Shown: positions 1 through 53,537 of the stretch, piece by piece
Layout of the letters: each line of letters opens with the position of its first letter
Position numbering within the stretch: position 1 is the first letter of the stretch
Assembly (NCBI GenBank): GCA_018241645.1
Contig: JAFEDL010000015.1
Coordinates: 14,264-67,800, forward strand
Source of the DNA: Pseudomonadota bacterium
Lineage (GTDB): Bacteria > Pseudomonadota > Gammaproteobacteria > Burkholderiales > SG8-39
Length of the DNA: 53,537 bases
Direction: 5' to 3'
Made by a program: the position numbers and the translations under genes
Notes under the pieces: generated by a model
What the model saw: only the letters and a program-made list of their open reading frames with translations
Told to the model about the DNA's origin: nothing
Database searches by the model: none

Positions 1-410
1 CGCGCCCGGACATCCGCCTGGTTGCGCGCACCGTGGTCCGCTTCGTGCGCGCGCACCCCGAGTTCCTGCCGCTGGCGGCCAACTGCCGCGGCATGCTCGA
101 GACCAACATCGGCGCCGAGGCGGCGCTCGCCTACAAGCAAAGCGTCGGGGTGCGGCTCGCGCAGATCGGCGCCCGGCTCGAAGCCCTGTTCCCGATGCTG
201 GCGAAGGGGCAGGGCGTGGGCCTGCTGATGGCGAGCTACGCCCTGATGATCGGCCTGTGGCAGATATCCGACCCGCCCGCCTGCCTCGCGGCGGCGATGG
301 AGCGCCCCGACATGCGCATGTTCAGGGTGGACCTCGAAAAGCAGATGGGCGCGGTACTGGTAAACCTGTGGGAAGGCGCCACCATGCGCCGCGAAGGGAG
401 TGGCACATGA
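1..410 (+). CDS. TetR-type transcriptional regulator, C-terminal part (5' end outside window)
   Basis: The reading frame is open from the window edge (frame 3) to a TGA at 408-410, so this is the last roughly 135 residues of a longer protein. No DNA-binding helix-turn-helix is visible because the N-terminus is cut off. What remains is alpha-helical with a hydrophobic middle (a GVGLLMASYALMIGLW stretch), as in the ligand-binding C-terminal domain of TetR regulators. Its stop overlaps the ATG of the next gene (ATGA, 407-410), an RND efflux adaptor. A TetR gene heading an adaptor-pump operon is the usual arrangement for a local efflux repressor. The family call rests on context and helical character, because the diagnostic N-terminus is missing. 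Confidence 0.6.
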   Translation, partial: RPDIRLVARTVVRFVRAHPEFLPLAANCRGMLETNIGAEAALAYKQSVGVRLAQIGARLEALFPMLAKGQGVGLLMASYALMIGLWQISDPPACLAAAMERPDMRMFRVDLEKQMGAVLVNLWEGATMRREGSGT

Positions 411-1492
411 GAAAGGGAACGCTGGCGGCGCTGCTCGCGCTGGGCGCGATCGCCGCGGGTTGCGGCAAGGAACCCGAGGCGAAGCCCGAAGAGGTTCGCC
501 CGGTGCGCGTGCTGAGGGTAGATGCCGCCGCCGCCGCGCGCTCGATCGAGTTCGCCGGTGAAGTCCGGCCGCGCTACGAGACGCGCCTCGCCTTTCGCGT
601 CGGCGGCAAGATGGTCGAGCGGCTGGTCGAGGTGGGCACCACGGTGCGCGCCGGCCAGCCGGTGGCGCGGCTCGATCCGCACGACCTCGAGCTGGCGGCA
701 GCCAGCGCCAGGACCCAGATCGTGCAGCTCGAGGCGGAGCGCAAGTTCGCCGAGGGCGACCTGCGGCGCTATCGCGAGCTGCGCGAGAAGAATTTCATCA
801 GCCAGGCCGAGCTCGACCGCCGCGTGAGCACCTACGATTCGATCGCGGCACGCCTCGAGGCCGCGCGCGCGCAATCCCGCCAGGCGGCCAACCAGGCCGG
901 GTACGCGGTGCTTGCCGCGGACCAGCCCGGCGTCATCACGGCGATCGAGGCCGAGGCCGGCCAGGTCGTCGCCGCGGGCCAGACCATTGCCCGCCTGGCG
1001 CGTTCGGGGGAGGTGGAAGTCGTAGTAGCAGTGCCCGAGACCCAGCGCGAGGCATTCGAGCGGGCCGGCGCGTTCAGCGTCGGGCTGAACGCATTCCCGG
1101 GCCGCAGCTGGAAAGGCAGGCTGCGCGAGCTCTCGCCGCTGGCCGACCCGGTGACCCGCACGTACCTGGCCAAGGTCACCATGCTCGAGCCGGGCGGCGA
1201 CGTGGAACTGGGGATGAGCGCCCGGGTGTCGGCCGAAGTCAGCGCCGCCGAGCGGCGCATCGAGTTGCCGGTCTCCGCGCTCTACGGCAAGGGCGACGCC
1301 ATGCAGGTCTGGCTCGTAGAGGCGGTGAAGGACGGGATCGGCGCGGTGCGGTTGCAGCCGGTGAAGACCCGCGGCCTCGCCGGCGACCATGTGCTCGTCG
1401 ATTCCGGCCTGTCCTCCGGCGACATGGTGGTGGTCGCGGGCGCGCAGTTGCTGCGCGCCGGGCAGCGCGTGCGCGTGGCCGACCCGAAGTAG
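407..1492 (+). CDS. RND efflux periplasmic adaptor subunit (membrane fusion lipoprotein)
   Basis: A 361-residue HlyD/AcrA-type adaptor that would bridge the inner-membrane pump encoded next to an outer-membrane channel. The N-terminus is a lipoprotein signal with lipobox Ala-Ala-Gly-Cys (Cys19), so the mature protein should be lipid-anchored in the periplasm. After it come a beta/lipoyl half (around FRVGGKMVERLVEVGTTV, ending GQPVARLDP), a coiled-coil hairpin (about residues 95-160, QLEAERKFAEGDLRRY), the second lipoyl half (DQPGVITAIEAEAGQVV) and a beta-barrel domain. The ATG at 407 is chosen because it gives the lipobox directly and overlaps the upstream stop. Longer in-frame starts upstream run through the regulator gene. 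No outer-membrane factor is encoded downstream, so a TolC-like channel must come from elsewhere. Confidence 0.93.
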   Translation: MRKGTLAALLALGAIAAGCGKEPEAKPEEVRPVRVLRVDAAAAARSIEFAGEVRPRYETRLAFRVGGKMVERLVEVGTTVRAGQPVARLDPHDLELAAASARTQIVQLEAERKFAEGDLRRYRELREKNFISQAELDRRVSTYDSIAARLEAARAQSRQAANQAGYAVLAADQPGVITAIEAEAGQVVAAGQTIARLARSGEVEVVVAVPETQREAFERAGAFSVGLNAFPGRSWKGRLRELSPLADPVTRTYLAKVTMLEPGGDVELGMSARVSAEVSAAERRIELPVSALYGKGDAMQVWLVEAVKDGIGAVRLQPVKTRGLAGDHVLVDSGLSSGDMVVVAGAQLLRAGQRVRVADPK

Positions 1493-1499
1493 CCGGCCC

Positions 1500-4400
1500 A
1501 TGAGTGCGAATCACGACGAGCAGCGCTTCAACCTGTCGGCCGCGGCGCTCAAGTACCGCGAGCTGACCCTGTTCTTCATCCTCGCGATCGCCATCGGCGG
1601 CGTAGGCGCCTACTTCAAGCTCGGCCAGCGCGAGGATCCGGACTTCGCGTTCCGCGCGATGGTGATCCGCACGCTCTGGCCCGGCGCCACCACCGAGCAG
1701 GTCGACCGGCAGATCACCGACCGCATCGAGAAGAAGCTGCAGGAGACGCCTTACTTCAAGTGGACCCGCAGCTATTCCAAGCCGGGCGAGTCGCTGATCC
1801 TGCTCGAGCTGCTCGACACCGCGGCGCCCAAGGACGTGCCGGACATCTGGTACCAGGTGCGCAAGAAGGCGGGCGACATCCGCCAGACCCTGCCGGCCGA
1901 GGCGATCGGGCCGTTCTTCAACGACGAGTTCGGCGACGTGTTCGGCTCGATCTACGCGTTCACCGCGGACGGGTACACGCATTCGGAGCTGCGCGACCAC
2001 GTGGAGCGCGTGCGCCAGGAGCTGCTGCGCCTGCCGAACGTGGCCAAGATCGAATTGATCGGCGTGCAGGACGACAAGATCTACGTGGAGCTGTCCACCA
2101 AGAAGCTGGCAAGCCTGGGCATAGACCCGGCCGCGATCGGCCAGGCCCTGCAGGTGCAGAACGCGATCGTCAGCCCCGGCAGTGTCGAAACCAAGGAAAG
2201 CTCGGTGGCGCTGCGCGTGAGCGGCCAGCTCGATTCGGTCAAGGCGGTGTCGGACCTGCTGCTGCGCGTGGCGGCGCAGAACGGCGGCCAGACCCTGCGC
2301 CTGGGCGACATCGCCACGGTCACGCGCGGCTACGCCGACCCGCCGGTCACCTACATGCGCTCGCGCGGCAAGCCGGCCATCGGCCTGGCCGTGTCGATGA
2401 TCGCCACCGGCGACGTGCTGCAGCTGGGGGCCGACCTCAAGGCCACCATGGCGCGCCTGAAGCGCGACCTGCCGGTGGGCATCGAGTTCGAGCAGGTCTC
2501 GGACCAGCCCGCGGTCGTGAAGGATTCGGTGGGCGAATTCATGCGCTCGCTGCTGGAGGCCGTGGCGATCGTGCTGGTGGTGTCGTTCCTGTCGCTGGGC
2601 GCGCGCACGGGCCTCGTCGTTGCGCTCACCATCCCGCTGGTGCTTGCCGCGACCTTCCTCGCGATGCGCTTCTTTTCGATCGACCTGCACCGCATCTCGA
2701 CGGGTGCACTGATCATCGCGCTGGGCCTGCTCGTGGACGACGCGATGATCGCGGTGGAGATGATGGCGAGAAAGCTCGAAGAGGGCTTCGACAAGGTCAG
2801 CGCCGCGACTTACGCCTACACCTCGACCGCCTTCCCCATGCTCTCCGGGACGATCATCACCGCCGCCGGATTCCTGCCGATCGCGACTGCCAAATCCACC
2901 ACCGGCGAATACACCTTCGCCATTTTCGCGGTGACGACGATTGCGCTGGTCATCTCCTGGTTCGCGGCGGTGACGGTCACGCCTTTCCTCGGCGCCTGGC
3001 TGCTGAAGGAGCACAAGACGGCCGGCGCGGTACTCCACGACGTCTATGCAACGCCCTTCTATGCGCGGCTGCGCCGCGTGATCGACTGGTGCATCGCCCG
3101 GCGCAAGACCGTGCTCGTGGCTACCGCCCTGACCTTCGCGCTCGGGGTGGCCGGCATGGGCCTCACGGAAAAGCAGTTCTTCCCGTCCTCCAACCGCGTG
3201 GAGCTGATGATCGAACTGTGGCTGCCGGAGGGCGCCTCGATCACCGCCACGGGCCGCGAGGCCGCGCGCATGGAGGCGAAACTCGCTGCCGACCCCGACG
3301 TGGCCAGCTTCGTGACCTACGTCGGCAACGGGTCGCCGCGGTTCTTCCTGTCGCTCGAGCAGCAGCTGTTCCGCACGAACTACGCGCACCTGATCGTCCT
3401 GACCCGCGACATCCCGGGGCGCGAGCGGGTGGTGGAGCACGTGAGGAAGCTGCTCGAGGCCGACTTCCCCGGCATCCGCGGCCGCATCAACCGGGTGCCG
3501 CTCGGCCCGCCGGTGAACTACCCGATCCAGTTCCGCGTCATCGGCCCGGACGCGAAGGTGCTCAAGGCCTCCGCGGAGCTCGTGGCCGACAAGGTGCGCG
3601 CCAACCCGAGCACGCTGGACGTGAATTTCGACTGGGGCGACCGGGTGCTCGCCCTCAAGGTGGACGTCGACCAGGAGAAGGCGCGGGCGCTGGGCGCGAC
3701 CTCCCAGGGCGTGGCACGCGCAACGGCCGCAGTGGTGTCGGGCGTGCCGCTCGGGACCTACCGCGAGAACGACCGCATTATCGATGTCCTCTTGCGCGCG
3801 CCTGCGAACGAGCGCGGCACGCTCGAGTCGCTTGCCGAGATCTCGGTGCCGACCGCAAGCGGCCGAACCGTGCCGCTCGCGCAGGTCGCCACGATCAGCG
3901 AGGTGCTCGAGGAGCCCATCATCTGGCGGCGCAGCCGCGAACTGACCCTCACCGTGCGCGCGGACATCGTCGACGGTGTACAGGCGCCCGACGTGAGCGT
4001 GGCGATCCAGAAGACGCTGGCCGCTGTCGAGGCGAAGCTGCCTTCGGGTTACCGAGTAGAGGCGGGCGGCGCCTACGAGGAGAATTTCAAGGCGCAGAAC
4101 TCGATCGCCGCCGGCATGCCGATGGTGGTCGCGGTCATCCTCGCGATGCTGATGATCCAGCTGAAGAGCTTTTCGCGCACCTTCATGGTGGTGCTGACCG
4201 CGCCGCTGGGCGTGGTCGGGATCGCGCTCGCCCTGCTGGTGTTCCGCCAGCCGTTCGGGTTCGTCGCGCTGCTGGGGGTGATCGCGCTGGCCGGCATGAT
4301 CATGCGCAACTCGGTGATCCTCGTCGACCAGATCGAGCAGGACATCCGGGCGGGGAGCCCGGTGTGGGACGCGATCCGGGAGTCCGCGGTGCGGCGCTTC

Positions 4401-4580
4401 CGCCCGATCGTGCTGACCGCCGCCGCCGCGGTGCTCGCGATGATCCCGCTCACCCGCAGCGTGCTGTGGGGGCCGATGGCCTACGCGATCATGGGCGGCC
4501 TGATCGTGGCCACCGTGCTCACGCTGCTGTTCGTGCCGGCGCTCTACGCGGCGTGGTTCAGGGTGAAGCGGCCGGCGTAG
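1500..4580 (+). CDS. RND-family efflux pump permease (HAE1/AcrB-like)
   Basis: A 1026-residue inner-membrane proton-driven pump, the usual size for AcrB/CusA relatives. TM1 (LTLFFILAIAIGGVGAYF) is followed by the family motif GQREDPDF. The TM4 relay region contains adjacent aspartates (GLLVDDAMIAVE, near residue 411). The second half repeats the layout and ends with the TM10-12 group around MIMRNSVILVDQIEQD. The ATG at 1500 begins MSANHDEQ and lies 7 bases after the adaptor stop; longer in-frame starts fall inside the adaptor gene. The substrate cannot be told from sequence. The heavy-metal signature of CusA was not recognised, so drug, solvent or organic-acid export is more likely. It forms one operon with the regulator and adaptor. 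Confidence 0.95.
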   Translation: MSANHDEQRFNLSAAALKYRELTLFFILAIAIGGVGAYFKLGQREDPDFAFRAMVIRTLWPGATTEQVDRQITDRIEKKLQETPYFKWTRSYSKPGESLILLELLDTAAPKDVPDIWYQVRKKAGDIRQTLPAEAIGPFFNDEFGDVFGSIYAFTADGYTHSELRDHVERVRQELLRLPNVAKIELIGVQDDKIYVELSTKKLASLGIDPAAIGQALQVQNAIVSPGSVETKESSVALRVSGQLDSVKAVSDLLLRVAAQNGGQTLRLGDIATVTRGYADPPVTYMRSRGKPAIGLAVSMIATGDVLQLGADLKATMARLKRDLPVGIEFEQVSDQPAVVKDSVGEFMRSLLEAVAIVLVVSFLSLGARTGLVVALTIPLVLAATFLAMRFFSIDLHRISTGALIIALGLLVDDAMIAVEMMARKLEEGFDKVSAATYAYTSTAFPMLSGTIITAAGFLPIATAKSTTGEYTFAIFAVTTIALVISWFAAVTVTPFLGAWLLKEHKTAGAVLHDVYATPFYARLRRVIDWCIARRKTVLVATALTFALGVAGMGLTEKQFFPSSNRVELMIELWLPEGASITATGREAARMEAKLAADPDVASFVTYVGNGSPRFFLSLEQQLFRTNYAHLIVLTRDIPGRERVVEHVRKLLEADFPGIRGRINRVPLGPPVNYPIQFRVIGPDAKVLKASAELVADKVRANPSTLDVNFDWGDRVLALKVDVDQEKARALGATSQGVARATAAVVSGVPLGTYRENDRIIDVLLRAPANERGTLESLAEISVPTASGRTVPLAQVATISEVLEEPIIWRRSRELTLTVRADIVDGVQAPDVSVAIQKTLAAVEAKLPSGYRVEAGGAYEENFKAQNSIAAGMPMVVAVILAMLMIQLKSFSRTFMVVLTAPLGVVGIALALLVFRQPFGFVALLGVIALAGMIMRNSVILVDQIEQDIRAGSPVWDAIRESAVRRFRPIVLTAAAAVLAMIPLTRSVLWGPMAYAIMGGLIVATVLTLLFVPALYAAWFRVKRPA

Positions 4581-4661
4581 CCGGTCAACTGTTGCATAGC
4601 GCACATACACTGCCCCGCCTCCGGGCTATCGTGGTTCAATGCAGCCCCGAGGAGTACTGCG

Positions 4662-4994
4662 ATGGCGATCCATCATGCGTCGTCGGGCGAATTGATCGAT
4701 GTTCGTCCGCTTAGGAAGGATCTCAAAGGCGCGGCCTCGACGGCCCTCTATAAGACAGACCGCCTGGAAGTGTTTCGCATGGTTCTCCCGGCCGGCAAGG
4801 TAATGCCAGCGCATCATGTCGCGGGTGAAGTTACGGTCCAATGCCTGGAGGGAAGCCTGGAGCTTACGGTTGCGGGAAGCGGCCGGCTGATGCGCGAAGG
4901 CGACCTGGTATGCCTGGCGGGAGGGGAGGACCACGCGCTGAAGGCGGTGGAAGATTCCTCCTGCCTGGTCACGATCCTGCTGCATGTCGCATAG
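4662..4994 (+). CDS. Small cupin-domain protein
   Basis: A 110-residue single-domain cupin (double-stranded beta-helix). The first cupin motif is visible as MPAHHVAGEVTVQCLEGSLEL (about residues 48-68), with two adjacent histidines and a glutamate as likely metal ligands. The second is GDLVCLAGGEDHALKAV, with a further histidine. There is no signal peptide, so it is cytoplasmic. A purine-rich ribosome site (GAGGAG, about 12 bases upstream) supports the ATG at 4662. It lies 81 bases after the efflux operon and only 11 bases before the DUF488 gene, so it probably starts the operon that runs into sdhCDB. Small cupins of this kind are metal-binding proteins of unassigned function. Confidence 0.85.
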   Translation: MAIHHASSGELIDVRPLRKDLKGAASTALYKTDRLEVFRMVLPAGKVMPAHHVAGEVTVQCLEGSLELTVAGSGRLMREGDLVCLAGGEDHALKAVEDSSCLVTILLHVA

Positions 4995-5005
4995 GCGCGT
5001 CCGCG

Positions 5006-5560
5006 TTGGATAAGCCCCTGATCTGCACGATCGGCCATTCAACCCATCCGCTGGGCGCCTTCATCGCTTTGCTCCAGGGCAACGGGATCGAGCGGGTCCT
5101 TGACGTTCGCACGGTGCCGCGGTCGCGCCACAACCCGCAATTCAATCTGGATGCGCTGCCCGGCTCCCTGAAGGATGCCGGAATCGCCTACGTTCATATG
5201 CCGGCCCTCGGGGGTTTGCGTCACACGCAAACCGATTCCCCCAACACCGGCTGGCACAACCTCTCGTTTCGGGGCTACGCGGATTACATGCAGTCCCCGG
5301 AGTTCGCGGAGGGCGTCCGGCAGGCGGCGGCATTGGCGTCGGCTGAACGGTGCGTCCTGATGTGCGCCGAAGCGGTGCCGTGGCGCTGCCACCGGTCGAT
5401 GATCGGCGACGCGCTGCTTGTGCGCGGCCTCCGCGTCGAGGATATTATCGGGCCGAAGGAGCGCAGGCCTCATGTCCTCACCTCGTTCGGGCACGTCGAG
5501 GGATTGCGAATCACCTACCCGCCGCCGGCAGATGCAGAAGACGCGATATCCCGCACTTGA
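5006..5560 (+). CDS. DUF488 family protein
   Basis: A 184-residue DUF488 protein. The family signature is clear: N-terminal TIGHSTHPLGAFIALL, then VLDVRTVPRSRHNPQF, and the C-terminal LMCAEAVPWRCHRSMI motif with its paired cysteines. The function of DUF488 proteins is not established. They often lie near DNA-modification or repair genes, and here the next gene, overlapping by 29 bases, is a uracil-DNA-glycosylase-family gene. The frame has no ATG near the domain start. TTG at 5006 puts the domain at residue 7 and leaves an 11-base gap from the cupin stop, but no strong Shine-Dalgarno sequence precedes it, so the start is uncertain. Upstream in-frame codons lie inside the cupin gene. Confidence 0.88.
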   Translation: MDKPLICTIGHSTHPLGAFIALLQGNGIERVLDVRTVPRSRHNPQFNLDALPGSLKDAGIAYVHMPALGGLRHTQTDSPNTGWHNLSFRGYADYMQSPEFAEGVRQAAALASAERCVLMCAEAVPWRCHRSMIGDALLVRGLRVEDIIGPKERRPHVLTSFGHVEGLRITYPPPADAEDAISRT

Positions 5561-6140
5561 GGAGCTGCTCGTGGCGGTCCGGAACTGCCGGGCCTGCGAG
5601 GGTCGCCTGCCGCTCGGCCCGCGCCCGGTGCTGCAGGCCGGCGCAACGGCTCGCTTGCTGATCGTGGGACAGGCCCCGGGTGCCCGCGTTCACGCCACCG
5701 GAATCCCATGGGATGACCGGAGCGGGGAACGGCTGCGCGCCTGGATGGGGCTGGACAGGCACCGGTTCTACGATCCGAGCCGGGTGGCGATCATTCCAAT
5801 GGGGTATTGCTATCCGGGCCGGGGAAGCGGCGGCGACCTGCCGCCGCGCCGCGAGTGCGCCGAGTTGTGGCTCGATGAACTGCTCGCCAAGCTGCCCCGG
5901 ATCGAGTTGACCCTGCTGATCGGCCTCCATGCGCAACGTCACTTTCTGGGCAAGCGGCGCAAGGCTTCGCTTGCGGAGACAGTCAAGGCGTGGCGCGAGT
6001 TTGCGCCCGAATATCTGCCTCTGCCGCACCCTTCGCCGCGCAACACGCCCTGGTTCAGGCAAAACCCGTGGTTCGAAGGTGAACTCCTGCCCACGCTGCG
6101 CATGCGGGTTGAGTCGCTCGAGGCCGGACGGACATGCTGA
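5532..6140 (+). CDS. Uracil-DNA glycosylase family protein (UDG4/5-like)
   Basis: A 202-residue member of the UDG superfamily that would remove uracil or a related damaged base from DNA. Motif 1 is LIVGQAPGARVHATG (about residues 43-57), close to the GEAPG loop of family 4 enzymes, and motif 2 is LPHPSPRN (164-171). Four cysteines at 19, 22, 93 and 109 fit the iron-sulfur cluster of thermophilic-type UDG4 proteins, although the middle pair is set in a divergent context (MGYCYPG and RRECAELW). ATG at 5532 is the first start that precedes the domain. The gene overlaps DUF488 upstream and sdhC downstream (6134-6140), so it is probably translated with them. Confidence 0.82.
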   Translation: MQKTRYPALEELLVAVRNCRACEGRLPLGPRPVLQAGATARLLIVGQAPGARVHATGIPWDDRSGERLRAWMGLDRHRFYDPSRVAIIPMGYCYPGRGSGGDLPPRRECAELWLDELLAKLPRIELTLLIGLHAQRHFLGKRRKASLAETVKAWREFAPEYLPLPHPSPRNTPWFRQNPWFEGELLPTLRMRVESLEAGRTC

Positions 6141-6517
6141 GGCCGGAAAATAAAAGGCCCGTTTTTTTCAATCCGGTCCTGATCCAGATGCCGGTGGGCG
6201 CGCTCACTTCCATCGTCCACCGTGTCACCGGAATTCTGCTTGCGGCTGGTATCCCCTTCACCATCTATATCCTCGACTTGTCGCTGCAAAGCGATCAGTC
6301 CTGGTCGCGGGTGGTTCACTTACTCGACGCCTGGCCATTCAAGGCGATCGCCATCGTGTTCATCTGGGCGCTTGCGCACCACTTGCTGGCGGGTGTGCGC
6401 CACTTGCTGGGCGATGTTGACGTGGGTTCAGGCCTGATTTCCGCGCGGCGCAGCGCCTGGATGGTGAATCTCGGCGGGCTGGCGGTGGGACTGCTTGCGG
6501 CCGGGGCATTGCTTTGA
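6134..6517 (+). CDS. sdhC: Succinate dehydrogenase cytochrome b556 subunit (SdhC)
   Basis: A 127-residue membrane anchor of complex II. The conserved quinone-site entry SIVHRVTGILLA (about residues 26-37) is followed by the second helix and the haem-b ligand region AHHLLAGVRHLLGD. Three membrane helices are visible. Together with SdhD it would bind haem b and pass electrons between quinone and the iron-sulfur subunit. ATG at 6134 overlaps the UDG-like gene by 7 bases, and the TGA at 6515-6517 overlaps the sdhD start. The N-terminus (MLRPENKRPVFFNP) matches the usual RPxxP opening of SdhC. It is encoded with sdhD and sdhB but without sdhA. Confidence 0.93.
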   Translation: MLRPENKRPVFFNPVLIQMPVGALTSIVHRVTGILLAAGIPFTIYILDLSLQSDQSWSRVVHLLDAWPFKAIAIVFIWALAHHLLAGVRHLLGDVDVGSGLISARRSAWMVNLGGLAVGLLAAGALL

Positions 6518-6852
6518 GGACGGTCCTCACCGGGCTGCGTGCCTGGATGGTCCAGCGGGTAAGCGCGGTCTACATGCTCCTCTTCCTGGTTTTCCTGCTC
6601 TTCCATTTCGTCCTGACCCCGCCCCATTCGTACCAGGCCTGGCGTGACTGGGTGCGCAGTCCCTTCGTCGGCATCGCAGCTTCGGTTTTCTTCGCGGCCC
6701 TGCTGGCGCACGTATGGGTGGGAATCCGGGACGTTGTCCTGGACTATGTTCGCCCGATTGGCGCCCGCGTTCTTGCGCTGGCGCTGCTGGGCCTTTGCCT
6801 GGCGGGAGCCGGCGCCTGGCTGGTCCGGATCCTGTGGCTGCCGCGGCCCTGA
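6514..6852 (+). CDS. sdhD: Succinate dehydrogenase membrane anchor subunit (SdhD)
   Basis: A 112-residue second membrane anchor of complex II. The family opening GLRAWMVQRVSAVYM is present at residues 6-20, followed by three hydrophobic helices (LLFLVFLLFHFVL; GIAASVFFAALLAHVWVGIRDV; ARVLALALLGLCLAGAGAW). The His in LLAHVWVGIRD is the expected haem or quinone-site region. The start is TTG at 6514, sharing bases with the sdhC stop (TTGA). The next in-frame ATG (6547) would remove most of the conserved N-terminus. In most proteobacteria the next gene would be sdhA. Here sdhB follows after only 40 bases. Confidence 0.9.
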   Translation: MRTVLTGLRAWMVQRVSAVYMLLFLVFLLFHFVLTPPHSYQAWRDWVRSPFVGIAASVFFAALLAHVWVGIRDVVLDYVRPIGARVLALALLGLCLAGAGAWLVRILWLPRP

Positions 6853-6892
6853 TGGGCGTGACTGGAACCAATGCAATCGCCGGGAGGCTCCG

Positions 6893-7588
6893 ATGAGGTT
6901 TTCGATTTTCCGTTTCGACCCCGAAAGGGACAAGAAGCCGTATATGCAGGATTTCGAGATCGAGCTGGAAGCTGCCGACCGGATGCTCCTCGACGTGATC
7001 CTGCGCCTCAAGGCCCGGGACGATTCGCTCACCATCAGGAAGTCCTGCCGCGAGGGCGTGTGCGGCTCGGACGCGATCAATATCAACGGGCGCAACGGGC
7101 TCGCGTGCATCACAAATGTCAGGGAATTGAAGGAGCCCGTGGTGTTGCGCCCGTTGCCGACATTCCCGGTCATCCGCGACCTCGTGGTCGACATTACCCG
7201 GTTCTTCGAACAGTATCACTCGATCAAGCCCTACCTGATCAACGATGAGCCCGCACCGGAAAGGGAGCGCCTGCAGTCGCCAGAGGATCGCGAGAAGCTG
7301 AACGGGTTGTATGAGTGCATCCTGTGCGCGTGCTGCACCAGCCAATGCCCGTCGTCATGGTGGAACCCCGAGAAATTCGTCGGGCCCGCAGGACTGCTGC
7401 AGGCGGACCGCTTCATCGCCGACAGCCGGGACCGGGCCACGCGGGAGCGCCTCGACGACCTGAACGACGTCTATCGCCTGTTCCGCTGCCGCTCGATCAT
7501 GAATTGCACCGAGGTCTGTCCCAAAGGCCTCGCGCCGTCCCGCGCGATCGAGAGGATCCGGCTGGCCCTGGTCAAGGATTCCCTATGA
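6893..7588 (+). CDS. sdhB: Succinate dehydrogenase / fumarate reductase iron-sulfur subunit (SdhB)
   Basis: A 231-residue complex II iron-sulfur protein with all three clusters intact. The [2Fe-2S] ligands are Cys52, Cys57, Asp60 and Cys72 (SCREGVCGSD...GLAC), with the Asp as in E. coli SdhB. The [4Fe-4S] and [3Fe-4S] ligands come from CILCACCTSQCP (142-152) and CRSIMNCTEVCPKG (199-211). The length is normal. A ribosome site GGGAGG lies just upstream of the ATG at 6893. The gene follows sdhD directly, and no flavoprotein subunit (SdhA, about 590 residues, with the covalent-FAD histidine) is encoded anywhere in the window. Whether it works as SDH or as a fumarate reductase cannot be decided from this subunit. 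Confidence 0.95.
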   Translation: MRFSIFRFDPERDKKPYMQDFEIELEAADRMLLDVILRLKARDDSLTIRKSCREGVCGSDAININGRNGLACITNVRELKEPVVLRPLPTFPVIRDLVVDITRFFEQYHSIKPYLINDEPAPERERLQSPEDREKLNGLYECILCACCTSQCPSSWWNPEKFVGPAGLLQADRFIADSRDRATRERLDDLNDVYRLFRCRSIMNCTEVCPKGLAPSRAIERIRLALVKDSL

Positions 7589-7614
7589 GCGGCGCGTAAT
7601 GACACTCAGGCCGG

Positions 7615-7743
7615 GTGAATTTCATCGCGCCCAATGCGGAACTGGCCCGGCCCTGGGAACCCATCGTCAGGAAAAGGGCGGCACTGTCCGATGCGGACAA
7701 ATGGGCCAAAGTGAAAGGCAAACCCGATCATCTGGAACGCTGA
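7615..7743 (+). pseudogene. C-terminal remnant of an FdxA-type 7Fe ferredoxin
   Basis: Forty-two codons from GTG 7615 to TGA 7741-7743 read as the tail of a FdxA ferredoxin: FIAPNAELARPWEPI, then a charged stretch, SDADKWAKVKG, and the family's closing HLER. In complete FdxA proteins this tail follows about 65 residues carrying the [3Fe-4S] and [4Fe-4S] cysteines. None of that part is present: an in-frame TGA at 7600-7602 closes the frame 15 bases upstream, and sdhB ends at 7588. The cluster-binding part has been deleted. The scrap sits between sdhB and the NO-reductase gene and marks an old rearrangement point. Expression as a free peptide is not expected. Confidence 0.75.
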
Positions 7744-7782
7744 CGTAGTCGTGCGCCAACCGAAACATCCAAAGGAAAAATC

Positions 7783-10074
7783 TTGAACGTCTCCGCGCAA
7801 CCGCTTGTCGAGGACGATGGCCCCATTTCGCCGTGGTGGCTGCGCTGCGTCGCAATCGTCATGGCGCTCGGCTTCGGCGGGCTCCTCACGATCACCGTGC
7901 TCGCCTACCGCAATGCCCCGCCGATCCCCGCGCGGGTCCTCGATGCACAGGGTGCCGTGTTGTTCAGCGGCGATGACATCGGCGACGGCCAGGCGGTCTT
8001 CCTCAAGTACGGGTTGATGGCCAACGGCAGCATCTGGGGGCATGGCGCCTACCTCGGGCCGGACTACGCGGCCGAGGCCCTCCACCGGATCGGGGAGCAT
8101 GCCGCGGAGGCGATTGCGCAGCAGCATTACCAGCGGCCCTGGGCCGCGCTGGCGCCGGCGCAACAGGCGGCAGTGCACGCCGAAACGGCGGTAATCCTCA
8201 AGTCCAACCGCTATGACGCGGCCACCGGCACGCTGCAGTTCACCGCAGCGGAAACGGCGGCGCATCTGGACCAGATCGGGTACTGGACGGAGTACTTCCG
8301 CGATTCGTCGCGCAACGGCGGCCTGAAGCGCGACCTCATCACCGACCCGGTCGAATTGCGCCAGTTCGCGGCGTTCGTCACCTGGGCGGCGTGGGCTTCG
8401 GTGGCCAATCGCCCCGGCGAGGCGCATTCGTACACGAACAATTTTCCCTATGACCCGGACGTCGGCAACCTGCCCACGCCGGACGCGCTGCTGTGGAGCG
8501 CGCTGAGCCTGATCGTGTTGCTGGCCGGCATCGCCGCCGTGCTCCTCGCGTTCGGCCGGTTCGAGAACCTGGGCTGGATCACGCGCGGCATCCACGTGCA
8601 CCCGCACCTGCTGCCGGGCCGCGCCGGCGCGGGCCAGAAGGCGCTGGTGAAATTCTTCGTGGTCGTGGCGCTGCTGTTCCTCGCGCAGGCGCTGGTGGGC
8701 GGCGCGGTGGCGCATTACCGCGCCGACCCGTCGAGCTTCTACGGGTTCGAGCTGCAGCGCATCTTTCCCAGCAACCTGATGCGCGCCTGGCACCTGCAGC
8801 TGGCGATCTTCTGGATCGCGACCGCATACGTCGCCGCGGCACTGTTCCTCGGCCGCTCGCTGCGTGCCGACGAGCCGCGCTGGTTCGCCGGCTGGGTGCA
8901 CGTCCTTTTCGCGGCCTTCGCGGTGGTGATCTTCGGCAGCCTGCTCGGCGAGTGGCTGGGAATCGCGCAACTGCTCGGCCGCTGGTGGTTCTGGCTCGGC
9001 AACCAGGGCTGGGAATACCTGGAACTCGGCCGCCTGTGGCAATCCCTGCTGGTGGCGGGGCTGTTCGCGTGGTTCGCCGTGTTGTGGGCGCTGGTGCGGC
9101 CGCGCGCGCTTGCCGAGCCGGCCTCGAAGCCCATCGTCAGGATGTTCCTGGTGGCCGCGCTGGCGATCCCGGTCTTCTATGTCCCGGCCCTGTTGTTCGG
9201 CCCGCGGACCAACTTCACGGTGGTGGACACCTGGCGTTTCTGGATCATCCACCTGTGGGTGGAGGGGTTCTTCGAGTTCTTCGCCACCACGGTGGTGGCG
9301 CTGACCTTCTACCAGCTCGGCCTCACCGGCCGCAACGTCGCCCTGCGGGTGATCTACCTCGATGCGATCCTGTATTTCCTCGGCGGGCTGATGGGCACCG
9401 GCCACCACTGGTATTTCACCGGCCAGAGCAACGCCAACATGGCGCTGTCGGCCCTGTTTTCAGTGCTCGAAGTCGTCCCGCTGACCCTGCTCACGCTGGA
9501 TGCGTGGCACTTCGTGCGCACTACGCGCGGAGTATGCGACGCCTGCGGCGAGCCGGTCGCGATCCCGCACAGGTGGACGTTCCATTTCCTGATGGCGGTC
9601 GGCTTCTGGAACTTCGTGGGGGCGGGCATATTCGGGTTCCTGATCAACCTCCCGATCGTCAGCTATTACGAGGCCGGCACCCTGCTTACGCCGAACCACG
9701 GCCACGCCGCGATGATGGGCGTGTTCGGGATGCTCGCAATCGCGCTGATGGTGTTCGTGCTGCGCCAGGCCAGCGACGATGCGCGCTGGGCCGGCATGGA
9801 GAAGTACATCCGCGTCTCGTTCTGGGGCACCAACGGCGGGCTGGCGCTGATGGTGGGGATGAGCCTGTTTCCCGGCGGCGTGCTGCAGGTCTGGGACGTG
9901 CTCCAGAACGGCTACTGGCACGCGCGCGGCCTCGACTACACCGGCAGCGACCGTTCGCGCCTGATCGAGTGGCTGCGCATGCCCGGCGACATGGTGTTCA
10001 TCCTGTTCGGCGCCCTGCCGCTGGCGATCGCGGCGATCAAGGGCTATCTGGGGGTGCGGGCCGCCGCCGACTGA
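7783..10074 (+). CDS. norB: Quinol-dependent nitric oxide reductase (qNor, single-subunit NorB/NorZ)
   Basis: A 763-residue inner-membrane enzyme that reduces 2 NO to N2O with electrons from quinol. The N-terminal region (residues about 20-240) is the cytochrome-c-like domain of qNor, which lacks a haem-binding CxxCH, as expected when quinol is the donor. It is followed by a 12-helix catalytic core. Ligands are recognisable: His337 (RAWHLQ) and His641 for low-spin haem b, His639 for haem b3 (PNHGHAAMMG), and His490, His541 and His542 for the non-haem iron (HLWVEGFFEF and GTGHHWYFTG). Glu494 is next to the iron site. The start is TTG at 7783, preceded by an AAAGGA ribosome site. The next ATG would cut into the first helix. 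It may serve denitrification or NO detoxification. Confidence 0.95.
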   Translation: MNVSAQPLVEDDGPISPWWLRCVAIVMALGFGGLLTITVLAYRNAPPIPARVLDAQGAVLFSGDDIGDGQAVFLKYGLMANGSIWGHGAYLGPDYAAEALHRIGEHAAEAIAQQHYQRPWAALAPAQQAAVHAETAVILKSNRYDAATGTLQFTAAETAAHLDQIGYWTEYFRDSSRNGGLKRDLITDPVELRQFAAFVTWAAWASVANRPGEAHSYTNNFPYDPDVGNLPTPDALLWSALSLIVLLAGIAAVLLAFGRFENLGWITRGIHVHPHLLPGRAGAGQKALVKFFVVVALLFLAQALVGGAVAHYRADPSSFYGFELQRIFPSNLMRAWHLQLAIFWIATAYVAAALFLGRSLRADEPRWFAGWVHVLFAAFAVVIFGSLLGEWLGIAQLLGRWWFWLGNQGWEYLELGRLWQSLLVAGLFAWFAVLWALVRPRALAEPASKPIVRMFLVAALAIPVFYVPALLFGPRTNFTVVDTWRFWIIHLWVEGFFEFFATTVVALTFYQLGLTGRNVALRVIYLDAILYFLGGLMGTGHHWYFTGQSNANMALSALFSVLEVVPLTLLTLDAWHFVRTTRGVCDACGEPVAIPHRWTFHFLMAVGFWNFVGAGIFGFLINLPIVSYYEAGTLLTPNHGHAAMMGVFGMLAIALMVFVLRQASDDARWAGMEKYIRVSFWGTNGGLALMVGMSLFPGGVLQVWDVLQNGYWHARGLDYTGSDRSRLIEWLRMPGDMVFILFGALPLAIAAIKGYLGVRAAAD

Positions 10075-10115
10075 TTACTGGTGTTATATACAGCAGTTGC
10101 GGCATAATTTGCCCG

Positions 10116-12167
10116 ATGGAAGCAAAACTCCTGGGAAAGCTCAATGCGGCACAGCGCGCCGCCGCCACCCATGGCAGCCCGCGGGAGTCGCCGCCGCTGC
10201 TCGTCATCGCAGGGGCCGGCACCGGCAAGACCAACACGCTGGCGCACCGGGTGGCCCACCTGGTCCTGCAGGGCGTACGGCCCGAACGGATCCTTTTGCT
10301 CACCTTTTCGCGCCGCGCCGCGCAGGAACTCGCGCGCCGCTCGCAGGCAATCGTCGCCCGCGCGCTCCCGTCCGGCGGCGACGCCGCGGCACGCCTTCCC
10401 TGGGCCGGCACCTTCCATTCGGTGGCCAACCGGCTGCTGCGCCAGTACGCCGCCCAGGTCGGGCTGGAGCCCGGTTTCGGCGTGATGGATCGCGGCGACT
10501 CGGCCGACCTGCTCGACGTCGCCCGCCACGAGCTGGGCCTCTCCACCCAGGACCGGCGTTTCCCGCGCAAGGACACCTGCCTCGCCATCTATTCCCATTG
10601 CGTCAACACGCAGCTGCCGCTCGAAACGACGCTCGCCGATGCGTTCCCGTGGTGCGCGGAGTGGCAGCCCGAGCTGAAAAGCCTGTTCCGGCGCTACGTG
10701 GACGCCAAGCTCGCGCAGCAGGTGCTCGACTACGACGACCTGCTGCTCTACTGGCACATGCTGATGCAGGACGCGGCGCTTGCGCGCGACGTGGAGGCGC
10801 GCTTCGACCACGTGCTGGTGGACGAGTACCAGGACACCAACACGCTGCAGGCGGACATCCTGCTCGCATTGAAACCCTCGGGCGCGGGGCTCTGCGTGGT
10901 AGGCGACGATGCGCAGTCGATCTATTCGTTCCGGGCCGCGAATGTCGCGAACATCCTGGAATTCCCGGCGCGGTTTTCGCCGCCGGCCCGGGTGGTCGCG
11001 CTCGAGGAGAACTACCGCTCCACTCAGCCCATCCTCGACGCGGCCAACGCGCTGATGGCCGATGCGGACAAGCGGTTCGCGAAGAACCTGCGCTCGCAGC
11101 GCCCGGCCGGGGCGCGCGCGCGCGTCGTTACCGTGCTCGACGAGCTGGCGCAGGCGCACTATGTGGTGGAGGGCGTACTGGCCGCGCGGGAGCAGGGAAC
11201 CCCGTTGCGGCGCCAGGCCGTGCTGTTCCGCAGCGCCCACCACAGCGATGTCCTCGAGCTGGAACTGGTCCGGCGCGACATCCCGTACGTGAAGTACGGC
11301 GGGCTCAAGTTCCTCGAGGCCTCCCATGTCAAGGACCTGCTCTCGGTGCTGCGCTGGGCGGACAACCGCCGGAACCGCGTCGCGGCCCATCGCGTGCTGC
11401 AGCTGCTGCCGGGCATGGGGCCGGTCAACGCCGACCGGTGTTTCAAGGCGCTCGAGTCAGCGCAATACGACTGGGGCGCCCTGGCCGGCTGGCGCGCGCC
11501 GGCCGCCGCGCTGGAGCACTGGCCGGCGCTGTTCGACCTCCTCGCGGGCCTCGGTTCGCCTGCGCGGGGGTGGGAGGGCCAGGTCGGGCTCGCGCGCCAG
11601 TGGTACGAGCCGCACCTCGCGCGCCTGTACGAGGAGTCCGCCGCCCGCGCCGGCGACCTGGAGCAGCTCGAGCGCATCGCCCTGCAGTTTTCCTCGCGCG
11701 AGCAGTTCCTGTCCGAGCTCACCCTCGACCCGCCGCAGGCCACCTCGGACTACGGCACCGACGCGCGGCTGGATGACGACTTCCTGATCCTCTCGACGGT
11801 CCACTCGGCCAAGGGCCAGGAGTGGGACAACGTCCATGTCCTCAACGTCACGGATGGCAACTTCCCCAACGAGTACGCCAACGGCAAGCCGGAGCGGATC
11901 GAGGAGGAAAGACGGTTGCTGTATGTGGCGATGACGCGCGCCCGCAACGAACTCGACCTCATGGTGCCGCTCAAGTTCTATGTCACGCACCAGGCCCGTT
12001 CGGGCGACGCCCACGTGTACGGCGCGCGCAGCCGGTTCCTGAACCAGGGCGTGATGGCGACGATGGAGGCCACCGTGTGGCCGGCGGCGGGGGAAGAGGT
12101 GGAGCCGAAAGCGAAATCCCTGCCGCGCGTGGATGTGGCCGCGCGGTTGCGGGGGGCGTGGACCTGA
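10116..12167 (+). CDS. UvrD/Rep-type ATP-dependent DNA helicase (SF1A)
   Basis: A 683-residue superfamily 1A helicase translocating 3'-5' on single-stranded DNA. The motifs appear in order: Q-motif region LNAAQRAA, Walker A GAGTGKT (33-39), motif Ia LLLTFSRRAAQELARR, motif II VDEYQDTN (near 235), motif III VVGDDAQSIYSFRAA, motif IV ENYRSTQPIL, motif V TVHSAKGQEWDNV (near 561) and motif VI VAMTRARNEL (near 603). ATG at 10116 fits the usual N-terminus of the family. It is about 50-100 residues shorter than classical UvrD or Rep, ending soon after motif VI, so it belongs to the shorter UvrD-like group. It follows norB by 41 bases but is functionally unrelated. A CATAAT element at 10103 may be part of its own promoter. 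Confidence 0.93.
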   Translation: MEAKLLGKLNAAQRAAATHGSPRESPPLLVIAGAGTGKTNTLAHRVAHLVLQGVRPERILLLTFSRRAAQELARRSQAIVARALPSGGDAAARLPWAGTFHSVANRLLRQYAAQVGLEPGFGVMDRGDSADLLDVARHELGLSTQDRRFPRKDTCLAIYSHCVNTQLPLETTLADAFPWCAEWQPELKSLFRRYVDAKLAQQVLDYDDLLLYWHMLMQDAALARDVEARFDHVLVDEYQDTNTLQADILLALKPSGAGLCVVGDDAQSIYSFRAANVANILEFPARFSPPARVVALEENYRSTQPILDAANALMADADKRFAKNLRSQRPAGARARVVTVLDELAQAHYVVEGVLAAREQGTPLRRQAVLFRSAHHSDVLELELVRRDIPYVKYGGLKFLEASHVKDLLSVLRWADNRRNRVAAHRVLQLLPGMGPVNADRCFKALESAQYDWGALAGWRAPAAALEHWPALFDLLAGLGSPARGWEGQVGLARQWYEPHLARLYEESAARAGDLEQLERIALQFSSREQFLSELTLDPPQATSDYGTDARLDDDFLILSTVHSAKGQEWDNVHVLNVTDGNFPNEYANGKPERIEEERRLLYVAMTRARNELDLMVPLKFYVTHQARSGDAHVYGARSRFLNQGVMATMEATVWPAAGEEVEPKAKSLPRVDVAARLRGAWT

Positions 12168-12177
12168 ATCCGGGCGG

Positions 12178-12723
12178 TTAGGTTTCCAGCGCGATCTGCC
12201 GGCGCAGTTCCTGGTAGCGTTCCTGCGAAGCCCCGGCCGTGAGCGGGTCCTTTGCCGGGGGAACGGCATTCTTCACGTCTTCCCATTCGCTTGCCGTGAG
12301 CGACTCACCGGCGCGGCCGAGGACGTCCTCCTCTTCCTTGGCGATATGGTTGCCGTAGTACACCAGGTAGGTGGCAGCCGCGACCTCGACCTCGGCGCGC
12401 GAGACGATGGCGCCGTCCACGATGCCCTGCAGCAGGTCGCGCAGGGTCTCGCCCGCATGGGCGATCACGCGGTGCTCCTGGTTCAGCCTAGCCAGCACCA
12501 GCGCCAGGTCCGGGCAATGCTTCTCCAGGTGCATGAACGCCACGTCTTCGCGCGGGTGGTGGGAGGCGTCGGAGTAGTCGCGCAGGTACGAGACGATGTC
12601 GAGCATCAACTCGTAGTTCGGCCGCTCTCCGCCGTGGAACACGTCGAGCTGCTTCTGCAGCAGGCCGAGGAGCCGGTTGAAGTAGTGGTGTTCCGCGTGC
12701 CAGGCTGCGACCGGGTCGGTCAT
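12178..12723 (-). CDS. Hemerythrin-domain protein
   Basis: A 181-residue four-helix hemerythrin with the full diiron ligand pattern: WHAEHHYFNRLL near the N-terminus, SHHPREDVAFMHLEKH (about 53-68), NQEHRVIAHAGETL, and the late NHIAKEEEDVL motif. It would bind O2 or NO, or act in iron handling, in the cytoplasm, since no signal peptide is seen. A GGAGG ribosome site lies 7 bases before the ATG. It is the last gene of the minus-strand cytochrome operon, 30 bases after the outer-membrane barrel gene, and converges with the helicase gene 10 bases away. Its link to a metal-redox conduit and a neighbouring NO reductase suggests protection from NO or O2, but this is inferred from position only. Confidence 0.9.
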   Translation of the reverse strand: MTDPVAAWHAEHHYFNRLLGLLQKQLDVFHGGERPNYELMLDIVSYLRDYSDASHHPREDVAFMHLEKHCPDLALVLARLNQEHRVIAHAGETLRDLLQGIVDGAIVSRAEVEVAAATYLVYYGNHIAKEEEDVLGRAGESLTASEWEDVKNAVPPAKDPLTAGASQERYQELRRQIALET

Positions 12724-12753
12724 GGAAACACCTCCGGCGCCTTTTCCGATTCG

Positions 12754-15015
12754 CTACTGGAACTTGTAGATGTACTGTGCGCCTGCGTAGCTCACGCGCT
12801 GGTTCTGGTTCAGGCTGATTGTCGTGCCATCGGAAAAGATGAACGGCACGCCATTGTTGCCCCAGGTCCACTCGTTGAGCTTCGCCTGCTGATGCAGCAA
12901 GGTTACGCGGACCGCCGCATTCTTCTCCAGCGCGTACTCGCCAAACAAGGTCAGGCGGGTCTGGCGGAATACGACGTCGGGGAGGCCCGGGAAGGTGGGC
13001 AGAAAGGCGAGGTTGGCCAAGCCGGTCGCGTTCCCAGAGGCGCCGACGTCCAGCCCCTGCTTGTAGATATTGCGGTCATTGATGAAAGCCAGATTGCCCC
13101 CGACACTGAACTTCGGGCTCGGTTTTCCGTTGATTCCCACGCCCAGGCTGTTGTTGATATTGCTCAGTGAAGCCAGGTAGCCGGTCGAATGGTCGATCTC
13201 CATGGTCTGCTTGCCGCGCGAAGCGTAGGCGGTCAGCTTCCAGTTTTCGGACATGCTCCAGCTCATGTCGAGGCTGTAGAGCCTCGCGGTGCCGTCGGTC
13301 AGGCCCTTTGTACCCGGCTCCATGTAACGGTCATGCGCGCCTTCCACCATGAACTGCACCGAAAGCTGTTCTGTGGGCAGCCAATCCGCAATGCCCCGCA
13401 GCTTGTCCCGCTTGCGGTCGGTGAACAGCGCCGGGAAGCCAGCCGTGCGGCTGAAGATCTGGTTGTCGGCCATGGGGGTTACCCCGGTGGCCGGCAGGGT
13501 ATTGGGCTTCAGCCAGATCGAACCGTCGCGCCGGCTGTGCCCGAAAGCGAGCGCGCCGCTGAAGTTTTCGGACATGGTGCGCCGGATTTCCCCGCGATAC
13601 TCCGTTTCCCAGTTCTTTTGCCTCAACGCGGTGACTCCACCCACGCTGTCGGGCAGGCCAAAGGCCCCACGATCGGAGGAGTTGTAGTCCATGCCCAGGG
13701 TCGCGCGGAAATTCTTCGGCAACTGGTAGCTGCCCTCCACCTTCGCCCCGAGCCTGTAAAGGTTGCTCTGGGTGTTCGCGAAGCGGTTGACGCCTTCAAG
13801 GTTGTATAGGGCGTCGGGGGTCTTGTCCTTGCGATCCTCAATCCGCAGATTCGCCAGCAGCGACAGTTTGGGCATCGGGCGCGAAGTAACCCCGGCCTGC
13901 AGCAGTGTCGAGTCCATCCGGCCGCTCAGGTTGCTGACGCCCGCAGGCGCATTGGCAAGTCCCATGGCCAGAAAATCCCTATCTTGAGTGGCGTGCGTGT
14001 AGGAGTACTTGAATGTCGCGCGCGTGGACTGGGTGAACGCGTAGTTTCCGGACAGCGAGAACTGATGCGCCTGGTTATCGGGCGGCAGTGCCATGGGCGA
14101 CTGGAGGATACCCAGCAATCCGTTCGCCTGGGTCAGGCCGGCCGGCGTCCCAAGAGCGGTGGGAACCCCGAGCGGGTTGTACAAGGTGCCTGGCACGGAG
14201 GGCGTCATATTGCCGTTGGCGTTGGTATAAAACGACCCGTAGTAGCCACCCACCAAGGTGAAACGCTCCCCTGAGTAGTTGAATTTCGCTTCCAACTGCT
14301 TGGTGGTGGAGTTGATCGGCTCCGGCAGCATCAATAGCGCCCACTGGCTATTCGGCGCCGCCGCGCAGCCGATTTGCGCCGCCGTTGTCGGCAGGGGGGC
14401 TGCGGAGGACGTGCAGGTAAATCCCCGGCCCCATAACCGCGAACCGTCCTTGTCCTCGTTCTTGAACGATGCCTCGAACAGTAACGAAGGAGTGAGCCAT
14501 ATCTTGCCGTTCACACCCAGGGCCGTACGCTTGAGTTCGAGGTTGGTATCGGTTCCGGCCCCTGGGGCGATCAGGTTCACACGGGGTGTCGTAGTGCCGA
14601 TTCCCGTGACGCCGGTGTTGATGGTGCGCGGATCGTGCCGCACCAACTCGCTGTAGTCGGCGTCGATCCTCCAGTTGCCCTGCTGCTCGAAACTGACGCC
14701 CGCCTCGCGGTTGTCCAGTCCCAGGTTGCGGCCCCACATGCGGGTCCAGTATCCAGTCTGGTCGTTGCGCTTGGCGTAGTCCAGGTCGAGCAGCAGGTAG
14801 CTGCCCTTTTCGCGCATTCCGTTGTATTGCCCGAACAGGGACCGGTCGCGCTGGCTGCCGCTGGCGGTGCCAATACCCGCGCTTGCGGAACTGTCCTGTT
14901 TCGTGAGTTTCGCGACGTCCTCCGCGTCGTCCGCTCGGGCCGAGCCCAACGCCGCGAGCAGCGCGAGCGCCAATAGTGTCTGAGTCCTAGCGGTCGATTT
15001 TCTGGCGGCACCCAT
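12754..15015 (-). CDS. MtrB/PioB/MtoB-family decahaem-associated outer-membrane beta-barrel
   Basis: A 753-residue outer-membrane porin. A signal peptide (MGAARKSTARTQ, then a LLALALLAALGSARA core, cleavage near residue 28) leads into a long run of alternating amphipathic strands rich in Tyr, Asn and Gly, with features typical of MtrB/PioB such as GSYLLLDLDYAKRNDQTG and repeated KYSYTHATQDRDF-type strands. The protein ends in a Tyr/Phe-rich strand (YIYKFQ). In porin-cytochrome conduits such a barrel sheaths the decahaem cytochrome so that electrons cross the outer membrane. No N-terminal CxxC pair, as in Shewanella MtrB, is seen, so it resembles PioB or MtoB more. It lies 18 bases after the decahaem gene. 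Confidence 0.9.
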   Translation of the reverse strand: MGAARKSTARTQTLLALALLAALGSARADDAEDVAKLTKQDSSASAGIGTASGSQRDRSLFGQYNGMREKGSYLLLDLDYAKRNDQTGYWTRMWGRNLGLDNREAGVSFEQQGNWRIDADYSELVRHDPRTINTGVTGIGTTTPRVNLIAPGAGTDTNLELKRTALGVNGKIWLTPSLLFEASFKNEDKDGSRLWGRGFTCTSSAAPLPTTAAQIGCAAAPNSQWALLMLPEPINSTTKQLEAKFNYSGERFTLVGGYYGSFYTNANGNMTPSVPGTLYNPLGVPTALGTPAGLTQANGLLGILQSPMALPPDNQAHQFSLSGNYAFTQSTRATFKYSYTHATQDRDFLAMGLANAPAGVSNLSGRMDSTLLQAGVTSRPMPKLSLLANLRIEDRKDKTPDALYNLEGVNRFANTQSNLYRLGAKVEGSYQLPKNFRATLGMDYNSSDRGAFGLPDSVGGVTALRQKNWETEYRGEIRRTMSENFSGALAFGHSRRDGSIWLKPNTLPATGVTPMADNQIFSRTAGFPALFTDRKRDKLRGIADWLPTEQLSVQFMVEGAHDRYMEPGTKGLTDGTARLYSLDMSWSMSENWKLTAYASRGKQTMEIDHSTGYLASLSNINNSLGVGINGKPSPKFSVGGNLAFINDRNIYKQGLDVGASGNATGLANLAFLPTFPGLPDVVFRQTRLTLFGEYALEKNAAVRVTLLHQQAKLNEWTWGNNGVPFIFSDGTTISLNQNQRVSYAGAQYIYKFQ

Positions 15016-15033
15016 GATCGATTGCCTCCTGTA

Positions 15034-16005
15034 TCAGCGGAAGAAGAACTGCGGGGTCGGGTTGGTATTGCTCGGGTTGTTGCTGCCATGAACCTGCGTA
15101 TGGCAGTTTGCGCACCCGCGCGCCTGCGTGTAGTTGATGCCGCTCTTGCCGGTGGTTGTCGCGCCGAGCAGCGCAGCTCCCTGGCCTTGCCCGCTCAGCT
15201 GCGCGAGATTTCCGCCGTGGGGTGTGTGGCACTGGTGGCAGAGGAACGGCGGGCGAACCTTAAGCATGCTTTCCGCAACCGTGCCGTGCGGGTTGTGGCA
15301 GTTCGAGCAGTCCTCGTTTACCGGTTCGTGGGGATGCACAAACGGGCCGCGCTTCTCCATGTGGCAGGTGTAGCAGGTCGCATTGACGCTGTCGCGGGCC
15401 ATCAGCTTCGGACCCGCCGTGCCGTGTGCATTGTGGCAATCGGAGCAGGTCATCTTCCCTTCCGGGATCGGATGGTGCGACGGCCGGTTGATCTGTGCGC
15501 GCTGTTCCTTGTGGCAGGTGAAGCACACCTCGGGCTGGGTACGCTTGTCGCGCACCTTGTCGTGGCCCGTGTGGATCTGGTGGCAGGACGTGCACGATAC
15601 GTCGCGGGCCTGGTGGGTGCTTCCGGCCCAGTGCACCCGGGCCGTGTCCTTCTTGTGGCAGGACAGGCAGGCTTCGTTGCGCGCTTCGGGGGGCGTCGAC
15701 GAGGTCTTGCTGAAGGTGCGATCGGGTTTGGGCCGCTCCTTCGCGTCCGCCGGTTTGTTTACGTGCGATTCGCTGTCGCCATGGCAGCTTGTGCAGGTCG
15801 GCGTGCGCCCGTCGGCAACGGTTCCGTGCCGCGTCTTGGCAATTGCGAGCACCGGGAAGTCGTCGGAAGCGTCGTGACAGCGCGTGCATCGCGCGTCGCC
15901 CTTGAGTACGAGGTCCTTCTTGGCGGAGTCCTGAGCATTCGCGGAAAACGCGATGCACAGTCCGAGGACGAGCGCGTGAACGGCGGCGATCAGTTTATTT
16001 TTCAA
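15034..16005 (-). CDS. DmsE/MtrA/MtoA-family decahaem c-type cytochrome
   Basis: A 323-residue periplasmic cytochrome. After a signal peptide (cleavage after about SANA, residue 24) there are exactly ten CxxCH haem sites, in order CTRCH, CTSCH, CLSCH, CTSCH, CFTCH, CSDCH, CYTCH, CSNCH, CHQCH and CANCH, in two pentahaem halves. Size and haem number match MtrA, MtoA and PioA. It would sit inside the barrel encoded next and carry electrons across the outer membrane. The start is TTG (16003-16005, minus strand), preceded by an AGGAG ribosome site 5-6 bases away. No ATG serves the signal peptide. That ribosome site lies inside the haem-motif remnant at 15995-16105. No outer-surface MtrC-like partner is present, as in Mto and Pio systems. 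Confidence 0.93.
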   Translation of the reverse strand: MKNKLIAAVHALVLGLCIAFSANAQDSAKKDLVLKGDARCTRCHDASDDFPVLAIAKTRHGTVADGRTPTCTSCHGDSESHVNKPADAKERPKPDRTFSKTSSTPPEARNEACLSCHKKDTARVHWAGSTHQARDVSCTSCHQIHTGHDKVRDKRTQPEVCFTCHKEQRAQINRPSHHPIPEGKMTCSDCHNAHGTAGPKLMARDSVNATCYTCHMEKRGPFVHPHEPVNEDCSNCHNPHGTVAESMLKVRPPFLCHQCHTPHGGNLAQLSGQGQGAALLGATTTGKSGINYTQARGCANCHTQVHGSNNPSNTNPTPQFFFR

Positions 16006-16105
16006 TTTTCAGCTCCTGCGGCCCGGGACCGTCGGATTTGTTGTGTGCGATGCCGAAATGGCAGTCGATGCAGGTCATTCCCTTCGTCCTCAGCTCATGT
16101 TGCGC
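15995..16105 (-). pseudogene. In-frame fifth haem-motif tail after the amber stop of the NapC/CymA-like gene
   Basis: Directly after the TAG (16106-16108) of the tetrahaem cytochrome gene the same frame stays open for 36 codons to a TAA at 15995-15997. The peptide carries another CIDCH haem site followed by FGIAHN, near-identical in pattern to the last haem site of the gene itself (CIDCHKGIAH). The two copies sit exactly 99 bases (33 codons) apart, with an 18-base identical core. This is either a decayed tandem copy of the C-terminus or a readthrough extension giving a pentahaem protein. An internal ATG (16076-16078) could also start a 27-residue peptide. The tail overlaps the decahaem gene start by 11 bases and contains its ribosome site. 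Confidence 0.65.
16043..16076 (-). repeat. Direct repeat copy 1 of the CIDCH haem-site coding segment
   Basis: This segment shares 12- and 18-base identical blocks, equally spaced, with 16142-16175. The 99-base offset keeps both in the same reading frame, so a tandem duplication of the cytochrome C-terminus is the simplest origin. Confidence 0.7.
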
Positions 16106-16702
16106 CTACTCTTCGTCTTCCTTGTATTCCTTCGGCAGCAGGTGTGCGATGCCCTTGTGGCAGTCGATGCAGGTCTTGCCTTCCTTCTGCGCGTTGGCAT
16201 GGTTGCTCTTGGCGCGGGGCCGTTGCTTGTCGGTATTCATGCCGTCCCAGTGGTGGCAGTTGAAGCACTCGCGCGAGCCCGAGGCCTTCATCTGGTTCCA
16301 CTCGTTGGTCGCAAGCTCCATGCGCTTGGCCTCGAACTTCTCCTTGGTGTCGATGTGGCCCATCAGCTTGCCGTAGAGCTCGCCGCTGGCCTTGATCTTG
16401 CGGACGATCTTGTGGCTCCAGTCCTTGGGCACGTGGCAGTCCGAGCACACGGCGCGCACACCGGTGCGGTTGGAGTAGTGCACCGTCTGCTTGTACTCCT
16501 GGTACACGGTGTCGCGCATCTCGTGGCAGCCGATGCAGAACTCGAGCGTGTTGGTCGCCTCCATCGCCGTGTGGAACCCGCCCCAGAAGAGGATCCCGGC
16601 GATGAATCCGCCGCCCAGCAGCGTGAGCAACGAGTACTTCACGCTGGGGGCGCGCAATGTGCCCCACAATCGCTTGACCAGGCCGGGCTTGGAGCTTTCC
16701 AT
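16106..16702 (-). CDS. NapC/NirT/CymA-family tetrahaem cytochrome c (quinol dehydrogenase)
   Basis: A 198-residue inner-membrane-anchored cytochrome. One N-terminal helix (about 22-43, KYSLLTLLGGGFIAGILFWG) anchors it, and four haem sites follow: CIGCH, CSDCH, CFNCH and CIDCH. The family elements EFCIGCHEM, HYSNRTGVRAVCSDCHVP and HLLPKEY are present. It would exchange electrons between the quinone pool and periplasmic cytochromes, as CymA does in Mtr conduits and in the Mto cluster. The gene lies between the monohaem cytochrome and the decahaem gene in one operon. Its stop is an amber codon, and the frame continues into a fifth haem motif (15995-16105). An AAGAAAAT sequence precedes the ATG, a weak ribosome site. 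Confidence 0.93.
   Translation of the reverse strand: MESSKPGLVKRLWGTLRAPSVKYSLLTLLGGGFIAGILFWGGFHTAMEATNTLEFCIGCHEMRDTVYQEYKQTVHYSNRTGVRAVCSDCHVPKDWSHKIVRKIKASGELYGKLMGHIDTKEKFEAKRMELATNEWNQMKASGSRECFNCHHWDGMNTDKQRPRAKSNHANAQKEGKTCIDCHKGIAHLLPKEYKEDEE
16142..16175 (-). repeat. Direct repeat copy 2, inside the NapC/CymA-like gene
   Basis: This partner of 16043-16076 encodes the fourth haem site of the tetrahaem cytochrome. The identical blocks are 16142-16153 and 16158-16175. Confidence 0.7.
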
Positions 16703-16754
16703 TTTCTTGTCCAGTGATCAGAAGCCGTAGAGTTGCTGTGCGCCGATCCATTTC

Positions 16755-16781
16755 CGCCCCGGCAGCCTGCGGCCCGGGGCG
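16755..16781 (-). terminator. GC-rich hairpin between the monohaem cytochrome and CymA-like genes
   Basis: An 8-base perfect stem (16755-16762 pairing with 16774-16781) with an 11-base loop lies about 10 bases downstream of the monohaem cytochrome stop in the 89-base gap before the tetrahaem gene. No T-run follows, so it is more likely an attenuator or mRNA-stabilising hairpin that raises cytochrome c levels over the downstream genes than a full terminator. Confidence 0.35.
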
Positions 16782-16791
16782 CGACCGGTCG

Positions 16792-17154
16792 CTACTTCAG
16801 GGAAAGGATCCAGTCGATGAGGTTCTTGATCTCGTTCTGGTCCTTCGACTTCACGATCGGATGCTCTTCCTCGTGGCCATCATCGAACTTGGCTTTCTCG
16901 CCAGTGGTGATGTGCGTGAGCAGGCGCGCCTGGGCTTTCGCCGGGTCACCCGCCTTGCGGTACTTCTCCGCTGTCTCCTTCCATGCCGGGCCTTCCTTCT
17001 TCTTGTCTACCGCGTGGCACTTGAAGCAGTTGCTCTGGCGCGCGAGCGTGCGCGCGGCGTTTTCGTCGGCCGCCGTCGCCGGCGACGCAGCCGCCGCGAA
17101 CAGGATCGAGACTGCAGCTATCGGGAGAGCGATGCGAGAGAGTTTGTTTTTCAT
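16792..17154 (-). CDS. Small periplasmic monohaem class I cytochrome c (MtoD-like position)
   Basis: A 120-residue protein with a signal peptide (cleavage after about ASPATA, residue 28) and one haem site, CFKCH, near residue 43. The mature protein of about 92 residues has the short class I fold: an N-terminal helix with the haem site, a middle KYRKAGDPAKAQARL helix and a C-terminal NEIKNLIDWILSL helix. It contains no methionine after the start codon, so the usual Met axial ligand is absent. A histidine in GHEEEHPIVKS is the likely sixth ligand. It would shuttle electrons in the periplasm between the decahaem and inner-membrane cytochromes. It is the first gene of the minus-strand conduit operon, in the place mtoD holds in Fe(II)-oxidiser clusters. 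Confidence 0.88.
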   Translation of the reverse strand: MKNKLSRIALPIAAVSILFAAAASPATAADENAARTLARQSNCFKCHAVDKKKEGPAWKETAEKYRKAGDPAKAQARLLTHITTGEKAKFDDGHEEEHPIVKSKDQNEIKNLIDWILSLK

Positions 17155-17218
17155 TTCGGAACCCCGGACCTGATTGTTTTTAAGTGTCTAAATGTGTAAC
17201 AAAACGTTTCTCATGCAC

Positions 17219-17247
17219 ATGTCACGCTTGTGAAGCGCACGGGTCAA
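17219..17247 (-). promoter_or_regulatory. Candidate sigma70-type promoter for the cytochrome operon
   Basis: Reading the minus strand, TTGACC (17242-17247) and TGACAT (17219-17224) are separated by 17 bases and lie about 65 bases upstream of the monohaem cytochrome ATG. The -35 is good and the -10 is weak. The -35 lies at the extreme 3' end of the transposase remnant. The leader between here and the ATG is AT-rich compared with its surroundings. Confidence 0.3.
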
Positions 17248-18230
17248 TTCTGGTGTTTCCCCTTTGCGTGCCGCAGGAACTCGTTTGACCCGGGAGAAGA
17301 TTGGAGTGATTCGCATTCCGCGGACATTCCAAATCCGGATGCAAAAAGCAACGCCGAAATCCAAGTGCCGGGACCGCGCAGGCGCGAACTTGTTCCGGAT
17401 CCGACACGCGGTTCGATCGCGCGCTGGGCGCCCCTGCTTACCTTTTCGTCCTGCCGGAAGGTCTCGATGGTGTGCGCTTTCATCGTCTCGACGATGCCCA
17501 GCGCGCAGGTCGACACGACCCAGGTGTCCATCGAAGACCTGAGCCCGCGCGATCCGAGGTCGCGCAGCACGCCGGCCCACGGGTCGCTGCTGCCGGATTC
17601 GGTGCCGGCCGACAGCAGCCGCGTGTATCCGGTGGCGTCCTCGCCCAGCACCACGATGATGTCGGGGACGCGGCCCGAGTCGGCGGCGCGGCCCTCGACC
17701 TCGAACGCCCAGATGCGCTTCCACTGGCGCGCATCCAGCGCATCGCCGAGGAGCCGGCAGCACCGGTCGGCCCATTCCTGCCGGGTCGCTTCAGGGATCG
17801 CCATCGAGGCGTGCGCGCCGTTGTGGCCCATCAGCGCCGACAACGCTGCGTGGATGTCACGGCGCATCATGGAATGCAGGTAGCGCCAGGCGGCGCCCGG
17901 TTCGGCCTCGGCGGCACTGCGGGAGAAGCGGGGCACGAACATCGAGCGGAACTCGACATGTTCCCCTGTGCGGCTCCGGAATTTCGGCAGGCGCACGCGC
18001 ACCGGCCCGATGCCCGTCCGGATCGTGCGCTCGGGCTGGAGCCCGTTGCGCACCAGGGAGTGGCGGCCCTGCGCGTCGCGATGGTCCGCCGCGTTGGCGA
18101 GGAACCGCGCGCATTCGTCCTCGACCAGCAGGGCGATCAGCTGTTCCGCGTGGTGCAGGAGCACGCTCCTGAGGACTTCCGCGCCGTTGCGCAGCGGGGA
18201 GGGGGAAACCAAACCTGCGTCGGGGCCCAT
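17244..18230 (-). pseudogene. Degenerate IS256 (Mutator)-type transposase, catalytic residues lost
   Basis: An open frame of 328 codons whose first 250 residues follow an IS256-family transposase: SLVRNGLQPERTIRTGIGPV, then RVRLPKFRSRTG, a middle helical part, and GLRSS...VVSTCALG. The DDE catalytic core is damaged at two points. The position of the first Asp (family pattern WADG or similar) reads IWAFEVEG (173-180), and the second (family pattern DGALG) reads STCALG (240-245). After residue 250 the sequence no longer resembles a transposase, so the C-terminal third with the last Glu is missing or frame-scrambled. An in-frame TTG at 18305 would add 25 unlikely residues. Either it is decaying in frame or it has been kept for another role. 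It lies between the cytochrome operon and rquA. Confidence 0.7.
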
Positions 18231-18316
18231 CTTGCGTGTCTCCTGCCGTAGTTTCTGGCGGAGACAATGCGCGCAAGCCCGCGGGCGCGGTTTGACGCAA
18301 CGCAAACGCGATGCGA

Positions 18317-19030
18317 TTAGCTTTGTCGCTTAGTGATCGTGAGCAGCTGGTACAGGCCGCCGAATGAAAGGGTCTTGTCAGGAAGCAGAAACCCTCCGTC
18401 GGCCGGGAGCCATTCGGAGATCTCGTGCTCCCACAGGTCCATCGCATACGGCTCGAGCGTGCGCAGGATCCCCACCATCGGCCAGTACAACGGGTTCGAT
18501 GGGGCAGGCCGGTGGTAGTCGACGATGACCACCCGGCCGCCGGGCTTCACCACCCGCAACGCCTCGGCAAGCGTCCGGCGCCGGACCTCCGCGGGCTGCT
18601 CGTGAAGCAGGAAGAACAGCAGCGCCCGGTCGTAGGTGCCGGCGGCGATGTCCAGGCAGGAACTGTCGCCCTGGATCCGGCCCACCTGCGCCTGGGGCGA
18701 AAGCTTGCGCGCGAGGTTGTCCAGCTGGACCGGTAGCACGTCCACGACATCGAGCCGTCCGTCAGCGCCAATGCGCTCGCAGAGCTTCTGCGTCAGGTCT
18801 CCGTACACGCAGGCCACCTGCAGGGTGCTGCCGGCGAGGCGCTCGCCCAGGGCCTGCAGGGCTGCGTCCCGCAGCCGGTTGAAGTTTCCCCACAGGATGA
18901 GGTTCACCAGCCACTGGCGCTCGAACACCCGGACCGCGCGGGGATGGACGTACGCCCACCAGTAGGTCTGCGCCAGGTACGCGGGCACGGCAACCGGGGG
19001 TACGGCAAGGGCCGAGGCCCGGGTCTTCAT
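18317..19030 (-). CDS. rquA: Rhodoquinone biosynthesis protein RquA (methyltransferase-like)
   Basis: A 237-residue protein recognised as RquA by its N-terminal block AYLAQTYWWAYVHPRAV (17-33), FERQWLVNLILWGNF (36-50) and NRLRDAAL (51-58). The Rossmann part has CVYGDLT (74-80) where ordinary class I methyltransferases have a glycine-rich SAM loop, a known oddity of RquA. It is followed by a DVVDVLPVQLDN acidic strand, RVVIVDYHRP (166-175) and LEPYAMDLWEHE. RquA converts ubiquinone to rhodoquinone, replacing a methoxy group by an amino group with SAM as amino donor. Rhodoquinone is the low-potential quinone used for fumarate reduction. The ATG (19028-19030) shares a base with the upstream stop (TGATG), so translation is coupled to the NHL-repeat gene. 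Confidence 0.9.
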   Translation of the reverse strand: MKTRASALAVPPVAVPAYLAQTYWWAYVHPRAVRVFERQWLVNLILWGNFNRLRDAALQALGERLAGSTLQVACVYGDLTQKLCERIGADGRLDVVDVLPVQLDNLARKLSPQAQVGRIQGDSSCLDIAAGTYDRALLFFLLHEQPAEVRRRTLAEALRVVKPGGRVVIVDYHRPAPSNPLYWPMVGILRTLEPYAMDLWEHEISEWLPADGGFLLPDKTLSFGGLYQLLTITKRQS

Positions 19031-19992
19031 CAGGCCACCTTCTCCAGTTTCTGCAGCGACCGCATGCGCCAGGGGATCGCCTCGCCGGGAAAGAGGCGCG
19101 GGTATTCCGTGTAGCTCACCTCGCCCACGTAGATGTCGCCGCGCGAATCCACAGCGAGGCCGTGGGGGGCGACGAACTTGCCGGTTTCCAGCCCCGGCCC
19201 GGCCTCGCCGCCGAGCCGCGCAAGCAGGGTCCCGGCGCCGTCCACGATGGACAGGCGCGGCCCGATGTTGGGCAGCTGCCGGTTGACCGGCATCGAAGGG
19301 CCGAGCTCGCCGATCAGGAACCGGAGCTGCGGCCCGCGGCAGCAGTACAGGCCGCAGGGCCGGTGCATGTTGACCCACTGGGTCTCGTACTTCCCGTTGC
19401 CGTCGAAGACCTGCACGCGGTGGTTCTCGCGGTCGGCGACATACACCCAGCCCTCGGCGTCGGTGACGATGTTGTGCACGATGTTGAACTGGCCCGGGTC
19501 GGTGCCCGGCTCGCCCCACGACATCAGCAGCTTGCCGTCCGGCGAGTACTTGTGCACGCGCGAGTTGCCGTACCCGTCGCTCACGTAGATGTCGCCCCGC
19601 GGGGAGAGCGCCGTATGCGTGCAGCGGTGGAACGGCAGGCCGCTCATGTACGCGGAGGGCTTGCCCGGGACGCCGAGTTCCAGCAGGACCTTGCCGTCGG
19701 TCGTGCACTTGCGCACGATGTGGCCGAGGTCGTCGGTGCAGTACAGGATGTCGTTCGCGTCGATGTGCAGGCCGTGCGCGCGCGGGAAGGTCCCCTCGCC
19801 CCACGACTTGATGAAGTTGCCCTCGCGGTCGAACACCATCATCGGGTGCTCGCCGCGGTTGAACACGTAGACGCGGTCCTTGCTGTCGACCGCGACCGCG
19901 GCCGCGTCCTTGAACTCCCAGCCTTCCGGAAGCCTGGCCCAGTTTTCCACGACCCTGTAGCGGTGCTCCCCGCTGCCCAGCATGACTGCCAT
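19030..19992 (-). CDS. NHL-repeat (six-bladed beta-propeller) protein
   Basis: A 320-residue protein of repeated NHL blades: AAAVAVDSKDRVYVFNRGEH, FPRAHGLHIDANDILYCTDD, TALSPRGDIYVSDGYGNSRV, IVTDAEGWVYVADRENHRV and PHGLAVDSRGDIYVGEVS. The family includes peptidylglycine amidating-lyase-like proteins and many bacterial proteins of unknown role. There is no signal peptide, so it is probably cytoplasmic. Cysteine-rich elements (HRPCGLYCCRG near residue 215) are unusual for a propeller and may bind metal or a cofactor. It is translated just before rquA with a TGATG overlap and lies 20 bases after mog. A scaffold or quinone/lipid-binding role with RquA is possible but unproven. Confidence 0.85.
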   Translation of the reverse strand: MAVMLGSGEHRYRVVENWARLPEGWEFKDAAAVAVDSKDRVYVFNRGEHPMMVFDREGNFIKSWGEGTFPRAHGLHIDANDILYCTDDLGHIVRKCTTDGKVLLELGVPGKPSAYMSGLPFHRCTHTALSPRGDIYVSDGYGNSRVHKYSPDGKLLMSWGEPGTDPGQFNIVHNIVTDAEGWVYVADRENHRVQVFDGNGKYETQWVNMHRPCGLYCCRGPQLRFLIGELGPSMPVNRQLPNIGPRLSIVDGAGTLLARLGGEAGPGLETGKFVAPHGLAVDSRGDIYVGEVSYTEYPRLFPGEAIPWRMRSLQKLEKVA

Positions 19993-20012
19993 GCGTCGTC
20001 CCCTCGGGATGT

Positions 20013-20561
20013 TCAGTTTTTCGGCCGGATGGCGCTTTTTGGCCGGAAGGCCTTGAGGACCGATTCGTCGGTCTCGATGTACGGCCCGCCGATGAGGTCG
20101 ATGCAGTAGGGCACGGCGGCGAACACGCCGTCGAGCGTTTCCTTGATCGCCTTGGGCTGGCCCGGCAGGTTGATGATGAGCGCGCCCTTGCGGATCACCG
20201 CCACCTGGCGCGACAGGATCGCGGTCGGGACGTACTTGAGGCTCACCGCGCGCATCTGCTCGCCGAAGCCCGGCATGACCTTGTCGGCCACGGCCAGCGT
20301 GGCCTCGGGCGTGACGTCGCGCGGCGCCGGCCCCGTGCCGCCGGTGGTCAGCACGAGGTGGCAGCGGGCCGTGTCGACCAGTTCCTTCAGCGTGGCCTCG
20401 ATCAGCGGCTGCTCGTCCGGGATCAGGCGGGTTTCCATGCGCCAGGGCGAGCTGAGCGCGGCGCCGAACCAGTCCTTGAGGGCGGGAATCCCGGCATCTT
20501 CGTACACGCCCGAGGAGGCGCGGTCGCTGATCGATACCAGGCCGATGAGGAGTTCGTCCAT
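20013..20561 (-). CDS. mog: Molybdopterin adenylyltransferase Mog
   Basis: A 182-residue MogA/MoaB-like enzyme that adenylates molybdopterin before molybdenum insertion. Family motifs: LVSISDRASSGVYEDAGI at the N-terminus, VLTTGGTGPAPRDVTPEAT (the MoCF signature, about 89-107) and INLPGQPKAIKETLDGV near the C-terminus. ATG at 20561 is chosen because GGAG lies 5 bases before it. An in-frame GTG 6 bases upstream overlaps the darP stop and is also possible. Mog is needed for the several molybdoenzymes in this window. The order darP-mog beside divergent pmbA is a common betaproteobacterial housekeeping arrangement. Confidence 0.94.
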   Translation of the reverse strand: MDELLIGLVSISDRASSGVYEDAGIPALKDWFGAALSSPWRMETRLIPDEQPLIEATLKELVDTARCHLVLTTGGTGPAPRDVTPEATLAVADKVMPGFGEQMRAVSLKYVPTAILSRQVAVIRKGALIINLPGQPKAIKETLDGVFAAVPYCIDLIGGPYIETDESVLKAFRPKSAIRPKN

Positions 20562-20563
20562 GT

Positions 20564-21040
20564 TCACTCCGCGTCGCGGATGACCTTGAAGATTTCGCGA
20601 AAGGATTTCGGCGGGCGGCCCTCGGCGGCTTCCTTGCGCGCGTTGCGGATCAGGTTGCGCAGGGCCTGCAGGTCCACGCCCGGGTGCCTGGCGGCGAACT
20701 CGGTGAGCGCGGCGTCGTCGGCGATCAGCCGCTCGCGCAGCCTTTCCATGCCGTGCTGGCGCGCGACCTCCGCCTTCGACTGCCCGTTCCAGGCATCGAG
20801 GCGCTCCTGGATCGGCGCCGGGTCGACGTCGCGCATCAGCTTGCCTATGTACTGCATCTGCCGGCGGCGCCCCTCGTGCGCAGTGATGCGCTGGGCCTCG
20901 CGGATCGCCTCGCGCAGCGCCTCAGGCAGGTCCATGCCGGCGAGCCGCTCCTTCGAGAGCTCGACGAGCTCCGCGCCGAGCTTCTGCAGCGCGTGGCTCT
21001 GCTGCTTTTTCCGGGTCTTGCTGAGGATTTCGTTGTCCAT
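20564..21040 (-). CDS. darP: DarP/YjgA ribosome biogenesis factor (DUF615)
   Basis: A 158-residue charged, helical protein of the DUF615 family that associates with the 50S ribosomal subunit during late assembly. Recognisable blocks are MDNEILSKTRKKQQSHALQ, LGAELVELSKERLAGMDLP, EGRRRQMQYIGKLMRDVD and a C-terminal LRNLIRNARKEAAEGRPP. ATG at 21040 is preferred. An in-frame extension to 21064 would overlap the divergent pmbA start and adds 8 residues not typical of the family. The gap to pmbA is only 22 bases, so the two divergent promoters must lie partly within the coding regions. Confidence 0.93.
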   Translation of the reverse strand: MDNEILSKTRKKQQSHALQKLGAELVELSKERLAGMDLPEALREAIREAQRITAHEGRRRQMQYIGKLMRDVDPAPIQERLDAWNGQSKAEVARQHGMERLRERLIADDAALTEFAARHPGVDLQALRNLIRNARKEAAEGRPPKSFREIFKVIRDAE

Positions 21041-21062
21041 TGCGCTGCTATGATAGCGCGCC

Positions 21063-22418
21063 ATGAAAACAGACAGCCGGTTTACCTACAGCGATTCGCA
21101 GATGCGCGAGTTTGCGCAGACCATCCTGGACCATGCCCGGTCCCTCGGCGCGGCGGGGTGCGAGTGCGACGTATCCGAGGGCTTCGGCCTTTCGGTGACG
21201 GTGCGCAAGGGGGAGATCGACACCCTCGAGCACAATCGCGACAAGGGGATCGGCGTCTCGGTGCACTTCGGCAGCCGCCCGCACGTGAAGCGCGGGCATG
21301 CCAGCACCTCGGACTTTTCCCCTGCCGCCCTGCGCCAGACGGTCGAGGCGGCGGTGGCCATCGCCCGCCACACCGCCGAGGACGACTGCGCCGGGCTGCC
21401 CGAGCAGGCGCTGCTCGCCCGGGACCTGCCGGACCTCGACCTGTACCACCCTTGGCACGTGTCGCCCGAGGACGCGATCGAGGTGGCCAGGCGCTGCGAG
21501 GCGGCCGCCTTTGCCCTGTCGCCCAAGCTCAAGAACACCGAAGGAACGTCCCTTTCGGCCCAGCATTCGCAGTTCGTCTTCGCCAACAGCCTGGGCTTCA
21601 TGGCCGGGTTCCCGACTTCGCGGCATTCCCTGGGCTGCTCGATGATCGCCGAGGAGAAGGGCCAGATGCAGCGCGACGACTGGTACAGCTCGGCGCGCGT
21701 CCCCGGCCAGGTCGCCAATCCCGAGGCGCTGGGCCGGTATGCGGGCGAGCGGGCGCTTGCGCGCCTGCGGGCGCGCAAGATCCCCACCTGCCAGGCCCCG
21801 GTGCTGTTCGAGGCGCCCCTGGCAAGCGGCCTGGTCGGCCATTTCGTGTCCGCCGTCAGCGGCGGCAGCCTGTACCGGAAGTCCACGTTCCTGCTCGACA
21901 GCCTGGGCAAGCAGGTGTTTTCCCCCCTGGTGTCGATCGAGGAGCGGCCCCACGAGCCGCAGGCCATGGCGAGTTCCCCCTTCGACGAGGAGGGCGTGGC
22001 CACGCGCGAGCGCAGCATCGTGAGGGACGGCGTGGTCGAGGGTTATTTCCTCGGCACCTATTCGGCGCGCAAGCTCGGCATGCAGTCCACGGGCAGCGCC
22101 GGCGGCAACCACAACCTGGTGGTCCGTCCCGGCACGCTCGATTTCCGCGGGATGCTGAAGAAGCTCCACCGCGGGCTGCTGGTGACCGAGCTGCTCGGCC
22201 AGGGCATGAACCTCATCACCGGCGACTATTCACGGGGCGCGGCGGGCTACTGGGTCGAGAACGGCGAAATCCAGTACCCGGTCGAGGAAATCACCATCGC
22301 CGGCAACCTCGCGGAAATGTTCAAGTCCATAGCCGCGGTGGGCAACGACGTGCTGGTGCGCGGCTCGCGGTCTTCCGGCTCGATCCTCGTCGAAAACATG
22401 ACCATTGCGGGCGATTGA
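21063..22418 (+). CDS. pmbA: Metalloprotease-complex subunit PmbA (TldE)
   Basis: A 451-residue TldE/PmbA protein, the non-metal partner of the TldD/TldE protease involved in peptide maturation (microcin B17) and antitoxin turnover. Family features: an N-terminal domain with CDVSEGFGLSVTVRKGEI, GIGVSVHFGSRP, the middle SVIEERPHEP-like segment, GYFLGTYSARKLGMQSTG, and the C-terminal signature GQGMNLITGDYSRGAAGYW, with EITIAGNLAEMF. The length is standard. ATG at 21063 gives the usual N-terminus. TldD is not encoded nearby, as is normal. It ends at 22418 and is followed by a 110-base gap holding a short ACTTG-TAG-CAAGT inverted repeat. Confidence 0.95.
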   Translation: MKTDSRFTYSDSQMREFAQTILDHARSLGAAGCECDVSEGFGLSVTVRKGEIDTLEHNRDKGIGVSVHFGSRPHVKRGHASTSDFSPAALRQTVEAAVAIARHTAEDDCAGLPEQALLARDLPDLDLYHPWHVSPEDAIEVARRCEAAAFALSPKLKNTEGTSLSAQHSQFVFANSLGFMAGFPTSRHSLGCSMIAEEKGQMQRDDWYSSARVPGQVANPEALGRYAGERALARLRARKIPTCQAPVLFEAPLASGLVGHFVSAVSGGSLYRKSTFLLDSLGKQVFSPLVSIEERPHEPQAMASSPFDEEGVATRERSIVRDGVVEGYFLGTYSARKLGMQSTGSAGGNHNLVVRPGTLDFRGMLKKLHRGLLVTELLGQGMNLITGDYSRGAAGYWVENGEIQYPVEEITIAGNLAEMFKSIAAVGNDVLVRGSRSSGSILVENMTIAGD

Positions 22419-22528
22419 GCACGGCGCACTTGTAGCAAGTTGATACATATCCGGCAACACGACTGCCCCCGCATGATCTATCGTGGAAGGCAGGAGGGGG
22501 GTGGCCTGAAAACTTGCAGGGAGCGCCC

Positions 22529-22795
22529 ATGTTCACGTCCCAAAGCCGGCCCGCGCGGAACCCGCCCGGAATCCATGGTGCCAGCAGCGATCGGCCCCAT
22601 CCCCTGGTGGGCCGCGCCGCGGTCTTCGCAATCGTCGCCGCGATGCTCGCAATCGTGTGGGCCAAGGTCGAGGTGCTCGGCACCCGCGACATCGAGCGCA
22701 CGCTGACCGAGGAGGAAGCCACCCTCGCGCAGGTCTGCGCCGACCGACTCGAGGCCGTCGCCTTCAACCGCTGGGCGACCGGGTTCTCGCAGTAG
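22529..22795 (+). CDS. Hypothetical small membrane protein
   Basis: An 88-residue protein not assigned to any family. A polar, Pro/Arg-rich N-terminus of about 25 residues precedes one hydrophobic segment (GRAAVFAIVAAMLAIVWAKV, about 28-47), then an acidic helical tail (DIERTLTEEEATLAQVCADRLEAV). This topology suggests a single-pass inner-membrane protein. ATG at 22529 has a good AGGGAG ribosome site 5 bases upstream, the main argument that the gene is real; an in-frame ATG 15 bases earlier lacks one. It stands alone between pmbA and frnE. A pyrimidine run (CCCCCTTTTTTT) follows its stop at about 22822-22833, but no clear hairpin precedes it. Confidence 0.55.
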   Translation: MFTSQSRPARNPPGIHGASSDRPHPLVGRAAVFAIVAAMLAIVWAKVEVLGTRDIERTLTEEEATLAQVCADRLEAVAFNRWATGFSQ

Positions 22796-22847
22796 CCCGA
22801 ATTTCCGCAGTACACTGACCGCCCCCTTTTTTTCGCGGGAGACGGCC

Positions 22848-23504
22848 ATGGCGGAGCGCGCCAGCGTGACCATCGACGTGGTGTCGGACGTGATCTGCCC
22901 ATGGTGCTTCATCGGCAAGCGCCGCCTGGAAAAGGCCCTCGCGCAGCTCGCCGGCGAGGTCGACGTCGAGGTGGGCTGGCTGCCGTTCCAGCTGAACCCC
23001 GACATGCCCGTCGCCGGGGTGGCGCGCGCCGAATACCGCAAGGCCAAGTTCGGCAGCATCGAGAAAAGCCGCGCCCTGGATGCGCGGGTCGCGGCCGAAG
23101 CGGCGGGCGAGGGCCTGGCGTTCGCGTTCGAGCGCATGGAGCGCACGCCCAACACCTTTGCCGCCCACCAGCTGATCGACCTCGCGCAGCAGGAGGGCGC
23201 CGGGGCCGGGGTGGTGGAGGCGCTGTTTTCCGCCTACTTCCTCGAGGCCCGGGACATCGGCGACCGCGAGGTGTTGCTGGGCATCGGCAAGGCGGCCGGG
23301 ATCGAGCGCCGGCTCGTCGAGGCGCGCTGGGCCGACAAGGCGGAAGCGCAGCGGCTCGCGCGGGAGGAACGGAGCATGCGGGACCTCGGTATTTCCGGCG
23401 TGCCGACCTTCATCATCGCCGACCGGTACGGTGTCTCCGGCGCGCAGCCGCCGGAGGTGCTGGTCGAGGCGATCCGCGAGGCTGCGGAGAAGGGCGAAGT
23501 CTAG
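22848..23504 (+). CDS. FrnE-type DsbA-family oxidoreductase
   Basis: A 218-residue cytoplasmic thioredoxin-fold protein of the FrnE / 2-hydroxychromene-2-carboxylate isomerase branch of the DsbA superfamily. The redox site is Cys17-Pro-Trp-Cys20 in DVICPWCFIGKRRLEKAL, followed by the helical insertion (NTFAAHQLIDLAQQEG) and the closing GISGVPTFIIADRYGVSGAQPPE loop with the cis-Pro of the fold. There is no signal peptide. FrnE proteins act as disulfide isomerases or in polyketide and stress pathways; the exact role here is not clear. It converges with the CoxG gene, overlapping by 4 bases at the 3' ends. Confidence 0.92.
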   Translation: MAERASVTIDVVSDVICPWCFIGKRRLEKALAQLAGEVDVEVGWLPFQLNPDMPVAGVARAEYRKAKFGSIEKSRALDARVAAEAAGEGLAFAFERMERTPNTFAAHQLIDLAQQEGAGAGVVEALFSAYFLEARDIGDREVLLGIGKAAGIERRLVEARWADKAEAQRLAREERSMRDLGISGVPTFIIADRYGVSGAQPPEVLVEAIREAAEKGEV

Positions 23505-24121
23505 AAAAGGGCAAACAAGGCGACGACGAAGACCACGAGCGCCCCGCCCGCAAGCCACATCAGCGTCGCGTTATCGACTTTCGGCTTGTCCGGGTCGTCG
23601 GCGACCGGCTCCGGGTGGTGTTCGTCGTGGTGCTCGTCGGCATGGGCCGCGTCGGCGTGCGCCGCGCCGTGCTCGGGGTTGTCGCTCGCGACCCTGGCGT
23701 TGAACGCGTTGAAGAACTCCTCGGCGAGCTTCTTCGCGGCCGCATCCACCAGGCGCGAGCCGATCTGCGCCAGCTTGCCGCCGACGTTGGCCTTCACCTG
23801 GTAGGTGAGCTTCGTGTCGTTGCCTTCCGGCAGCAGCTGCACCTTCGCGCCGCCCTTGCCGAACCCGGCCACGCCGCCCTGGCCCTCGAAGGCGATCGAG
23901 TACGAATTGGGCGGGTCGAGGTCGGCAAGCGCCAACTTGCCCTTGAACTTCGCCGAGACCGGGCCGATGCGCGCGGTCATCAGCACGACGTATTCGTTCT
24001 CCGCGGTCTTTTCGATCGACTCGCAGCCCGGGACGCAGGCCTTGAGGATCTCTGGATCGTTGAGCGCAGCCCAGGTGGCGGCCTGCGAGGCCGGGATGAG
24101 CTGTTCGCCGGACATTTCCAT
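23501..24121 (-). CDS. coxG: CoxG-type SRPBCC protein with C-terminal membrane anchor
   Basis: A 206-residue protein. Residues 1-148 are a SRPBCC (START-like) CoxG domain: GEQLIPASQAATWAALNDPE, KACVPGCESIEKT, and TYQVKANVGGKLAQIGSR. A linker very rich in His, Asp, Glu and Ala follows (about 150-180, HADEHHDEHHPEP), then one membrane helix (ATLMWLAGGALVVFVVALF) at the C-terminus. In CO dehydrogenase clusters CoxG is thought to help attach the enzyme to the membrane, and the tail anchor seen here fits that. The His-rich linker could bind metal. It is the last gene of the minus-strand coxD-coxE-coxG group, 13 bases after coxE. Confidence 0.9.
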   Translation of the reverse strand: MEMSGEQLIPASQAATWAALNDPEILKACVPGCESIEKTAENEYVVLMTARIGPVSAKFKGKLALADLDPPNSYSIAFEGQGGVAGFGKGGAKVQLLPEGNDTKLTYQVKANVGGKLAQIGSRLVDAAAKKLAEEFFNAFNARVASDNPEHGAAHADAAHADEHHDEHHPEPVADDPDKPKVDNATLMWLAGGALVVFVVALFALF

Positions 24122-24134
24122 GCGGATCTTCCTT

Positions 24135-25370
24135 TCAGTGTGTGCGTTGCGCCGGCCGGCCGGGTGCGCGCGCCGCGGACTGCCCCGCGGGCTCGCGCAT
24201 CACCCTCGCCAGGTCGACCAGGCTCTTCAGATTATGCACCGGGAGGAAGCGGTCCACGTAAGGGAGCATCGCGCGCACCCCGGCGGGCTTGGCCTCGAAC
24301 TTCTCGTACCTGAGCAGCGGGTTCATCCAGATCAGGTGCTTGCAGGCCATGTGCAGGCGCTCCATCTCCTCGGACAGGCCCTCGCCCGCCTCGCGGTCGA
24401 GGCCGTCGGTGACGAGCAGCAGGCAGGCGTTCTGGCCCAGCACGCGCCGCGCCCAGCGCCAGTTGAAATCGTGCAGGCACGTGCCGATGCGCGTGCCGCC
24501 CGACCAGTCCTTGATCGCGTCGGCCACGCGGGTCATCGCCACGTCCACGTCGCGGTGCTTGAGCTGGCGGGTGACGTTGGTCAGGCGCGTGCCGAACACG
24601 AACACGCTCACCCGGTCGCGGTCGTTGGTGATCGCGTGCAGGAAGTGCAGGAACATGCGCGCGTACGGGTTCATCGAGCCCGAGATGTCGCACAGGACCA
24701 CCAGCGGCGGGTGCAGCGTCCGCGGCGCGGTGCGCACCAGCGGGATGATGTCGCCGCCCTCCCGCAGGCTCGCGCGCAGCGTGGCGCGCAGGCTGATGCG
24801 CGCGCCGTGCGGGTCGGCCGCGTAGCGCCGCGTGCGGACCTGCGGCAGCGGCAGGCGCAGCTGCGCGAGCATCTTCTTCGCCTCGGCCAGCTCGGCCGCG
24901 GTCATGGTGTCGAAGTCCATGCGCTGCAGGACTTCGCGCGAGGAGAAGGTGAGTTTGGCGTCCAGCTCGACCTTCTGCTCGGGCTGGTCCTCGGGCTCCT
25001 CGCGCTTGGGCTGGTTGAAGAGGGAGTCCGTGAGCCGCTGGCTCTGCTCCTTCTCGTCCGGCCCGACCTTGCCGTAGGTCTTGGGGAGCAGCGCCTGCAT
25101 CATCTTCTCGAGCAGCTTGGGGTCGCGCCAGAAGATCTGGAAGGCCTGGTCGAAGATCGGGCGCTGCTCCTCCCTCGACAGGAAGATCGCCGACATCGTC
25201 CAGTAGAAGTCGTCGCGCCGGTCGGTGCCGGCGAGCTCGATCGCCTTCATGCAGTCGATCACGCGGTCCGGGCCCACGCGCAGCCCCGCGCCGCGCAGGA
25301 TGCGCGCGAAGTGCATCACGTTCTCGGCGAGCTTGCCGCGGCCCGCGGCGGCTTCGGGGAGGAGCAGCAT
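24135..25370 (-). CDS. coxE: CoxE-type VWA-domain protein (Mo/Cu hydroxylase maturation)
   Basis: A 411-residue protein with an N-terminal helical domain (VMHFARILRGAGLRVGPDR, typical of CoxE) and a C-terminal von Willebrand A domain whose metal-ion site is Asp228-Ile-Ser-Gly-Ser232 followed by MNPY. Further VWA elements are SGGTRIGTCLHDF and LLVTDGLDREAG. A highly charged, Gln/Glu-rich linker (about 105-140) joins the parts. CoxE works with the CoxD ATPase in building or activating the metal centre of CO-dehydrogenase-type hydroxylases. The ATG at 25370 follows coxD by 23 bases. The long open frame continuing upstream of it is only a GC-rich shadow of coxD and coxM. Confidence 0.9.
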   Translation of the reverse strand: MLLLPEAAAGRGKLAENVMHFARILRGAGLRVGPDRVIDCMKAIELAGTDRRDDFYWTMSAIFLSREEQRPIFDQAFQIFWRDPKLLEKMMQALLPKTYGKVGPDEKEQSQRLTDSLFNQPKREEPEDQPEQKVELDAKLTFSSREVLQRMDFDTMTAAELAEAKKMLAQLRLPLPQVRTRRYAADPHGARISLRATLRASLREGGDIIPLVRTAPRTLHPPLVVLCDISGSMNPYARMFLHFLHAITNDRDRVSVFVFGTRLTNVTRQLKHRDVDVAMTRVADAIKDWSGGTRIGTCLHDFNWRWARRVLGQNACLLLVTDGLDREAGEGLSEEMERLHMACKHLIWMNPLLRYEKFEAKPAGVRAMLPYVDRFLPVHNLKSLVDLARVMREPAGQSAARAPGRPAQRTH

Positions 25371-25393
25371 CGGCCAGGTCCCGGCGCGGCCGC

Positions 25394-26314
25394 TCAGGCC
25401 GCGGCCGCCGACTGCGCCTCGGCCGTGAGGCGCGCGGCTTCCTCGCCCGTGATGCGCTCGATGTCGTCCTGGTACTTGAGCAGCACGCCGAGCGTGTCGT
25501 TGACCGTCTGCGGGTCGAGGGCGATCTTGTCCAGCGCCACGAGCGCGTTCGCCCAGTCGATGGTCTCGGCCACGCCGGGCAGCTTGAACAGGTCCACGCT
25601 GCGCAGCCGCTGCACGAAGGCCACGATCTCGCGCGACAGGTTCTCGGCCGCCTTGGGCGCCTTGCGGCGCAGGATGTCGAGCTCGCGCGCGGCATCGGGG
25701 TAGTCGACCCAGTGGTAGAGGCAGCGGCGCTTCACCGCGTCGTGGATCTCGCGCGTGCGGTTCGAGGTGATCACCACGATCGGCGGCTCCACCGCCTTGA
25801 GCGTGCCGGTCTCGGGAATCGTGATCTGGAAATCGGACAGCACTTCGAGCAGGTAGGCCTCGAACGGCTCGTCCGTGCGGTCCAGTTCGTCGATCAGCAG
25901 CACAGGCGCCTTGCCGGGCTTGCCCTCGAGGGCCCGCGCCAACGCACGCTTGATCAGGAATTTCTCGGAGAAGATGTCGGCGGCGAGCTTTTCCTTCGAT
26001 TTCTCGCCCGCGGCCTCGGCCAGCCGGATCTCGATCATCTGGCGCGAGTAGTTCCACTCGTAGGCCGCCTGGGCGATGTCGAGCCCCTCGTAGCACTGCA
26101 GGCGGATCAGCTCGCGCCCCAGCGAGGCGGCCATCACCTTGGCGATCTCGGTCTTGCCCACGCCGGCCTCGCCCTCCAGGAACAGCGGGCGCTTCATGGC
26201 CAGTGCGAGGAACACCGAGGTCGCGAGGCTGCGGTCGGCGACGTAATCGGCCGAGGTGAGGAGCTTCAGGGTGTCGTCGATCGAAGCGGGGACTGCGGTG
26301 CGGGCAGCGGTCAT
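25394..26314 (-). CDS. coxD: CoxD-type MoxR AAA+ ATPase
   Basis: A 306-residue MoxR/CoxD ATPase. The opening SIDDTLKLLTSADYVADRSL is typical of CoxD. Then come Walker A GEAGVGKT (about 48-55), CYEGLDIAQAAYEWNYSRQM, Walker B VLLIDELDRTDEPFEAYLLE, sensor 1 VVITSNRTREIHDAVKRRCL and the WANALVALD arginine-finger/lid region. CoxD is a chaperone that unfolds or remodels the hydroxylase so that its active site can be completed. Several in-frame starts exist: ATG 26314, ATG 26356 and GTG 26374. 26314 is taken because it gives the usual family N-terminus; GTG 26374 has a weak GGGGA ribosome site. It is divergent from the structural genes by about 160 bases. Confidence 0.9.
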   Translation of the reverse strand: MTAARTAVPASIDDTLKLLTSADYVADRSLATSVFLALAMKRPLFLEGEAGVGKTEIAKVMAASLGRELIRLQCYEGLDIAQAAYEWNYSRQMIEIRLAEAAGEKSKEKLAADIFSEKFLIKRALARALEGKPGKAPVLLIDELDRTDEPFEAYLLEVLSDFQITIPETGTLKAVEPPIVVITSNRTREIHDAVKRRCLYHWVDYPDAARELDILRRKAPKAAENLSREIVAFVQRLRSVDLFKLPGVAETIDWANALVALDKIALDPQTVNDTLGVLLKYQDDIERITGEEAARLTAEAQSAAAA

Positions 26315-26472
26315 TTCGGGGGCCGGTACGGGAAGGGAGCGCACATTTTCCGGCATTTGCACGGGCAGCGCCACCCGTCCCCGGGCCGGACGGCCGCCCG
26401 TGCGCGAGTGTTTCGCTCGGACCGGCCCCGAAGTGCGGCCGGCGCCCCCGCAATCCGGGATAATTGCAGCCT

Positions 26473-27357
26473 ATGAAAGCCGCTCCCTTCGAATACACCA
26501 GGGTTTCCACGCTGGCCGAGGCCTGCGAACTGCTCTCCGAGCATGGCGGCGACGCCAAGCTCATCGCCGGCGGACAGAGCCTCGTCCCGATGATGGCCAT
26601 GCGCCTCGCCCGGCCCGCCTGGCTGGTCGACATCAACCGGCTCGAGGAATTGAAGCACGTCGAGCTGCGCGGCGACGCGCTGGTGGTTGGCGCTGCCGTG
26701 CGCCAGTGCGTGATCGAACGCAATGCCGACGCCGTGCGCAGCCTGCCGCTGATGAACCGCGCGCTCAAGTGGGTCGGCCACGTGCAGACCCGCAACCGCG
26801 GCACGGTGGGCGGCTCCGTCGTGCATGCCGACCCGTCCGCCGAAATCCCGCTGGTGGCCTGCGTGCTCGACGCGACGCTGGTGCTGCAGGACACCTCGGG
26901 CCGGAGCGAGGTCGCGGCCCGCGAGTTCTTCTTTGCTCCGATGGTGACCGCGATCGCGCCGGAGCAGTGCCTCGCCGAGATCCGCTTCCCGGTGTGGGAT
27001 GCGCCGCGCGTGGGGTGCTCGTTCGAGGAGGTCAGCATCCGCCACGGCGACTTCGCGCTGGTGTCGGCCTGCGCGCAGGTCGCGCTCGACGCCGACGGCA
27101 AATGCGTCCGGGCCGCGCTGGGCATCGGCGGCGCCTCGCCGTTCCCGCATGCGCTGCCCGAAATCGGCGCGATGCTTGAAGGCAAGGTGCTCGACGACAT
27201 GCTGATCGAGGATGCGGCAGTGGCGGTGGCCGGCCTGATCGACCCCGACGGCGACCTGCACGCGACGGCCGAATACCGCAGGTTCCTGGCGCGCATGCTG
27301 GCCATGCGCGTGCTGAAAGCCGCCGCGGAAGACGCGGCCGGAAAGGGCGCCAAATGA
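26473..27357 (+). CDS. Xanthine-dehydrogenase-family FAD-binding subunit (CoxM-like)
   Basis: A 294-residue flavoprotein subunit of a three-part molybdenum hydroxylase. The two FAD-contact motifs are present: AGGQSLVPMMAMRL (32-45) and TRNRGTVGGSVVHADPSAE (106-124). The C-terminal FAD domain ends with the usual DGDLHATAEYRRFLARML segment. It would receive electrons from the iron-sulfur subunit and pass them to an acceptor such as quinone. ATG at 26473 is 10 bases downstream of a GATAAT box (26458-26463), which hints at a very short leader. The gene order M-S-L is that of aerobic CO-dehydrogenase clusters, and the stop overlaps the next start by 4 bases. Confidence 0.93.
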   Translation: MKAAPFEYTRVSTLAEACELLSEHGGDAKLIAGGQSLVPMMAMRLARPAWLVDINRLEELKHVELRGDALVVGAAVRQCVIERNADAVRSLPLMNRALKWVGHVQTRNRGTVGGSVVHADPSAEIPLVACVLDATLVLQDTSGRSEVAAREFFFAPMVTAIAPEQCLAEIRFPVWDAPRVGCSFEEVSIRHGDFALVSACAQVALDADGKCVRAALGIGGASPFPHALPEIGAMLEGKVLDDMLIEDAAVAVAGLIDPDGDLHATAEYRRFLARMLAMRVLKAAAEDAAGKGAK

Positions 27358-27845
27358 GCGAAAAACTGTATCCGGTGTCGATCACGGTCAATGGCAAGGC
27401 GCATGCGGCCGAGGTGCCCTCGCGCCTCACGCTGGTCGACTTCCTGCGCGACACGCTGCGGCTCACCGGCACGCACGTGGGCTGCGAGCACGGCATCTGC
27501 GGCGCCTGCTCCGTGATCCTCGATGGCGCGCCCGTGCGCTCCTGCCTCATGTTCGCGGTGCAGCTCGACGGCTGCTCCGTGACGACGATCGAGGGGCTCG
27601 CGCGACCCGACGGCACCCCGAGCGTGCTGCAGGACGCGTTCTGCGAGGCCCACGGCCTGCAGTGCGGCTACTGCACGCCCGGCATGATCGTGGCCTCGCA
27701 CGCGCTGCTCGAATCCAACCCGCAGCCGAGCGAGGCCGAGATCCGCGACGCGATCGGCGGCAACCTGTGCCGCTGCACGGGATACCAGCAGATCGTCGAT
27801 GCCGTGCAGCTTGCGGCGGGCAACCTCGCGAAGGGTGCCAAATGA
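27354..27845 (+). CDS. Xanthine-dehydrogenase-family 2Fe-2S subunit (CoxS-like)
   Basis: A 163-residue subunit carrying two [2Fe-2S] centres. The plant-ferredoxin-type cluster uses Cys44, Cys49, Cys52 and Cys64 (GCEHGICGACSV...RSC), and the second, in the helical domain, Cys104, Cys107, Cys139 and Cys141 (QCGYCTPG and LCRCTGY). It passes electrons from the molybdenum site to FAD. The length is normal. It overlaps the FAD gene upstream and the large-subunit gene downstream by ATGA junctions, so the three subunits are translationally coupled in equal amounts. Confidence 0.95.
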   Translation: MSEKLYPVSITVNGKAHAAEVPSRLTLVDFLRDTLRLTGTHVGCEHGICGACSVILDGAPVRSCLMFAVQLDGCSVTTIEGLARPDGTPSVLQDAFCEAHGLQCGYCTPGMIVASHALLESNPQPSEAEIRDAIGGNLCRCTGYQQIVDAVQLAAGNLAKGAK

Positions 27846-30238
27846 GCGCGCAGCCGGGCAACTACCGTTACATCGGCACCAGGCGCCGGACCAAGGAAGA
27901 CCCGCGGTTCGTCACCGGCCGCGGCCACTACGTGGCGGACATCGCGCTGCCCGGCATGAAGCACGTCGCTCTGGTCACGAGCCCCCACGCATCGGCGCGC
28001 ATCAAGGCGATCCGCACGGACAAGGCGCTGGCGCTGCCCGGCGTGCACTACGCGCTGACCGGCGAGGAGCTCTGCGCCAACGTGGACCCGCTGTATGTGG
28101 GCGTCGACGCGCCCAAGGTCGCACGCTATCCGCTCGCGCGCGGCGTAGTGCGCTATGCGGGCGAATGGGTGGTGGCCGTGGTGGCAGACTCGCGTGCGCT
28201 GGCCGAGGACGCGGCCGAACGCATCGAGATCGACTACGAGCCGACCGACTACATCCTCGACCCGGAGAAGGCGATCCTGCCCGGTGCGGTGCTCGTGCAC
28301 CCGGACCACGGCAGCAACGTGCTGTACCGGCGCACCTTCACCTGGGGCCCGGTAGAAGCCGATTTCGCCAAGGCGCAGCACAAGCTCGCCTTCCGTGCCC
28401 GCTGGGGCCGCAGCGCGACCGTGCCGATCGAGACCTTCGGAATCGCCGCGCAATGGGACCCGGGCACCGGGCTGCTCGACGTCTGGGCTTCGATCCAGAT
28501 GCCCAAGTACCCGGACCAGCTGGCCCGCGCGCTGCGCCTGCCCGGCAACGCGGTGCGCGTGCACTTCGACGTGGACGTGGGCGGCAGCTACGGCGTGAAG
28601 CGCGGCATCAAGCACACGGTGCTGGTCGGCTACCTCGCGAAGAAGCTGGGCATGCCGGTGCGCTTCATCGAGGACCGCCTCGAGAACATGCGTGGCGGCG
28701 ACATGCACGGTCCCGACCGCATCTTCGACATGCAGGTCGCGTTCGACACCGACGGCACCATCCACTCGCTCAAGATCCGGGCCCTGGACGACGTGGGCGC
28801 CTATGCGGGCCGCTCGCCGCTGCAGCTCGGCAAGCCCGTGGGCGCGATCGTCGGGCCGTACCGCATCACCAGCGTCGAGTACGAGCCGATCTCGGTGCTG
28901 ACCAACAAGACCGCGCAGGAGGCCGTGCGCGGCTTCGGCCAGTCGCCGACCAACTACGCGCTGGAAACCGCGATCGACCGTGTCGCGCGCCACCTCGGCA
29001 TGGACCGGGTGGAGTTGCGCAGGAAGAACTTCATCACCCGGGACCAGTTCCCGTACCTGATCCCCAGCGGCTCGACCTACGACAGCGGCGATTACCACAC
29101 GGTCCTCGACAAGGCGTTGCGCGCGGCCGATTTCCCCGCGCTGGTCGCCGAGCGCGACGCGGCCCGCAAGGCGGGGCGCCTGGCCGGCGTGGGCATCGCC
29201 ACCTGCCTCGAGCCTTCGGGCGGCAACTCGGCGTTCGAGCCCCTGTTCAACCCGAAGAACGAGACCACGACCTGGATGGATTCGTGCCTGGTGCGCGTCG
29301 ACATCTCCGGCGCTGTCACCGGCGTCATGAACACCTCGACCTCGGGCCAGGGCCACGAGACGCTGGTGGCGACCGTCCTCGGCGAGATCCTCGAGCGCGA
29401 CCCCGACACGATCCGCGTGGTGCACGCCGATTCGCTCAACGCCCTGCCCTCGAACAGCCCGGTGGGCAGCCGGATGGCGATCATGCTCGGCGGCGCCGCG
29501 GCCGGCGCGGCGAAGAAGGTCAAGGCGGCGCTGATGGCGATCGCGGCGCACAACCTCGGCGTCGCACAGGAATCCCTCGAGTATCGCGACGGCAGCATCT
29601 CCGCCAAGGGCGACGCCAAGAAGTCGCTGTCCTGGGACCAGCTCGTGGAGATCGCGCACCGCAAGTTCCACAAGCTGCCGCCGGGCCTGGAGCCCGGCCT
29701 GCAGGCCAAGTTCGTCTGGGAGGTGCCCACCGGCGGCGGCCTGCCCACGGCGGACGGGCGCATCCAGATGTACCCGTGCTACTCGTTCGAGGCGCACCTC
29801 GTGCTGGTCGAGATCGACCCGGCCACCGCGCAGCCGAAGATCAGGCGCTACCTGTGCGGCCACGACTGCGGCACGATGATCAACCCGGACATCGTGCACG
29901 GCATGACCTACGGGGGCATCGCGCACGGCATCGGGGCGGCGCTGTACGAGAAATTCGCGTTCAGCGACAACGGGCAACTCGCCAGCCAGACCTTCATGGA
30001 TTACCTTATGCCCAGCGCGCTGGAGGTGCCGGGGATCGACATCGTCGACCACTGCACGCCGTCGCCGCTGACCGAGTTCGGGCAGAAGGGCTCGGGGGAG
30101 GCCGGGTATCTCGGCGCCCCCGCGGCGATCGCGAGTGCGATCAACGACGCCCTCGCGCCCCTCGGGGCATCGATCGACGAGTTGCCTATGACGCCGCTCG
30201 CGATCTGGACACAACTACAAGGAGGCAAGACCCAATGA
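27842..30238 (+). CDS. Molybdenum hydroxylase large subunit (CoxL/XDH family), not a canonical CO dehydrogenase
   Basis: A 798-residue molybdopterin-cytosine-dinucleotide subunit. The N-terminal domain (RRRTKEDPRFVTGRGHYVAD) is followed by the Mo-binding domain with FDVDVGGSYGVKRG (242-255) and the catalytic Glu, about residue 753, in KGSGEAGYLGAPAAI. At the active-site loop form I CO dehydrogenases have AYRCSFR and form II AYRGAGR; here residues 361-367 read AVRGFGQ. The S-selenyl/copper-binding cysteine is therefore absent, and CO oxidation is unlikely. The neighbouring decarboxylase-like amidohydrolase, ring oxygenase and CoA genes suggest hydroxylation of an aromatic or N-heterocyclic acid, but the substrate is unknown. 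It is cytoplasmic, with no Tat signal. Confidence 0.92.
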   Translation: MSAQPGNYRYIGTRRRTKEDPRFVTGRGHYVADIALPGMKHVALVTSPHASARIKAIRTDKALALPGVHYALTGEELCANVDPLYVGVDAPKVARYPLARGVVRYAGEWVVAVVADSRALAEDAAERIEIDYEPTDYILDPEKAILPGAVLVHPDHGSNVLYRRTFTWGPVEADFAKAQHKLAFRARWGRSATVPIETFGIAAQWDPGTGLLDVWASIQMPKYPDQLARALRLPGNAVRVHFDVDVGGSYGVKRGIKHTVLVGYLAKKLGMPVRFIEDRLENMRGGDMHGPDRIFDMQVAFDTDGTIHSLKIRALDDVGAYAGRSPLQLGKPVGAIVGPYRITSVEYEPISVLTNKTAQEAVRGFGQSPTNYALETAIDRVARHLGMDRVELRRKNFITRDQFPYLIPSGSTYDSGDYHTVLDKALRAADFPALVAERDAARKAGRLAGVGIATCLEPSGGNSAFEPLFNPKNETTTWMDSCLVRVDISGAVTGVMNTSTSGQGHETLVATVLGEILERDPDTIRVVHADSLNALPSNSPVGSRMAIMLGGAAAGAAKKVKAALMAIAAHNLGVAQESLEYRDGSISAKGDAKKSLSWDQLVEIAHRKFHKLPPGLEPGLQAKFVWEVPTGGGLPTADGRIQMYPCYSFEAHLVLVEIDPATAQPKIRRYLCGHDCGTMINPDIVHGMTYGGIAHGIGAALYEKFAFSDNGQLASQTFMDYLMPSALEVPGIDIVDHCTPSPLTEFGQKGSGEAGYLGAPAAIASAINDALAPLGASIDELPMTPLAIWTQLQGGKTQ

Positions 30239-31203
30239 ATAAATCCGTACAGTTGCTGGGTGCGCTGGCCGCGCTTTGCATGGTGGCCGGCAGCGCGTTC
30301 GCCCAGGCATGGCCCACCAAGCCGGTGCGCGTGGTCGTCGGGCTGCCGCCCGGCAGCGGCACCGACATCACCGCGCGGGCGATCGCCGCCAGCCTGAGCG
30401 CGCAGACCGGGCAGACCTTCGTCGTGGAAAACCGTCCCGGCGGCAGCGGCAGCATCGCCATGAACGTGGTCGCCAAGGCCGAGCCGGACGGGTACACGCT
30501 CCTGGTCATGTCCTCTTCGTGGACCGTGACGCCCTCGACCGTGCCGAACCTGCCCTACGACACGCTCAAGGACCTCTCTGGAATCACCATGCTCGCGGAC
30601 ATCGCGAATGCGCTGGCCGTGCGTGGCGACCGCGACATCAAGTCCGTGAAGGACCTGATCGCGGCGGCCAAGGCGAATCCCGGCAAGATGAATGCGGCGG
30701 TGATCGGCGCCGGCAGCGCAACCCACCTGACCACCGAGCGCTTCCGGCTGAGCGCGGGCATCGACGTGCTTTCGGTGCCTTACAAGGGCACGCCCGAGGC
30801 GCTCACCGACGTGCTGAGCGGCCGCGTCGACTACTGCTTCTGCCCGATCGGCAACGTGATGCCCATGGTCAAGGACTCGCGGCTGCGCGCGCTGGCGGTG
30901 AGCTCCAGGCACCGCACGTCCACCCAGCCCGACCTGCCCACCACCGAGGAGGCCGGCGTGCCGAATTCCGCGCAGCCGTTCTGGGTGGGCATGGGCGTGC
31001 CGTCGAAGACGCCGCGCGACATCGTCAACAAGCTGCACACGGAGACGGTCAAGGCGCTCAACTCGCCCGAGATCAAGGCGCGCTGGGCCAGCCTGAACCA
31101 GGACGTGCGCATCTTCACGCCGGAGGCGTTCGACGCGCTGCTGCGCGAAGAGGTGGTGTCGAACGCCAAGCTGGTGAAGGACGCCAACATCAAGGCGAAC
31201 TGA
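30235..31203 (+). CDS. TctC/Bug-type periplasmic substrate-binding protein
   Basis: A 322-residue Bug-family binding protein. A signal peptide (MNKSVQLLGALAALCMVAG, cleavage after AFA near residue 23) is followed by the family opening WPTKPVRVVVGLPPGSGTD, VVENRPGGSGSIA, PYDTLKDLSGI and PYKGTPEALTDVLSGRVDY. Such proteins capture organic acids or aromatic carboxylates in the periplasm for tripartite tricarboxylate transporters. No TctA or TctB genes are nearby, so it would use a transporter encoded elsewhere. The ATG at 30235 has a perfect AAGGAGG ribosome site (30219-30225) and overlaps the Mo-subunit stop, so it is co-expressed with the hydroxylase and may deliver its substrate. Confidence 0.95.
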   Translation: MNKSVQLLGALAALCMVAGSAFAQAWPTKPVRVVVGLPPGSGTDITARAIAASLSAQTGQTFVVENRPGGSGSIAMNVVAKAEPDGYTLLVMSSSWTVTPSTVPNLPYDTLKDLSGITMLADIANALAVRGDRDIKSVKDLIAAAKANPGKMNAAVIGAGSATHLTTERFRLSAGIDVLSVPYKGTPEALTDVLSGRVDYCFCPIGNVMPMVKDSRLRALAVSSRHRTSTQPDLPTTEEAGVPNSAQPFWVGMGVPSKTPRDIVNKLHTETVKALNSPEIKARWASLNQDVRIFTPEAFDALLREEVVSNAKLVKDANIKAN

Positions 31204-31224
31204 GGCGCCCCGCCTGCCCGATTG

Positions 31225-32670
31225 ATGCAAGCCGCGATGCAAGCGTTATCCTGTGACATCGCGGTGGTCGGGCATGGCGCGGCGGGGCTCGCCGCGGCCC
31301 TTGCCGCGGCGGAAGCCTCGCCGGGCGCGCGCATAGCGGTGCTGGAGCGCGCGCCGGAGGCGGAGTGCGGCGGCGGGTCGCGCTGGAGCCCCTCCAATAT
31401 GCGCCTCAGGTCGGCCGCGGAGCTGGCGCCCGGCTTCGAGGACGACATGATGGCCGCCAGCGGCGGGCGCGGCGAGCGCGCCTATTTCCGCCGCCTGGCG
31501 GAGGACGCCGTGCCGACCCTGGCCTGGCTCGCACAGCACGGCGTCGCATTCCATTCTCCCGGCTACTACCTCAGCTCCGGGCCGCCGCGCATCCAGCCCG
31601 TGGGCGGCGGCGCCGCGATCGTCGCGGCCCTCGCGCGAGCGGCAAGGTCCGCGGGCGTCGAATTCCACTACGGCTGCCGTGCGGAGCGCCTCGTGCGCGG
31701 GCCGGCAGGCGAAATCTCCGGCGTCGAAGCGACCACCGACGGCGGCATCGCCTGCCGGGCCCGGGCGCAGGCGGTGGTGCTCGCCAGCGGCGGTTTCCAG
31801 GGCAACGGCGCGATGCTGCGTGAGCATTTCGGGCCCGGCGGCGAGAGCCTCGTGCCGATCTCGAAGGGGTCGGGCTTCAATGCGGGCGAAGGCATCCGCA
31901 TGGCGCTGGACGCCGGCGCCTCGGTCTCCGGCGACTGGGGCGGAATGCACAGCGAGCCGGTCGACCCGCGGAGCACCGGCCCGGCGCCGGTGGTCCTCGT
32001 TTATCCGTACGGAATCGTGGTGGACCGGAGCGGACGGCGGATGTTCGACGAAGGCCGCGGCCTCGTGCACGAGACCTGGGAGGAGTATTCCCGCGCCATC
32101 CACTTCGCGGCGCCGGGCCGCAAGGCCTGGGCGATCCTCGACGCGCGCCTCAGGGACATCGCCGGGCACGAGCGCGCGATCCGTTCCGAAGTGCCGCCGA
32201 TCGAAGCCGGCACGCTCGGGGAACTGGCGGCGCTGGCCGGCATCGCGCCGCAGGGTCTGGCGGACACCGTCGCCGCCTACAACGCCGCCTGCACCGCCGA
32301 TCCTGCCGGCTTCGACGCCACGCGCGCCGACGGGCTGGCCGCGGCAGCGGGGCTCGCGCCGCCGAAATCGAACTGGGCGCGGGCATTGTCCGTGCAGCCT
32401 TACCTCGCCTATCCGCTCATCGGCGCAATCGCATACACGTTCGGCGGCGTGGCGACGGACACCGAAGCGCGGGTGCTCGGCCCGGACGGCCCGATTGCCG
32501 GGCTGTATGCAGCCGGCGAAATGACGGGACACTTCTATGGCACCGCCCCCAACGCCGTGGCCGTGCTGCGCGCGCTCGTGTACGGCCGGATCGCCGGCCG
32601 CGCCGCCGCAGCCCGGCTCGAATCGAATCAACCAAACCCGGATCAACCCGACAACAGGCAGGCACGATGA
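31225..32670 (+). CDS. FAD-dependent oxidoreductase (fumarate reductase / tricarballylate dehydrogenase-like)
   Basis: A 481-residue soluble flavoprotein. The N-terminal dinucleotide fold IAVVGHGAAGLAAALAAAEA (GxGxxG) leads into a capping domain with SRWSPSNMRLRS, then VVLASGGFQGN and a C-terminal FAD loop FGGVATDTEARVLG...GLYAAGEM. The layout is that of the fumarate reductase/succinate dehydrogenase flavoprotein superfamily (FAD_binding_2), close to tricarballylate dehydrogenase TcuA or 3-ketosteroid dehydrogenases. It is too short for SdhA and lacks the covalent-FAD histidine motif, so it should not be taken as the missing sdhA. ATG 31225 or 31237 could start it. The stop overlaps the following amidohydrolase (ATGA). 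Confidence 0.85.
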   Translation: MQAAMQALSCDIAVVGHGAAGLAAALAAAEASPGARIAVLERAPEAECGGGSRWSPSNMRLRSAAELAPGFEDDMMAASGGRGERAYFRRLAEDAVPTLAWLAQHGVAFHSPGYYLSSGPPRIQPVGGGAAIVAALARAARSAGVEFHYGCRAERLVRGPAGEISGVEATTDGGIACRARAQAVVLASGGFQGNGAMLREHFGPGGESLVPISKGSGFNAGEGIRMALDAGASVSGDWGGMHSEPVDPRSTGPAPVVLVYPYGIVVDRSGRRMFDEGRGLVHETWEEYSRAIHFAAPGRKAWAILDARLRDIAGHERAIRSEVPPIEAGTLGELAALAGIAPQGLADTVAAYNAACTADPAGFDATRADGLAAAAGLAPPKSNWARALSVQPYLAYPLIGAIAYTFGGVATDTEARVLGPDGPIAGLYAAGEMTGHFYGTAPNAVAVLRALVYGRIAGRAAAARLESNQPNPDQPDNRQAR

Positions 32671-33668
32671 TCATCGACATCCATGCGCATTACCTCCCCA
32701 GGCTCCTGTACGAGCGCTTCGACGCGGAGCACAGGGCATTTCCCGGCGTCACCCTCAAGCGCGAGGACAAGGCCTTCCGCATGCAGTTTCCGGGCGGCGA
32801 GCTGACGCGCCCGATTTCGCCCAACCTGTCCGACCTCGACCACCGGCGCGCGTGGATGGACAAGAACGGCATCGACCACCAGCTGGTCGGCGGCTGGCTG
32901 GACAGCTTCGGCTACGAGCTCCCGGCCGCGGAGGGCCTTGCGTGGAGCCGCTTCATCAACACGTGCATGCGGGATTCGCTGCAGGCGGAAACGCGCTTCA
33001 CGCCGCTCGCCACCGTGCCCTTGCAGGACGGAAAGCTCGCCGCACAGGTGCTCGGCGAGGCGATGGAAGCGGGCTTCGGCGGCATCATGATCGGCACGCT
33101 GCCGAACGGGCAGGGCGGCAACCTCGACTCGCCCGGCCTCGATCCCTTCTGGCAGGCGGCCTCGGACCTCAAGGCCGGCGTGTTCCTGCACCCGATGTTC
33201 CTGTGCGGCGAGCCGCGCCTGGCCGACTACGACCTGGTGAACGCCATCGGGCGCGTCGCCGACACGTCGATCGCGGTGGCGCGCCTGCTGCACTCGGGCC
33301 ACCTCGTCAAGTATCCCGGCGTGAAGCTGGTGATCTCGCACGGCGGCGCCGCGCTGCCCTACGTGCTGGGGCGCCTCGCGCGCAACTTCACGATCGCCCA
33401 GGGCAAGTACGCCGACCCGCGCAAGGGGTTCGAGGCGCTGTACTTCGACTCGGTCGTGTTCGACCGCGACGCCTTCGAATTCCTCGCAGGCAAGGCGGGC
33501 CCCGGGAAGATCATGCTCGGTTCCGACATGCCGTTTCCCATCGGCGACCTCGAGCCGCAGAAGCTGGTCCACGCGGCGCACATGCAGGAATCCGAGCGGC
33601 AGGCCGTGCTCGGCGGCACCGCGAAGCAGGTCTTCCGCGTGCGGCCCGACTGCTGGTGCAGGACCTGA
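32667..33668 (+). CDS. Amidohydrolase family 2 protein (ACMSD-like decarboxylase)
   Basis: A 333-residue TIM-barrel metal enzyme of the amidohydrolase_2 group, which contains 2-amino-3-carboxymuconate-semialdehyde decarboxylase, gamma-resorcylate decarboxylase and related non-oxidative decarboxylases. The metal ligands are His6 and His8 (MIIDIHAHYLP), His in FLHPMF, His in VISHGGAALPYVLGR and the late Asp in MLGSDMPFPIG. The length matches the family. It is translationally coupled to the flavoprotein upstream and lies one base before the second CoxG gene. A role in decarboxylating an aromatic or ring-opened acid produced by the hydroxylase is plausible. The substrate cannot be deduced. Confidence 0.9.
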   Translation: MIIDIHAHYLPRLLYERFDAEHRAFPGVTLKREDKAFRMQFPGGELTRPISPNLSDLDHRRAWMDKNGIDHQLVGGWLDSFGYELPAAEGLAWSRFINTCMRDSLQAETRFTPLATVPLQDGKLAAQVLGEAMEAGFGGIMIGTLPNGQGGNLDSPGLDPFWQAASDLKAGVFLHPMFLCGEPRLADYDLVNAIGRVADTSIAVARLLHSGHLVKYPGVKLVISHGGAALPYVLGRLARNFTIAQGKYADPRKGFEALYFDSVVFDRDAFEFLAGKAGPGKIMLGSDMPFPIGDLEPQKLVHAAHMQESERQAVLGGTAKQVFRVRPDCWCRT

Positions 33669-33669
33669 C

Positions 33670-34122
33670 ATGGCGCTCGAACTCAAGGGAGAGCAGGCGC
33701 TGAAGGTGGGGCAGCAGGCCCTGTGGAAGCTGCTCAACGACCCGGACGTGCTCGCGAAGACCATCCCGGGCTGCAACACCGTTCGCGCGCTGGGCGACGA
33801 CCGCTACGAGATGGGCCTGAAGCTCCAGGTCGCCAACGTCTCCGGCGAATACATGGGCAGCGTCGCTATCACCGAGAAGCAGGAGCCCGCGCACTACGTG
33901 CTGGCGGTCGAGGGGCAGGGATCCATCGGCTTCATGAAAGGCAGCGCGGCCTTCGACCTCGAACCGAAGGGCGACAACGAAACGCTGCTGCGCTATGCGG
34001 GCAGCGCGGAGGTCGGCGGCGTGGTGGCAGGCGTCGGCCAGCGCGTGCTGTCGGGCGTCGCGAAGTACATGGTCGGGCGGTTCTTCAAGGCCCTGGAAAA
34101 GCACATCGCCGACAATCCCTGA
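33670..34122 (+). CDS. Second CoxG-type SRPBCC protein (soluble)
   Basis: A 150-residue CoxG-domain protein: GEQALKVGQQALWKLLNDPD, KTIPGCNTVRALG, and YAGSAEVGGVVAGVGQRVLSG. Unlike the copy at 23501-24121 it has neither the His/Asp-rich linker nor a membrane tail. CoxG proteins accompany molybdenum hydroxylases and may help membrane association or substrate handling. It closes the plus-strand operon CoxM-S-L / TctC / flavoprotein / amidohydrolase. It converges with the dioxygenase beta-subunit gene, 18 bases apart, with no visible terminator in between. Confidence 0.9.
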   Translation: MALELKGEQALKVGQQALWKLLNDPDVLAKTIPGCNTVRALGDDRYEMGLKLQVANVSGEYMGSVAITEKQEPAHYVLAVEGQGSIGFMKGSAAFDLEPKGDNETLLRYAGSAEVGGVVAGVGQRVLSGVAKYMVGRFFKALEKHIADNP

Positions 34123-34140
34123 GGCCGGGCCCGCCCGCGT

Positions 34141-34641
34141 TCAGAGCGGGAACACCATCAGCACGTCAATGCAGCGCGAGTCGAGGATCACGCGGCGCTC
34201 CCTGAACCTGGGCTGGCCGCCCTCGAACACTATGCGGTCGAGGTACTTGCCGAGCGCGAACAGTTCCGTCGCACCGCTCTCCATCGTCCGGTAGACGCTG
34301 AAGTTGGAGCGCGCGGCGATGGTGCCGTCCGGCGCGGGCCGCAGGTCGGGCCGCCCGAGGATGTGGCAGTGGGTGTGCGGCTCGAACACGTTGGCGGTCT
34401 TCAGCGCGAGCACGCGGTCCTCCATCATGCCGCGCCCTTCGCACAGCATGATGCCGATGGGATAGCCGGCCTCGAAGTTCTCGCGCGTGGTCACCTGGTA
34501 GACCGCGTCCTGCGTGAAGAACCCGGTCCAGTCGTCGATCAGGCCGTCGTCGAGGCGGTGGGCGTAGTCGGCGAGGAAATTCGCCACGCGGAACCAGGTG
34601 GCCGAATCGACCTGCGCCGCGTCCTTCAGTTGCGCCGCCAT
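34141..34641 (-). CDS. Aromatic-ring-hydroxylating dioxygenase beta subunit
   Basis: A 166-residue NTF2/SnoaL-fold small subunit of a Rieske oxygenase. The sequence shows ANFLADYAHRLDDGLIDDW at the N-terminus, RGMMEDRVLALKTANVFEPH, and the C-terminal RERRVILDSRCIDVLMVFPL typical of these beta subunits. It has a structural role in the alpha3beta3 complex. It is the second gene of a two-gene minus-strand operon, 1 base after the alpha-subunit stop. No ferredoxin or reductase gene follows, so electrons must come from components elsewhere. Confidence 0.9.
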   Translation of the reverse strand: MAAQLKDAAQVDSATWFRVANFLADYAHRLDDGLIDDWTGFFTQDAVYQVTTRENFEAGYPIGIMLCEGRGMMEDRVLALKTANVFEPHTHCHILGRPDLRPAPDGTIAARSNFSVYRTMESGATELFALGKYLDRIVFEGGQPRFRERRVILDSRCIDVLMVFPL

Positions 34642-34642
34642 C

Positions 34643-35893
34643 TCAGTTGAACCCCATGATGTTGCGGTAGCCGTGCCAGAACCCGCGCACCGAAGCTTCG
34701 GTGGCGCGCGAGGACTCGTTCGATTCGGCCACCTTGCCGCCCATCTCGATGAAGGCCTCCTCGTCCGGGCTGCCGTGCGTGCCGCGCTGCACGAACTCGT
34801 TGATGCAGCCGTCCTCCAGGGACACGAGGCCCGCGGCGCCGGTCAGGTTGCCCTGCATCACGCGCATCCGCTGCTGGGCCGCGTCGTCGCGCTCGTAGCC
34901 GAGGAACACCCAGTAGAGCTCGGTCTTGTCGACGCCGCGCGGCACGAAGTAGCGCACCGCGAGCGAGTTCAGCGTGAAATGCACCACCAGCGTCGGGAAC
35001 ACGGTCTGGATGCTGTGCGTGATGCCGTCGTCGAACTCGTCCCAGGCGCGCAGCAGCTCCGGCCCGGCGAGCTGCGACTGGTACTGCCCGGCGTGCACGG
35101 TCTCGTACTCCTTCTCGGCCTGCAGCGTGGCGCGCTTGGTGTAGCTGATGTGGTGCCACTTCTTGTCCGACAGGATGATGCCGCCGTCCATGTCGAGGCG
35201 GTTGACCTTGAAGGTGGTGTAGAAGGTGTGCAGCAATGTCGCGTGGTACGAGTCGCGCACGTTCTCGGCGTACAGCTTCCAGTTGTTGTGGATCATCTGG
35301 CTGTGCACGCCGAGGACCTTGAGCGGCCGGCCGAGGTTGCGCGCGATGAATTTCGCCATCGGCGCGCCGAGGTAGTCCTCCAGCGGCTCGGTCTCCTCCG
35401 AAAACGTCCCGAACACTAGGCCGCAGAAGGTCGCCACGCGCAGGGGCTGCAGGCGGTGCTTCGAGGGATCGAAGTCCTCGGGCATGCCCCCCTTGCCCTT
35501 CAGGCCGTTGCGGAAGGCCACCGACTGGAGCTTCCCGTCGAGGCTGTAGTTCCACGCGTGGTAGACGCAGGTCAGCGACTCGCGGTTCTCCTTCTGCTTC
35601 AGGCACACCAGGGCGCCCTTGTGGGCGCAGCGGTTGACCATGGCGTGGAGCTTGCCGTCCTGGTCGCGCGTAACCACCACCGGCGTCTCGCCCACCCAGG
35701 TGGTGCGCACGTCGCCGGGCCTGGCCACGTCGGCTTCCATGCACAGGAAGTTCCAGATCGGGCCGCGGAAGATCCTTTCCTGCTCCAGGGCATAGATCTC
35801 GGCGTCCGAGAACACGCGGAACGGCACGCGGGCAACGCCGCCTTCGGGCCAGGCGAGCGGCTCGCTGAGGGAGGACGCGGTGGTCGGGTTCAT
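34643..35893 (-). CDS. Rieske (2Fe-2S) aromatic-ring-hydroxylating dioxygenase alpha subunit
   Basis: A 416-residue catalytic subunit. The Rieske cluster ligands are Cys89 and His91 (NRCAHKGALV) with Cys109 and His112 (LTCVYHAWNYS). The mononuclear iron site is seen as NVRDSYHATLLHTFY (211-225), with His217 and His222 and the bridging Asp214. The enzyme adds O2 to an aromatic ring or demethylates or deaminates it; the substrate class cannot be told from sequence. The ATG at 35893 has a GGAG ribosome site and faces the divergent LysR gene 93 bases away, a layout typical of a LysR-controlled catabolic operon. Confidence 0.94.
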   Translation of the reverse strand: MNPTTASSLSEPLAWPEGGVARVPFRVFSDAEIYALEQERIFRGPIWNFLCMEADVARPGDVRTTWVGETPVVVTRDQDGKLHAMVNRCAHKGALVCLKQKENRESLTCVYHAWNYSLDGKLQSVAFRNGLKGKGGMPEDFDPSKHRLQPLRVATFCGLVFGTFSEETEPLEDYLGAPMAKFIARNLGRPLKVLGVHSQMIHNNWKLYAENVRDSYHATLLHTFYTTFKVNRLDMDGGIILSDKKWHHISYTKRATLQAEKEYETVHAGQYQSQLAGPELLRAWDEFDDGITHSIQTVFPTLVVHFTLNSLAVRYFVPRGVDKTELYWVFLGYERDDAAQQRMRVMQGNLTGAAGLVSLEDGCINEFVQRGTHGSPDEEAFIEMGGKVAESNESSRATEASVRGFWHGYRNIMGFN

Positions 35894-35933
35894 GGCTTCT
35901 CCAATGGAGACGGCATGCTACCCGTTCGACTTG

Positions 35934-35950
35934 TATCGCTCAATGCAATA
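35934..35950. promoter_or_regulatory. Candidate LysR operator in the divergent dioxygenase/LysR region
   Basis: The sequence TATCGCTCAATGCAATA is an imperfect dyad (ATCGC/GCAAT arms) containing a T-N11-A core (T35936 to A35948), the classical LysR-type binding pattern. It lies in the 93-base gap between the divergent alpha-subunit and LysR starts, about 40 bases from each. The region is distinctly AT-richer than its surroundings. Confidence 0.35.
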
Positions 35951-35986
35951 GACTTTATTTTCATTATCTCGATTTGCGATGAAGAT

Positions 35987-36967
35987 ATGCACAACCTCGA
36001 CCTGAAGCTGCTCGCGGCCTTCCTCGCGGTGTTCGACACCCGCAGCGTGGGGCAGGCCGCGCTGCGCCTGCGCATGAGCCAGCCGGGCCTGTCCACTGCG
36101 CTGGGCCGCCTGCGGCGCATCCTGCAGGATCCGCTGTTCGTGAAGACGCCGCGCGGCATGGAGCCCACCACCCGGGCGCGCGCGCTTTACGAGCCGGTGC
36201 GCGGCATCCTGGAGGCGGTCGAATCGGGCCTGTTCGTGAAGCCCGAATTCGACCCGGCCACCTCGACGCGCGAATTCCGCCTCGCGTTGTCCGACATCGG
36301 CGAGGGGATCTACCTGCCGCTGGCGCTGCAGGGCATCGCGGCCGCCGCGCCCGGGGTGACGCTGCGCTCGGTCTCGCTGCCGCCCCGCCAGCTCGAGGAG
36401 GCCATGGACTCCGGGAAGGTGGACCTTGCCGCCGGGTACTTTCCCGACATCCGCACCGGCGAGTACCTGCACCGCCGCGTGGGGCTGCATTCGTTCGCCT
36501 GCATCATGCGCAGCGGCCATCCGCTGGCCGGCGCCCGGCTCACCATGAAGCAGTTCACCGCGCTGCGCCACGTGGTCATCGAGGCCGGCGGGCGCAGCCA
36601 GGAGGTGCTGGAGAAGTTCTTCCGCAGCCGGCGCATCCGGCGGACCGTGGTGCTGCACACCCCGCACTTCATGAGCGTGCCGGTGATCGTGGCCAGCACC
36701 GACGTGGTGGCCATCGTGCCGCAGGCGCTGGCCGATTTCATCACCACCCAGCGCGGCCTGACCCAGGTGCCGCTACCCTTCGTGCCGCCTACGTTCCAGG
36801 TGAACCTCCACTGGCACCGCAGCGTCAACAACGACCCGGGCAACAAATGGCTGCGCGACCTGCTGTTTGCCAGCATCCCGGTGCTGCAGACGCGCGGCTA
36901 CGACCGCAACGGCCGGCCGCAGCGGCGCGCGCGCGGGGCTATTCCGGCTGAACCCCGGCCGCTTTGA
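35987..36967 (+). CDS. LysR-family transcriptional regulator
   Basis: A 326-residue LysR regulator. The N-terminal winged helix reads LDLKLLAAFLAVFDTRSVGQAALRL split by MSQPGLSTALGRLRRILQDPLF, with the family's SQPxxS recognition helix at about 28-40. An effector-binding domain of two Rossmann-like lobes follows. ATG at 35987 is the start that gives the standard N-terminus. Being divergent from the Rieske oxygenase operon, it is the likely activator of that operon in response to a pathway substrate. Its 3' end overlaps the convergent TctC gene by 29 bases. The C-terminus after about residue 305 is Arg-rich and may be a non-conserved tail. Confidence 0.94.
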   Translation: MHNLDLKLLAAFLAVFDTRSVGQAALRLRMSQPGLSTALGRLRRILQDPLFVKTPRGMEPTTRARALYEPVRGILEAVESGLFVKPEFDPATSTREFRLALSDIGEGIYLPLALQGIAAAAPGVTLRSVSLPPRQLEEAMDSGKVDLAAGYFPDIRTGEYLHRRVGLHSFACIMRSGHPLAGARLTMKQFTALRHVVIEAGGRSQEVLEKFFRSRRIRRTVVLHTPHFMSVPVIVASTDVVAIVPQALADFITTQRGLTQVPLPFVPPTFQVNLHWHRSVNNDPGNKWLRDLLFASIPVLQTRGYDRNGRPQRRARGAIPAEPRPL

Positions 36968-37925
36968 CCATCTCGCCGATGTGCTCCACGTCGTCGCGGA
37001 TCGTCGCCGCGGTTTCCGCCGGCGTGCTGGCGACGAGCTCCAGGCTGAGCGAGTCGATGTGCTTTTCCGTGAAGTCGGGGCGCTTCGCGACCGCGGTCAC
37101 GTCCTGGTAGATCCGCTCGACCAGCTTCGGGTCCGCGCCGCCCGGGGCGAACAGGCCGAACCAGATGATGGCCTTCGCGTAGGGAAACCCGCCTTCGGTC
37201 GCGGTCTGCACATCGGGGAAGCGCTTCGCGCGGTTCGGCCCGGTGATCGCTATGGCCCGCAGGCGGCCGCCCTTCACCATCGCGCCCGTCGCCGCGGGGC
37301 TGCCGATCGACAGCTGCACCTCCCCGGCGACCACGGCCTGGGTAGAGGGCGCGATGCCCTTGTAAGGCACGTGCAGGAACTGAAGGCCCTCGCGCCTGGC
37401 CATCGTCTCGAACACCAGCTGGGAGTGCGAGCCTACCCCGTAGGAACTGTAGGCGACCTTGCCGGGCGAGCGGCGCACGAGCTCCACCATTTCGCGCATC
37501 GTGTTCGCGGGGAACGAAGGGTGCACGATGATGAAGTTGCCGGAGCGCGCGACGATGGTGACCGGGGCGAGGCTCTTGTCCGGGTCGTAGGGCAGCTTCT
37601 TGAACAGGAACCGGTTGCCGACCACGGTCGGGTCGATGGTGAACAGCAGGGTGTGCCCGTCGGGCGCGGACGCGGCCACCCGTTCGGTGCCGATGATCGA
37701 ACTGGCGCCGCCGATGTTCTCCACCACCACGGGTTGCTTCCAGACCGGGCCGAGCTCGTTGGCCAGCGCCCGCGCAAGCACGTCGGTGCTGCCGCCGGCC
37801 GGGTAGGGCACGATGATGCGCACCGGCTTGGACGGGAAGGGCGCTTGCTGCGCCAGCGCCGGGGGCGAGGCGTGAAGCGCAAGCGCGGCAAGCAGCGCCG
37901 TGGCGGCGGTCCTGAAAACGTTCAT
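36939..37925 (-). CDS. TctC/Bug-type periplasmic substrate-binding protein
   Basis: A 328-residue Bug-family protein with a signal peptide (MNVFRTAATALLAALALHA, cleavage near ALAQ, residue 26). Family elements are FPSKPVRIIVPYPAGGSTDV, PVVVENIGGASSIIG, PYDPDKSLAPV and VPYKGIAPSTQAVVAGEV. It binds an organic anion in the periplasm; no TctA or TctB partner is encoded here. It is the only one of the five TctC-type genes on the minus strand. It lies 64 bases downstream of the NrfC-NrfD fusion start region's operon end (37990), with its own start at 37925, and is convergent with the LysR gene. Confidence 0.94.
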   Translation of the reverse strand: MNVFRTAATALLAALALHASPPALAQQAPFPSKPVRIIVPYPAGGSTDVLARALANELGPVWKQPVVVENIGGASSIIGTERVAASAPDGHTLLFTIDPTVVGNRFLFKKLPYDPDKSLAPVTIVARSGNFIIVHPSFPANTMREMVELVRRSPGKVAYSSYGVGSHSQLVFETMARREGLQFLHVPYKGIAPSTQAVVAGEVQLSIGSPAATGAMVKGGRLRAIAITGPNRAKRFPDVQTATEGGFPYAKAIIWFGLFAPGGADPKLVERIYQDVTAVAKRPDFTEKHIDSLSLELVASTPAETAATIRDDVEHIGEMVKAAGVQPE

Positions 37926-37989
37926 GGCATGTCTCCTGTTTTATGCCCGGTTCTGGCGACCGGTATGGAAAGCCGTACGTTGGGATCGG

Positions 37990-39633
37990 TCAGGGCAAGG
38001 CGAATCGCTCCGGCGCGGCCCGCTTGCCGGAGCCGCGCTGCGGCTGCATCGGGATGGCAAAGCCCTGCTGGTGGCAGGCCCGGGTGATCACGACGAATTT
38101 CCACAGCGCGCCGCCGATGACTGCGCCGGCGCCCGCCAGCGCGGCGAACGGCTGCGCGAGGGGGGCGACCGCGAGGCAGAGCAGGTACATCGTCAGCGGG
38201 ACGGCGTGCCCGGTCGCATGGATCCACGGCGAAGCCGCGGCGAGGTCCAGGCGCGCGAGTGGTCCGATGCCGGCCGCCTTTGCGCTGTCCACATAGCAGC
38301 GCCATGCCCAGGTATTGATGATCACGAGCAGCAATCCCGCCGGGGCGAGGACGATGACCGGCGCCACCTGCATGGTTGCGGAGAGGGAGAGGATGGCGAG
38401 GAGCCCGAGGCCTTCGGCGAGGCCGCTCGCGATCACCATGGCGGGGATCAGCGGCGCGCGCCACGCCGGGATTCCCTTGGACGCATAGAGGATGCGCGCC
38501 TGGCAGAGCAGGAACCCCGCCGCGGCCAGCGCCAGCAGGGCCAGGGCTTCGTGCAGGTACTGCGGCCACGCGTAGCTCACCGCCAGGGCCGGGTAGATCA
38601 CGGCCACGCACCAGGTTTCCCGCGTCATCCACGACGATTGCGGCCGCAGCAGCACGAACAGGAACCGGAGCTTGCGCCCGATCTTGAGGAACACGAAGAA
38701 CAGGCCCACCGCCATCACCGCCGCCGCGACGGCCGTGATCCTGCGCAGGCCTTCCGGCGCGAGCAGGCCCACCGCATGGGCGAACCATGCGGCGACCATC
38801 AGGCCCGAGGCCATGCCGCCGAGGATGAAGTTCATCGCCGCCCGGTAGTCCCAGAACGCCTGGCGCTTGCCCACCAGCGGGTTGGTCGGGTCCGACTGGC
38901 GCTCGTCCTCGAGGTCGTCCGGGTCGGCCGCGCGCCCCGGCGTCGACCGGGGCACCTCGTAGAGGTACTTGATCTGCGGGTCGTTGCCGAGCTCGGCGTG
39001 CATCTGGAACGAGCGGCTGTCTTTCGCAAGTATCGACACGGTGCTCGCCGGATCGGCGAAGTCGCCGAAGCGGATCGCCTGGGTGATGCACGAGGTCGCG
39101 CAGGCCGGCGTGACCTCGGGGTCCACGCCGGGCACGCGGCCGGTGACCGCGGCCGTGTCGATGCGCTCCACGCAGAACGTGCACTTGTTGGCCACGCCGT
39201 AGCGGTCCTCGTGGGTGGTCTTCTTTTCCTGCGCGGTCTGGCCGCCGGCGTAGTAGCCCTCTTTTTCGTGCACGATGGTGCGCGCCTGGTAGGGGCAGGC
39301 CACCGCGCACGAAGCGCAGCCGATGCACAGGTCGTAGTCCATCGTCACCAGGCCGTCGGCGCGCTGGCGCGTGGCGCCGGTCGGGCAGACCGGCACGCAG
39401 GAGGGCTCGGCGCAGTGCTGGCAGCCGGTCACGAGGAACAGGCGCTCCACGTCGGGAAAGCGTCCCTGCTCCACGTCCAGCACGCGGCGCCACTGCACAC
39501 CGGGCGGCGTGTCGTTGGAGTGCTTGCAGGCGATGGTGCAGGTCTGGCAGCCGACGCAGCGGTTGAGGTCCACGATCATGCCGTAGCGCTTGGCGGGCAT
39601 GGAGCCGTCGGGCTTGAGGTTGTTGAGGTTCAT
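37990..39633 (-). CDS. Fused NrfC-like 4x[4Fe-4S] protein and NrfD/DmsC-like membrane quinone module
   Basis: A 547-residue fusion. Residues about 15-200 are an NrfC/PhsB ferredoxin with four cluster motifs: CVGCQTCTIACKHS, CQHCAEPSCVPVCP, CIGCASCAVACP, and CTFC... joined with CATSC. After a polar linker (about 225-265) comes a membrane domain of some eight helices, from NFILGGMASGLMVAAWFAHA to GAGAVIGGALWKFVVI, of the NrfD/DmsC type that binds quinone. It would connect the molybdoenzyme encoded just upstream to the quinone pool. These two units are usually separate genes. The ATG (39631-39633) overlaps the molybdoenzyme stop by 4 bases. The ferredoxin part has no Tat signal, so it should face the cytoplasm. 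Confidence 0.88.
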   Translation of the reverse strand: MNLNNLKPDGSMPAKRYGMIVDLNRCVGCQTCTIACKHSNDTPPGVQWRRVLDVEQGRFPDVERLFLVTGCQHCAEPSCVPVCPTGATRQRADGLVTMDYDLCIGCASCAVACPYQARTIVHEKEGYYAGGQTAQEKKTTHEDRYGVANKCTFCVERIDTAAVTGRVPGVDPEVTPACATSCITQAIRFGDFADPASTVSILAKDSRSFQMHAELGNDPQIKYLYEVPRSTPGRAADPDDLEDERQSDPTNPLVGKRQAFWDYRAAMNFILGGMASGLMVAAWFAHAVGLLAPEGLRRITAVAAAVMAVGLFFVFLKIGRKLRFLFVLLRPQSSWMTRETWCVAVIYPALAVSYAWPQYLHEALALLALAAAGFLLCQARILYASKGIPAWRAPLIPAMVIASGLAEGLGLLAILSLSATMQVAPVIVLAPAGLLLVIINTWAWRCYVDSAKAAGIGPLARLDLAAASPWIHATGHAVPLTMYLLCLAVAPLAQPFAALAGAGAVIGGALWKFVVITRACHQQGFAIPMQPQRGSGKRAAPERFALP

Positions 39634-42374
39634 GCGCGCGCCTTTTTCACCGAGACGCGCATGATGTCCGCGCCGCTGCCGGTGGCGTCGGTCAGCGACA
39701 CGGCGAGGTCGGTGAGCGAGTTCAGGCTCGCCACGCCGAAATCCTTGGCCACGGGCGTGGCCCAGTGGTCGAACTGGCCGATCAGCAGCACGGTGTCGGG
39801 CCGGATGCCCTCGCGCAGCGTGGCGCGGCCGCGCGTGATGCCGCTGGCCGATTCGAGCACGATCGCGTCGCCGTCGGCAATGCCGAGCTTCTTCGCGGTG
39901 GCGCGGTTGATGATCACGCCGTCGTGGCCGGAGACGTTCTGCGCCACCTCGCGGATCAGCGGCAGTCCCACGTTGGCGCCCCACGCGTACTGCATGCTGC
40001 GCGAAGTCAGCGCCCAGAGCGGGAAATCCTTGGGGTCGCGCCCCAGTTCGGCGGCGTAGTTCTCCCAGATGTCCGGGAAGGCGAGATACCCGGGCAGCGC
40101 CTCGTACTCCTTCAGCTGCGGGTTCCACCACTCGATGCCGATTTCGTGCAGGCGCCGCTCGAGCTGCTCGCCGTGGCGCTTGATGCGCTCCTGGTAGGGC
40201 ATCTCGAACCGCAGGCCCTGTTCCTTCATGCGCGGGTACAGGTACCACTCCAGCTGCGAAAACGGCCGGATCATGAAGCCCTTCTCGCTGAACCAGTCGA
40301 TGCCGTGGATTTCGGTGCCGCCCGAGACCTCGTGGCTGGCGGCCTTCGCCACCGCGTCCCAGATCTCCTTGGCGCCGTGCGGCACTTCGGGATCCAGCGC
40401 GTAGTCGTAGCCCTCGCCGCGCAGCGCCATCGCCGCCGAGCCGCGGTTGATCGCCTCGTTGTATTTCTTCAGCAAGCCGGTGCGCCTGGCCAGTTCGGTG
40501 GAGATGTCGGTCATGTCCATGCAGTCGCCGGCAGGCTTGACCGCCGGCTGGCGCAGCGCCCAGCCCTGGTGGTGCCAGAACTGCTCGGCCGAGCCGGTGC
40601 CGCCGATGCGCGACATCTGCCAGCTTTCGAGGTCGGTCGCCTCCGGCAGGATCACGTCGGCCATCCAGTTCGATTCGTCCTGGGTGTAGCCGAACGCGAG
40701 CGTGAACGGGAACTCGGCGATGCGCTTGGCCACCTCGGGGGCGTTCCACGAAGAGATCGCCGGGTTGGTGCGGTAGCAGATCCACATGTCGGGCAGCGTC
40801 TGGCGCGGCCAGGGCTTGGGCGCCTTGTGCTGGAACAGCCACGGCAGGTGGGCGGGGCCCAGCGCCGCGGACCAGGGCGAGTTCGCCGCCAGCGGCACCA
40901 GCATCTTGTACGCGTTGCGGATGTGGGGCTTCGACTGCCACTCGTCCTTCTTCGTGGAATTGAACGGGTAGGTCATGAACCCGTCCTCGCCGTGCTTGGC
41001 GCTCTTCAGGCGGTTGTCCGCCGGGCGGTTCAGGCGCACCTTGGTGCCCATCGTGCCTCCGGGCACCTCCAGCGCGCCGACGAGGCACGCGAGCATCGTG
41101 CGACCCCACATGGCCTGGTAGCCGCCCCAGCCGTTGTTCACGCCCTTGCCGAGCATCACGCCCACGGGGCGGTGGGGCAGGGTCACGCCTTCGATCGTGA
41201 TCGTGGCGCCGATCTTCGCGTGCGCGACGAACTCGTCGGCCACGCGGCGGATGGTTTCGACCGGCACGTCGCACTCGGCCGCCGCCCACTCGGGCGTGTA
41301 CTGGCGGATGTGCTCGCGCATGAGCTCGAAGGACGGCTTGGCTTCGGCCTGCGCGTGCACCCAGCGTTCGCCGTCCGGGCCTTCCTCGTAGCCGGAGACC
41401 GTGTACGCGCCTTCCATGGCCGCATCCGCGATCGCGCCGTCGTAGGGCTTGGCCTTGGCGTCGGCGAGGTCCCAGATCAGGGGCTTGCCGCTCGCGCCGT
41501 CGCGCATGAAATAGCCGTGCGGGCCCACCAGGTAGGGCGAATTGGTGTCTTCCTGCAGGAACCTCACGTCGCAGACTTCGCGCCAGTTGCGCTCCAGCAC
41601 GATGCGGTGGATCAGCGCGTACATGAAGGCCGGGTCGGTCTTGGGCTTGATCGGCACCCATTCGCCCGACAGCGCGCCGGTCACCGACAGGTGCGGCTCG
41701 ACCTGCACGCGCTTCAGGCCGCGCGAGCGCGCGTCCGCCTGGCGCCAGACGCCCGAGACCCCGCCCGAGGCCTCGAGGTTGCTGCCGAAGTTGATGACGT
41801 AATCGCAGTTGAGCGAATCCGTGACCACCGTGAAGGCGCGGTGCCAGAACTCGCCGTAGAGGTGTTCCGAGTGGAAGCACTTCGCGCCCTGGCCGGAGCC
41901 GTAGCCCTGGTCGATCACGCCCCAGGCCGACAGGAAGGCCGGGAAGGTGCCCATGTAGCGGGTCGGCGTGCCGCCGCCGCCGAAGCTCGCGGCCAGGCGC
42001 GGATAGCCTTCCTCGTCGCGCATGCCCTTGGCCTGGATCTCGTTCAACTTGCCGGCCACGATGTCGAGCGCCTCGTCCCACGAGACCGGCACGAAGCCCG
42101 GGTCGTGCTCCTTGCCCTTCTTCGGGTTGGTGCGCTTGAGCGGCTGCGTGATCCGGTTCGGGTTGTAGGTTTTCTGTACCAGGCCGTAGGCCTTCACGCA
42201 GACGCGCCCGCCCGCGGGATGCACGCCCTCGAGGTCGAAGTTCGGCGTCATGCGCAGCGCCACGCCGTCCTTCACCTCGACCTTGAACAGGTCCGGGCCG
42301 CACACGCACTGGTTGCAGTACAGCGGCACCATCTTGCTGCCGGCCGCGGCGGTCCTGGGGGCGTCTGCGCTCAT
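39630..42374 (-). CDS. DMSO-reductase-family molybdopterin oxidoreductase (Tat-less, function unknown)
   Basis: A 914-residue bis-MGD enzyme. The N-terminus has cysteines at 20, 23, 25 and 59 (YCNQCVCGP and GRVCVKAYGL), the place of the [4Fe-4S] cluster, but the CxxCxC spacing differs from the usual CxxCxxxC. VSWDEALDIVAGKL (97-110) and NRITQPLKRTNP are standard for the family. Cys166 (GAKCFHSEH) is the likely Mo ligand. The C-terminal domain contains ALTSRSMQYAWGANVG and INRATAKKLGIADGDAIVLES. No twin-arginine signal is present, so the enzyme should stay in the cytoplasm. It resembles PhsA/ArrA-type enzymes in build, but I cannot assign a substrate. The neighbours are acyl-CoA genes. Confidence 0.87.
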   Translation of the reverse strand: MSADAPRTAAAGSKMVPLYCNQCVCGPDLFKVEVKDGVALRMTPNFDLEGVHPAGGRVCVKAYGLVQKTYNPNRITQPLKRTNPKKGKEHDPGFVPVSWDEALDIVAGKLNEIQAKGMRDEEGYPRLAASFGGGGTPTRYMGTFPAFLSAWGVIDQGYGSGQGAKCFHSEHLYGEFWHRAFTVVTDSLNCDYVINFGSNLEASGGVSGVWRQADARSRGLKRVQVEPHLSVTGALSGEWVPIKPKTDPAFMYALIHRIVLERNWREVCDVRFLQEDTNSPYLVGPHGYFMRDGASGKPLIWDLADAKAKPYDGAIADAAMEGAYTVSGYEEGPDGERWVHAQAEAKPSFELMREHIRQYTPEWAAAECDVPVETIRRVADEFVAHAKIGATITIEGVTLPHRPVGVMLGKGVNNGWGGYQAMWGRTMLACLVGALEVPGGTMGTKVRLNRPADNRLKSAKHGEDGFMTYPFNSTKKDEWQSKPHIRNAYKMLVPLAANSPWSAALGPAHLPWLFQHKAPKPWPRQTLPDMWICYRTNPAISSWNAPEVAKRIAEFPFTLAFGYTQDESNWMADVILPEATDLESWQMSRIGGTGSAEQFWHHQGWALRQPAVKPAGDCMDMTDISTELARRTGLLKKYNEAINRGSAAMALRGEGYDYALDPEVPHGAKEIWDAVAKAASHEVSGGTEIHGIDWFSEKGFMIRPFSQLEWYLYPRMKEQGLRFEMPYQERIKRHGEQLERRLHEIGIEWWNPQLKEYEALPGYLAFPDIWENYAAELGRDPKDFPLWALTSRSMQYAWGANVGLPLIREVAQNVSGHDGVIINRATAKKLGIADGDAIVLESASGITRGRATLREGIRPDTVLLIGQFDHWATPVAKDFGVASLNSLTDLAVSLTDATGSGADIMRVSVKKARA

Positions 42375-42395
42375 CGTGGGGCTCCGGGGAGGGGG

Positions 42396-42809
42396 CTACT
42401 TGCCAAGCGCGGCGACCTTGGCGGCCTTGGCGTCGAGCCTTTCCTTCTGCTTGGCCAGGTCGACGATGAAGCGGGTGTGCTTGGCCTTGCCGACGAGGTC
42501 CAGCACGTCGCGCACCTCGACCTCGAAGTTCACGCGGCGGCCCTCGATCCCGGTGACCGTCGCGGTGACGTCCACCCACATGTCGCGCAGCGTCGGGCCG
42601 AGGTGGTCGATCTCCACGCGCGCGCCCACCGAGTTCTCCTCGGGGGAAAGGTACTCGCCAAGGAAGTCCTTGCAGGTGATCTCGACGTCGCGGACCATCA
42701 TCGGCGTGGCGTACACGCGCAGCGCCTCGCCCATGAATCCGATGGTGCGGTCGGTGTCGACCACCACGCGCACGGTTTTCTTCATGCCTGCCGTCAGTCC
42801 GGGTTTCAT
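42396..42809 (-). CDS. FlK-type hotdog acyl-CoA thioesterase
   Basis: A 137-residue single hotdog domain. The catalytic residues described for fluoroacetyl-CoA thioesterase FlK (Thr42, Glu50, His76) have counterparts with identical spacing: Thr35 (YATPMMV), Glu43 (DVEIT) and His69 (VEIDHLGPT). SVGARVEIDHLGPT and VNFEVEVRD match the family. It would hydrolyse a short acyl-CoA, perhaps to release CoA from a dead-end or toxic thioester. ATG at 42809 follows the ligase stop by 10 bases; the longer in-frame start is not supported by a ribosome site. A Lys/Ala-rich tail ends the protein. It lies 21 bases before the molybdoenzyme gene in the same operon. Confidence 0.87.
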   Translation of the reverse strand: MKPGLTAGMKKTVRVVVDTDRTIGFMGEALRVYATPMMVRDVEITCKDFLGEYLSPEENSVGARVEIDHLGPTLRDMWVDVTATVTGIEGRRVNFEVEVRDVLDLVGKAKHTRFIVDLAKQKERLDAKAAKVAALGK

Positions 42810-42819
42810 GCCGTCTCTC

Positions 42820-44352
<1,533 letters not shown>

Positions 44353-44419
44353 GCGGGCGAGCCTATGTTCGGCCCGTCGCGGGTGTCAAGGCGATTTGGT
44401 GTCGCAACCGGTCCCAAAC

Positions 44420-44444
44420 GCGAAACGCCCGGATGATGTTTCGC
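44420..44444. promoter_or_regulatory. Inverted repeat in the divergent ligase / thiolase-like promoter region
   Basis: GCGAAAC (44420-44426) and GTTTCGC (44438-44444) form a perfect 7-base dyad with an 11-base spacer. It lies centrally in the 185-base gap between the two divergent operons of the acyl-CoA island. The spacing suits a dimeric repressor covering about two helical turns, so it is a candidate shared operator. An RNA hairpin in the leader is the alternative. Confidence 0.4.
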
Positions 44445-44476
44445 AGGGCGCCCCGGTGCCCGCGCCAAAGGTGGTT

Positions 44477-44541
44477 ATGATGATATTCGACGACTGGAGG
44501 AAGCAATGACGAACGGTTTCGGACATGAGGGATCACAATGA
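44477..44541 (+). other. Two stepped short leader ORFs before the thiolase-like gene
   Basis: Two tiny frames chain into the thiolase-like gene. The first, 44477-44509, encodes MMIFDDWRKQ. The second, 44506-44541, encodes MTNGFGHEGSQ and has a strong GGAGG ribosome site 5 bases upstream. Each stop overlaps the next start as ATGA, the second overlapping the thiolase ATG at 44538. This could be translational coupling or leader-peptide control. It may also be chance, since ATGA overlaps are frequent in this genome. Confidence 0.3.
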
Positions 44542-45710
44542 ATAAGCGCAAGGACATCGCCATCATCGGCTATGGCGAGACCAAGGTCACGCTGAAGGGC
44601 GGCCGCAGTTCGTACGACCTCGCGGGCGAGGTGTTCGCGCAGGTCGTCGAACAGACCGGCATCGACCCGAAGAAGATCGACGGCCTGTCGATCGCCGAGA
44701 CGATGAGCGAGACCTCTAACCCCTTCTGGGGCGTCTACATGTGCGAGATGCTGGGCCTGTCGCCGTCGTGGATGCAGCTCAACGGCCTGGGCGGCACCTC
44801 CGGCATCGGCGGCATCGCGCGCGCCGCCGCCGCGATCCGCGACGGCCTGTGCGAGACGGTGTTCGTGGTCGCGTCCGACGCGCAATCCTCCGGGCGCAAC
44901 CCCGAGCAGGGCGCGCAGCGCGGCGAATTCCAGTACCCGGTGGGCCTGCGCGGGCCGGTGGGCGCCTTCGGCCTGCTCACCCAGCGCTACCGCCACCAGT
45001 ACGGCCTGGACGACCGGGCGCTGGCCAAGCTCGCGGTCACCCAGCGCAACCACGCGCTGATGAACCCGAACGCGGTCGACAAGCTGCAGAAGCCGCTGAC
45101 GGAGGCCGACTACCTGAATTCCAAGTACGTGTCGGAGCCGTTGCGCATGCTCGACTCGGTCATGGTCTGCGACGGCGCCAACGGCGTGCTGGTGACCTCC
45201 ACCGAGAACGCGAAGAAGCTCGGCGCGAAGAAGATGATCCACCCGGTGGGCTACGGCGAGATCACCAACTTCAAGGGCGCCGAGCCGCTGGCCGACATCA
45301 CGGTGTCGGGCTTCTCGGTGGCCGGGCCGCGCGCGCTCAAGCGGGCCGGCATGACGCCGAAGGACATCCGCATGATCATGCCGTACGACGATTTCCTCAT
45401 TGCCCTCATCATCACGCTCGAGGACATCGGCTTCTGCCCCAAGGGCAAGGGCTGCGAGTTCGTCATGAACACCGACCTCTCCTACAAGGGCACGCTGCCG
45501 CTGAACACCTCGGGCGGCCAGATCTCCGCGGGCCAGCCCGGCCTCGCCGGCGGCGGCCTCAACCTGGTCGAGGGCGTGCGCCAGATGTTCGGCGAAGCCG
45601 GCGCCCGGCAGGTCTCCGACCCGCGCAACTGCATGGTGACCGGCATCGGTGTCATCCCCTACGGACGCAACTGGGGCGTCTCCGGCGTCCTCGTCATGGA
45701 GCAATCATGA
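44538..45710 (+). CDS. Thiolase-fold lipid-transfer-like protein lacking thiolase catalytic residues
   Basis: A 390-residue thiolase-superfamily protein (SCP-x / Ltp2-like). The fold is clear from IAIIGYGETKV, VFVVASDAQSSGRNP, RNHALMNPNA and the C-terminal GGQISAGQPGLAGGGL. The nucleophilic Cys position reads NGLGGTSGIGG (82-92), with no cysteine, and the catalytic-His motif GHPLGATG is replaced by AGQPGLAGG (331-339). It therefore cannot work as a normal thiolase. Relatives paired with a DUF35 protein, as here (45707, ATGA overlap), act as retro-aldolases on hydroxyacyl-CoA thioesters. That role is the best guess. Confidence 0.88.
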   Translation: MNKRKDIAIIGYGETKVTLKGGRSSYDLAGEVFAQVVEQTGIDPKKIDGLSIAETMSETSNPFWGVYMCEMLGLSPSWMQLNGLGGTSGIGGIARAAAAIRDGLCETVFVVASDAQSSGRNPEQGAQRGEFQYPVGLRGPVGAFGLLTQRYRHQYGLDDRALAKLAVTQRNHALMNPNAVDKLQKPLTEADYLNSKYVSEPLRMLDSVMVCDGANGVLVTSTENAKKLGAKKMIHPVGYGEITNFKGAEPLADITVSGFSVAGPRALKRAGMTPKDIRMIMPYDDFLIALIITLEDIGFCPKGKGCEFVMNTDLSYKGTLPLNTSGGQISAGQPGLAGGGLNLVEGVRQMFGEAGARQVSDPRNCMVTGIGVIPYGRNWGVSGVLVMEQS

Positions 45711-46153
45711 GCGAACAAGCAAAAGCACCCGCCAAGCCCGAGGTGAAGAAGATCCCGCGGCCCATGCCGCGCCCGAACACCTACATGGACACCAAGCCGT
45801 TCTGGGAGGCTGCGAAGAACGGCAAGCTGGTCATCCAGTACTGCAAGGACACCGGCAAGCCGCAGTTCTTCCCGCGCCCGGTCAGCATGGCCAACGGCAA
45901 GCGCAACCTCGAGTGGCGCGAAGTCTCGGGCCGCGGCACGGTATACAGCTTCACCAACACGTTCAGCGCCTGGCCGGGGCACGAGGACCGAGTGCCGTAC
46001 ATGGTCGCGCTGGTCGAGCTCGAGGAGGGCGTGCGGATCCTGTGCAACCTCTTCAACGTGAAGGCCGAGGACGTCAAGATCGGCATGCCGGTCAAGCTGT
46101 ACTGGGAGAAGCTGTCGGAAGACATCAACTACCCGGCCTTCCAGCCGGCCTGA
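45707..46153 (+). CDS. DUF35 OB-fold protein, partner of the thiolase-like enzyme
   Basis: A 148-residue DUF35 protein with an N-terminal helix (TYMDTKPFWEAAKNGKLVIQYC), a stretch where the zinc ribbon normally lies (CKDTGKPQFFPRPVS) and a C-terminal OB-fold acyl-CoA-binding domain (SGRGTVYSFTNTFS and VPYMVALVELEEGVRIL). The zinc ribbon of DUF35 proteins needs four cysteines. Only one remains in that region, so the ribbon is degenerate and probably does not bind zinc. DUF35 proteins stabilise or complete the active site of thiolase-like aldolases, and the ATGA overlap with the thiolase-like gene supports a complex. It is followed 10 bases later by an acyl-CoA ligase. Confidence 0.9.
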   Translation: MSEQAKAPAKPEVKKIPRPMPRPNTYMDTKPFWEAAKNGKLVIQYCKDTGKPQFFPRPVSMANGKRNLEWREVSGRGTVYSFTNTFSAWPGHEDRVPYMVALVELEEGVRILCNLFNVKAEDVKIGMPVKLYWEKLSEDINYPAFQPA

Positions 46154-46163
46154 ACCCCGGCGC

Positions 46164-47690
46164 GTGAAACTCGCCGCCTTCCTCGCGGCCCACGCCCTGG
46201 CGACGCCGGGGCGCGAGGCCGTCGCGTGCGGAAACGTGCGCCTCAGCTTCGGCGAGGTGGACGCGCAGTCGACGCGGCTGGCCAACGGCCTCGTGGCGCG
46301 CGGCATCGCGATCGGCGACCGGGTGGCGATTGCGCTGGCCAACCGCGCCGAGTTCGTGGTGGCCTTCATGGGCGTGGTGAAGGCCGGCGCGATCGCGATC
46401 ACGCTGAACCCGCGGCTTTCCGCGCCCGAGGTGGCCTACATCCTCGGCGACGCCGCGCCCGGCGCGCTGGTCCTCGAGGACGAAACGCGCGCGCTGCTGC
46501 TGAAGTCGGGCCGCCTGCCCGGCCTGCGACTGTGCGTGGATGCGCCCGCCGCGGGGGAGCTGTCGTTCGCGGCGCTGATCCGCGACAGCGGCACCGCGCT
46601 GCCGGACATCCCGCCCGAGTTCGACGACTGCATGATCTCCTACACCTCGGGCACCACCGGCAAGCCCAAGGGCGCGATCATCACGCAGGCCAACTACATC
46701 ATGCTGGCGGCGTACCTGAACGGCCTGCAGTGGAACCTCACCACCGCCGACCGCATCCTCGCCACCACCCCGCTCGCGCACCGCTCGGCGTTCCAGCGCC
46801 TCCTGAACATGGTGTGCGCGGGCGCGAGCCTGGTGGTGATGCCGCGCTTCGACGCGAAGGAGGCCGCGCGCATCATCGAGGCCGAGGGCATCACGCTGAT
46901 GGGCATGGTGCCGACCGTGGGGCGCATGCTGCTGCCGGAGATCGAGGCGGCGCCGGAGCGCTTTCGCACGCTGCGGGCCGCCGTGGTGACCGGCGAGGCC
47001 TTCCCGGTGGAGGTGAAGCAGCGGCTGCTCGCCGCGCTGCCGAAGCTCGAGCTGCATTCCTTCTTCGCGATGACCGAGGTCGGCGCCATCACCAACCTCG
47101 GGCCGTCCGAGCAGTTCGCCAAGGGATCCTCGGTCGGGCGCGTGAGCCCCGGCGTTGAGCTCAAGCTCGTCGACGACACGGGCGCGAGCGTCCCGGCCGG
47201 CGAAACCGGCGAGATCCTCGTGCGCACCGGGCCGCCCGGCAGCTTCCTCACCATGCGCGGCTACTACAACAACCCGCACGCCACGGCCGAGGCGATCGAG
47301 AACGGCTGGGTGAAGACCGGGGACCTCGGGCGCTTCGACGCGGACGGCTACCTGTACATCGTCGACCGCAAGAAGGACATGGTGCTGTCCGGCGGCTACA
47401 ACATCTATTCCAAGGAGGTCGAGGCCGCGATCCTCGCCATTCCCGGCGTGCACGACGTGGCCGTGGTGGGCGTGCCCGACCCGGTCTACGGCGAAGCCGT
47501 GGCGGCGTTCGTCGAGCTGCACCCGGGCGCATCGGTCGCGGCAGAGCAGGTCGTCGAGCACTGCCGCGAGAGCATCGCCAGCTACAAGAAGCCCCGCCAC
47601 GTGCGGTTCGTGCAGGCCCTGCCGCGCAACAGCACCGGCAAGGTGCTGAAGTACGAGTTGCGGCAATCCTTCGCCGCGGGCGGGAGCTGA
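46164..47690 (+). CDS. AMP-forming acyl-CoA synthetase (paralogue A)
   Basis: A 508-residue ANL ligase. Motifs: MISYTSGTTGKPKGAIITQ (P-loop), HSFFAMTEVGAITNLG (A5), WVKTGDLGRFDADGYLYIVD and RKKDMVLSGGYNIYSKEVE (A7-A8), and the catalytic lysine in NSTGKVLKYELR (A10). The start is GTG at 46164, 10 bases after the DUF35 stop. MKLAAFLAAHALATPGREAV is a typical opening and is shared with paralogue B at 49885. The two enzymes are clearly related along their whole length, including 53-base segments with one mismatch. It probably activates the acid that the acyl-CoA dehydrogenase next door oxidises; the acid is unknown. Confidence 0.94.
   Translation: MKLAAFLAAHALATPGREAVACGNVRLSFGEVDAQSTRLANGLVARGIAIGDRVAIALANRAEFVVAFMGVVKAGAIAITLNPRLSAPEVAYILGDAAPGALVLEDETRALLLKSGRLPGLRLCVDAPAAGELSFAALIRDSGTALPDIPPEFDDCMISYTSGTTGKPKGAIITQANYIMLAAYLNGLQWNLTTADRILATTPLAHRSAFQRLLNMVCAGASLVVMPRFDAKEAARIIEAEGITLMGMVPTVGRMLLPEIEAAPERFRTLRAAVVTGEAFPVEVKQRLLAALPKLELHSFFAMTEVGAITNLGPSEQFAKGSSVGRVSPGVELKLVDDTGASVPAGETGEILVRTGPPGSFLTMRGYYNNPHATAEAIENGWVKTGDLGRFDADGYLYIVDRKKDMVLSGGYNIYSKEVEAAILAIPGVHDVAVVGVPDPVYGEAVAAFVELHPGASVAAEQVVEHCRESIASYKKPRHVRFVQALPRNSTGKVLKYELRQSFAAGGS
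46641..46693 (+). repeat. 53-base repeat shared by the two ligase paralogues (copy in A)
   Basis: This segment encodes the ATP-binding loop and matches 50368-50420 at 52 of 53 bases. A second pair of the same size, 47364-47416 and 51091-51143, also matches at 52 of 53, with the same 3727-base offset. The likeness shows a local gene duplication. Confidence 0.8.
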
Positions 47691-47691
47691 G

Positions 47692-48885
47692 GTGGACCTC
47701 AATTACTCCCCGGAGGAATGCGCGTTCCGCGACGAGGTGCGCGGCTGGCTCGACGCTAACCTGCCCGCGGACCTCAAGGAGCGGGTGGCGAATTTCGCGG
47801 TGCTGACCAAGGAAGAGACGCAGCGCTGGCACGGCATCCTGTCGAAGAAGGGCTGGGTGGCCCCGGCGTGGCCGGTGGAGTGGGGCGGCACCGGCTGGAA
47901 CGTCGTGCAGCGCTACATCTTCGAGGAGGAATGCGGCTACGCCGGCGCGCCGCAGCTGCCCGCGCTTTCGCTGATGATGTGCGCGCCGGTCCTGATCCGC
48001 TACGGCACCGAGGCGCAGAAGAAGCGTTTCCTGCCGCGCATCCACGACGGCAGCGAATCCTGGTGCCAGGGCTATTCCGAGCCCGGCGCCGGGTCCGACC
48101 TTTCGGCGCTCAAGACCCGCGCCGAAAGGGACGGCGACCATTACGTGGTCACCGGCCAGAAGACCTGGACCACGCACGCGCAGTGGGCCGACTGGATGTT
48201 CTGCCTCGTGCGCACCGGCAGCGACAGCCCCAAGCAGCAGGAAGGCATCTCGTTCCTGCTGGTCGACATGAAGTCGCCCGGCATCACCATCCGGCCGCTG
48301 ATCCTGATGGACGGCAGCCACGAGGTGAACGAGGTGTTCTTCGACCGCGTGCGCGTGCCGGCCGGGAACCTCGTCCACGAGGAAGGCAAGGGCTGGACGG
48401 TGGCCAAGTACCTGCTCGGCTACGAGCGGATGAACCAGGGCCGTATCGGCATCGCCAAGCGCACCCTCGCCAAGCTCAAGGACTACGCGCGGGAGGCCGT
48501 GAAGGACGGCAAGCCGCTCATGGATGACGTGCGGTTCCGCGACCGGCTGGCGCGCGTCGAGGTGGAACTCATGGCGCTCGAGCTGACGAACCTGCGCATG
48601 CTCGACCAGATGCGGCGCAGCGGCCGCCCGCCCGGGGCCGAGGTGTCGATCCTGAAGATCCGCGGCACCGAGATCCACCAGGCGCTGTCCGAGCTCTTCG
48701 TCCAGGCCGCGGGCCCGTTCGCGCAGCCGCTCGCGCCGCTCGCGGCAGGCGACGAGTTCGACGCGTTCCAGGACTTCGCCGCGGCCCTGATGCCGAAGTT
48801 CCTGAACCTGCGCAAAATGACGATTTACGGCGGTTCGAACGAAATCCAGCGCAATATCATTGCCAAGATGATCCTGGGTCTATGA
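47692..48885 (+). CDS. Acyl-CoA dehydrogenase
   Basis: A 397-residue FAD acyl-CoA dehydrogenase. The N-terminal helical domain (YSPEECAFRDEVRGWLDANL) resembles PimC/PimD-type enzymes. The middle domain carries GYSEPGAGSDLSALKTRAE and the FAD/substrate contact TGQKTWTTHAQWADW. The C-terminal helices end with the FAD-binding MTIYGGSNEIQRNIIAKMIL. It oxidises an acyl-CoA to the 2-enoyl-CoA and passes electrons to ETF. The start is GTG 47692, 1 base after the ligase stop. An operon with ligase A, the aldolase-like pair and a TctC protein suggests a beta-oxidation-like route: activation, dehydrogenation, then retro-aldol cleavage after a hydration step not encoded here. Confidence 0.94.
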   Translation: MDLNYSPEECAFRDEVRGWLDANLPADLKERVANFAVLTKEETQRWHGILSKKGWVAPAWPVEWGGTGWNVVQRYIFEEECGYAGAPQLPALSLMMCAPVLIRYGTEAQKKRFLPRIHDGSESWCQGYSEPGAGSDLSALKTRAERDGDHYVVTGQKTWTTHAQWADWMFCLVRTGSDSPKQQEGISFLLVDMKSPGITIRPLILMDGSHEVNEVFFDRVRVPAGNLVHEEGKGWTVAKYLLGYERMNQGRIGIAKRTLAKLKDYAREAVKDGKPLMDDVRFRDRLARVEVELMALELTNLRMLDQMRRSGRPPGAEVSILKIRGTEIHQALSELFVQAAGPFAQPLAPLAAGDEFDAFQDFAAALMPKFLNLRKMTIYGGSNEIQRNIIAKMILGL

Positions 48886-48914
48886 ACCCGGGACATAACC
48901 CAAGGAGACGGTAA

Positions 48915-49877
48915 ATGCGTATCAAGGCGTTGCTCGTGGCGGTCCTGCTCGTGGTGTCCGGCGCGGCCCAGGCCCAGGCCTGGCCTACCCGGCCGGTGAA
49001 GATCATCGTGCCCTATCCCCCGGGCGGCGTGACCGACATGTTCTCGCGCGTGCTCGCCGCGCAGCTGCAGGAGTCCTTCGGCCAGCCGTTCCTGGTCGAG
49101 AACAAGCCCGGCGCCAGCCAGATGGTCGGCGCGGTGTACGTCGCCAAGGCGCCGCCGGACGGATACACCCTGTACGTGGGCAGTACCACCAGCCTAGGGA
49201 TGAACGCCTACACGCAGAAGAATATCCAGTACGACCCGGTGAAGGACTTCGCGCCGGTGTCGCTCGCGATGACCATGCCGATGTTCCTGGTGGTGAACCC
49301 CTCCGTCCCGGCCACCAACGTCAGGGAGCTGGTCGCGGTGCTGAAGGCCAACCCGGGCAAGTACAGCTATGCCACCACCGGCAACGGCAGCTCGACGCAC
49401 ATGGCCGGCGAGCTGTTCAAGAAGATGACCGGTACCGAGATGACCGCGATTCCCTACAAGGGCTCGGGGCCGGGCATCGCCGACCTCATCGCGGGGCAGG
49501 TCCAGCTCTCCATCGACCCGGGCGCGTCCTCGCTGCCTTCGGTGAAGTCCGGCAAGCTCCGCGCCCTCGCGGTCACCGGCAAGAAGCGCTTCTCGCTGAT
49601 GCCCGACCTGCCCACGATCGACGAGGCCGGCGTGCCGGGCTACGAATCGGTGATCTGGTTCGGCATCGTGGCCACGGCGGGCACCCCGCCGGCGGTCACC
49701 GCGAAGCTCTCGCACGAGATCGGCCGGATCCTCAGGCTGCCCGCCAACGTGGAAAAGTTCGGCGCGTTCGCCATCGACCTCACGCCCACCACGCCGGAGG
49801 AATTCGGCGCGCTGATCAAGGCCGACGTGGCGAAGTGGGCCAAGGAGCTGGGCGAAGCGGGCATCAAGCCGGAGTAG
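48915..49877 (+). CDS. TctC/Bug-type periplasmic substrate-binding protein
   Basis: A 320-residue Bug-family protein with a signal peptide (MRIKALLVAVLLVVSGAAQ, cleavage after AQA near residue 21). It is followed by WPTRPVKIIVPYPPGGVTDM, FLVENKPGASQMVG, YDPVKDFAPVSLAMT and IPYKGSGPGIADLIAGQV. AAGGAGA, 7 bases before the ATG, is a good ribosome site. It sits between the acyl-CoA dehydrogenase and the second acyl-CoA ligase, so it probably captures the acid that these enzymes activate. No membrane TctA or TctB subunit is present. Confidence 0.95.
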   Translation: MRIKALLVAVLLVVSGAAQAQAWPTRPVKIIVPYPPGGVTDMFSRVLAAQLQESFGQPFLVENKPGASQMVGAVYVAKAPPDGYTLYVGSTTSLGMNAYTQKNIQYDPVKDFAPVSLAMTMPMFLVVNPSVPATNVRELVAVLKANPGKYSYATTGNGSSTHMAGELFKKMTGTEMTAIPYKGSGPGIADLIAGQVQLSIDPGASSLPSVKSGKLRALAVTGKKRFSLMPDLPTIDEAGVPGYESVIWFGIVATAGTPPAVTAKLSHEIGRILRLPANVEKFGAFAIDLTPTTPEEFGALIKADVAKWAKELGEAGIKPE

Positions 49878-49884
49878 CCAGCGC

Positions 49885-51426
49885 ATGAAGTTCGCCTCCT
49901 TCCTCGCCACCCATGCCCGCAACACGCCGGACAAGGACGCGGTCATCTGCGGCGCGGAGCGCCTGACCTTCCGCGAGCTCGACGAGTCTACGAACCGCCT
50001 CGCGAACGCGCTGCGCGACCGGGGCGTGGCGGTGGGCGACCGGGTGGCGATCCAGCTGCACAACACGGTGGAGTTCGTGCGCGCGTTCATGGCGGCCACC
50101 AAGGCGGGCGCCATCTCGGTGCCGGTCAACACGCGCCTCGCGCCGGGCGAGATCGCCTACATCCTCGCCGACTGCGCGCCGAAAGCGGTGTTCTTCTCCG
50201 ACGAGACCCGCGAAATACTCGACAAGGCCGCGGCGGGCGCGAAGGACCTGCTGCGCATCGTCGCGGGCGCGCCGCGCGCAGGCGAGTTCACCGTAGCGCA
50301 GCTGATCGCGGAGGGCGCGCCCGGCACGCCGGCGGTGCCGCCCGAGTTCGACGACAGCATGATCGTCTACACCTCGGGCACCACCGGCAAGCCCAAGGGC
50401 GCGATCCTCACGCAGGCCAATTCGATCATCCCGAACGGCTACCTCAACATGGTGCAGTACGGGGTGTCGCAGGCCGACCGCCAGCTGGTCACCACGCCGC
50501 TGGCGCACCGCACGGGCTTCGCGCGGATGGCCAACATGCTGCTGCACGGGTCCACGCTGGTGGTGATGCCGCGGTTCGACCCGGCGCAGGCCGCGGCGCT
50601 GGTGCGCGGCGAGCGCATCACCGTGATCGGCATCGTGCCCACCGTGGGACGCATGCTGCTGCCCGAGATCGAGGCGCGCCCGGAGGATTTCGCCAGCGTG
50701 AACGTGATGCTGGTGACCGGCGAGGCCTTCCCGCTCGAGGTCAAGCAGCGCATCCACAAGGCGCTGCCGCGCGTGCGGATGTACTCGTTCTTCGCGATGA
50801 CCGAGGTCGGCGGGCTCACGCTGCTCGGCCCGGAGGAGCAGTTCACCCATCCGACCTCCCTGGGACGGCTGAACCCCGGCGCGGAAGTGCGCCTCGTCGA
50901 CGCCTCGGGCAAGGACGTGGCCCCGGGCGAGGTCGGCGAGATGTGGGTGCGCACCGGCGAGCCGGGGCGCTACCTGACGATGCGCTGCTACTTCAACAAG
51001 CCCAAGGAGACCGCCGAGACCATCCGCGACGGCTGGGTAGCCACCGGGGACATGGCGAGGATGGAGGCCGACGGCCACCTCTACATCATGGACCGCAAGA
51101 AGGACATGGTGCTGTCGGGCGGCTACAACATCTATTCCAAGGAAGTGGAGCTGGCGCTGCAGGCGCACCCCGCCGTGCAGGACGCCGCCGTGATCGGCGT
51201 GCCGGACCCGGTGTTCGGCGAGGCGGTGGCCGCGTTCATCGAGCTGCGGCCCGGCGAGCGGGCCAGCGAAGCCGAAATCATCGCGCACTGCCGCGACCGC
51301 ATCGCGGGCTACAAGAAACCCAAGTTCGTGCGTTTCCTTTCGCCGCTGCCGCGCAACAGCACGGGCAAGGTGCAGAAGTTCGAGCTGCGCAAGGCATTCG
51401 CGGGACAACAGGGAGAGGCGCAATGA
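49885..51426 (+). CDS. AMP-forming acyl-CoA synthetase (paralogue B)
   Basis: A 513-residue ANL ligase related throughout to the gene at 46164. Motifs: MIVYTSGTTGKPKGAILTQ, MYSFFAMTEVGGLTLLG, WVATGDMARMEADGHLYIMD and RKKDMVLSGGYNIYSKEVE, and the A10 lysine in NSTGKVQKFELR. ATG at 49885 follows the TctC stop by 7 bases. Differences in the central acyl-binding part (for example QYGVSQADRQLVTTPLAHRTGFARM in place of the paralogue's stretch, residues about 190-215) suggest a different acid substrate. Its stop overlaps the next TctC start (ATGA). Confidence 0.94.
   Translation: MKFASFLATHARNTPDKDAVICGAERLTFRELDESTNRLANALRDRGVAVGDRVAIQLHNTVEFVRAFMAATKAGAISVPVNTRLAPGEIAYILADCAPKAVFFSDETREILDKAAAGAKDLLRIVAGAPRAGEFTVAQLIAEGAPGTPAVPPEFDDSMIVYTSGTTGKPKGAILTQANSIIPNGYLNMVQYGVSQADRQLVTTPLAHRTGFARMANMLLHGSTLVVMPRFDPAQAAALVRGERITVIGIVPTVGRMLLPEIEARPEDFASVNVMLVTGEAFPLEVKQRIHKALPRVRMYSFFAMTEVGGLTLLGPEEQFTHPTSLGRLNPGAEVRLVDASGKDVAPGEVGEMWVRTGEPGRYLTMRCYFNKPKETAETIRDGWVATGDMARMEADGHLYIMDRKKDMVLSGGYNIYSKEVELALQAHPAVQDAAVIGVPDPVFGEAVAAFIELRPGERASEAEIIAHCRDRIAGYKKPKFVRFLSPLPRNSTGKVQKFELRKAFAGQQGEAQ
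50368..50420 (+). repeat. 53-base repeat shared by the two ligase paralogues (copy in B)
   Basis: The partner of 46641-46693 with one mismatch. The same offset links 51091-51143 to 47364-47416. Confidence 0.8.
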
Positions 51427-52388
51427 AGATCGCCCCCGGGCTGGCAGTACTCGCGTTCATGTTCGCGGCCGCGGGGGCAGTCGCGCAGCCGTACCCGTCC
51501 AAGCCGATCCGCATCGTCGCGCCCTTCCCGCCGGGCGGCAGCGCCGATTTCACGGCCCGGGTCATCGCCGAGCACTTCGGCAAGGCCTTCGGCCACCCCG
51601 CGGTGGTGGAGAACGTGCCGGGCGTGGGCGGCGTGATCGCCGCGGAGCGGAACGCCAAGGCTGCGCCGGACGGCTATTCGCTCATCATCGGCTCGACCGG
51701 GATCATGGCGGTCAACGCCAGCCTGCTGAAGAACATTGCCTACGACCCGGCGAAGGACTTCACCCCGGTGTCGCTCGTGATCCGCGTGCCGAGCTACCTC
51801 GTGATCAACCCCAGGGTGCCGGCGAAATCGGTGCAGGAGCTGATCGACTACGCGCGCGCCAACCCGGGCAGGCTCACCTACGCCTCGGCCGGCAACGGCA
51901 CCTCGCAACACACCAATCCGGAACTCTTCAAGAGCATGGCGAAGGTGTTCATCCTGCCGATCACCTACCGCGGCAGTTCGCCGGCGATGGCGGCCCTGAT
52001 GAGCGGCGAGGTGGACATGATGATCGAGCTGGGGCCCACCGCGATCCCGCAGATCAAGGCCGGCCGCATCAAGGCGCTGGGCGCCTCCACCGCCGAGCGC
52101 ACCCGCGCGATGCCCGAGGTGCCGACGATCGCCGAGTCCGGACTGCCCGGGTTCGACGCGTACACCTGGTTCGGCGTGGCCGGCCCGCCCGGCTTGCCAA
52201 GGGATATCGTTGCGAGGCTGCACGCCGAGATCGTCAAGGCGGTGGCGCCGCCCGAGGTGCGCGCGCGGCTCGAGGCCGTCGGCGCCGAGGTCGTCGCCGG
52301 CACGCCGGAAGAATTTGCGGAGTTCCAGAAGAAGGAGGCGGTGAAATGGGCCAAGGTAGTGAAGGACGCGGGAATCAAGCCGGAATGA
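51423..52388 (+). CDS. TctC/Bug-type periplasmic substrate-binding protein
   Basis: A 321-residue Bug-family protein with a signal peptide (MKIAPGLAVLAFMFAAAGA, cleavage after AVA near residue 21). It is followed by YPSKPIRIVAPFPPGGSADF, AVVENVPGVGGVIAAE, YDPAKDFTPVSLVIRV and ITYRGSSPAMAALMSGEV. The tyrosine-arginine in place of the common PYKG hinge may reflect a different ligand. ATG at 51423 overlaps the ligase B stop. The purine-rich GGGAGAGG upstream is its ribosome site. The stop overlaps the next TctC start (ATGA at 52385), so ligase B and both TctC proteins are made together. Confidence 0.95.
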   Translation: MKIAPGLAVLAFMFAAAGAVAQPYPSKPIRIVAPFPPGGSADFTARVIAEHFGKAFGHPAVVENVPGVGGVIAAERNAKAAPDGYSLIIGSTGIMAVNASLLKNIAYDPAKDFTPVSLVIRVPSYLVINPRVPAKSVQELIDYARANPGRLTYASAGNGTSQHTNPELFKSMAKVFILPITYRGSSPAMAALMSGEVDMMIELGPTAIPQIKAGRIKALGASTAERTRAMPEVPTIAESGLPGFDAYTWFGVAGPPGLPRDIVARLHAEIVKAVAPPEVRARLEAVGAEVVAGTPEEFAEFQKKEAVKWAKVVKDAGIKPE

Positions 52389-53344
52389 GCCTGCGCGCGG
52401 GCCTGTTTGCGCTGCTCGCCGCAGTAGCGCTGGGCGCATCGGCGCAGGAGTACCCGGTGAAGCCGGTCAAGGTGATCATGTTCTACGCGCCGGGCGGGCC
52501 GACGGATTTCATCTCCCGCGCGGTGAGCGAGAAGCTGTCGCAGCGGCTCGGGCAGCCCTTCGTGGTCGACTCCAAGCCCGGGGCGAACCTGCGCATCGGC
52601 TCCGAGTTCGTGGCCAAGTCCGCGCCCGACGGCTACACGATCGGCGTGACCGGCGTGCCGCACGCCACCAACCCGGCGCTGTTCCCGAACATGCCGTACG
52701 ACACGCTCAGGGACCTCGCGGGCCTCGCGCACCTGGTGGACGCGCCGCTCGCGCTGTCGGTGCCGGCCGCCTCCCCGGTCAGGAGCGTGGCCGACCTGAT
52801 CGCGCTGGCCAAGGCGAAGCCCGGCGAGGTCACGATCGGCACGGCCGGCAACGGCACCGGCCCGCACCTGGCGATGGAGTTCCTGTTCCTCGTCGCGGGG
52901 GCGAACTACACGCACGTGCCCTACAAGGGCGACGCGCCGGCGGTGGTCGAGCTGCTCGGCGGACGGATCGCGGCCGGCAGCAACACGCTGCAGGCGGTGC
53001 TGCAGCACATCAAGGCCGGGCGCCTGCGCGGGCTGGCGGTAGCGGCGAAGGAGCGCGTCGCCGCCGCGCCCGACATCCCCACGCTGGCCGAGCTCGGCTA
53101 CCCGGACGTGGTGGTGAACACCTGGTTCGGCATGGTGATCCCTTCCGGCGTGCCGAAGGACATCGTCGCCAAGCTCAGCCGCGAGATCAACGCGGTGCTG
53201 GCCCTGCCCGACGTGCGCGAGAAGGTCTTCGCCACCGGCCTCGTGCCGGTCGGCGGCACCCCCGCCGAGTTCGACGCCCACATCAAGCGCGAGATGGAGC
53301 GCTGGGCCCGGGTGATCAAGGCGCGGGGCATCAAGGCCGAGTAG
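52385..53344 (+). CDS. TctC/Bug-type periplasmic substrate-binding protein
   Basis: A 319-residue Bug-family protein with a short signal peptide (MSLRAGLFALLAAVALGAS, cleavage after SAQ near residue 21). It is followed by YPVKPVKVIMFYAPGGPTDF, FVVDSKPGANLRIGSE, PYDTLRDLAGLAHLV and VPYKGDAPAVVELLGGRI. It is not a close copy of the preceding TctC gene, so the pair should recognise different ligands or arose long ago. It ends the ligase B operon, followed by a 78-base gap before the lldD-like gene. Confidence 0.95.
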   Translation: MSLRAGLFALLAAVALGASAQEYPVKPVKVIMFYAPGGPTDFISRAVSEKLSQRLGQPFVVDSKPGANLRIGSEFVAKSAPDGYTIGVTGVPHATNPALFPNMPYDTLRDLAGLAHLVDAPLALSVPAASPVRSVADLIALAKAKPGEVTIGTAGNGTGPHLAMEFLFLVAGANYTHVPYKGDAPAVVELLGGRIAAGSNTLQAVLQHIKAGRLRGLAVAAKERVAAAPDIPTLAELGYPDVVVNTWFGMVIPSGVPKDIVAKLSREINAVLALPDVREKVFATGLVPVGGTPAEFDAHIKREMERWARVIKARGIKAE

Positions 53345-53422
53345 CCGCGGCCGCCGGGTTCGACTTCCCCTCGCTGTTTGCCTTAGGATGGGCGCAGTTT
53401 TCCCATCCTGTCCGGAGACGCC

Positions 53423-53537
53423 ATGCCCCAGCCGATCACCTGCGTAGAGGACCTTCGCGTCCTGCACGAGAAGCGCGTGCCGCGCATGTTCTACGACTAC
53501 GCCGATTCGGGCTCGTGGACCGAGACCACCTACCGCG
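53423..53537 (+). CDS. FMN-dependent alpha-hydroxy-acid dehydrogenase (LldD-like), N-terminal part
   Basis: Only the first 38 residues lie inside the window. The sequence ITCVEDLRVLHEKRVPRM followed by FYDYADSGSWTETTYR is the standard opening of L-lactate dehydrogenase / glycolate oxidase family proteins, in which the Tyr-Asp-Tyr and Trp-Thr contact FMN or the substrate. ATG at 53423 has CCGGAGA as ribosome site. The enzyme would oxidise a 2-hydroxy acid and reduce quinone. Which hydroxy acid is used cannot be told from this fragment. Confidence 0.85.
   Translation, partial: MPQPITCVEDLRVLHEKRVPRMFYDYADSGSWTETTYR

Follow-up and report, generated by a model that had tools for sequence, protein, structure and literature searches.

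An atypical Tat-less molybdoenzyme from a Burkholderiales genome is a probable PadBCD-like arylacetyl-CoA:quinone oxidoreductase

Which reaction is catalyzed by a molybdoenzyme of the DMSO reductase family that carries no export signal and is encoded among genes for acyl-CoA metabolism? The question is raised by a locus in a 53,537-nucleotide stretch of a Burkholderiales genome (contig JAFEDL010000015.1), referred to here, at its full length, as the window. An initial annotation had described the enzyme and proposed that it faces the cytoplasm, is linked to quinone and acts on a CoA-bound substrate. Codon-usage gene calls defined a same-strand gene set between 44352 and 36939 that codes for a ligase, a thioesterase, the molybdoenzyme, an FeS-anchor fusion and a Bug-type receptor. 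The genes and sites discussed below are the following.

42820..44352, minus strand: AMP-forming acyl-CoA ligase, 510 aa (AMP-binding domains; NF004837 470.6 bits, cut-off 476)
42396..42785, minus strand: FlK-type acyl-CoA thioesterase, 129 aa (PF22636 FlK 104 bits, gene call)
39630..42374, minus strand: catalytic molybdopterin subunit, PadB-like, 914 aa, P0002 (translation, Pfam, AlphaFold2 model)
42291..42317, minus strand: atypical FS0 cluster motif CNQCVCGPD, codons 20-28, with Cys20, Cys23, Pro27 and Asp28 (conservation, profile alignment)
42198..42200, minus strand: fourth FS0 cysteine, codon 59, followed by Lys61, which occupies the site of the FS0-Mo relay lysine (conservation, PsrA/ArrA alignment)
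41877..41879, minus strand: probable Mo-ligand cysteine, codon 166 (conservation, PadB/PsrA/ArrA alignment)
37990..39633, minus strand: fused FeS and NrfD/DmsC-like membrane-anchor subunit, 547 aa (Fer4 domains, weak NrfD match)
36939..37925, minus strand: TTT-type (Bug/TctC-like) periplasmic solute receptor (gene call; family assigned by eye)

The open reading frame of the catalytic subunit starts at an ATG, and translation and gene calls agree with the 914 residues described initially. Its Pfam matches are solely PF00384 (Molybdopterin) and PF01568 (Molydop_binding), and the Molybdop_Fe4S4 domain was absent in the Pfam search; together with the Foldseek results, these matches identify the DMSO reductase (MopB) superfamily fold with its molybdopterin- and MGD-binding domains. 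The AlphaFold2 model has a pLDDT of 83.6, with local values below 50 in the Mo-ligand loop (residues 160-172) and averaging 66 at residues 21-30. The frame is open over 921 amino acids, merely 7 codons beyond the ATG, and therefore the window copy has no room for a twin-arginine (Tat) signal. None of 80 homologues showed an RR motif with a hydrophobic segment behind it, and in 28 of them fewer than 35 residues fit before Cys20. The lack of a Tat signal had been noted at the outset, and no homologue among the 80 had an upstream Tat start that would contradict it.

The thioesterase gene ends 21 bases 5′ of the catalytic gene and the FeS-anchor gene shares 4 bases with the 3′ end of the catalytic gene. 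Because of this gap and overlap, the genes look like one transcription unit. The receptor, for which no NCBIfam match was found, is possibly the last product of the operon and the uptake receptor for the acid. Gene calls and domains confirmed the acyl-CoA ligase and acyl-CoA thioesterase seen earlier as neighbors, as well as an FeS/NrfD-like module; the proposed NrfC/NrfD parts, however, form one fused protein. Its FeS half contains 16 cysteines, with curated scores of the DsrO/QrcC/ArrB type, and the other half contains at least 7 predicted membrane segments. Thus, a PadBCD-type gene set, with molybdopterin, FeS and anchor components encoded together, is present at 37990-42374, the last two being fused. 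The curated scores assigned the ligase to the fatty-acyl/PRK06187 group and not to PaaK. No 2-oxoacid oxidoreductase gene was found within the window.

The cysteines at positions 20, 23, 25, 59 and 166 had been singled out in the initial annotation, the first four as a CxxCxC-type cluster site. All are present in the protein. An alignment of 83 family members shows no substitution of Cys20, Cys23, Gly26, Pro27, Cys59 or Cys166; Asp28 occurs in 82, with Glu in the remaining one. Position 25, on the other hand, is Cys in 11 members and Ala in 67, so that CxxCxC is not a family feature and Cys25 was rejected as a cluster ligand. Since Cys25 varies while Gly26, Pro27 and Asp28 are conserved, the motif of the site is CxxCxxGPD...C. 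Members identified subsequently, with identities as low as 53%, have kept it, and remoter relatives, including the PadB that adjoins PadEFGHI, have CxxCxxxC (in one case CxxCx5C). In the profile alignment Pro27 is paired with the FS0 cysteine that comes third in PsrA (2vpw), and Cys59 with the CPR of PsrA and ArrA. The normally invariant third FS0 cysteine is, in this enzyme family, swapped for a Pro-Asp motif. Position 61 is Lys or Arg in all 83 sequences (Arg in 4), and it may be equivalent to Lys44 of formate dehydrogenase, a known FS0-Mo lysine (PMC12176258). The conserved Cys20, Cys23, Cys59 and Lys/Arg61, together with the PsrA alignment, make it likely that FS0 is retained. The cluster is probably held by the three cysteines, with Asp28 as the fourth ligand or with no further ligand from the protein; judging from conservation, Asp28 would be the best candidate for the fourth position. 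The proposal of Cys166 as the likely Mo ligand agrees with its alignment to the Cys of canonical PadB and to those of SLC in PsrA and SVC in ArrA.

The nearest named system is PadBCD, the phenylacetyl-CoA:acceptor oxidoreductase of Thauera aromatica, Azoarcus evansii and Aromatoleum aromaticum. Both systems include a Tat-less molybdopterin subunit that carries a Cys where the Mo ligand is placed, an FeS subunit and a DmsC/NrfD-type anchor. In genomes the genes of both are associated with CoA ligase genes and, for the family of the window enzyme at a part of its loci, with genes for 2-oxoacid oxidoreductases. They differ in the FS0 motif, CxxCxxGPD in the family of the window enzyme and CxxCxxxC in PadB, and in the fused FeS-anchor subunit, the ligase unlike PaaK and the FlK-type thioesterase in the operon that characterize the window clade. 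In the genome searches the strongest outside relative was at first a PadB encoded beside PadI in a PadE-F-G-H-I-B-C-D cluster (genome G132), with 297 bits and 32% identity; ArrA reached 116 bits in phmmer, a different program. Identity to the canonical PadB group is about 30% (28-32%), and the N-terminus of PadB likewise has no Tat signal. In a quick tree the family of the window enzyme was monophyletic (100% SH-aLRT), with the window clade (100) and the clade of a paralogue from the same genome (99) inside it, and PadB and its relatives formed a separate group (96). Several long outgroup branches were joined in this tree, and therefore only the monophyly and the separation from the PadB group were taken from it. 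The window enzyme thus lies outside the PadB sequence clade and does not have the CxxCxxxC motif. A plasmid search for a named close relative gave matches of only 23-27%, and the Sporomusa and Azospirillum enzymes among them fall outside the family. No paper on the window-enzyme clade was found in the open PadB/PadBCD literature, which is itself thin, and this absence is no proof. A PadB-like annotation may already have been given to family members in some genomes, such as Rfer_3093/3094 of Rhodoferax ferrireducens (PMC2755013).

The reaction class is better settled by genomic context than by sequence. Gene neighborhoods were compared at 76 loci, 19 of the window clade and 57 of its sister clade; the loci are related by descent, and the neighbor counts are lower bounds because contigs of metagenome-assembled genomes (MAGs) are often cut. 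FlK lies beside the enzyme in 57 of these loci (17/19 and 40/57, respectively), a CoA ligase is nearby in 43 and a 2-oxoacid oxidoreductase of Ior, Kor or Pad-like type in 21. At 50% identity or more, the window-type ligase was found in 12 of the 19 window-clade loci and the Bug-type receptor in 6. No FlK homologue was seen in a canonical PadB cluster (L108). In a Rhodospirillales MAG (L042), one strand codes in sequence for an FlK thioesterase, a catalytic subunit 59% identical to the window enzyme, FeS and anchor subunits, PadE-F-G-H-I and a PaaK-type ligase. PadE, PadG, PadH and PadI exceed the NCBIfam equivalog cut-offs, and the ligase scores 637 vs 646 for PaaK. This is a full phenylacetate-to-benzoyl-CoA operon with a relative of the window enzyme in the place of PadB. 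Two further genomes, G083 and G329, have a true PadEFGHI cluster without PadB and a member of the family elsewhere, G329 with an additional 28% relative on another contig. When 399 genomes of the order were compared, 7 of the 18 that carry the family had PadI-like subunits vs 8 of the 381 that do not (Fisher p 5.5e-7, kinship ignored). The family is present in about 5% of genomes sampled from the order and about 1% of those from the phylum. Multiple copies were also observed: L021 (7192-12766) has the catalytic subunit twice in tandem, each about 67% identical to that of the window, and L070 (3022-12718), from a Deltaproteobacteria/Myxococcota MAG, has a window-type enzyme side by side with a pair of PadB-type enzymes.

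The genome of the window has a second copy, 58% identical, on contig C44, located between LivKHMGF and genes for FeS, anchor and PaaK-type ligase proteins. The window copy belongs to the clade with a fused FeS-anchor subunit and a non-PaaK ligase, two features that tell it apart from the PaaK-linked clade of the C44 copy. Two copies in one genome suggest two substrates, phenylacetate for the C44 copy and a related arylacetate for the window copy; the arylacetyl substrate of the window clade probably differs from that of its PaaK-linked counterpart. The same genome has an IorA homologue on contig C150 and also BoxB, and only weak matches to the PadI family. A 2-oxo-acid route stays plausible for the window clade because IorA directly follows the enzyme in three of its loci (L015, L016 and L020).

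Taken together, the window enzyme is a cousin of PadBCD that departs from PadB proper in two sequence features; the proposal that it would work like PadBCD is well supported by the genomic evidence. We assign a probability of roughly 0.7 to the reading that it is a cytoplasm-facing, membrane-anchored arylacetyl-CoA:quinone oxidoreductase. The direct basis is sequence, conservation, fold, operon structure and the replacement of PadB in a full pad operon; from it we infer the reaction, the quinone as acceptor, the cluster ligation and an arylacetate other than phenylacetate. The orientation, quinone link and CoA-bound substrate proposed initially are supported by the absence of Tat signals, the co-located ligase and thioesterase, and the relatives in pad operons. 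In the known pathway, phenylacetyl-CoA is converted to phenylglyoxylyl-CoA, which is hydrolyzed to phenylglyoxylate and then yields benzoyl-CoA (PMC9765128, PMC5109826); this hydrolysis step explains a thioesterase in the operon. By the proposed mechanism, the ligase would activate an arylacetic acid, or an alpha-methylene acid similar to it, by forming the CoA ester, and a bis-MGD Mo site with Cys166 as metal ligand would oxidize the CH2 beside the thioester carbonyl with oxygen derived from water, giving arylglyoxylyl-CoA. Electrons would pass from Mo through FS0 and the four clusters of the FeS-anchor fusion and enter the quinone pool. Hydrolysis by the FlK-type thioesterase would then free the 2-oxo acid, which a 2-oxoacid:acceptor oxidoreductase of the Pad, Ior or Kor type would turn into aroyl-CoA. 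More tentatively, these proteins might constitute a distinct arylacetyl-CoA oxidoreductase family with an FS0 [4Fe-4S] cluster on three Cys and one Asp, in which the FlK protein is an arylglyoxylyl-CoA thioesterase and the product feeds both aerobic (box) and anaerobic routes.

The same chemistry could act on a substrate that is not an arylacetyl-CoA, for example an acyl-CoA that contains an activated CH2 and is alicyclic, heteroaromatic or derived from a steroid, and that would be oxidized to the 2-oxoacyl-CoA or merely hydroxylated. The fatty-acyl group of the ligase, the fusion and ligase type that set the window clade apart, the two copies in one genome and the SCP-x thiolase with a ChsH2-like OB protein close by would fit such a substrate. 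However, IorA, an oxidoreductase of the aryl-2-oxoacid type, is adjacent in three window-clade loci and the surroundings of the Mo ligand are near-identical in the window and PaaK-linked clades, which makes this alternative unlikely.

Far less probable is a hydroxylase or transhydroxylase of the pyrogallol transhydroxylase or resorcinol hydroxylase type, in which FS0 is missing and the N-terminal cysteines are vestigial. One cluster cysteine is indeed gone, and the Pfam search did not detect the Fe4S4 domain; yet three cysteines and Lys/Arg61 invariant in 83 sequences are unexpected for a vestige, the FeS protein is fused to a quinone-type anchor and the transhydroxylase (4v4c) obtained 52 bits vs 171 for ArrA in a profile search. 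Slightly less probable still is a Phs/Psr/Arr/Ttr-type enzyme that serves as a terminal reductase in respiration, with an external inorganic acceptor. ArrA (6cz7, Z 25.9) and PsrA (2vpw, Z 25.3) are among the nearest solved folds of the model, with a Foldseek match to ArrA of E 7e-43 and TM 0.71 on the target length, and the NrfD-type anchor is shared. The near-equal score of acetylene hydratase (Z 25.4) suggests that these matches reflect the superfamily fold only. ArrA and PsrA/PhsA share with the window enzyme the overall fold, a Cys in the place of the Mo ligand and an FeS partner, and PsrA also shares the NrfD-type partner, but they have four FS0 cysteines, act outside the cytoplasm and reduce inorganic acceptors. 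The lack of Tat signals and the constant ligase and thioesterase neighbors argue against this role, as do scores far under the curated NCBIfam cut-offs: PhsA 157/694, ArrA 121/1600, TtrA 51/1750, DmsA-YnfE 130/778 and QrcB 94/440 (type II, 94/985). On such scores the thiosulfate, polysulfide, arsenate, tetrathionate, DMSO/selenate, nitrate, formate and type II subfamilies were rejected. The earlier statement that no characterized subfamily matches holds for the curated families, whereas the neighborhood is PadBCD-like. Ethylbenzene dehydrogenase (2ivf, Z 23.5) and other type II enzymes share the superfamily fold and perform a water-based oxidation of an activated CH2 in alkylaromatics; they are periplasmic and differ from the window enzyme in FS0 and Mo ligation.

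Other parts of the window were also inspected. A pair of Rieske dioxygenase genes adjoins the operon at 34141-35893, an arrangement found otherwise only in L007, L008 and L009; the products are related to AndAc/AndAd, with scores under the cut-off. The region 30280-53344 is a dense catabolic island that encodes at least 5 TTT/Bug-type receptors, an acyl-CoA dehydrogenase, another two CoA ligases and the thiolase together with its ChsH2-like OB protein. At 26473-30238 lie the genes of a molybdenum enzyme of a second kind, a CoxM-CoxS-CoxL-like hydroxylase of the xanthine oxidase family, followed by a Bug receptor, an FAD enzyme, an amidohydrolase and CoxG. The gene at 20013-20567, near several molybdenum enzymes, appears by eye to be MogA-like (molybdopterin adenylyltransferase). 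At 12754-17154, genes for an MtrB/PioB outer-membrane porin, a multihaem cytochrome, a NapC/NirT cytochrome and a cytochrome c lie in a row and look like an extracellular electron-transfer conduit.

With the PadBCD-like reading, a gene group of the DMSO reductase family without an assigned role gains a testable function, and arylacetate alpha-oxidation would extend to organisms without canonical PadB. The FlK-type protein becomes a candidate for the thioesterase that acts at the hydrolysis step in the arylacetate pathway, and the family has a cluster site, invariantly changed from Cys to Pro-Asp, at which ligation is testable by EPR.

Follow-up and report, generated by a model that had tools for sequence, protein, structure and literature searches.

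A thiolase-fold protein without the thiolase cysteine and histidine, and its ligand-poor DUF35 partner, as a putative acyl-CoA retro-aldolase

The window, by which is meant the whole 53,537-nucleotide stretch of DNA analysed here, carries two adjacent genes encoding a thiolase-fold protein and a DUF35 protein, among genes for acyl-CoA metabolism (Table 1). Re-examination of the open reading frames showed that an earlier sequence-only reading had placed the pair correctly, with both frames confirmed and an ATGA overlap at positions 45707-45710. The minus-strand 4Fe-4S protein and the molybdopterin oxidoreductase are likely to be partners. That the oxidoreductase acts as PadB does is a guess; PDB and NCBIfam searches yielded no PadB reference with which to compare it.

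Table 1. Coordinates of the gene pair, its motifs and neighbouring genes within the window.
Feature	Positions	Strand	Basis or remark
Thiolase-fold protein, 390 aa, proposed acyl-CoA retro-aldolase subunit	44538..45710	+	ORF; Pfam Thiolase_C_1, 131 bits
GGTSGIGG loop, residues 85-92; Gly86 replaces the thiolase nucleophilic Cys	44790..44813	+	Alignments
Y283-D284-D285-F286 (CtSal Y302-D303-C304-Y305); proposed base Tyr283 and acid Asp285	45384..45395	+	Residue mapping
Q328...Q333 (QISAGQ), CtSal Gln347 and Gln352; Gln333 replaces the thiolase His	45519..45536	+	Residue mapping
DUF35 (ChsH2-type OB-fold) partner, 148 aa	45707..46153	+	Pfam OB_ChsH2_C, 81.7 bits; zf-ChsH2, 33.3 bits
Degenerate zinc ribbon, residues 42-68; C46, T49, S60, N63 for four cysteines	45830..45910	+	Alignments
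AMP-forming acyl-CoA ligase, next gene downstream of the pair	46164..47690	+	Pfam AMP-binding
Acyl-CoA dehydrogenase, PimC-like but below PimC model cut-off	47692..48885	+	Pfam, NCBIfam
Second downstream AMP-forming acyl-CoA ligase	49885..51426	+	Pfam
Divergent AMP-forming acyl-CoA ligase	42820..44352	-	Pfam
FlK-type acyl-CoA thioesterase, divergent gene group	42396..42851	-	Pfam
Molybdopterin oxidoreductase, divergent gene group	39630..42374	-	Pfam; neighbour comparison
4Fe-4S protein, hydrophobic C-terminal half (by eye)	37990..39633	-	
Rieske pair, AndAc-like but below AndAc model cut-off	34141-35893		About 9 kb from the thiolase/DUF35 pair

The sequence-only reading described a thiolase fold without catalytic cysteine or histidine, and alignment with the true thiolase 7YVY bears this out: the column of the nucleophilic cysteine holds Gly86 and that of the GHP histidine holds Gln333. 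The two motifs from which it argued are both present, GGTSGIGG at residues 85-92 and AGQPGLAGG at residues 331-339. A clade was then defined as all sequences at least 47.5% identical to the window's thiolase-like protein (n = 91, the window's own included and near-identical sequences counted). In the alignment of this clade Gly86, Tyr283, Asp284, Asp285, Phe286, Gln328 and Gln333 are invariant, and the motif YDDF together with GGQ...GQ is found in 91/91. The nucleophilic cysteine of the N-terminal loop, the catalytic histidine and the second acid/base cysteine (HDCF type) of thiolases are therefore replaced in every member, by Gly86, Gln333 and Asp285, respectively; fixation on this scale means that the changes do not reflect drift in a single sequence.

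An alternative catalytic cysteine, the finding that the sequence-only reading had named as fatal to its proposal, was sought on the 91 clade sequences, and no invariant cysteine was found among them. Position 87, beside the former nucleophile site, is cysteine in 55 members, including that of plasmid pJP4; the remaining 36 carry Ala, Thr, Gly, Val or Ser there, the window protein having Thr. Cys105, Cys211 and Cys300 are missing in three, two and two members, respectively. A true thiolase with a displaced cysteine was set aside on this evidence.

The count for YDDF carries a caveat, as one of the two patterns used in the collection scan, which gave 81 sequences, contains this motif; 5 of the 81 do not match that pattern in full but have YDDF all the same, and so have the 10 sequences obtained by other routes. 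A tree that sampled 35 of the 91 clade members alongside 29 other sequences, with the trait columns removed and the very long row L003 excluded, recovered the YDDF clade with 99/99 support. In the free tree this clade groups with YDDY relatives and the bile-acid side-chain aldolase CtSal, apart from Ltp2, IpfD, 4U4E and the thiolases, with support of 92/91. The AU test did not reject a union with the Ltp2/IpfD group (p = 0.275), the groups having been named after the tree was inspected. The gene is scattered, since among 369 genomes drawn from the class, G000 included, no match at E <= 1e-100 was found outside G000. The collection scan did place clade members in Variovorax boronicumulans and Bradyrhizobium elkanii, both culturable. 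No relative was found in the viral contigs searched, and no characterised clade member appeared among the matches listed from the open-licence literature. In the plasmid records examined, 'thiolase family protein' is the usual annotation of clade members.

The AF2 model of the thiolase-like protein (pLDDT 90.8) has the thiolase-superfamily fold over the whole chain, and the best 50 fold matches listed are all thiolase-fold proteins, with Z-scores from 52.4 to 38.2. The best PDB match is chain A of CtSal (9MYR; Z 52.4 over 378 residues, rmsd 2.4, 32% identity), followed by thiolase 7YVY (Z 49.3), TbSLP (49.0) and further thiolases, with Ltp2 at 47.2. The fold does not by itself tell an aldolase from a thiolase. 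Sequence scores against solved proteins run in the order CtSal 9MYR (196 bits), 4U4E (170), TcLtp2 (146) and thiolase 7YVY (123).

By sequence score, top fold match and motifs, the closest characterised enzyme is CtSal, which works with a DUF35 partner, CtShy, in Comamonas testosteroni (PMC12329534). The 12 CtSal residues that were looked up agree with that paper in both residue type and numbering. Tyr302, Asp303, Gln347, Gln352 and Gly89 of CtSal are kept as Tyr283, Asp284, Gln328, Gln333 and Gly86, and the GGQ...GQ motif is common to both proteins. The essential acid Cys304, however, is Asp285 in the window protein. According to the same paper, CtSal variants C304A, C304S and C304H had undetectable activity, and aspartate is not among the changes that it describes at this site. 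Two further differences, Y305 to F286 and Y165 to F144, correspond to changes to Phe that are reported there to lower the kcat of CtSal only 7.6- and 4.5-fold, respectively. Pro140 stands where CtSal has its oxyanion-hole residue Gln161, and Gly391, Arg216 and Thr355 are replaced by Val372, Lys196 and Leu336. The partners differ as well, since that of CtSal has a Cys3His1 zinc site and is fused to a MaoC hydratase, whereas the DUF35 protein of the window is a stand-alone polypeptide.

The pair had been likened to Ltp2-type systems, and membership of that group was the first to be considered. The steroid aldolase TcLtp2-ChsH2(DUF35) (6OK1) does share the fold, the DUF35 partner and the first Tyr of YDxF, and the AU test leaves room for a closer tie. 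The comparison of active-site tyrosines goes against it: only the first of the two Ltp2 tyrosines (294, 344) is present, GQ stands in place of AY, the His of YDHF is replaced by Asp, and the window's partner lacks the C4 zinc ribbon of ChsH2. Ltp2 membership was therefore set aside on motifs and scores, which place Sal first. The IpfD-IpfE pair of the ibuprofen pathway (plasmid pIBU218, NZ_CP059320) is likewise a thiolase-fold/DUF35 pair beside an AMP ligase gene, with the YDxF Tyr kept, and IpfE has no Cys at any of the four zinc positions. IpfD differs in reading YDAF, in having FY in the Ltp2-type position, in its 30% identity and in its directly adjoining ring-hydroxylating dioxygenase genes. 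IpfDE has been assigned in print to a step termed retro-aldolase cleavage, which elsewhere in the same paper is called 'thiolase'. Benzoylsuccinyl-CoA thiolase BbsAB (7PXP and 7PYT; fold Z 47.9 and 48.3) also combines a thiolase fold with a DUF35 subunit, but it is named a thiolase and the NCBIfam BbsB and BbsA models fall far below cut-off on the window pair (91 of 750 and 28 of 250 bits).

The DUF35 protein retains the ribbon and OB fold of the ChsH2 type, with both Pfam models above cut-off, and its model (pLDDT 90.1) matches 9MYR chain B best (Z 18.4), with 6OK1 chain B practically level (18.0). The four zinc ligands of the ribbon are not retained. As the sequence-only reading had stated, a single cysteine remains at the zinc positions, where only Cys46 is left and Thr49, Ser60 and Asn63 occupy the other three; the protein's one further cysteine, Cys113, lies elsewhere. 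Among the paired clade partners, 88 of 88 have no Cys at positions 49, 60 and 63. Of the three clade members left unpaired by the script, L052 proved by eye to have a zinc-less-type DUF35 partner, the sequence of L051 stops at a contig end, and L042, a close copy at 90% identity, has its ligase gene directly after the thiolase-like gene with no DUF35 gene between. Loss of the thiolase Cys and His and loss of zinc ligands in the partner are thus fixed together in one clade. Within its own clade the 'non-standard partner' is nothing unusual, since the loss is the rule, and IpfE shows a similar one. These replacements suggest that the subunit holds its ribbon without metal.

Gene neighbourhoods were compared within 8 kb of 60 clade loci, using a neighbour library built from annotated plasmid loci and the window, to which other families are invisible. 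AMP ligase was found at 48 loci, enoyl-CoA hydratase at 38 (directly upstream in 28), acyl-CoA dehydrogenase at 35, SDR at 20, aldehyde dehydrogenase at 16, a molybdopterin oxidoreductase homologue at 12 (the window included), Rieske alpha at 7 and TfdA at 3. A Pfam scan of 123 neighbouring ORFs, hand-picked for nearness from 300 crude ORF calls and excluding the loci nearest the window (L039, L040, L043 and L058) as well as L062 and L063, returned 28 AMP-binding, 24 acyl-CoA dehydrogenase, 20 hydratase, 10 UbiD and 2 aldehyde dehydrogenase proteins; 3-hydroxyacyl-CoA dehydrogenase lies outside the 25 commonest families and so accounts for at most 2 of the 123. None of the 18 window proteins scanned matches this family either. 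Scarcity of the dehydrogenase is expected if the hydroxyl group is cleaved and not oxidised, and the neighbourhoods fit hydration followed by retro-aldol cleavage. The window's own pair has no hydratase gene next to it, against the 38 of 60 loci with one within 8 kb; hydratase matches in its genome number 36, some being fragments of a single frame, and 3-hydroxyacyl-CoA dehydrogenases are encoded elsewhere in it. The Rieske genes raised the possibility of an ibuprofen-type route (ring dioxygenase and deacylation) for the whole clade, which was not adopted, as the window's Rieske pair is distant and the Rieske protein of pJP4 is of VanA type.

The tfdA-linked 'thiolase'/COG1545 pair of pJP4 and its relatives falls in the same clade (49% identity), with YDDF, GGQ...GQ and the zinc-less partner type. 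It differs in lying beside tfdA, a herbicide degradation gene, and a VanA-type Rieske oxygenase gene, and in having Cys at position 87. Among 72,556 plasmid records, five carry tfdA, an acyl-CoA synthetase gene, the thiolase-like gene and the DUF35 gene within one 4-kb block.

Taken together, these data make it somewhat more probable than not that the pair is a two-subunit CoA-thioester retro-aldolase derived from SCP2-type thiolases, with Tyr283/Asp285 chemistry and a zinc-less DUF35 subunit. If assembled like the homologous Sal/Shy-DUF35 and Ltp2/ChsH2-DUF35 complexes, it would consist of two thiolase-fold chains forming a dimer, with two DUF35 chains flanking them. The substrate would be a beta-hydroxyacyl-CoA, perhaps that of an aryl-substituted acid, made in many relatives by the CoA ligase, acyl-CoA dehydrogenases and enoyl-CoA hydratase. 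Tyr283 would take the proton from the beta-hydroxyl, and the alpha-beta carbon bond would break to give an aldehyde or ketone and an acyl-CoA enolate. The enolate would be reprotonated by Asp285, which Gln328 and Gln333 would hold in place and which would play the role of Cys304 in CtSal. Neither a thiol nucleophile nor a second CoA would be required, and the residue pattern is consistent with such thiol-free cleavage by a retro-aldolase of the broad thiolase-fold kind. The DUF35 chain, with Thr, Ser and Asn at former metal-binding cysteines, may still cap the substrate cleft.

The 'carbon-carbon lyase with a non-standard partner' of the sequence-only reading is the best-supported assignment, with catalysis itself a prediction. 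Counting for a retro-aldolase are the closeness of CtSal in sequence and fold, the catalytic residues kept in 91/91, the 92/91 grouping, the gene context and the IpfDE parallel. Counting against it are the inactivity of the three Cys304 variants of CtSal, the four substitutions at Gln161, Gly391, Arg216 and Thr355, the presence near only 16 of 60 loci of the aldehyde dehydrogenase expected for an aldehyde product, and the SDR genes near 20, which could be hydroxyacyl-CoA dehydrogenases. The lack of an adjoining hydratase gene in the window, the lack of a DUF35 gene in L042, the indiscriminate fold and the AU result weigh in the same direction.

Another type of CoA-thioester lyase or hydrolase, in which Asp285 would serve to activate water or to take a proton from the alpha carbon for hydrolytic retro-Claisen cleavage, decarboxylation or dehydration, is distinctly less likely. 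No compared active site to which a role has been assigned (YDCY in CtSal, YDHF in Ltp2, YDAF in IpfD) has Asp at this position, the oxyanion Gln is lost and the contexts vary from hydratase to molybdopterin oxidoreductase, Rieske and TfdA genes; yet the window protein retains the base Tyr of CtSal together with its Gly and its two Gln, and CtSal itself showed no malonyl-CoA decarboxylation in the work described in PMC12329534.

An ordinary thiolase, cleaving 3-ketoacyl-CoA with CoA by means of some other nucleophile, is very improbable. It draws on the fold, with a true thiolase second among the matches, on the Cys at position 87 in 55 of 91 members and on a 2019 prediction, from its position beside tfdA, that the pJP4 COG183 gene encodes a beta-ketoadipyl-CoA thiolase (PMC6449761). 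The missing residues argue against that assignment, as do the non-Cys residues at position 87 elsewhere and the rarity of 3-hydroxyacyl-CoA dehydrogenase neighbours, and CtSal, with the same Gly, is unable to perform thiolysis according to its authors (PMC12329534). A non-catalytic acyl-CoA carrier or scaffold, to which the name 'lipid-transfer protein' of some NCBIfam models matched below cut-off might point, is about as improbable, given that all 91 sequences keep the Tyr, Asp and Gln residues of what was once the active site. Least credible is an aldolase running in the synthetic direction, joining to an acyl-CoA an aldehyde such as glyoxylate, the TfdA product, in the pJP4 group; the 4-kb block suits it, but tfdA is missing from the surroundings of most relatives, which consist of transporter, dehydrogenase and hydratase genes.

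If the retro-aldolase assignment is correct, the clade might, tentatively, represent a third catalytic solution among thiolase-fold, DUF35-assisted carbon-carbon lyases, in which a Tyr/Asp pair held by two Gln is tied to zinc loss in the partner. It could then serve as an interchangeable cleavage module behind several routes to a beta-hydroxyl (hydratase, molybdopterin oxidoreductase, Rieske or TfdA-type oxygenase), and on tfdA plasmids would carry out a misassigned step. A whole clade with Asp at the Cys304 site of CtSal offers a direct test of what that position must do. In its DUF35 partners zinc seems dispensable, which makes them useful for asking what zinc does in Sal and Ltp2. Moreover, because most members in the plasmid records examined go under the name 'thiolase family protein' and that of pJP4 has been predicted to be a beta-ketoadipyl-CoA thiolase, an erroneous step may have entered the pathways reconstructed for tfdA plasmids and for catabolic operons of Burkholderiales, Bradyrhizobium relatives and Rhodospirillaceae.

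Both members of the gene pair described in the sequence-only reading were present in the window, and their ATGA overlap was confirmed. The thiolase-like protein matched Thiolase_C_1 of Pfam at 131 bits and, under cut-off, Thiolase_N at 21 bits. Its top NCBIfam model was PRK06158 'acetyl-CoA acetyltransferase' (263 bits against a cut-off of 421), and none of the 25 models among the matches listed (25 of 27) reached its cut-off. The DUF35 partner matched OB_ChsH2_C (81.7 bits) and zf-ChsH2 (33.3 bits, 27 of 37 model positions covered).

Coordinates of the gene pair, its neighbours and loci of related pairs (L, locus of a relative, with local coordinates)
Feature	Location	Strand	Remark
Thiolase-like ORF	window 44538-45710	+	390 aa
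DUF35 partner ORF	window 45707-46153	+	148 aa
Molybdopterin oxidoreductase/Fe-S genes	window 37990-42374	-	divergent from pair
Molybdopterin oxidoreductase homologue	L070:6890-9586	-	marine alphaproteobacterial MAG
FlK-type gene (fluoroacetyl-CoA thioesterase family)	window 42396-42851	-	104 bits; between oxidoreductase and divergent ligase
TctC-type solute-binding protein gene	window 36939-37925	-	scattered in cluster
TctC-type solute-binding protein gene	window 48915-49877	+	scattered in cluster
TctC-type solute-binding protein gene	window 52346-53344	+	scattered in cluster
Second pair on pIBU218	L038:939-2503		Ltp2-like
Second thiolase-like copy	L042:6348-7517		90% identical
Thiolase-fold gene of a second thiolase-fold/DUF35 pair	L050:16834-18075		YDNF
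TPP-dependent enzyme	L068:9913-11604		PRK08327 family, 667 bits

The best PDB relative by sequence score was the bile-acid aldolase CtSal (9MYR chain A, 196 bits), followed by 4U4E (170), the steroid aldolase TcLtp2 (6OK1, 146) and the thiolase 7YVY (123). In fold comparison, the AF2-modelled thiolase-like protein (pLDDT 90.8, pTM 0.92) came closest to 9MYR chain A (Z 52.4); next were 7YVY (49.3), TbSLP (49.0), other thiolases, BbsB (48.3) and Ltp2 (47.2). As judged from this predicted fold, the top rank of 9MYR supports kinship with Sal; lower in the list, aldolases and thiolases are not set apart. The AF2 model of the partner, confident including the ribbon (mean pLDDT 90.1), had its best matches in two DUF35 chains, that of 9MYR (Z 18.4) and that of 6OK1 (18.0).

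In the available text of the CtSal report, Tyr302 is the catalytic base and Cys304 the acid, Gln347 and Gln352 possibly stabilise the thiolate, and the C304A, C304S and C304H variants have undetectable activity (PMC12329534). Twelve CtSal residues checked in the alignment with the window protein agree with that text in letter and numbering. Tyr302, Asp303, Gln347, Gln352 and Gly89 correspond to the same residues in the window protein (Y283, D284, Q328, Q333 and G86), whereas the essential Cys304 is Asp285 and the oxyanion residue Gln161 is Pro140. Further changes are Y305 to F286, Y165 to F144, G391 to V372, R216 to K196 and T355 to L336. Thus the Sal active-site core is retained, but its essential cysteine has become aspartate and one oxyanion residue proline. 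The second tyrosine and the histidine of TcLtp2 are both missing.

A genome-collection scan of 84,980 species turned up 249 encoded relatives; the top 80 were retained, as 79 loci. Together with plasmid and genome matches, relatives at least 47.5% identical to the window protein formed an aligned clade of 91 sequences, the window's own and near-duplicates included. Gly85, Gly86, Phe144, Tyr283, Asp284, Asp285, Phe286, Gln328, Gly332 and Gln333 are identical in all 91. YDDF (residues 283–286) forms part of one of the two scan patterns, which biases the scan towards it; the motif was also read in 5 of 81 scan sequences without the full pattern and in all 10 clade sequences obtained by other routes. 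In similarity-only protein searches, all relatives examined at 77–95% (n = 8) and 48–49% identity (n = 4) carry YDDF, and those at 32–39% carry YDDY, YDAF, YDSF or YDCF.

In a tree of 64 rows, including 35 of the 91 clade members and with trait columns taken out, the YDDF clade had support of 99/99, YDDF plus YDDY rows stood apart at 99/97, and a branch with 92/91 support split these and CtSal from the rows of Ltp2, IpfD, the 4U4E type and thiolases. In AU tests, union of the YDDF and YDDY rows with the Ltp2/IpfD group was not rejected (p 0.275), and their union with the 4U4E group was weakly rejected (p 0.030). CtSal was represented in the tree by a single partial sequence with a long branch. 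Given this and the AU result, placement nearest to Sal relies on scores and motifs, together with a branch of moderate support. One clade member, 73% identical, lies in a record titled Streptomyces sp. MMG1533 (L052), which reflects either transfer or contamination; the other loci are mostly titled Proteobacteria.

The zinc-ribbon-poor character of the partner was borne out across 88 paired clade partners, in which cysteine occurs at only one of the four ligand positions: position 46 (Cys 75, Asp 13). Position 49 holds Thr in 51, Ala in 20, Ser in 12, Asn in 3 and Val in 2; position 60 holds Ser in 86, Asn in 1 and Gly in 1; and position 63 holds Thr in 67, Asn in 9, Ser in 9 and Asp in 3. A second ribbon cysteine elsewhere was found in two partners (L056 and L096). 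As the stretch has its usual length in every clade partner except L015, the cysteines have been substituted, not deleted. Three clade members were left unpaired by script: L052 has a zinc-ligand-poor partner found by eye, L051 is cut by a contig end, and L042, a second copy in the genome that carries L039, is followed at once by a ligase gene, without an intervening DUF35 gene. Beyond the clade, all four cysteines are present in 13 of 17 paired partners, the exceptions being those of IpfD, L027 and L031 (both YDAF) and L050; of three more left unpaired by a later script, L026 has four and L020 and L021 none. Zinc-ligand loss is therefore fixed in the YDDF clade yet not unique to it. The L050 partner, whose ribbon has no cysteine, is apparently a separate loss.

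The ibuprofen-pathway protein IpfD of plasmid pIBU218 carries YDAF, in place of the clade's YDDF, with an Ltp2-like FY, and IpfE, like the clade partners, is poor in zinc ligands, lacking cysteine at all four positions. The step of IpfDE is termed retro-aldolase cleavage in print, and 'thiolase' in another place of that paper. Partners free of the zinc cysteines are thus present in more than one branch and can go with such a step. The same plasmid has a second pair separate from ipfDE, with YDHF, AYIHG and a four-cysteine partner. On pJP4, a 49% identical pair directly follows tfdA and an acyl-CoA synthetase gene, the whole 4-kb block occurring in five plasmid records. In the available text of PMC6449761 its COG183 gene is predicted to encode a beta-ketoadipyl-CoA thiolase and COG1545 is left unknown. 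The pair has YDDF and GGQ...GQ, and its partner lacks cysteine at three of four zinc positions. The missing thiolase residues argue against thiolysis.

Gene context was counted within 8 kb at 60 clade loci flanked by 6 kb or more of sequence on either side (the window exempt). AMP ligase was found at 48, enoyl-CoA hydratase at 38 (28 directly upstream), acyl-CoA dehydrogenase at 35, NitT-type ABC transporter at 28, SDR at 20, TctC at 19, aldehyde dehydrogenase at 16, UbiD at 14, molybdopterin oxidoreductase at 12, Rieske alpha at 7 and TfdA at 3; at 12 loci hydratase, molybdopterin oxidoreductase, Rieske and TfdA were all missing. Scanning 123 ORFs near the pairs against Pfam gave AMP-binding 28, acyl-CoA dehydrogenase 24, hydratase 20, UbiD 10, SDR 5, TPP enzyme 5, CoA transferase 3 and aldehyde dehydrogenase 2, with 3-hydroxyacyl-CoA dehydrogenase outside the 25 commonest families (the 25th having 2 members). 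Activation, dehydrogenation and hydration without hydroxyl oxidation is the combination of genes that retro-aldol cleavage would lead one to expect; against it stands the scarcity of aldehyde dehydrogenase genes. Two neighbouring UbiD proteins score above the UbiD family cut-off and under that of the VdcC (hydroxyarylic acid decarboxylase) model, a hint that substrates may be aromatic. Near the pair at L068, UbiD is followed by a TPP-dependent enzyme that scores above the cut-off of the PRK08327 model. The window pair itself has divergent molybdopterin oxidoreductase/Fe-S genes (the oxidoreductase ∼67% identical to that of L070), an FlK-type thioesterase and three AMP ligases as neighbours. 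No hydratase gene lies beside it; hydratases and 3-hydroxyacyl-CoA dehydrogenases are encoded elsewhere in the genome.

Overall, the original observation of a thiolase-fold protein without catalytic Cys and His, paired with a DUF35 protein lacking its zinc ribbon, holds, Gly86 and Gln333 being present in 91 of 91 sequences. The carbon–carbon lyase reading is supported in part and can be sharpened: judged from residues and gene context, the pair is most likely a thiolase-fold retro-aldolase akin to Sal, in a Tyr/Asp variant whose DUF35 partner is free of zinc.
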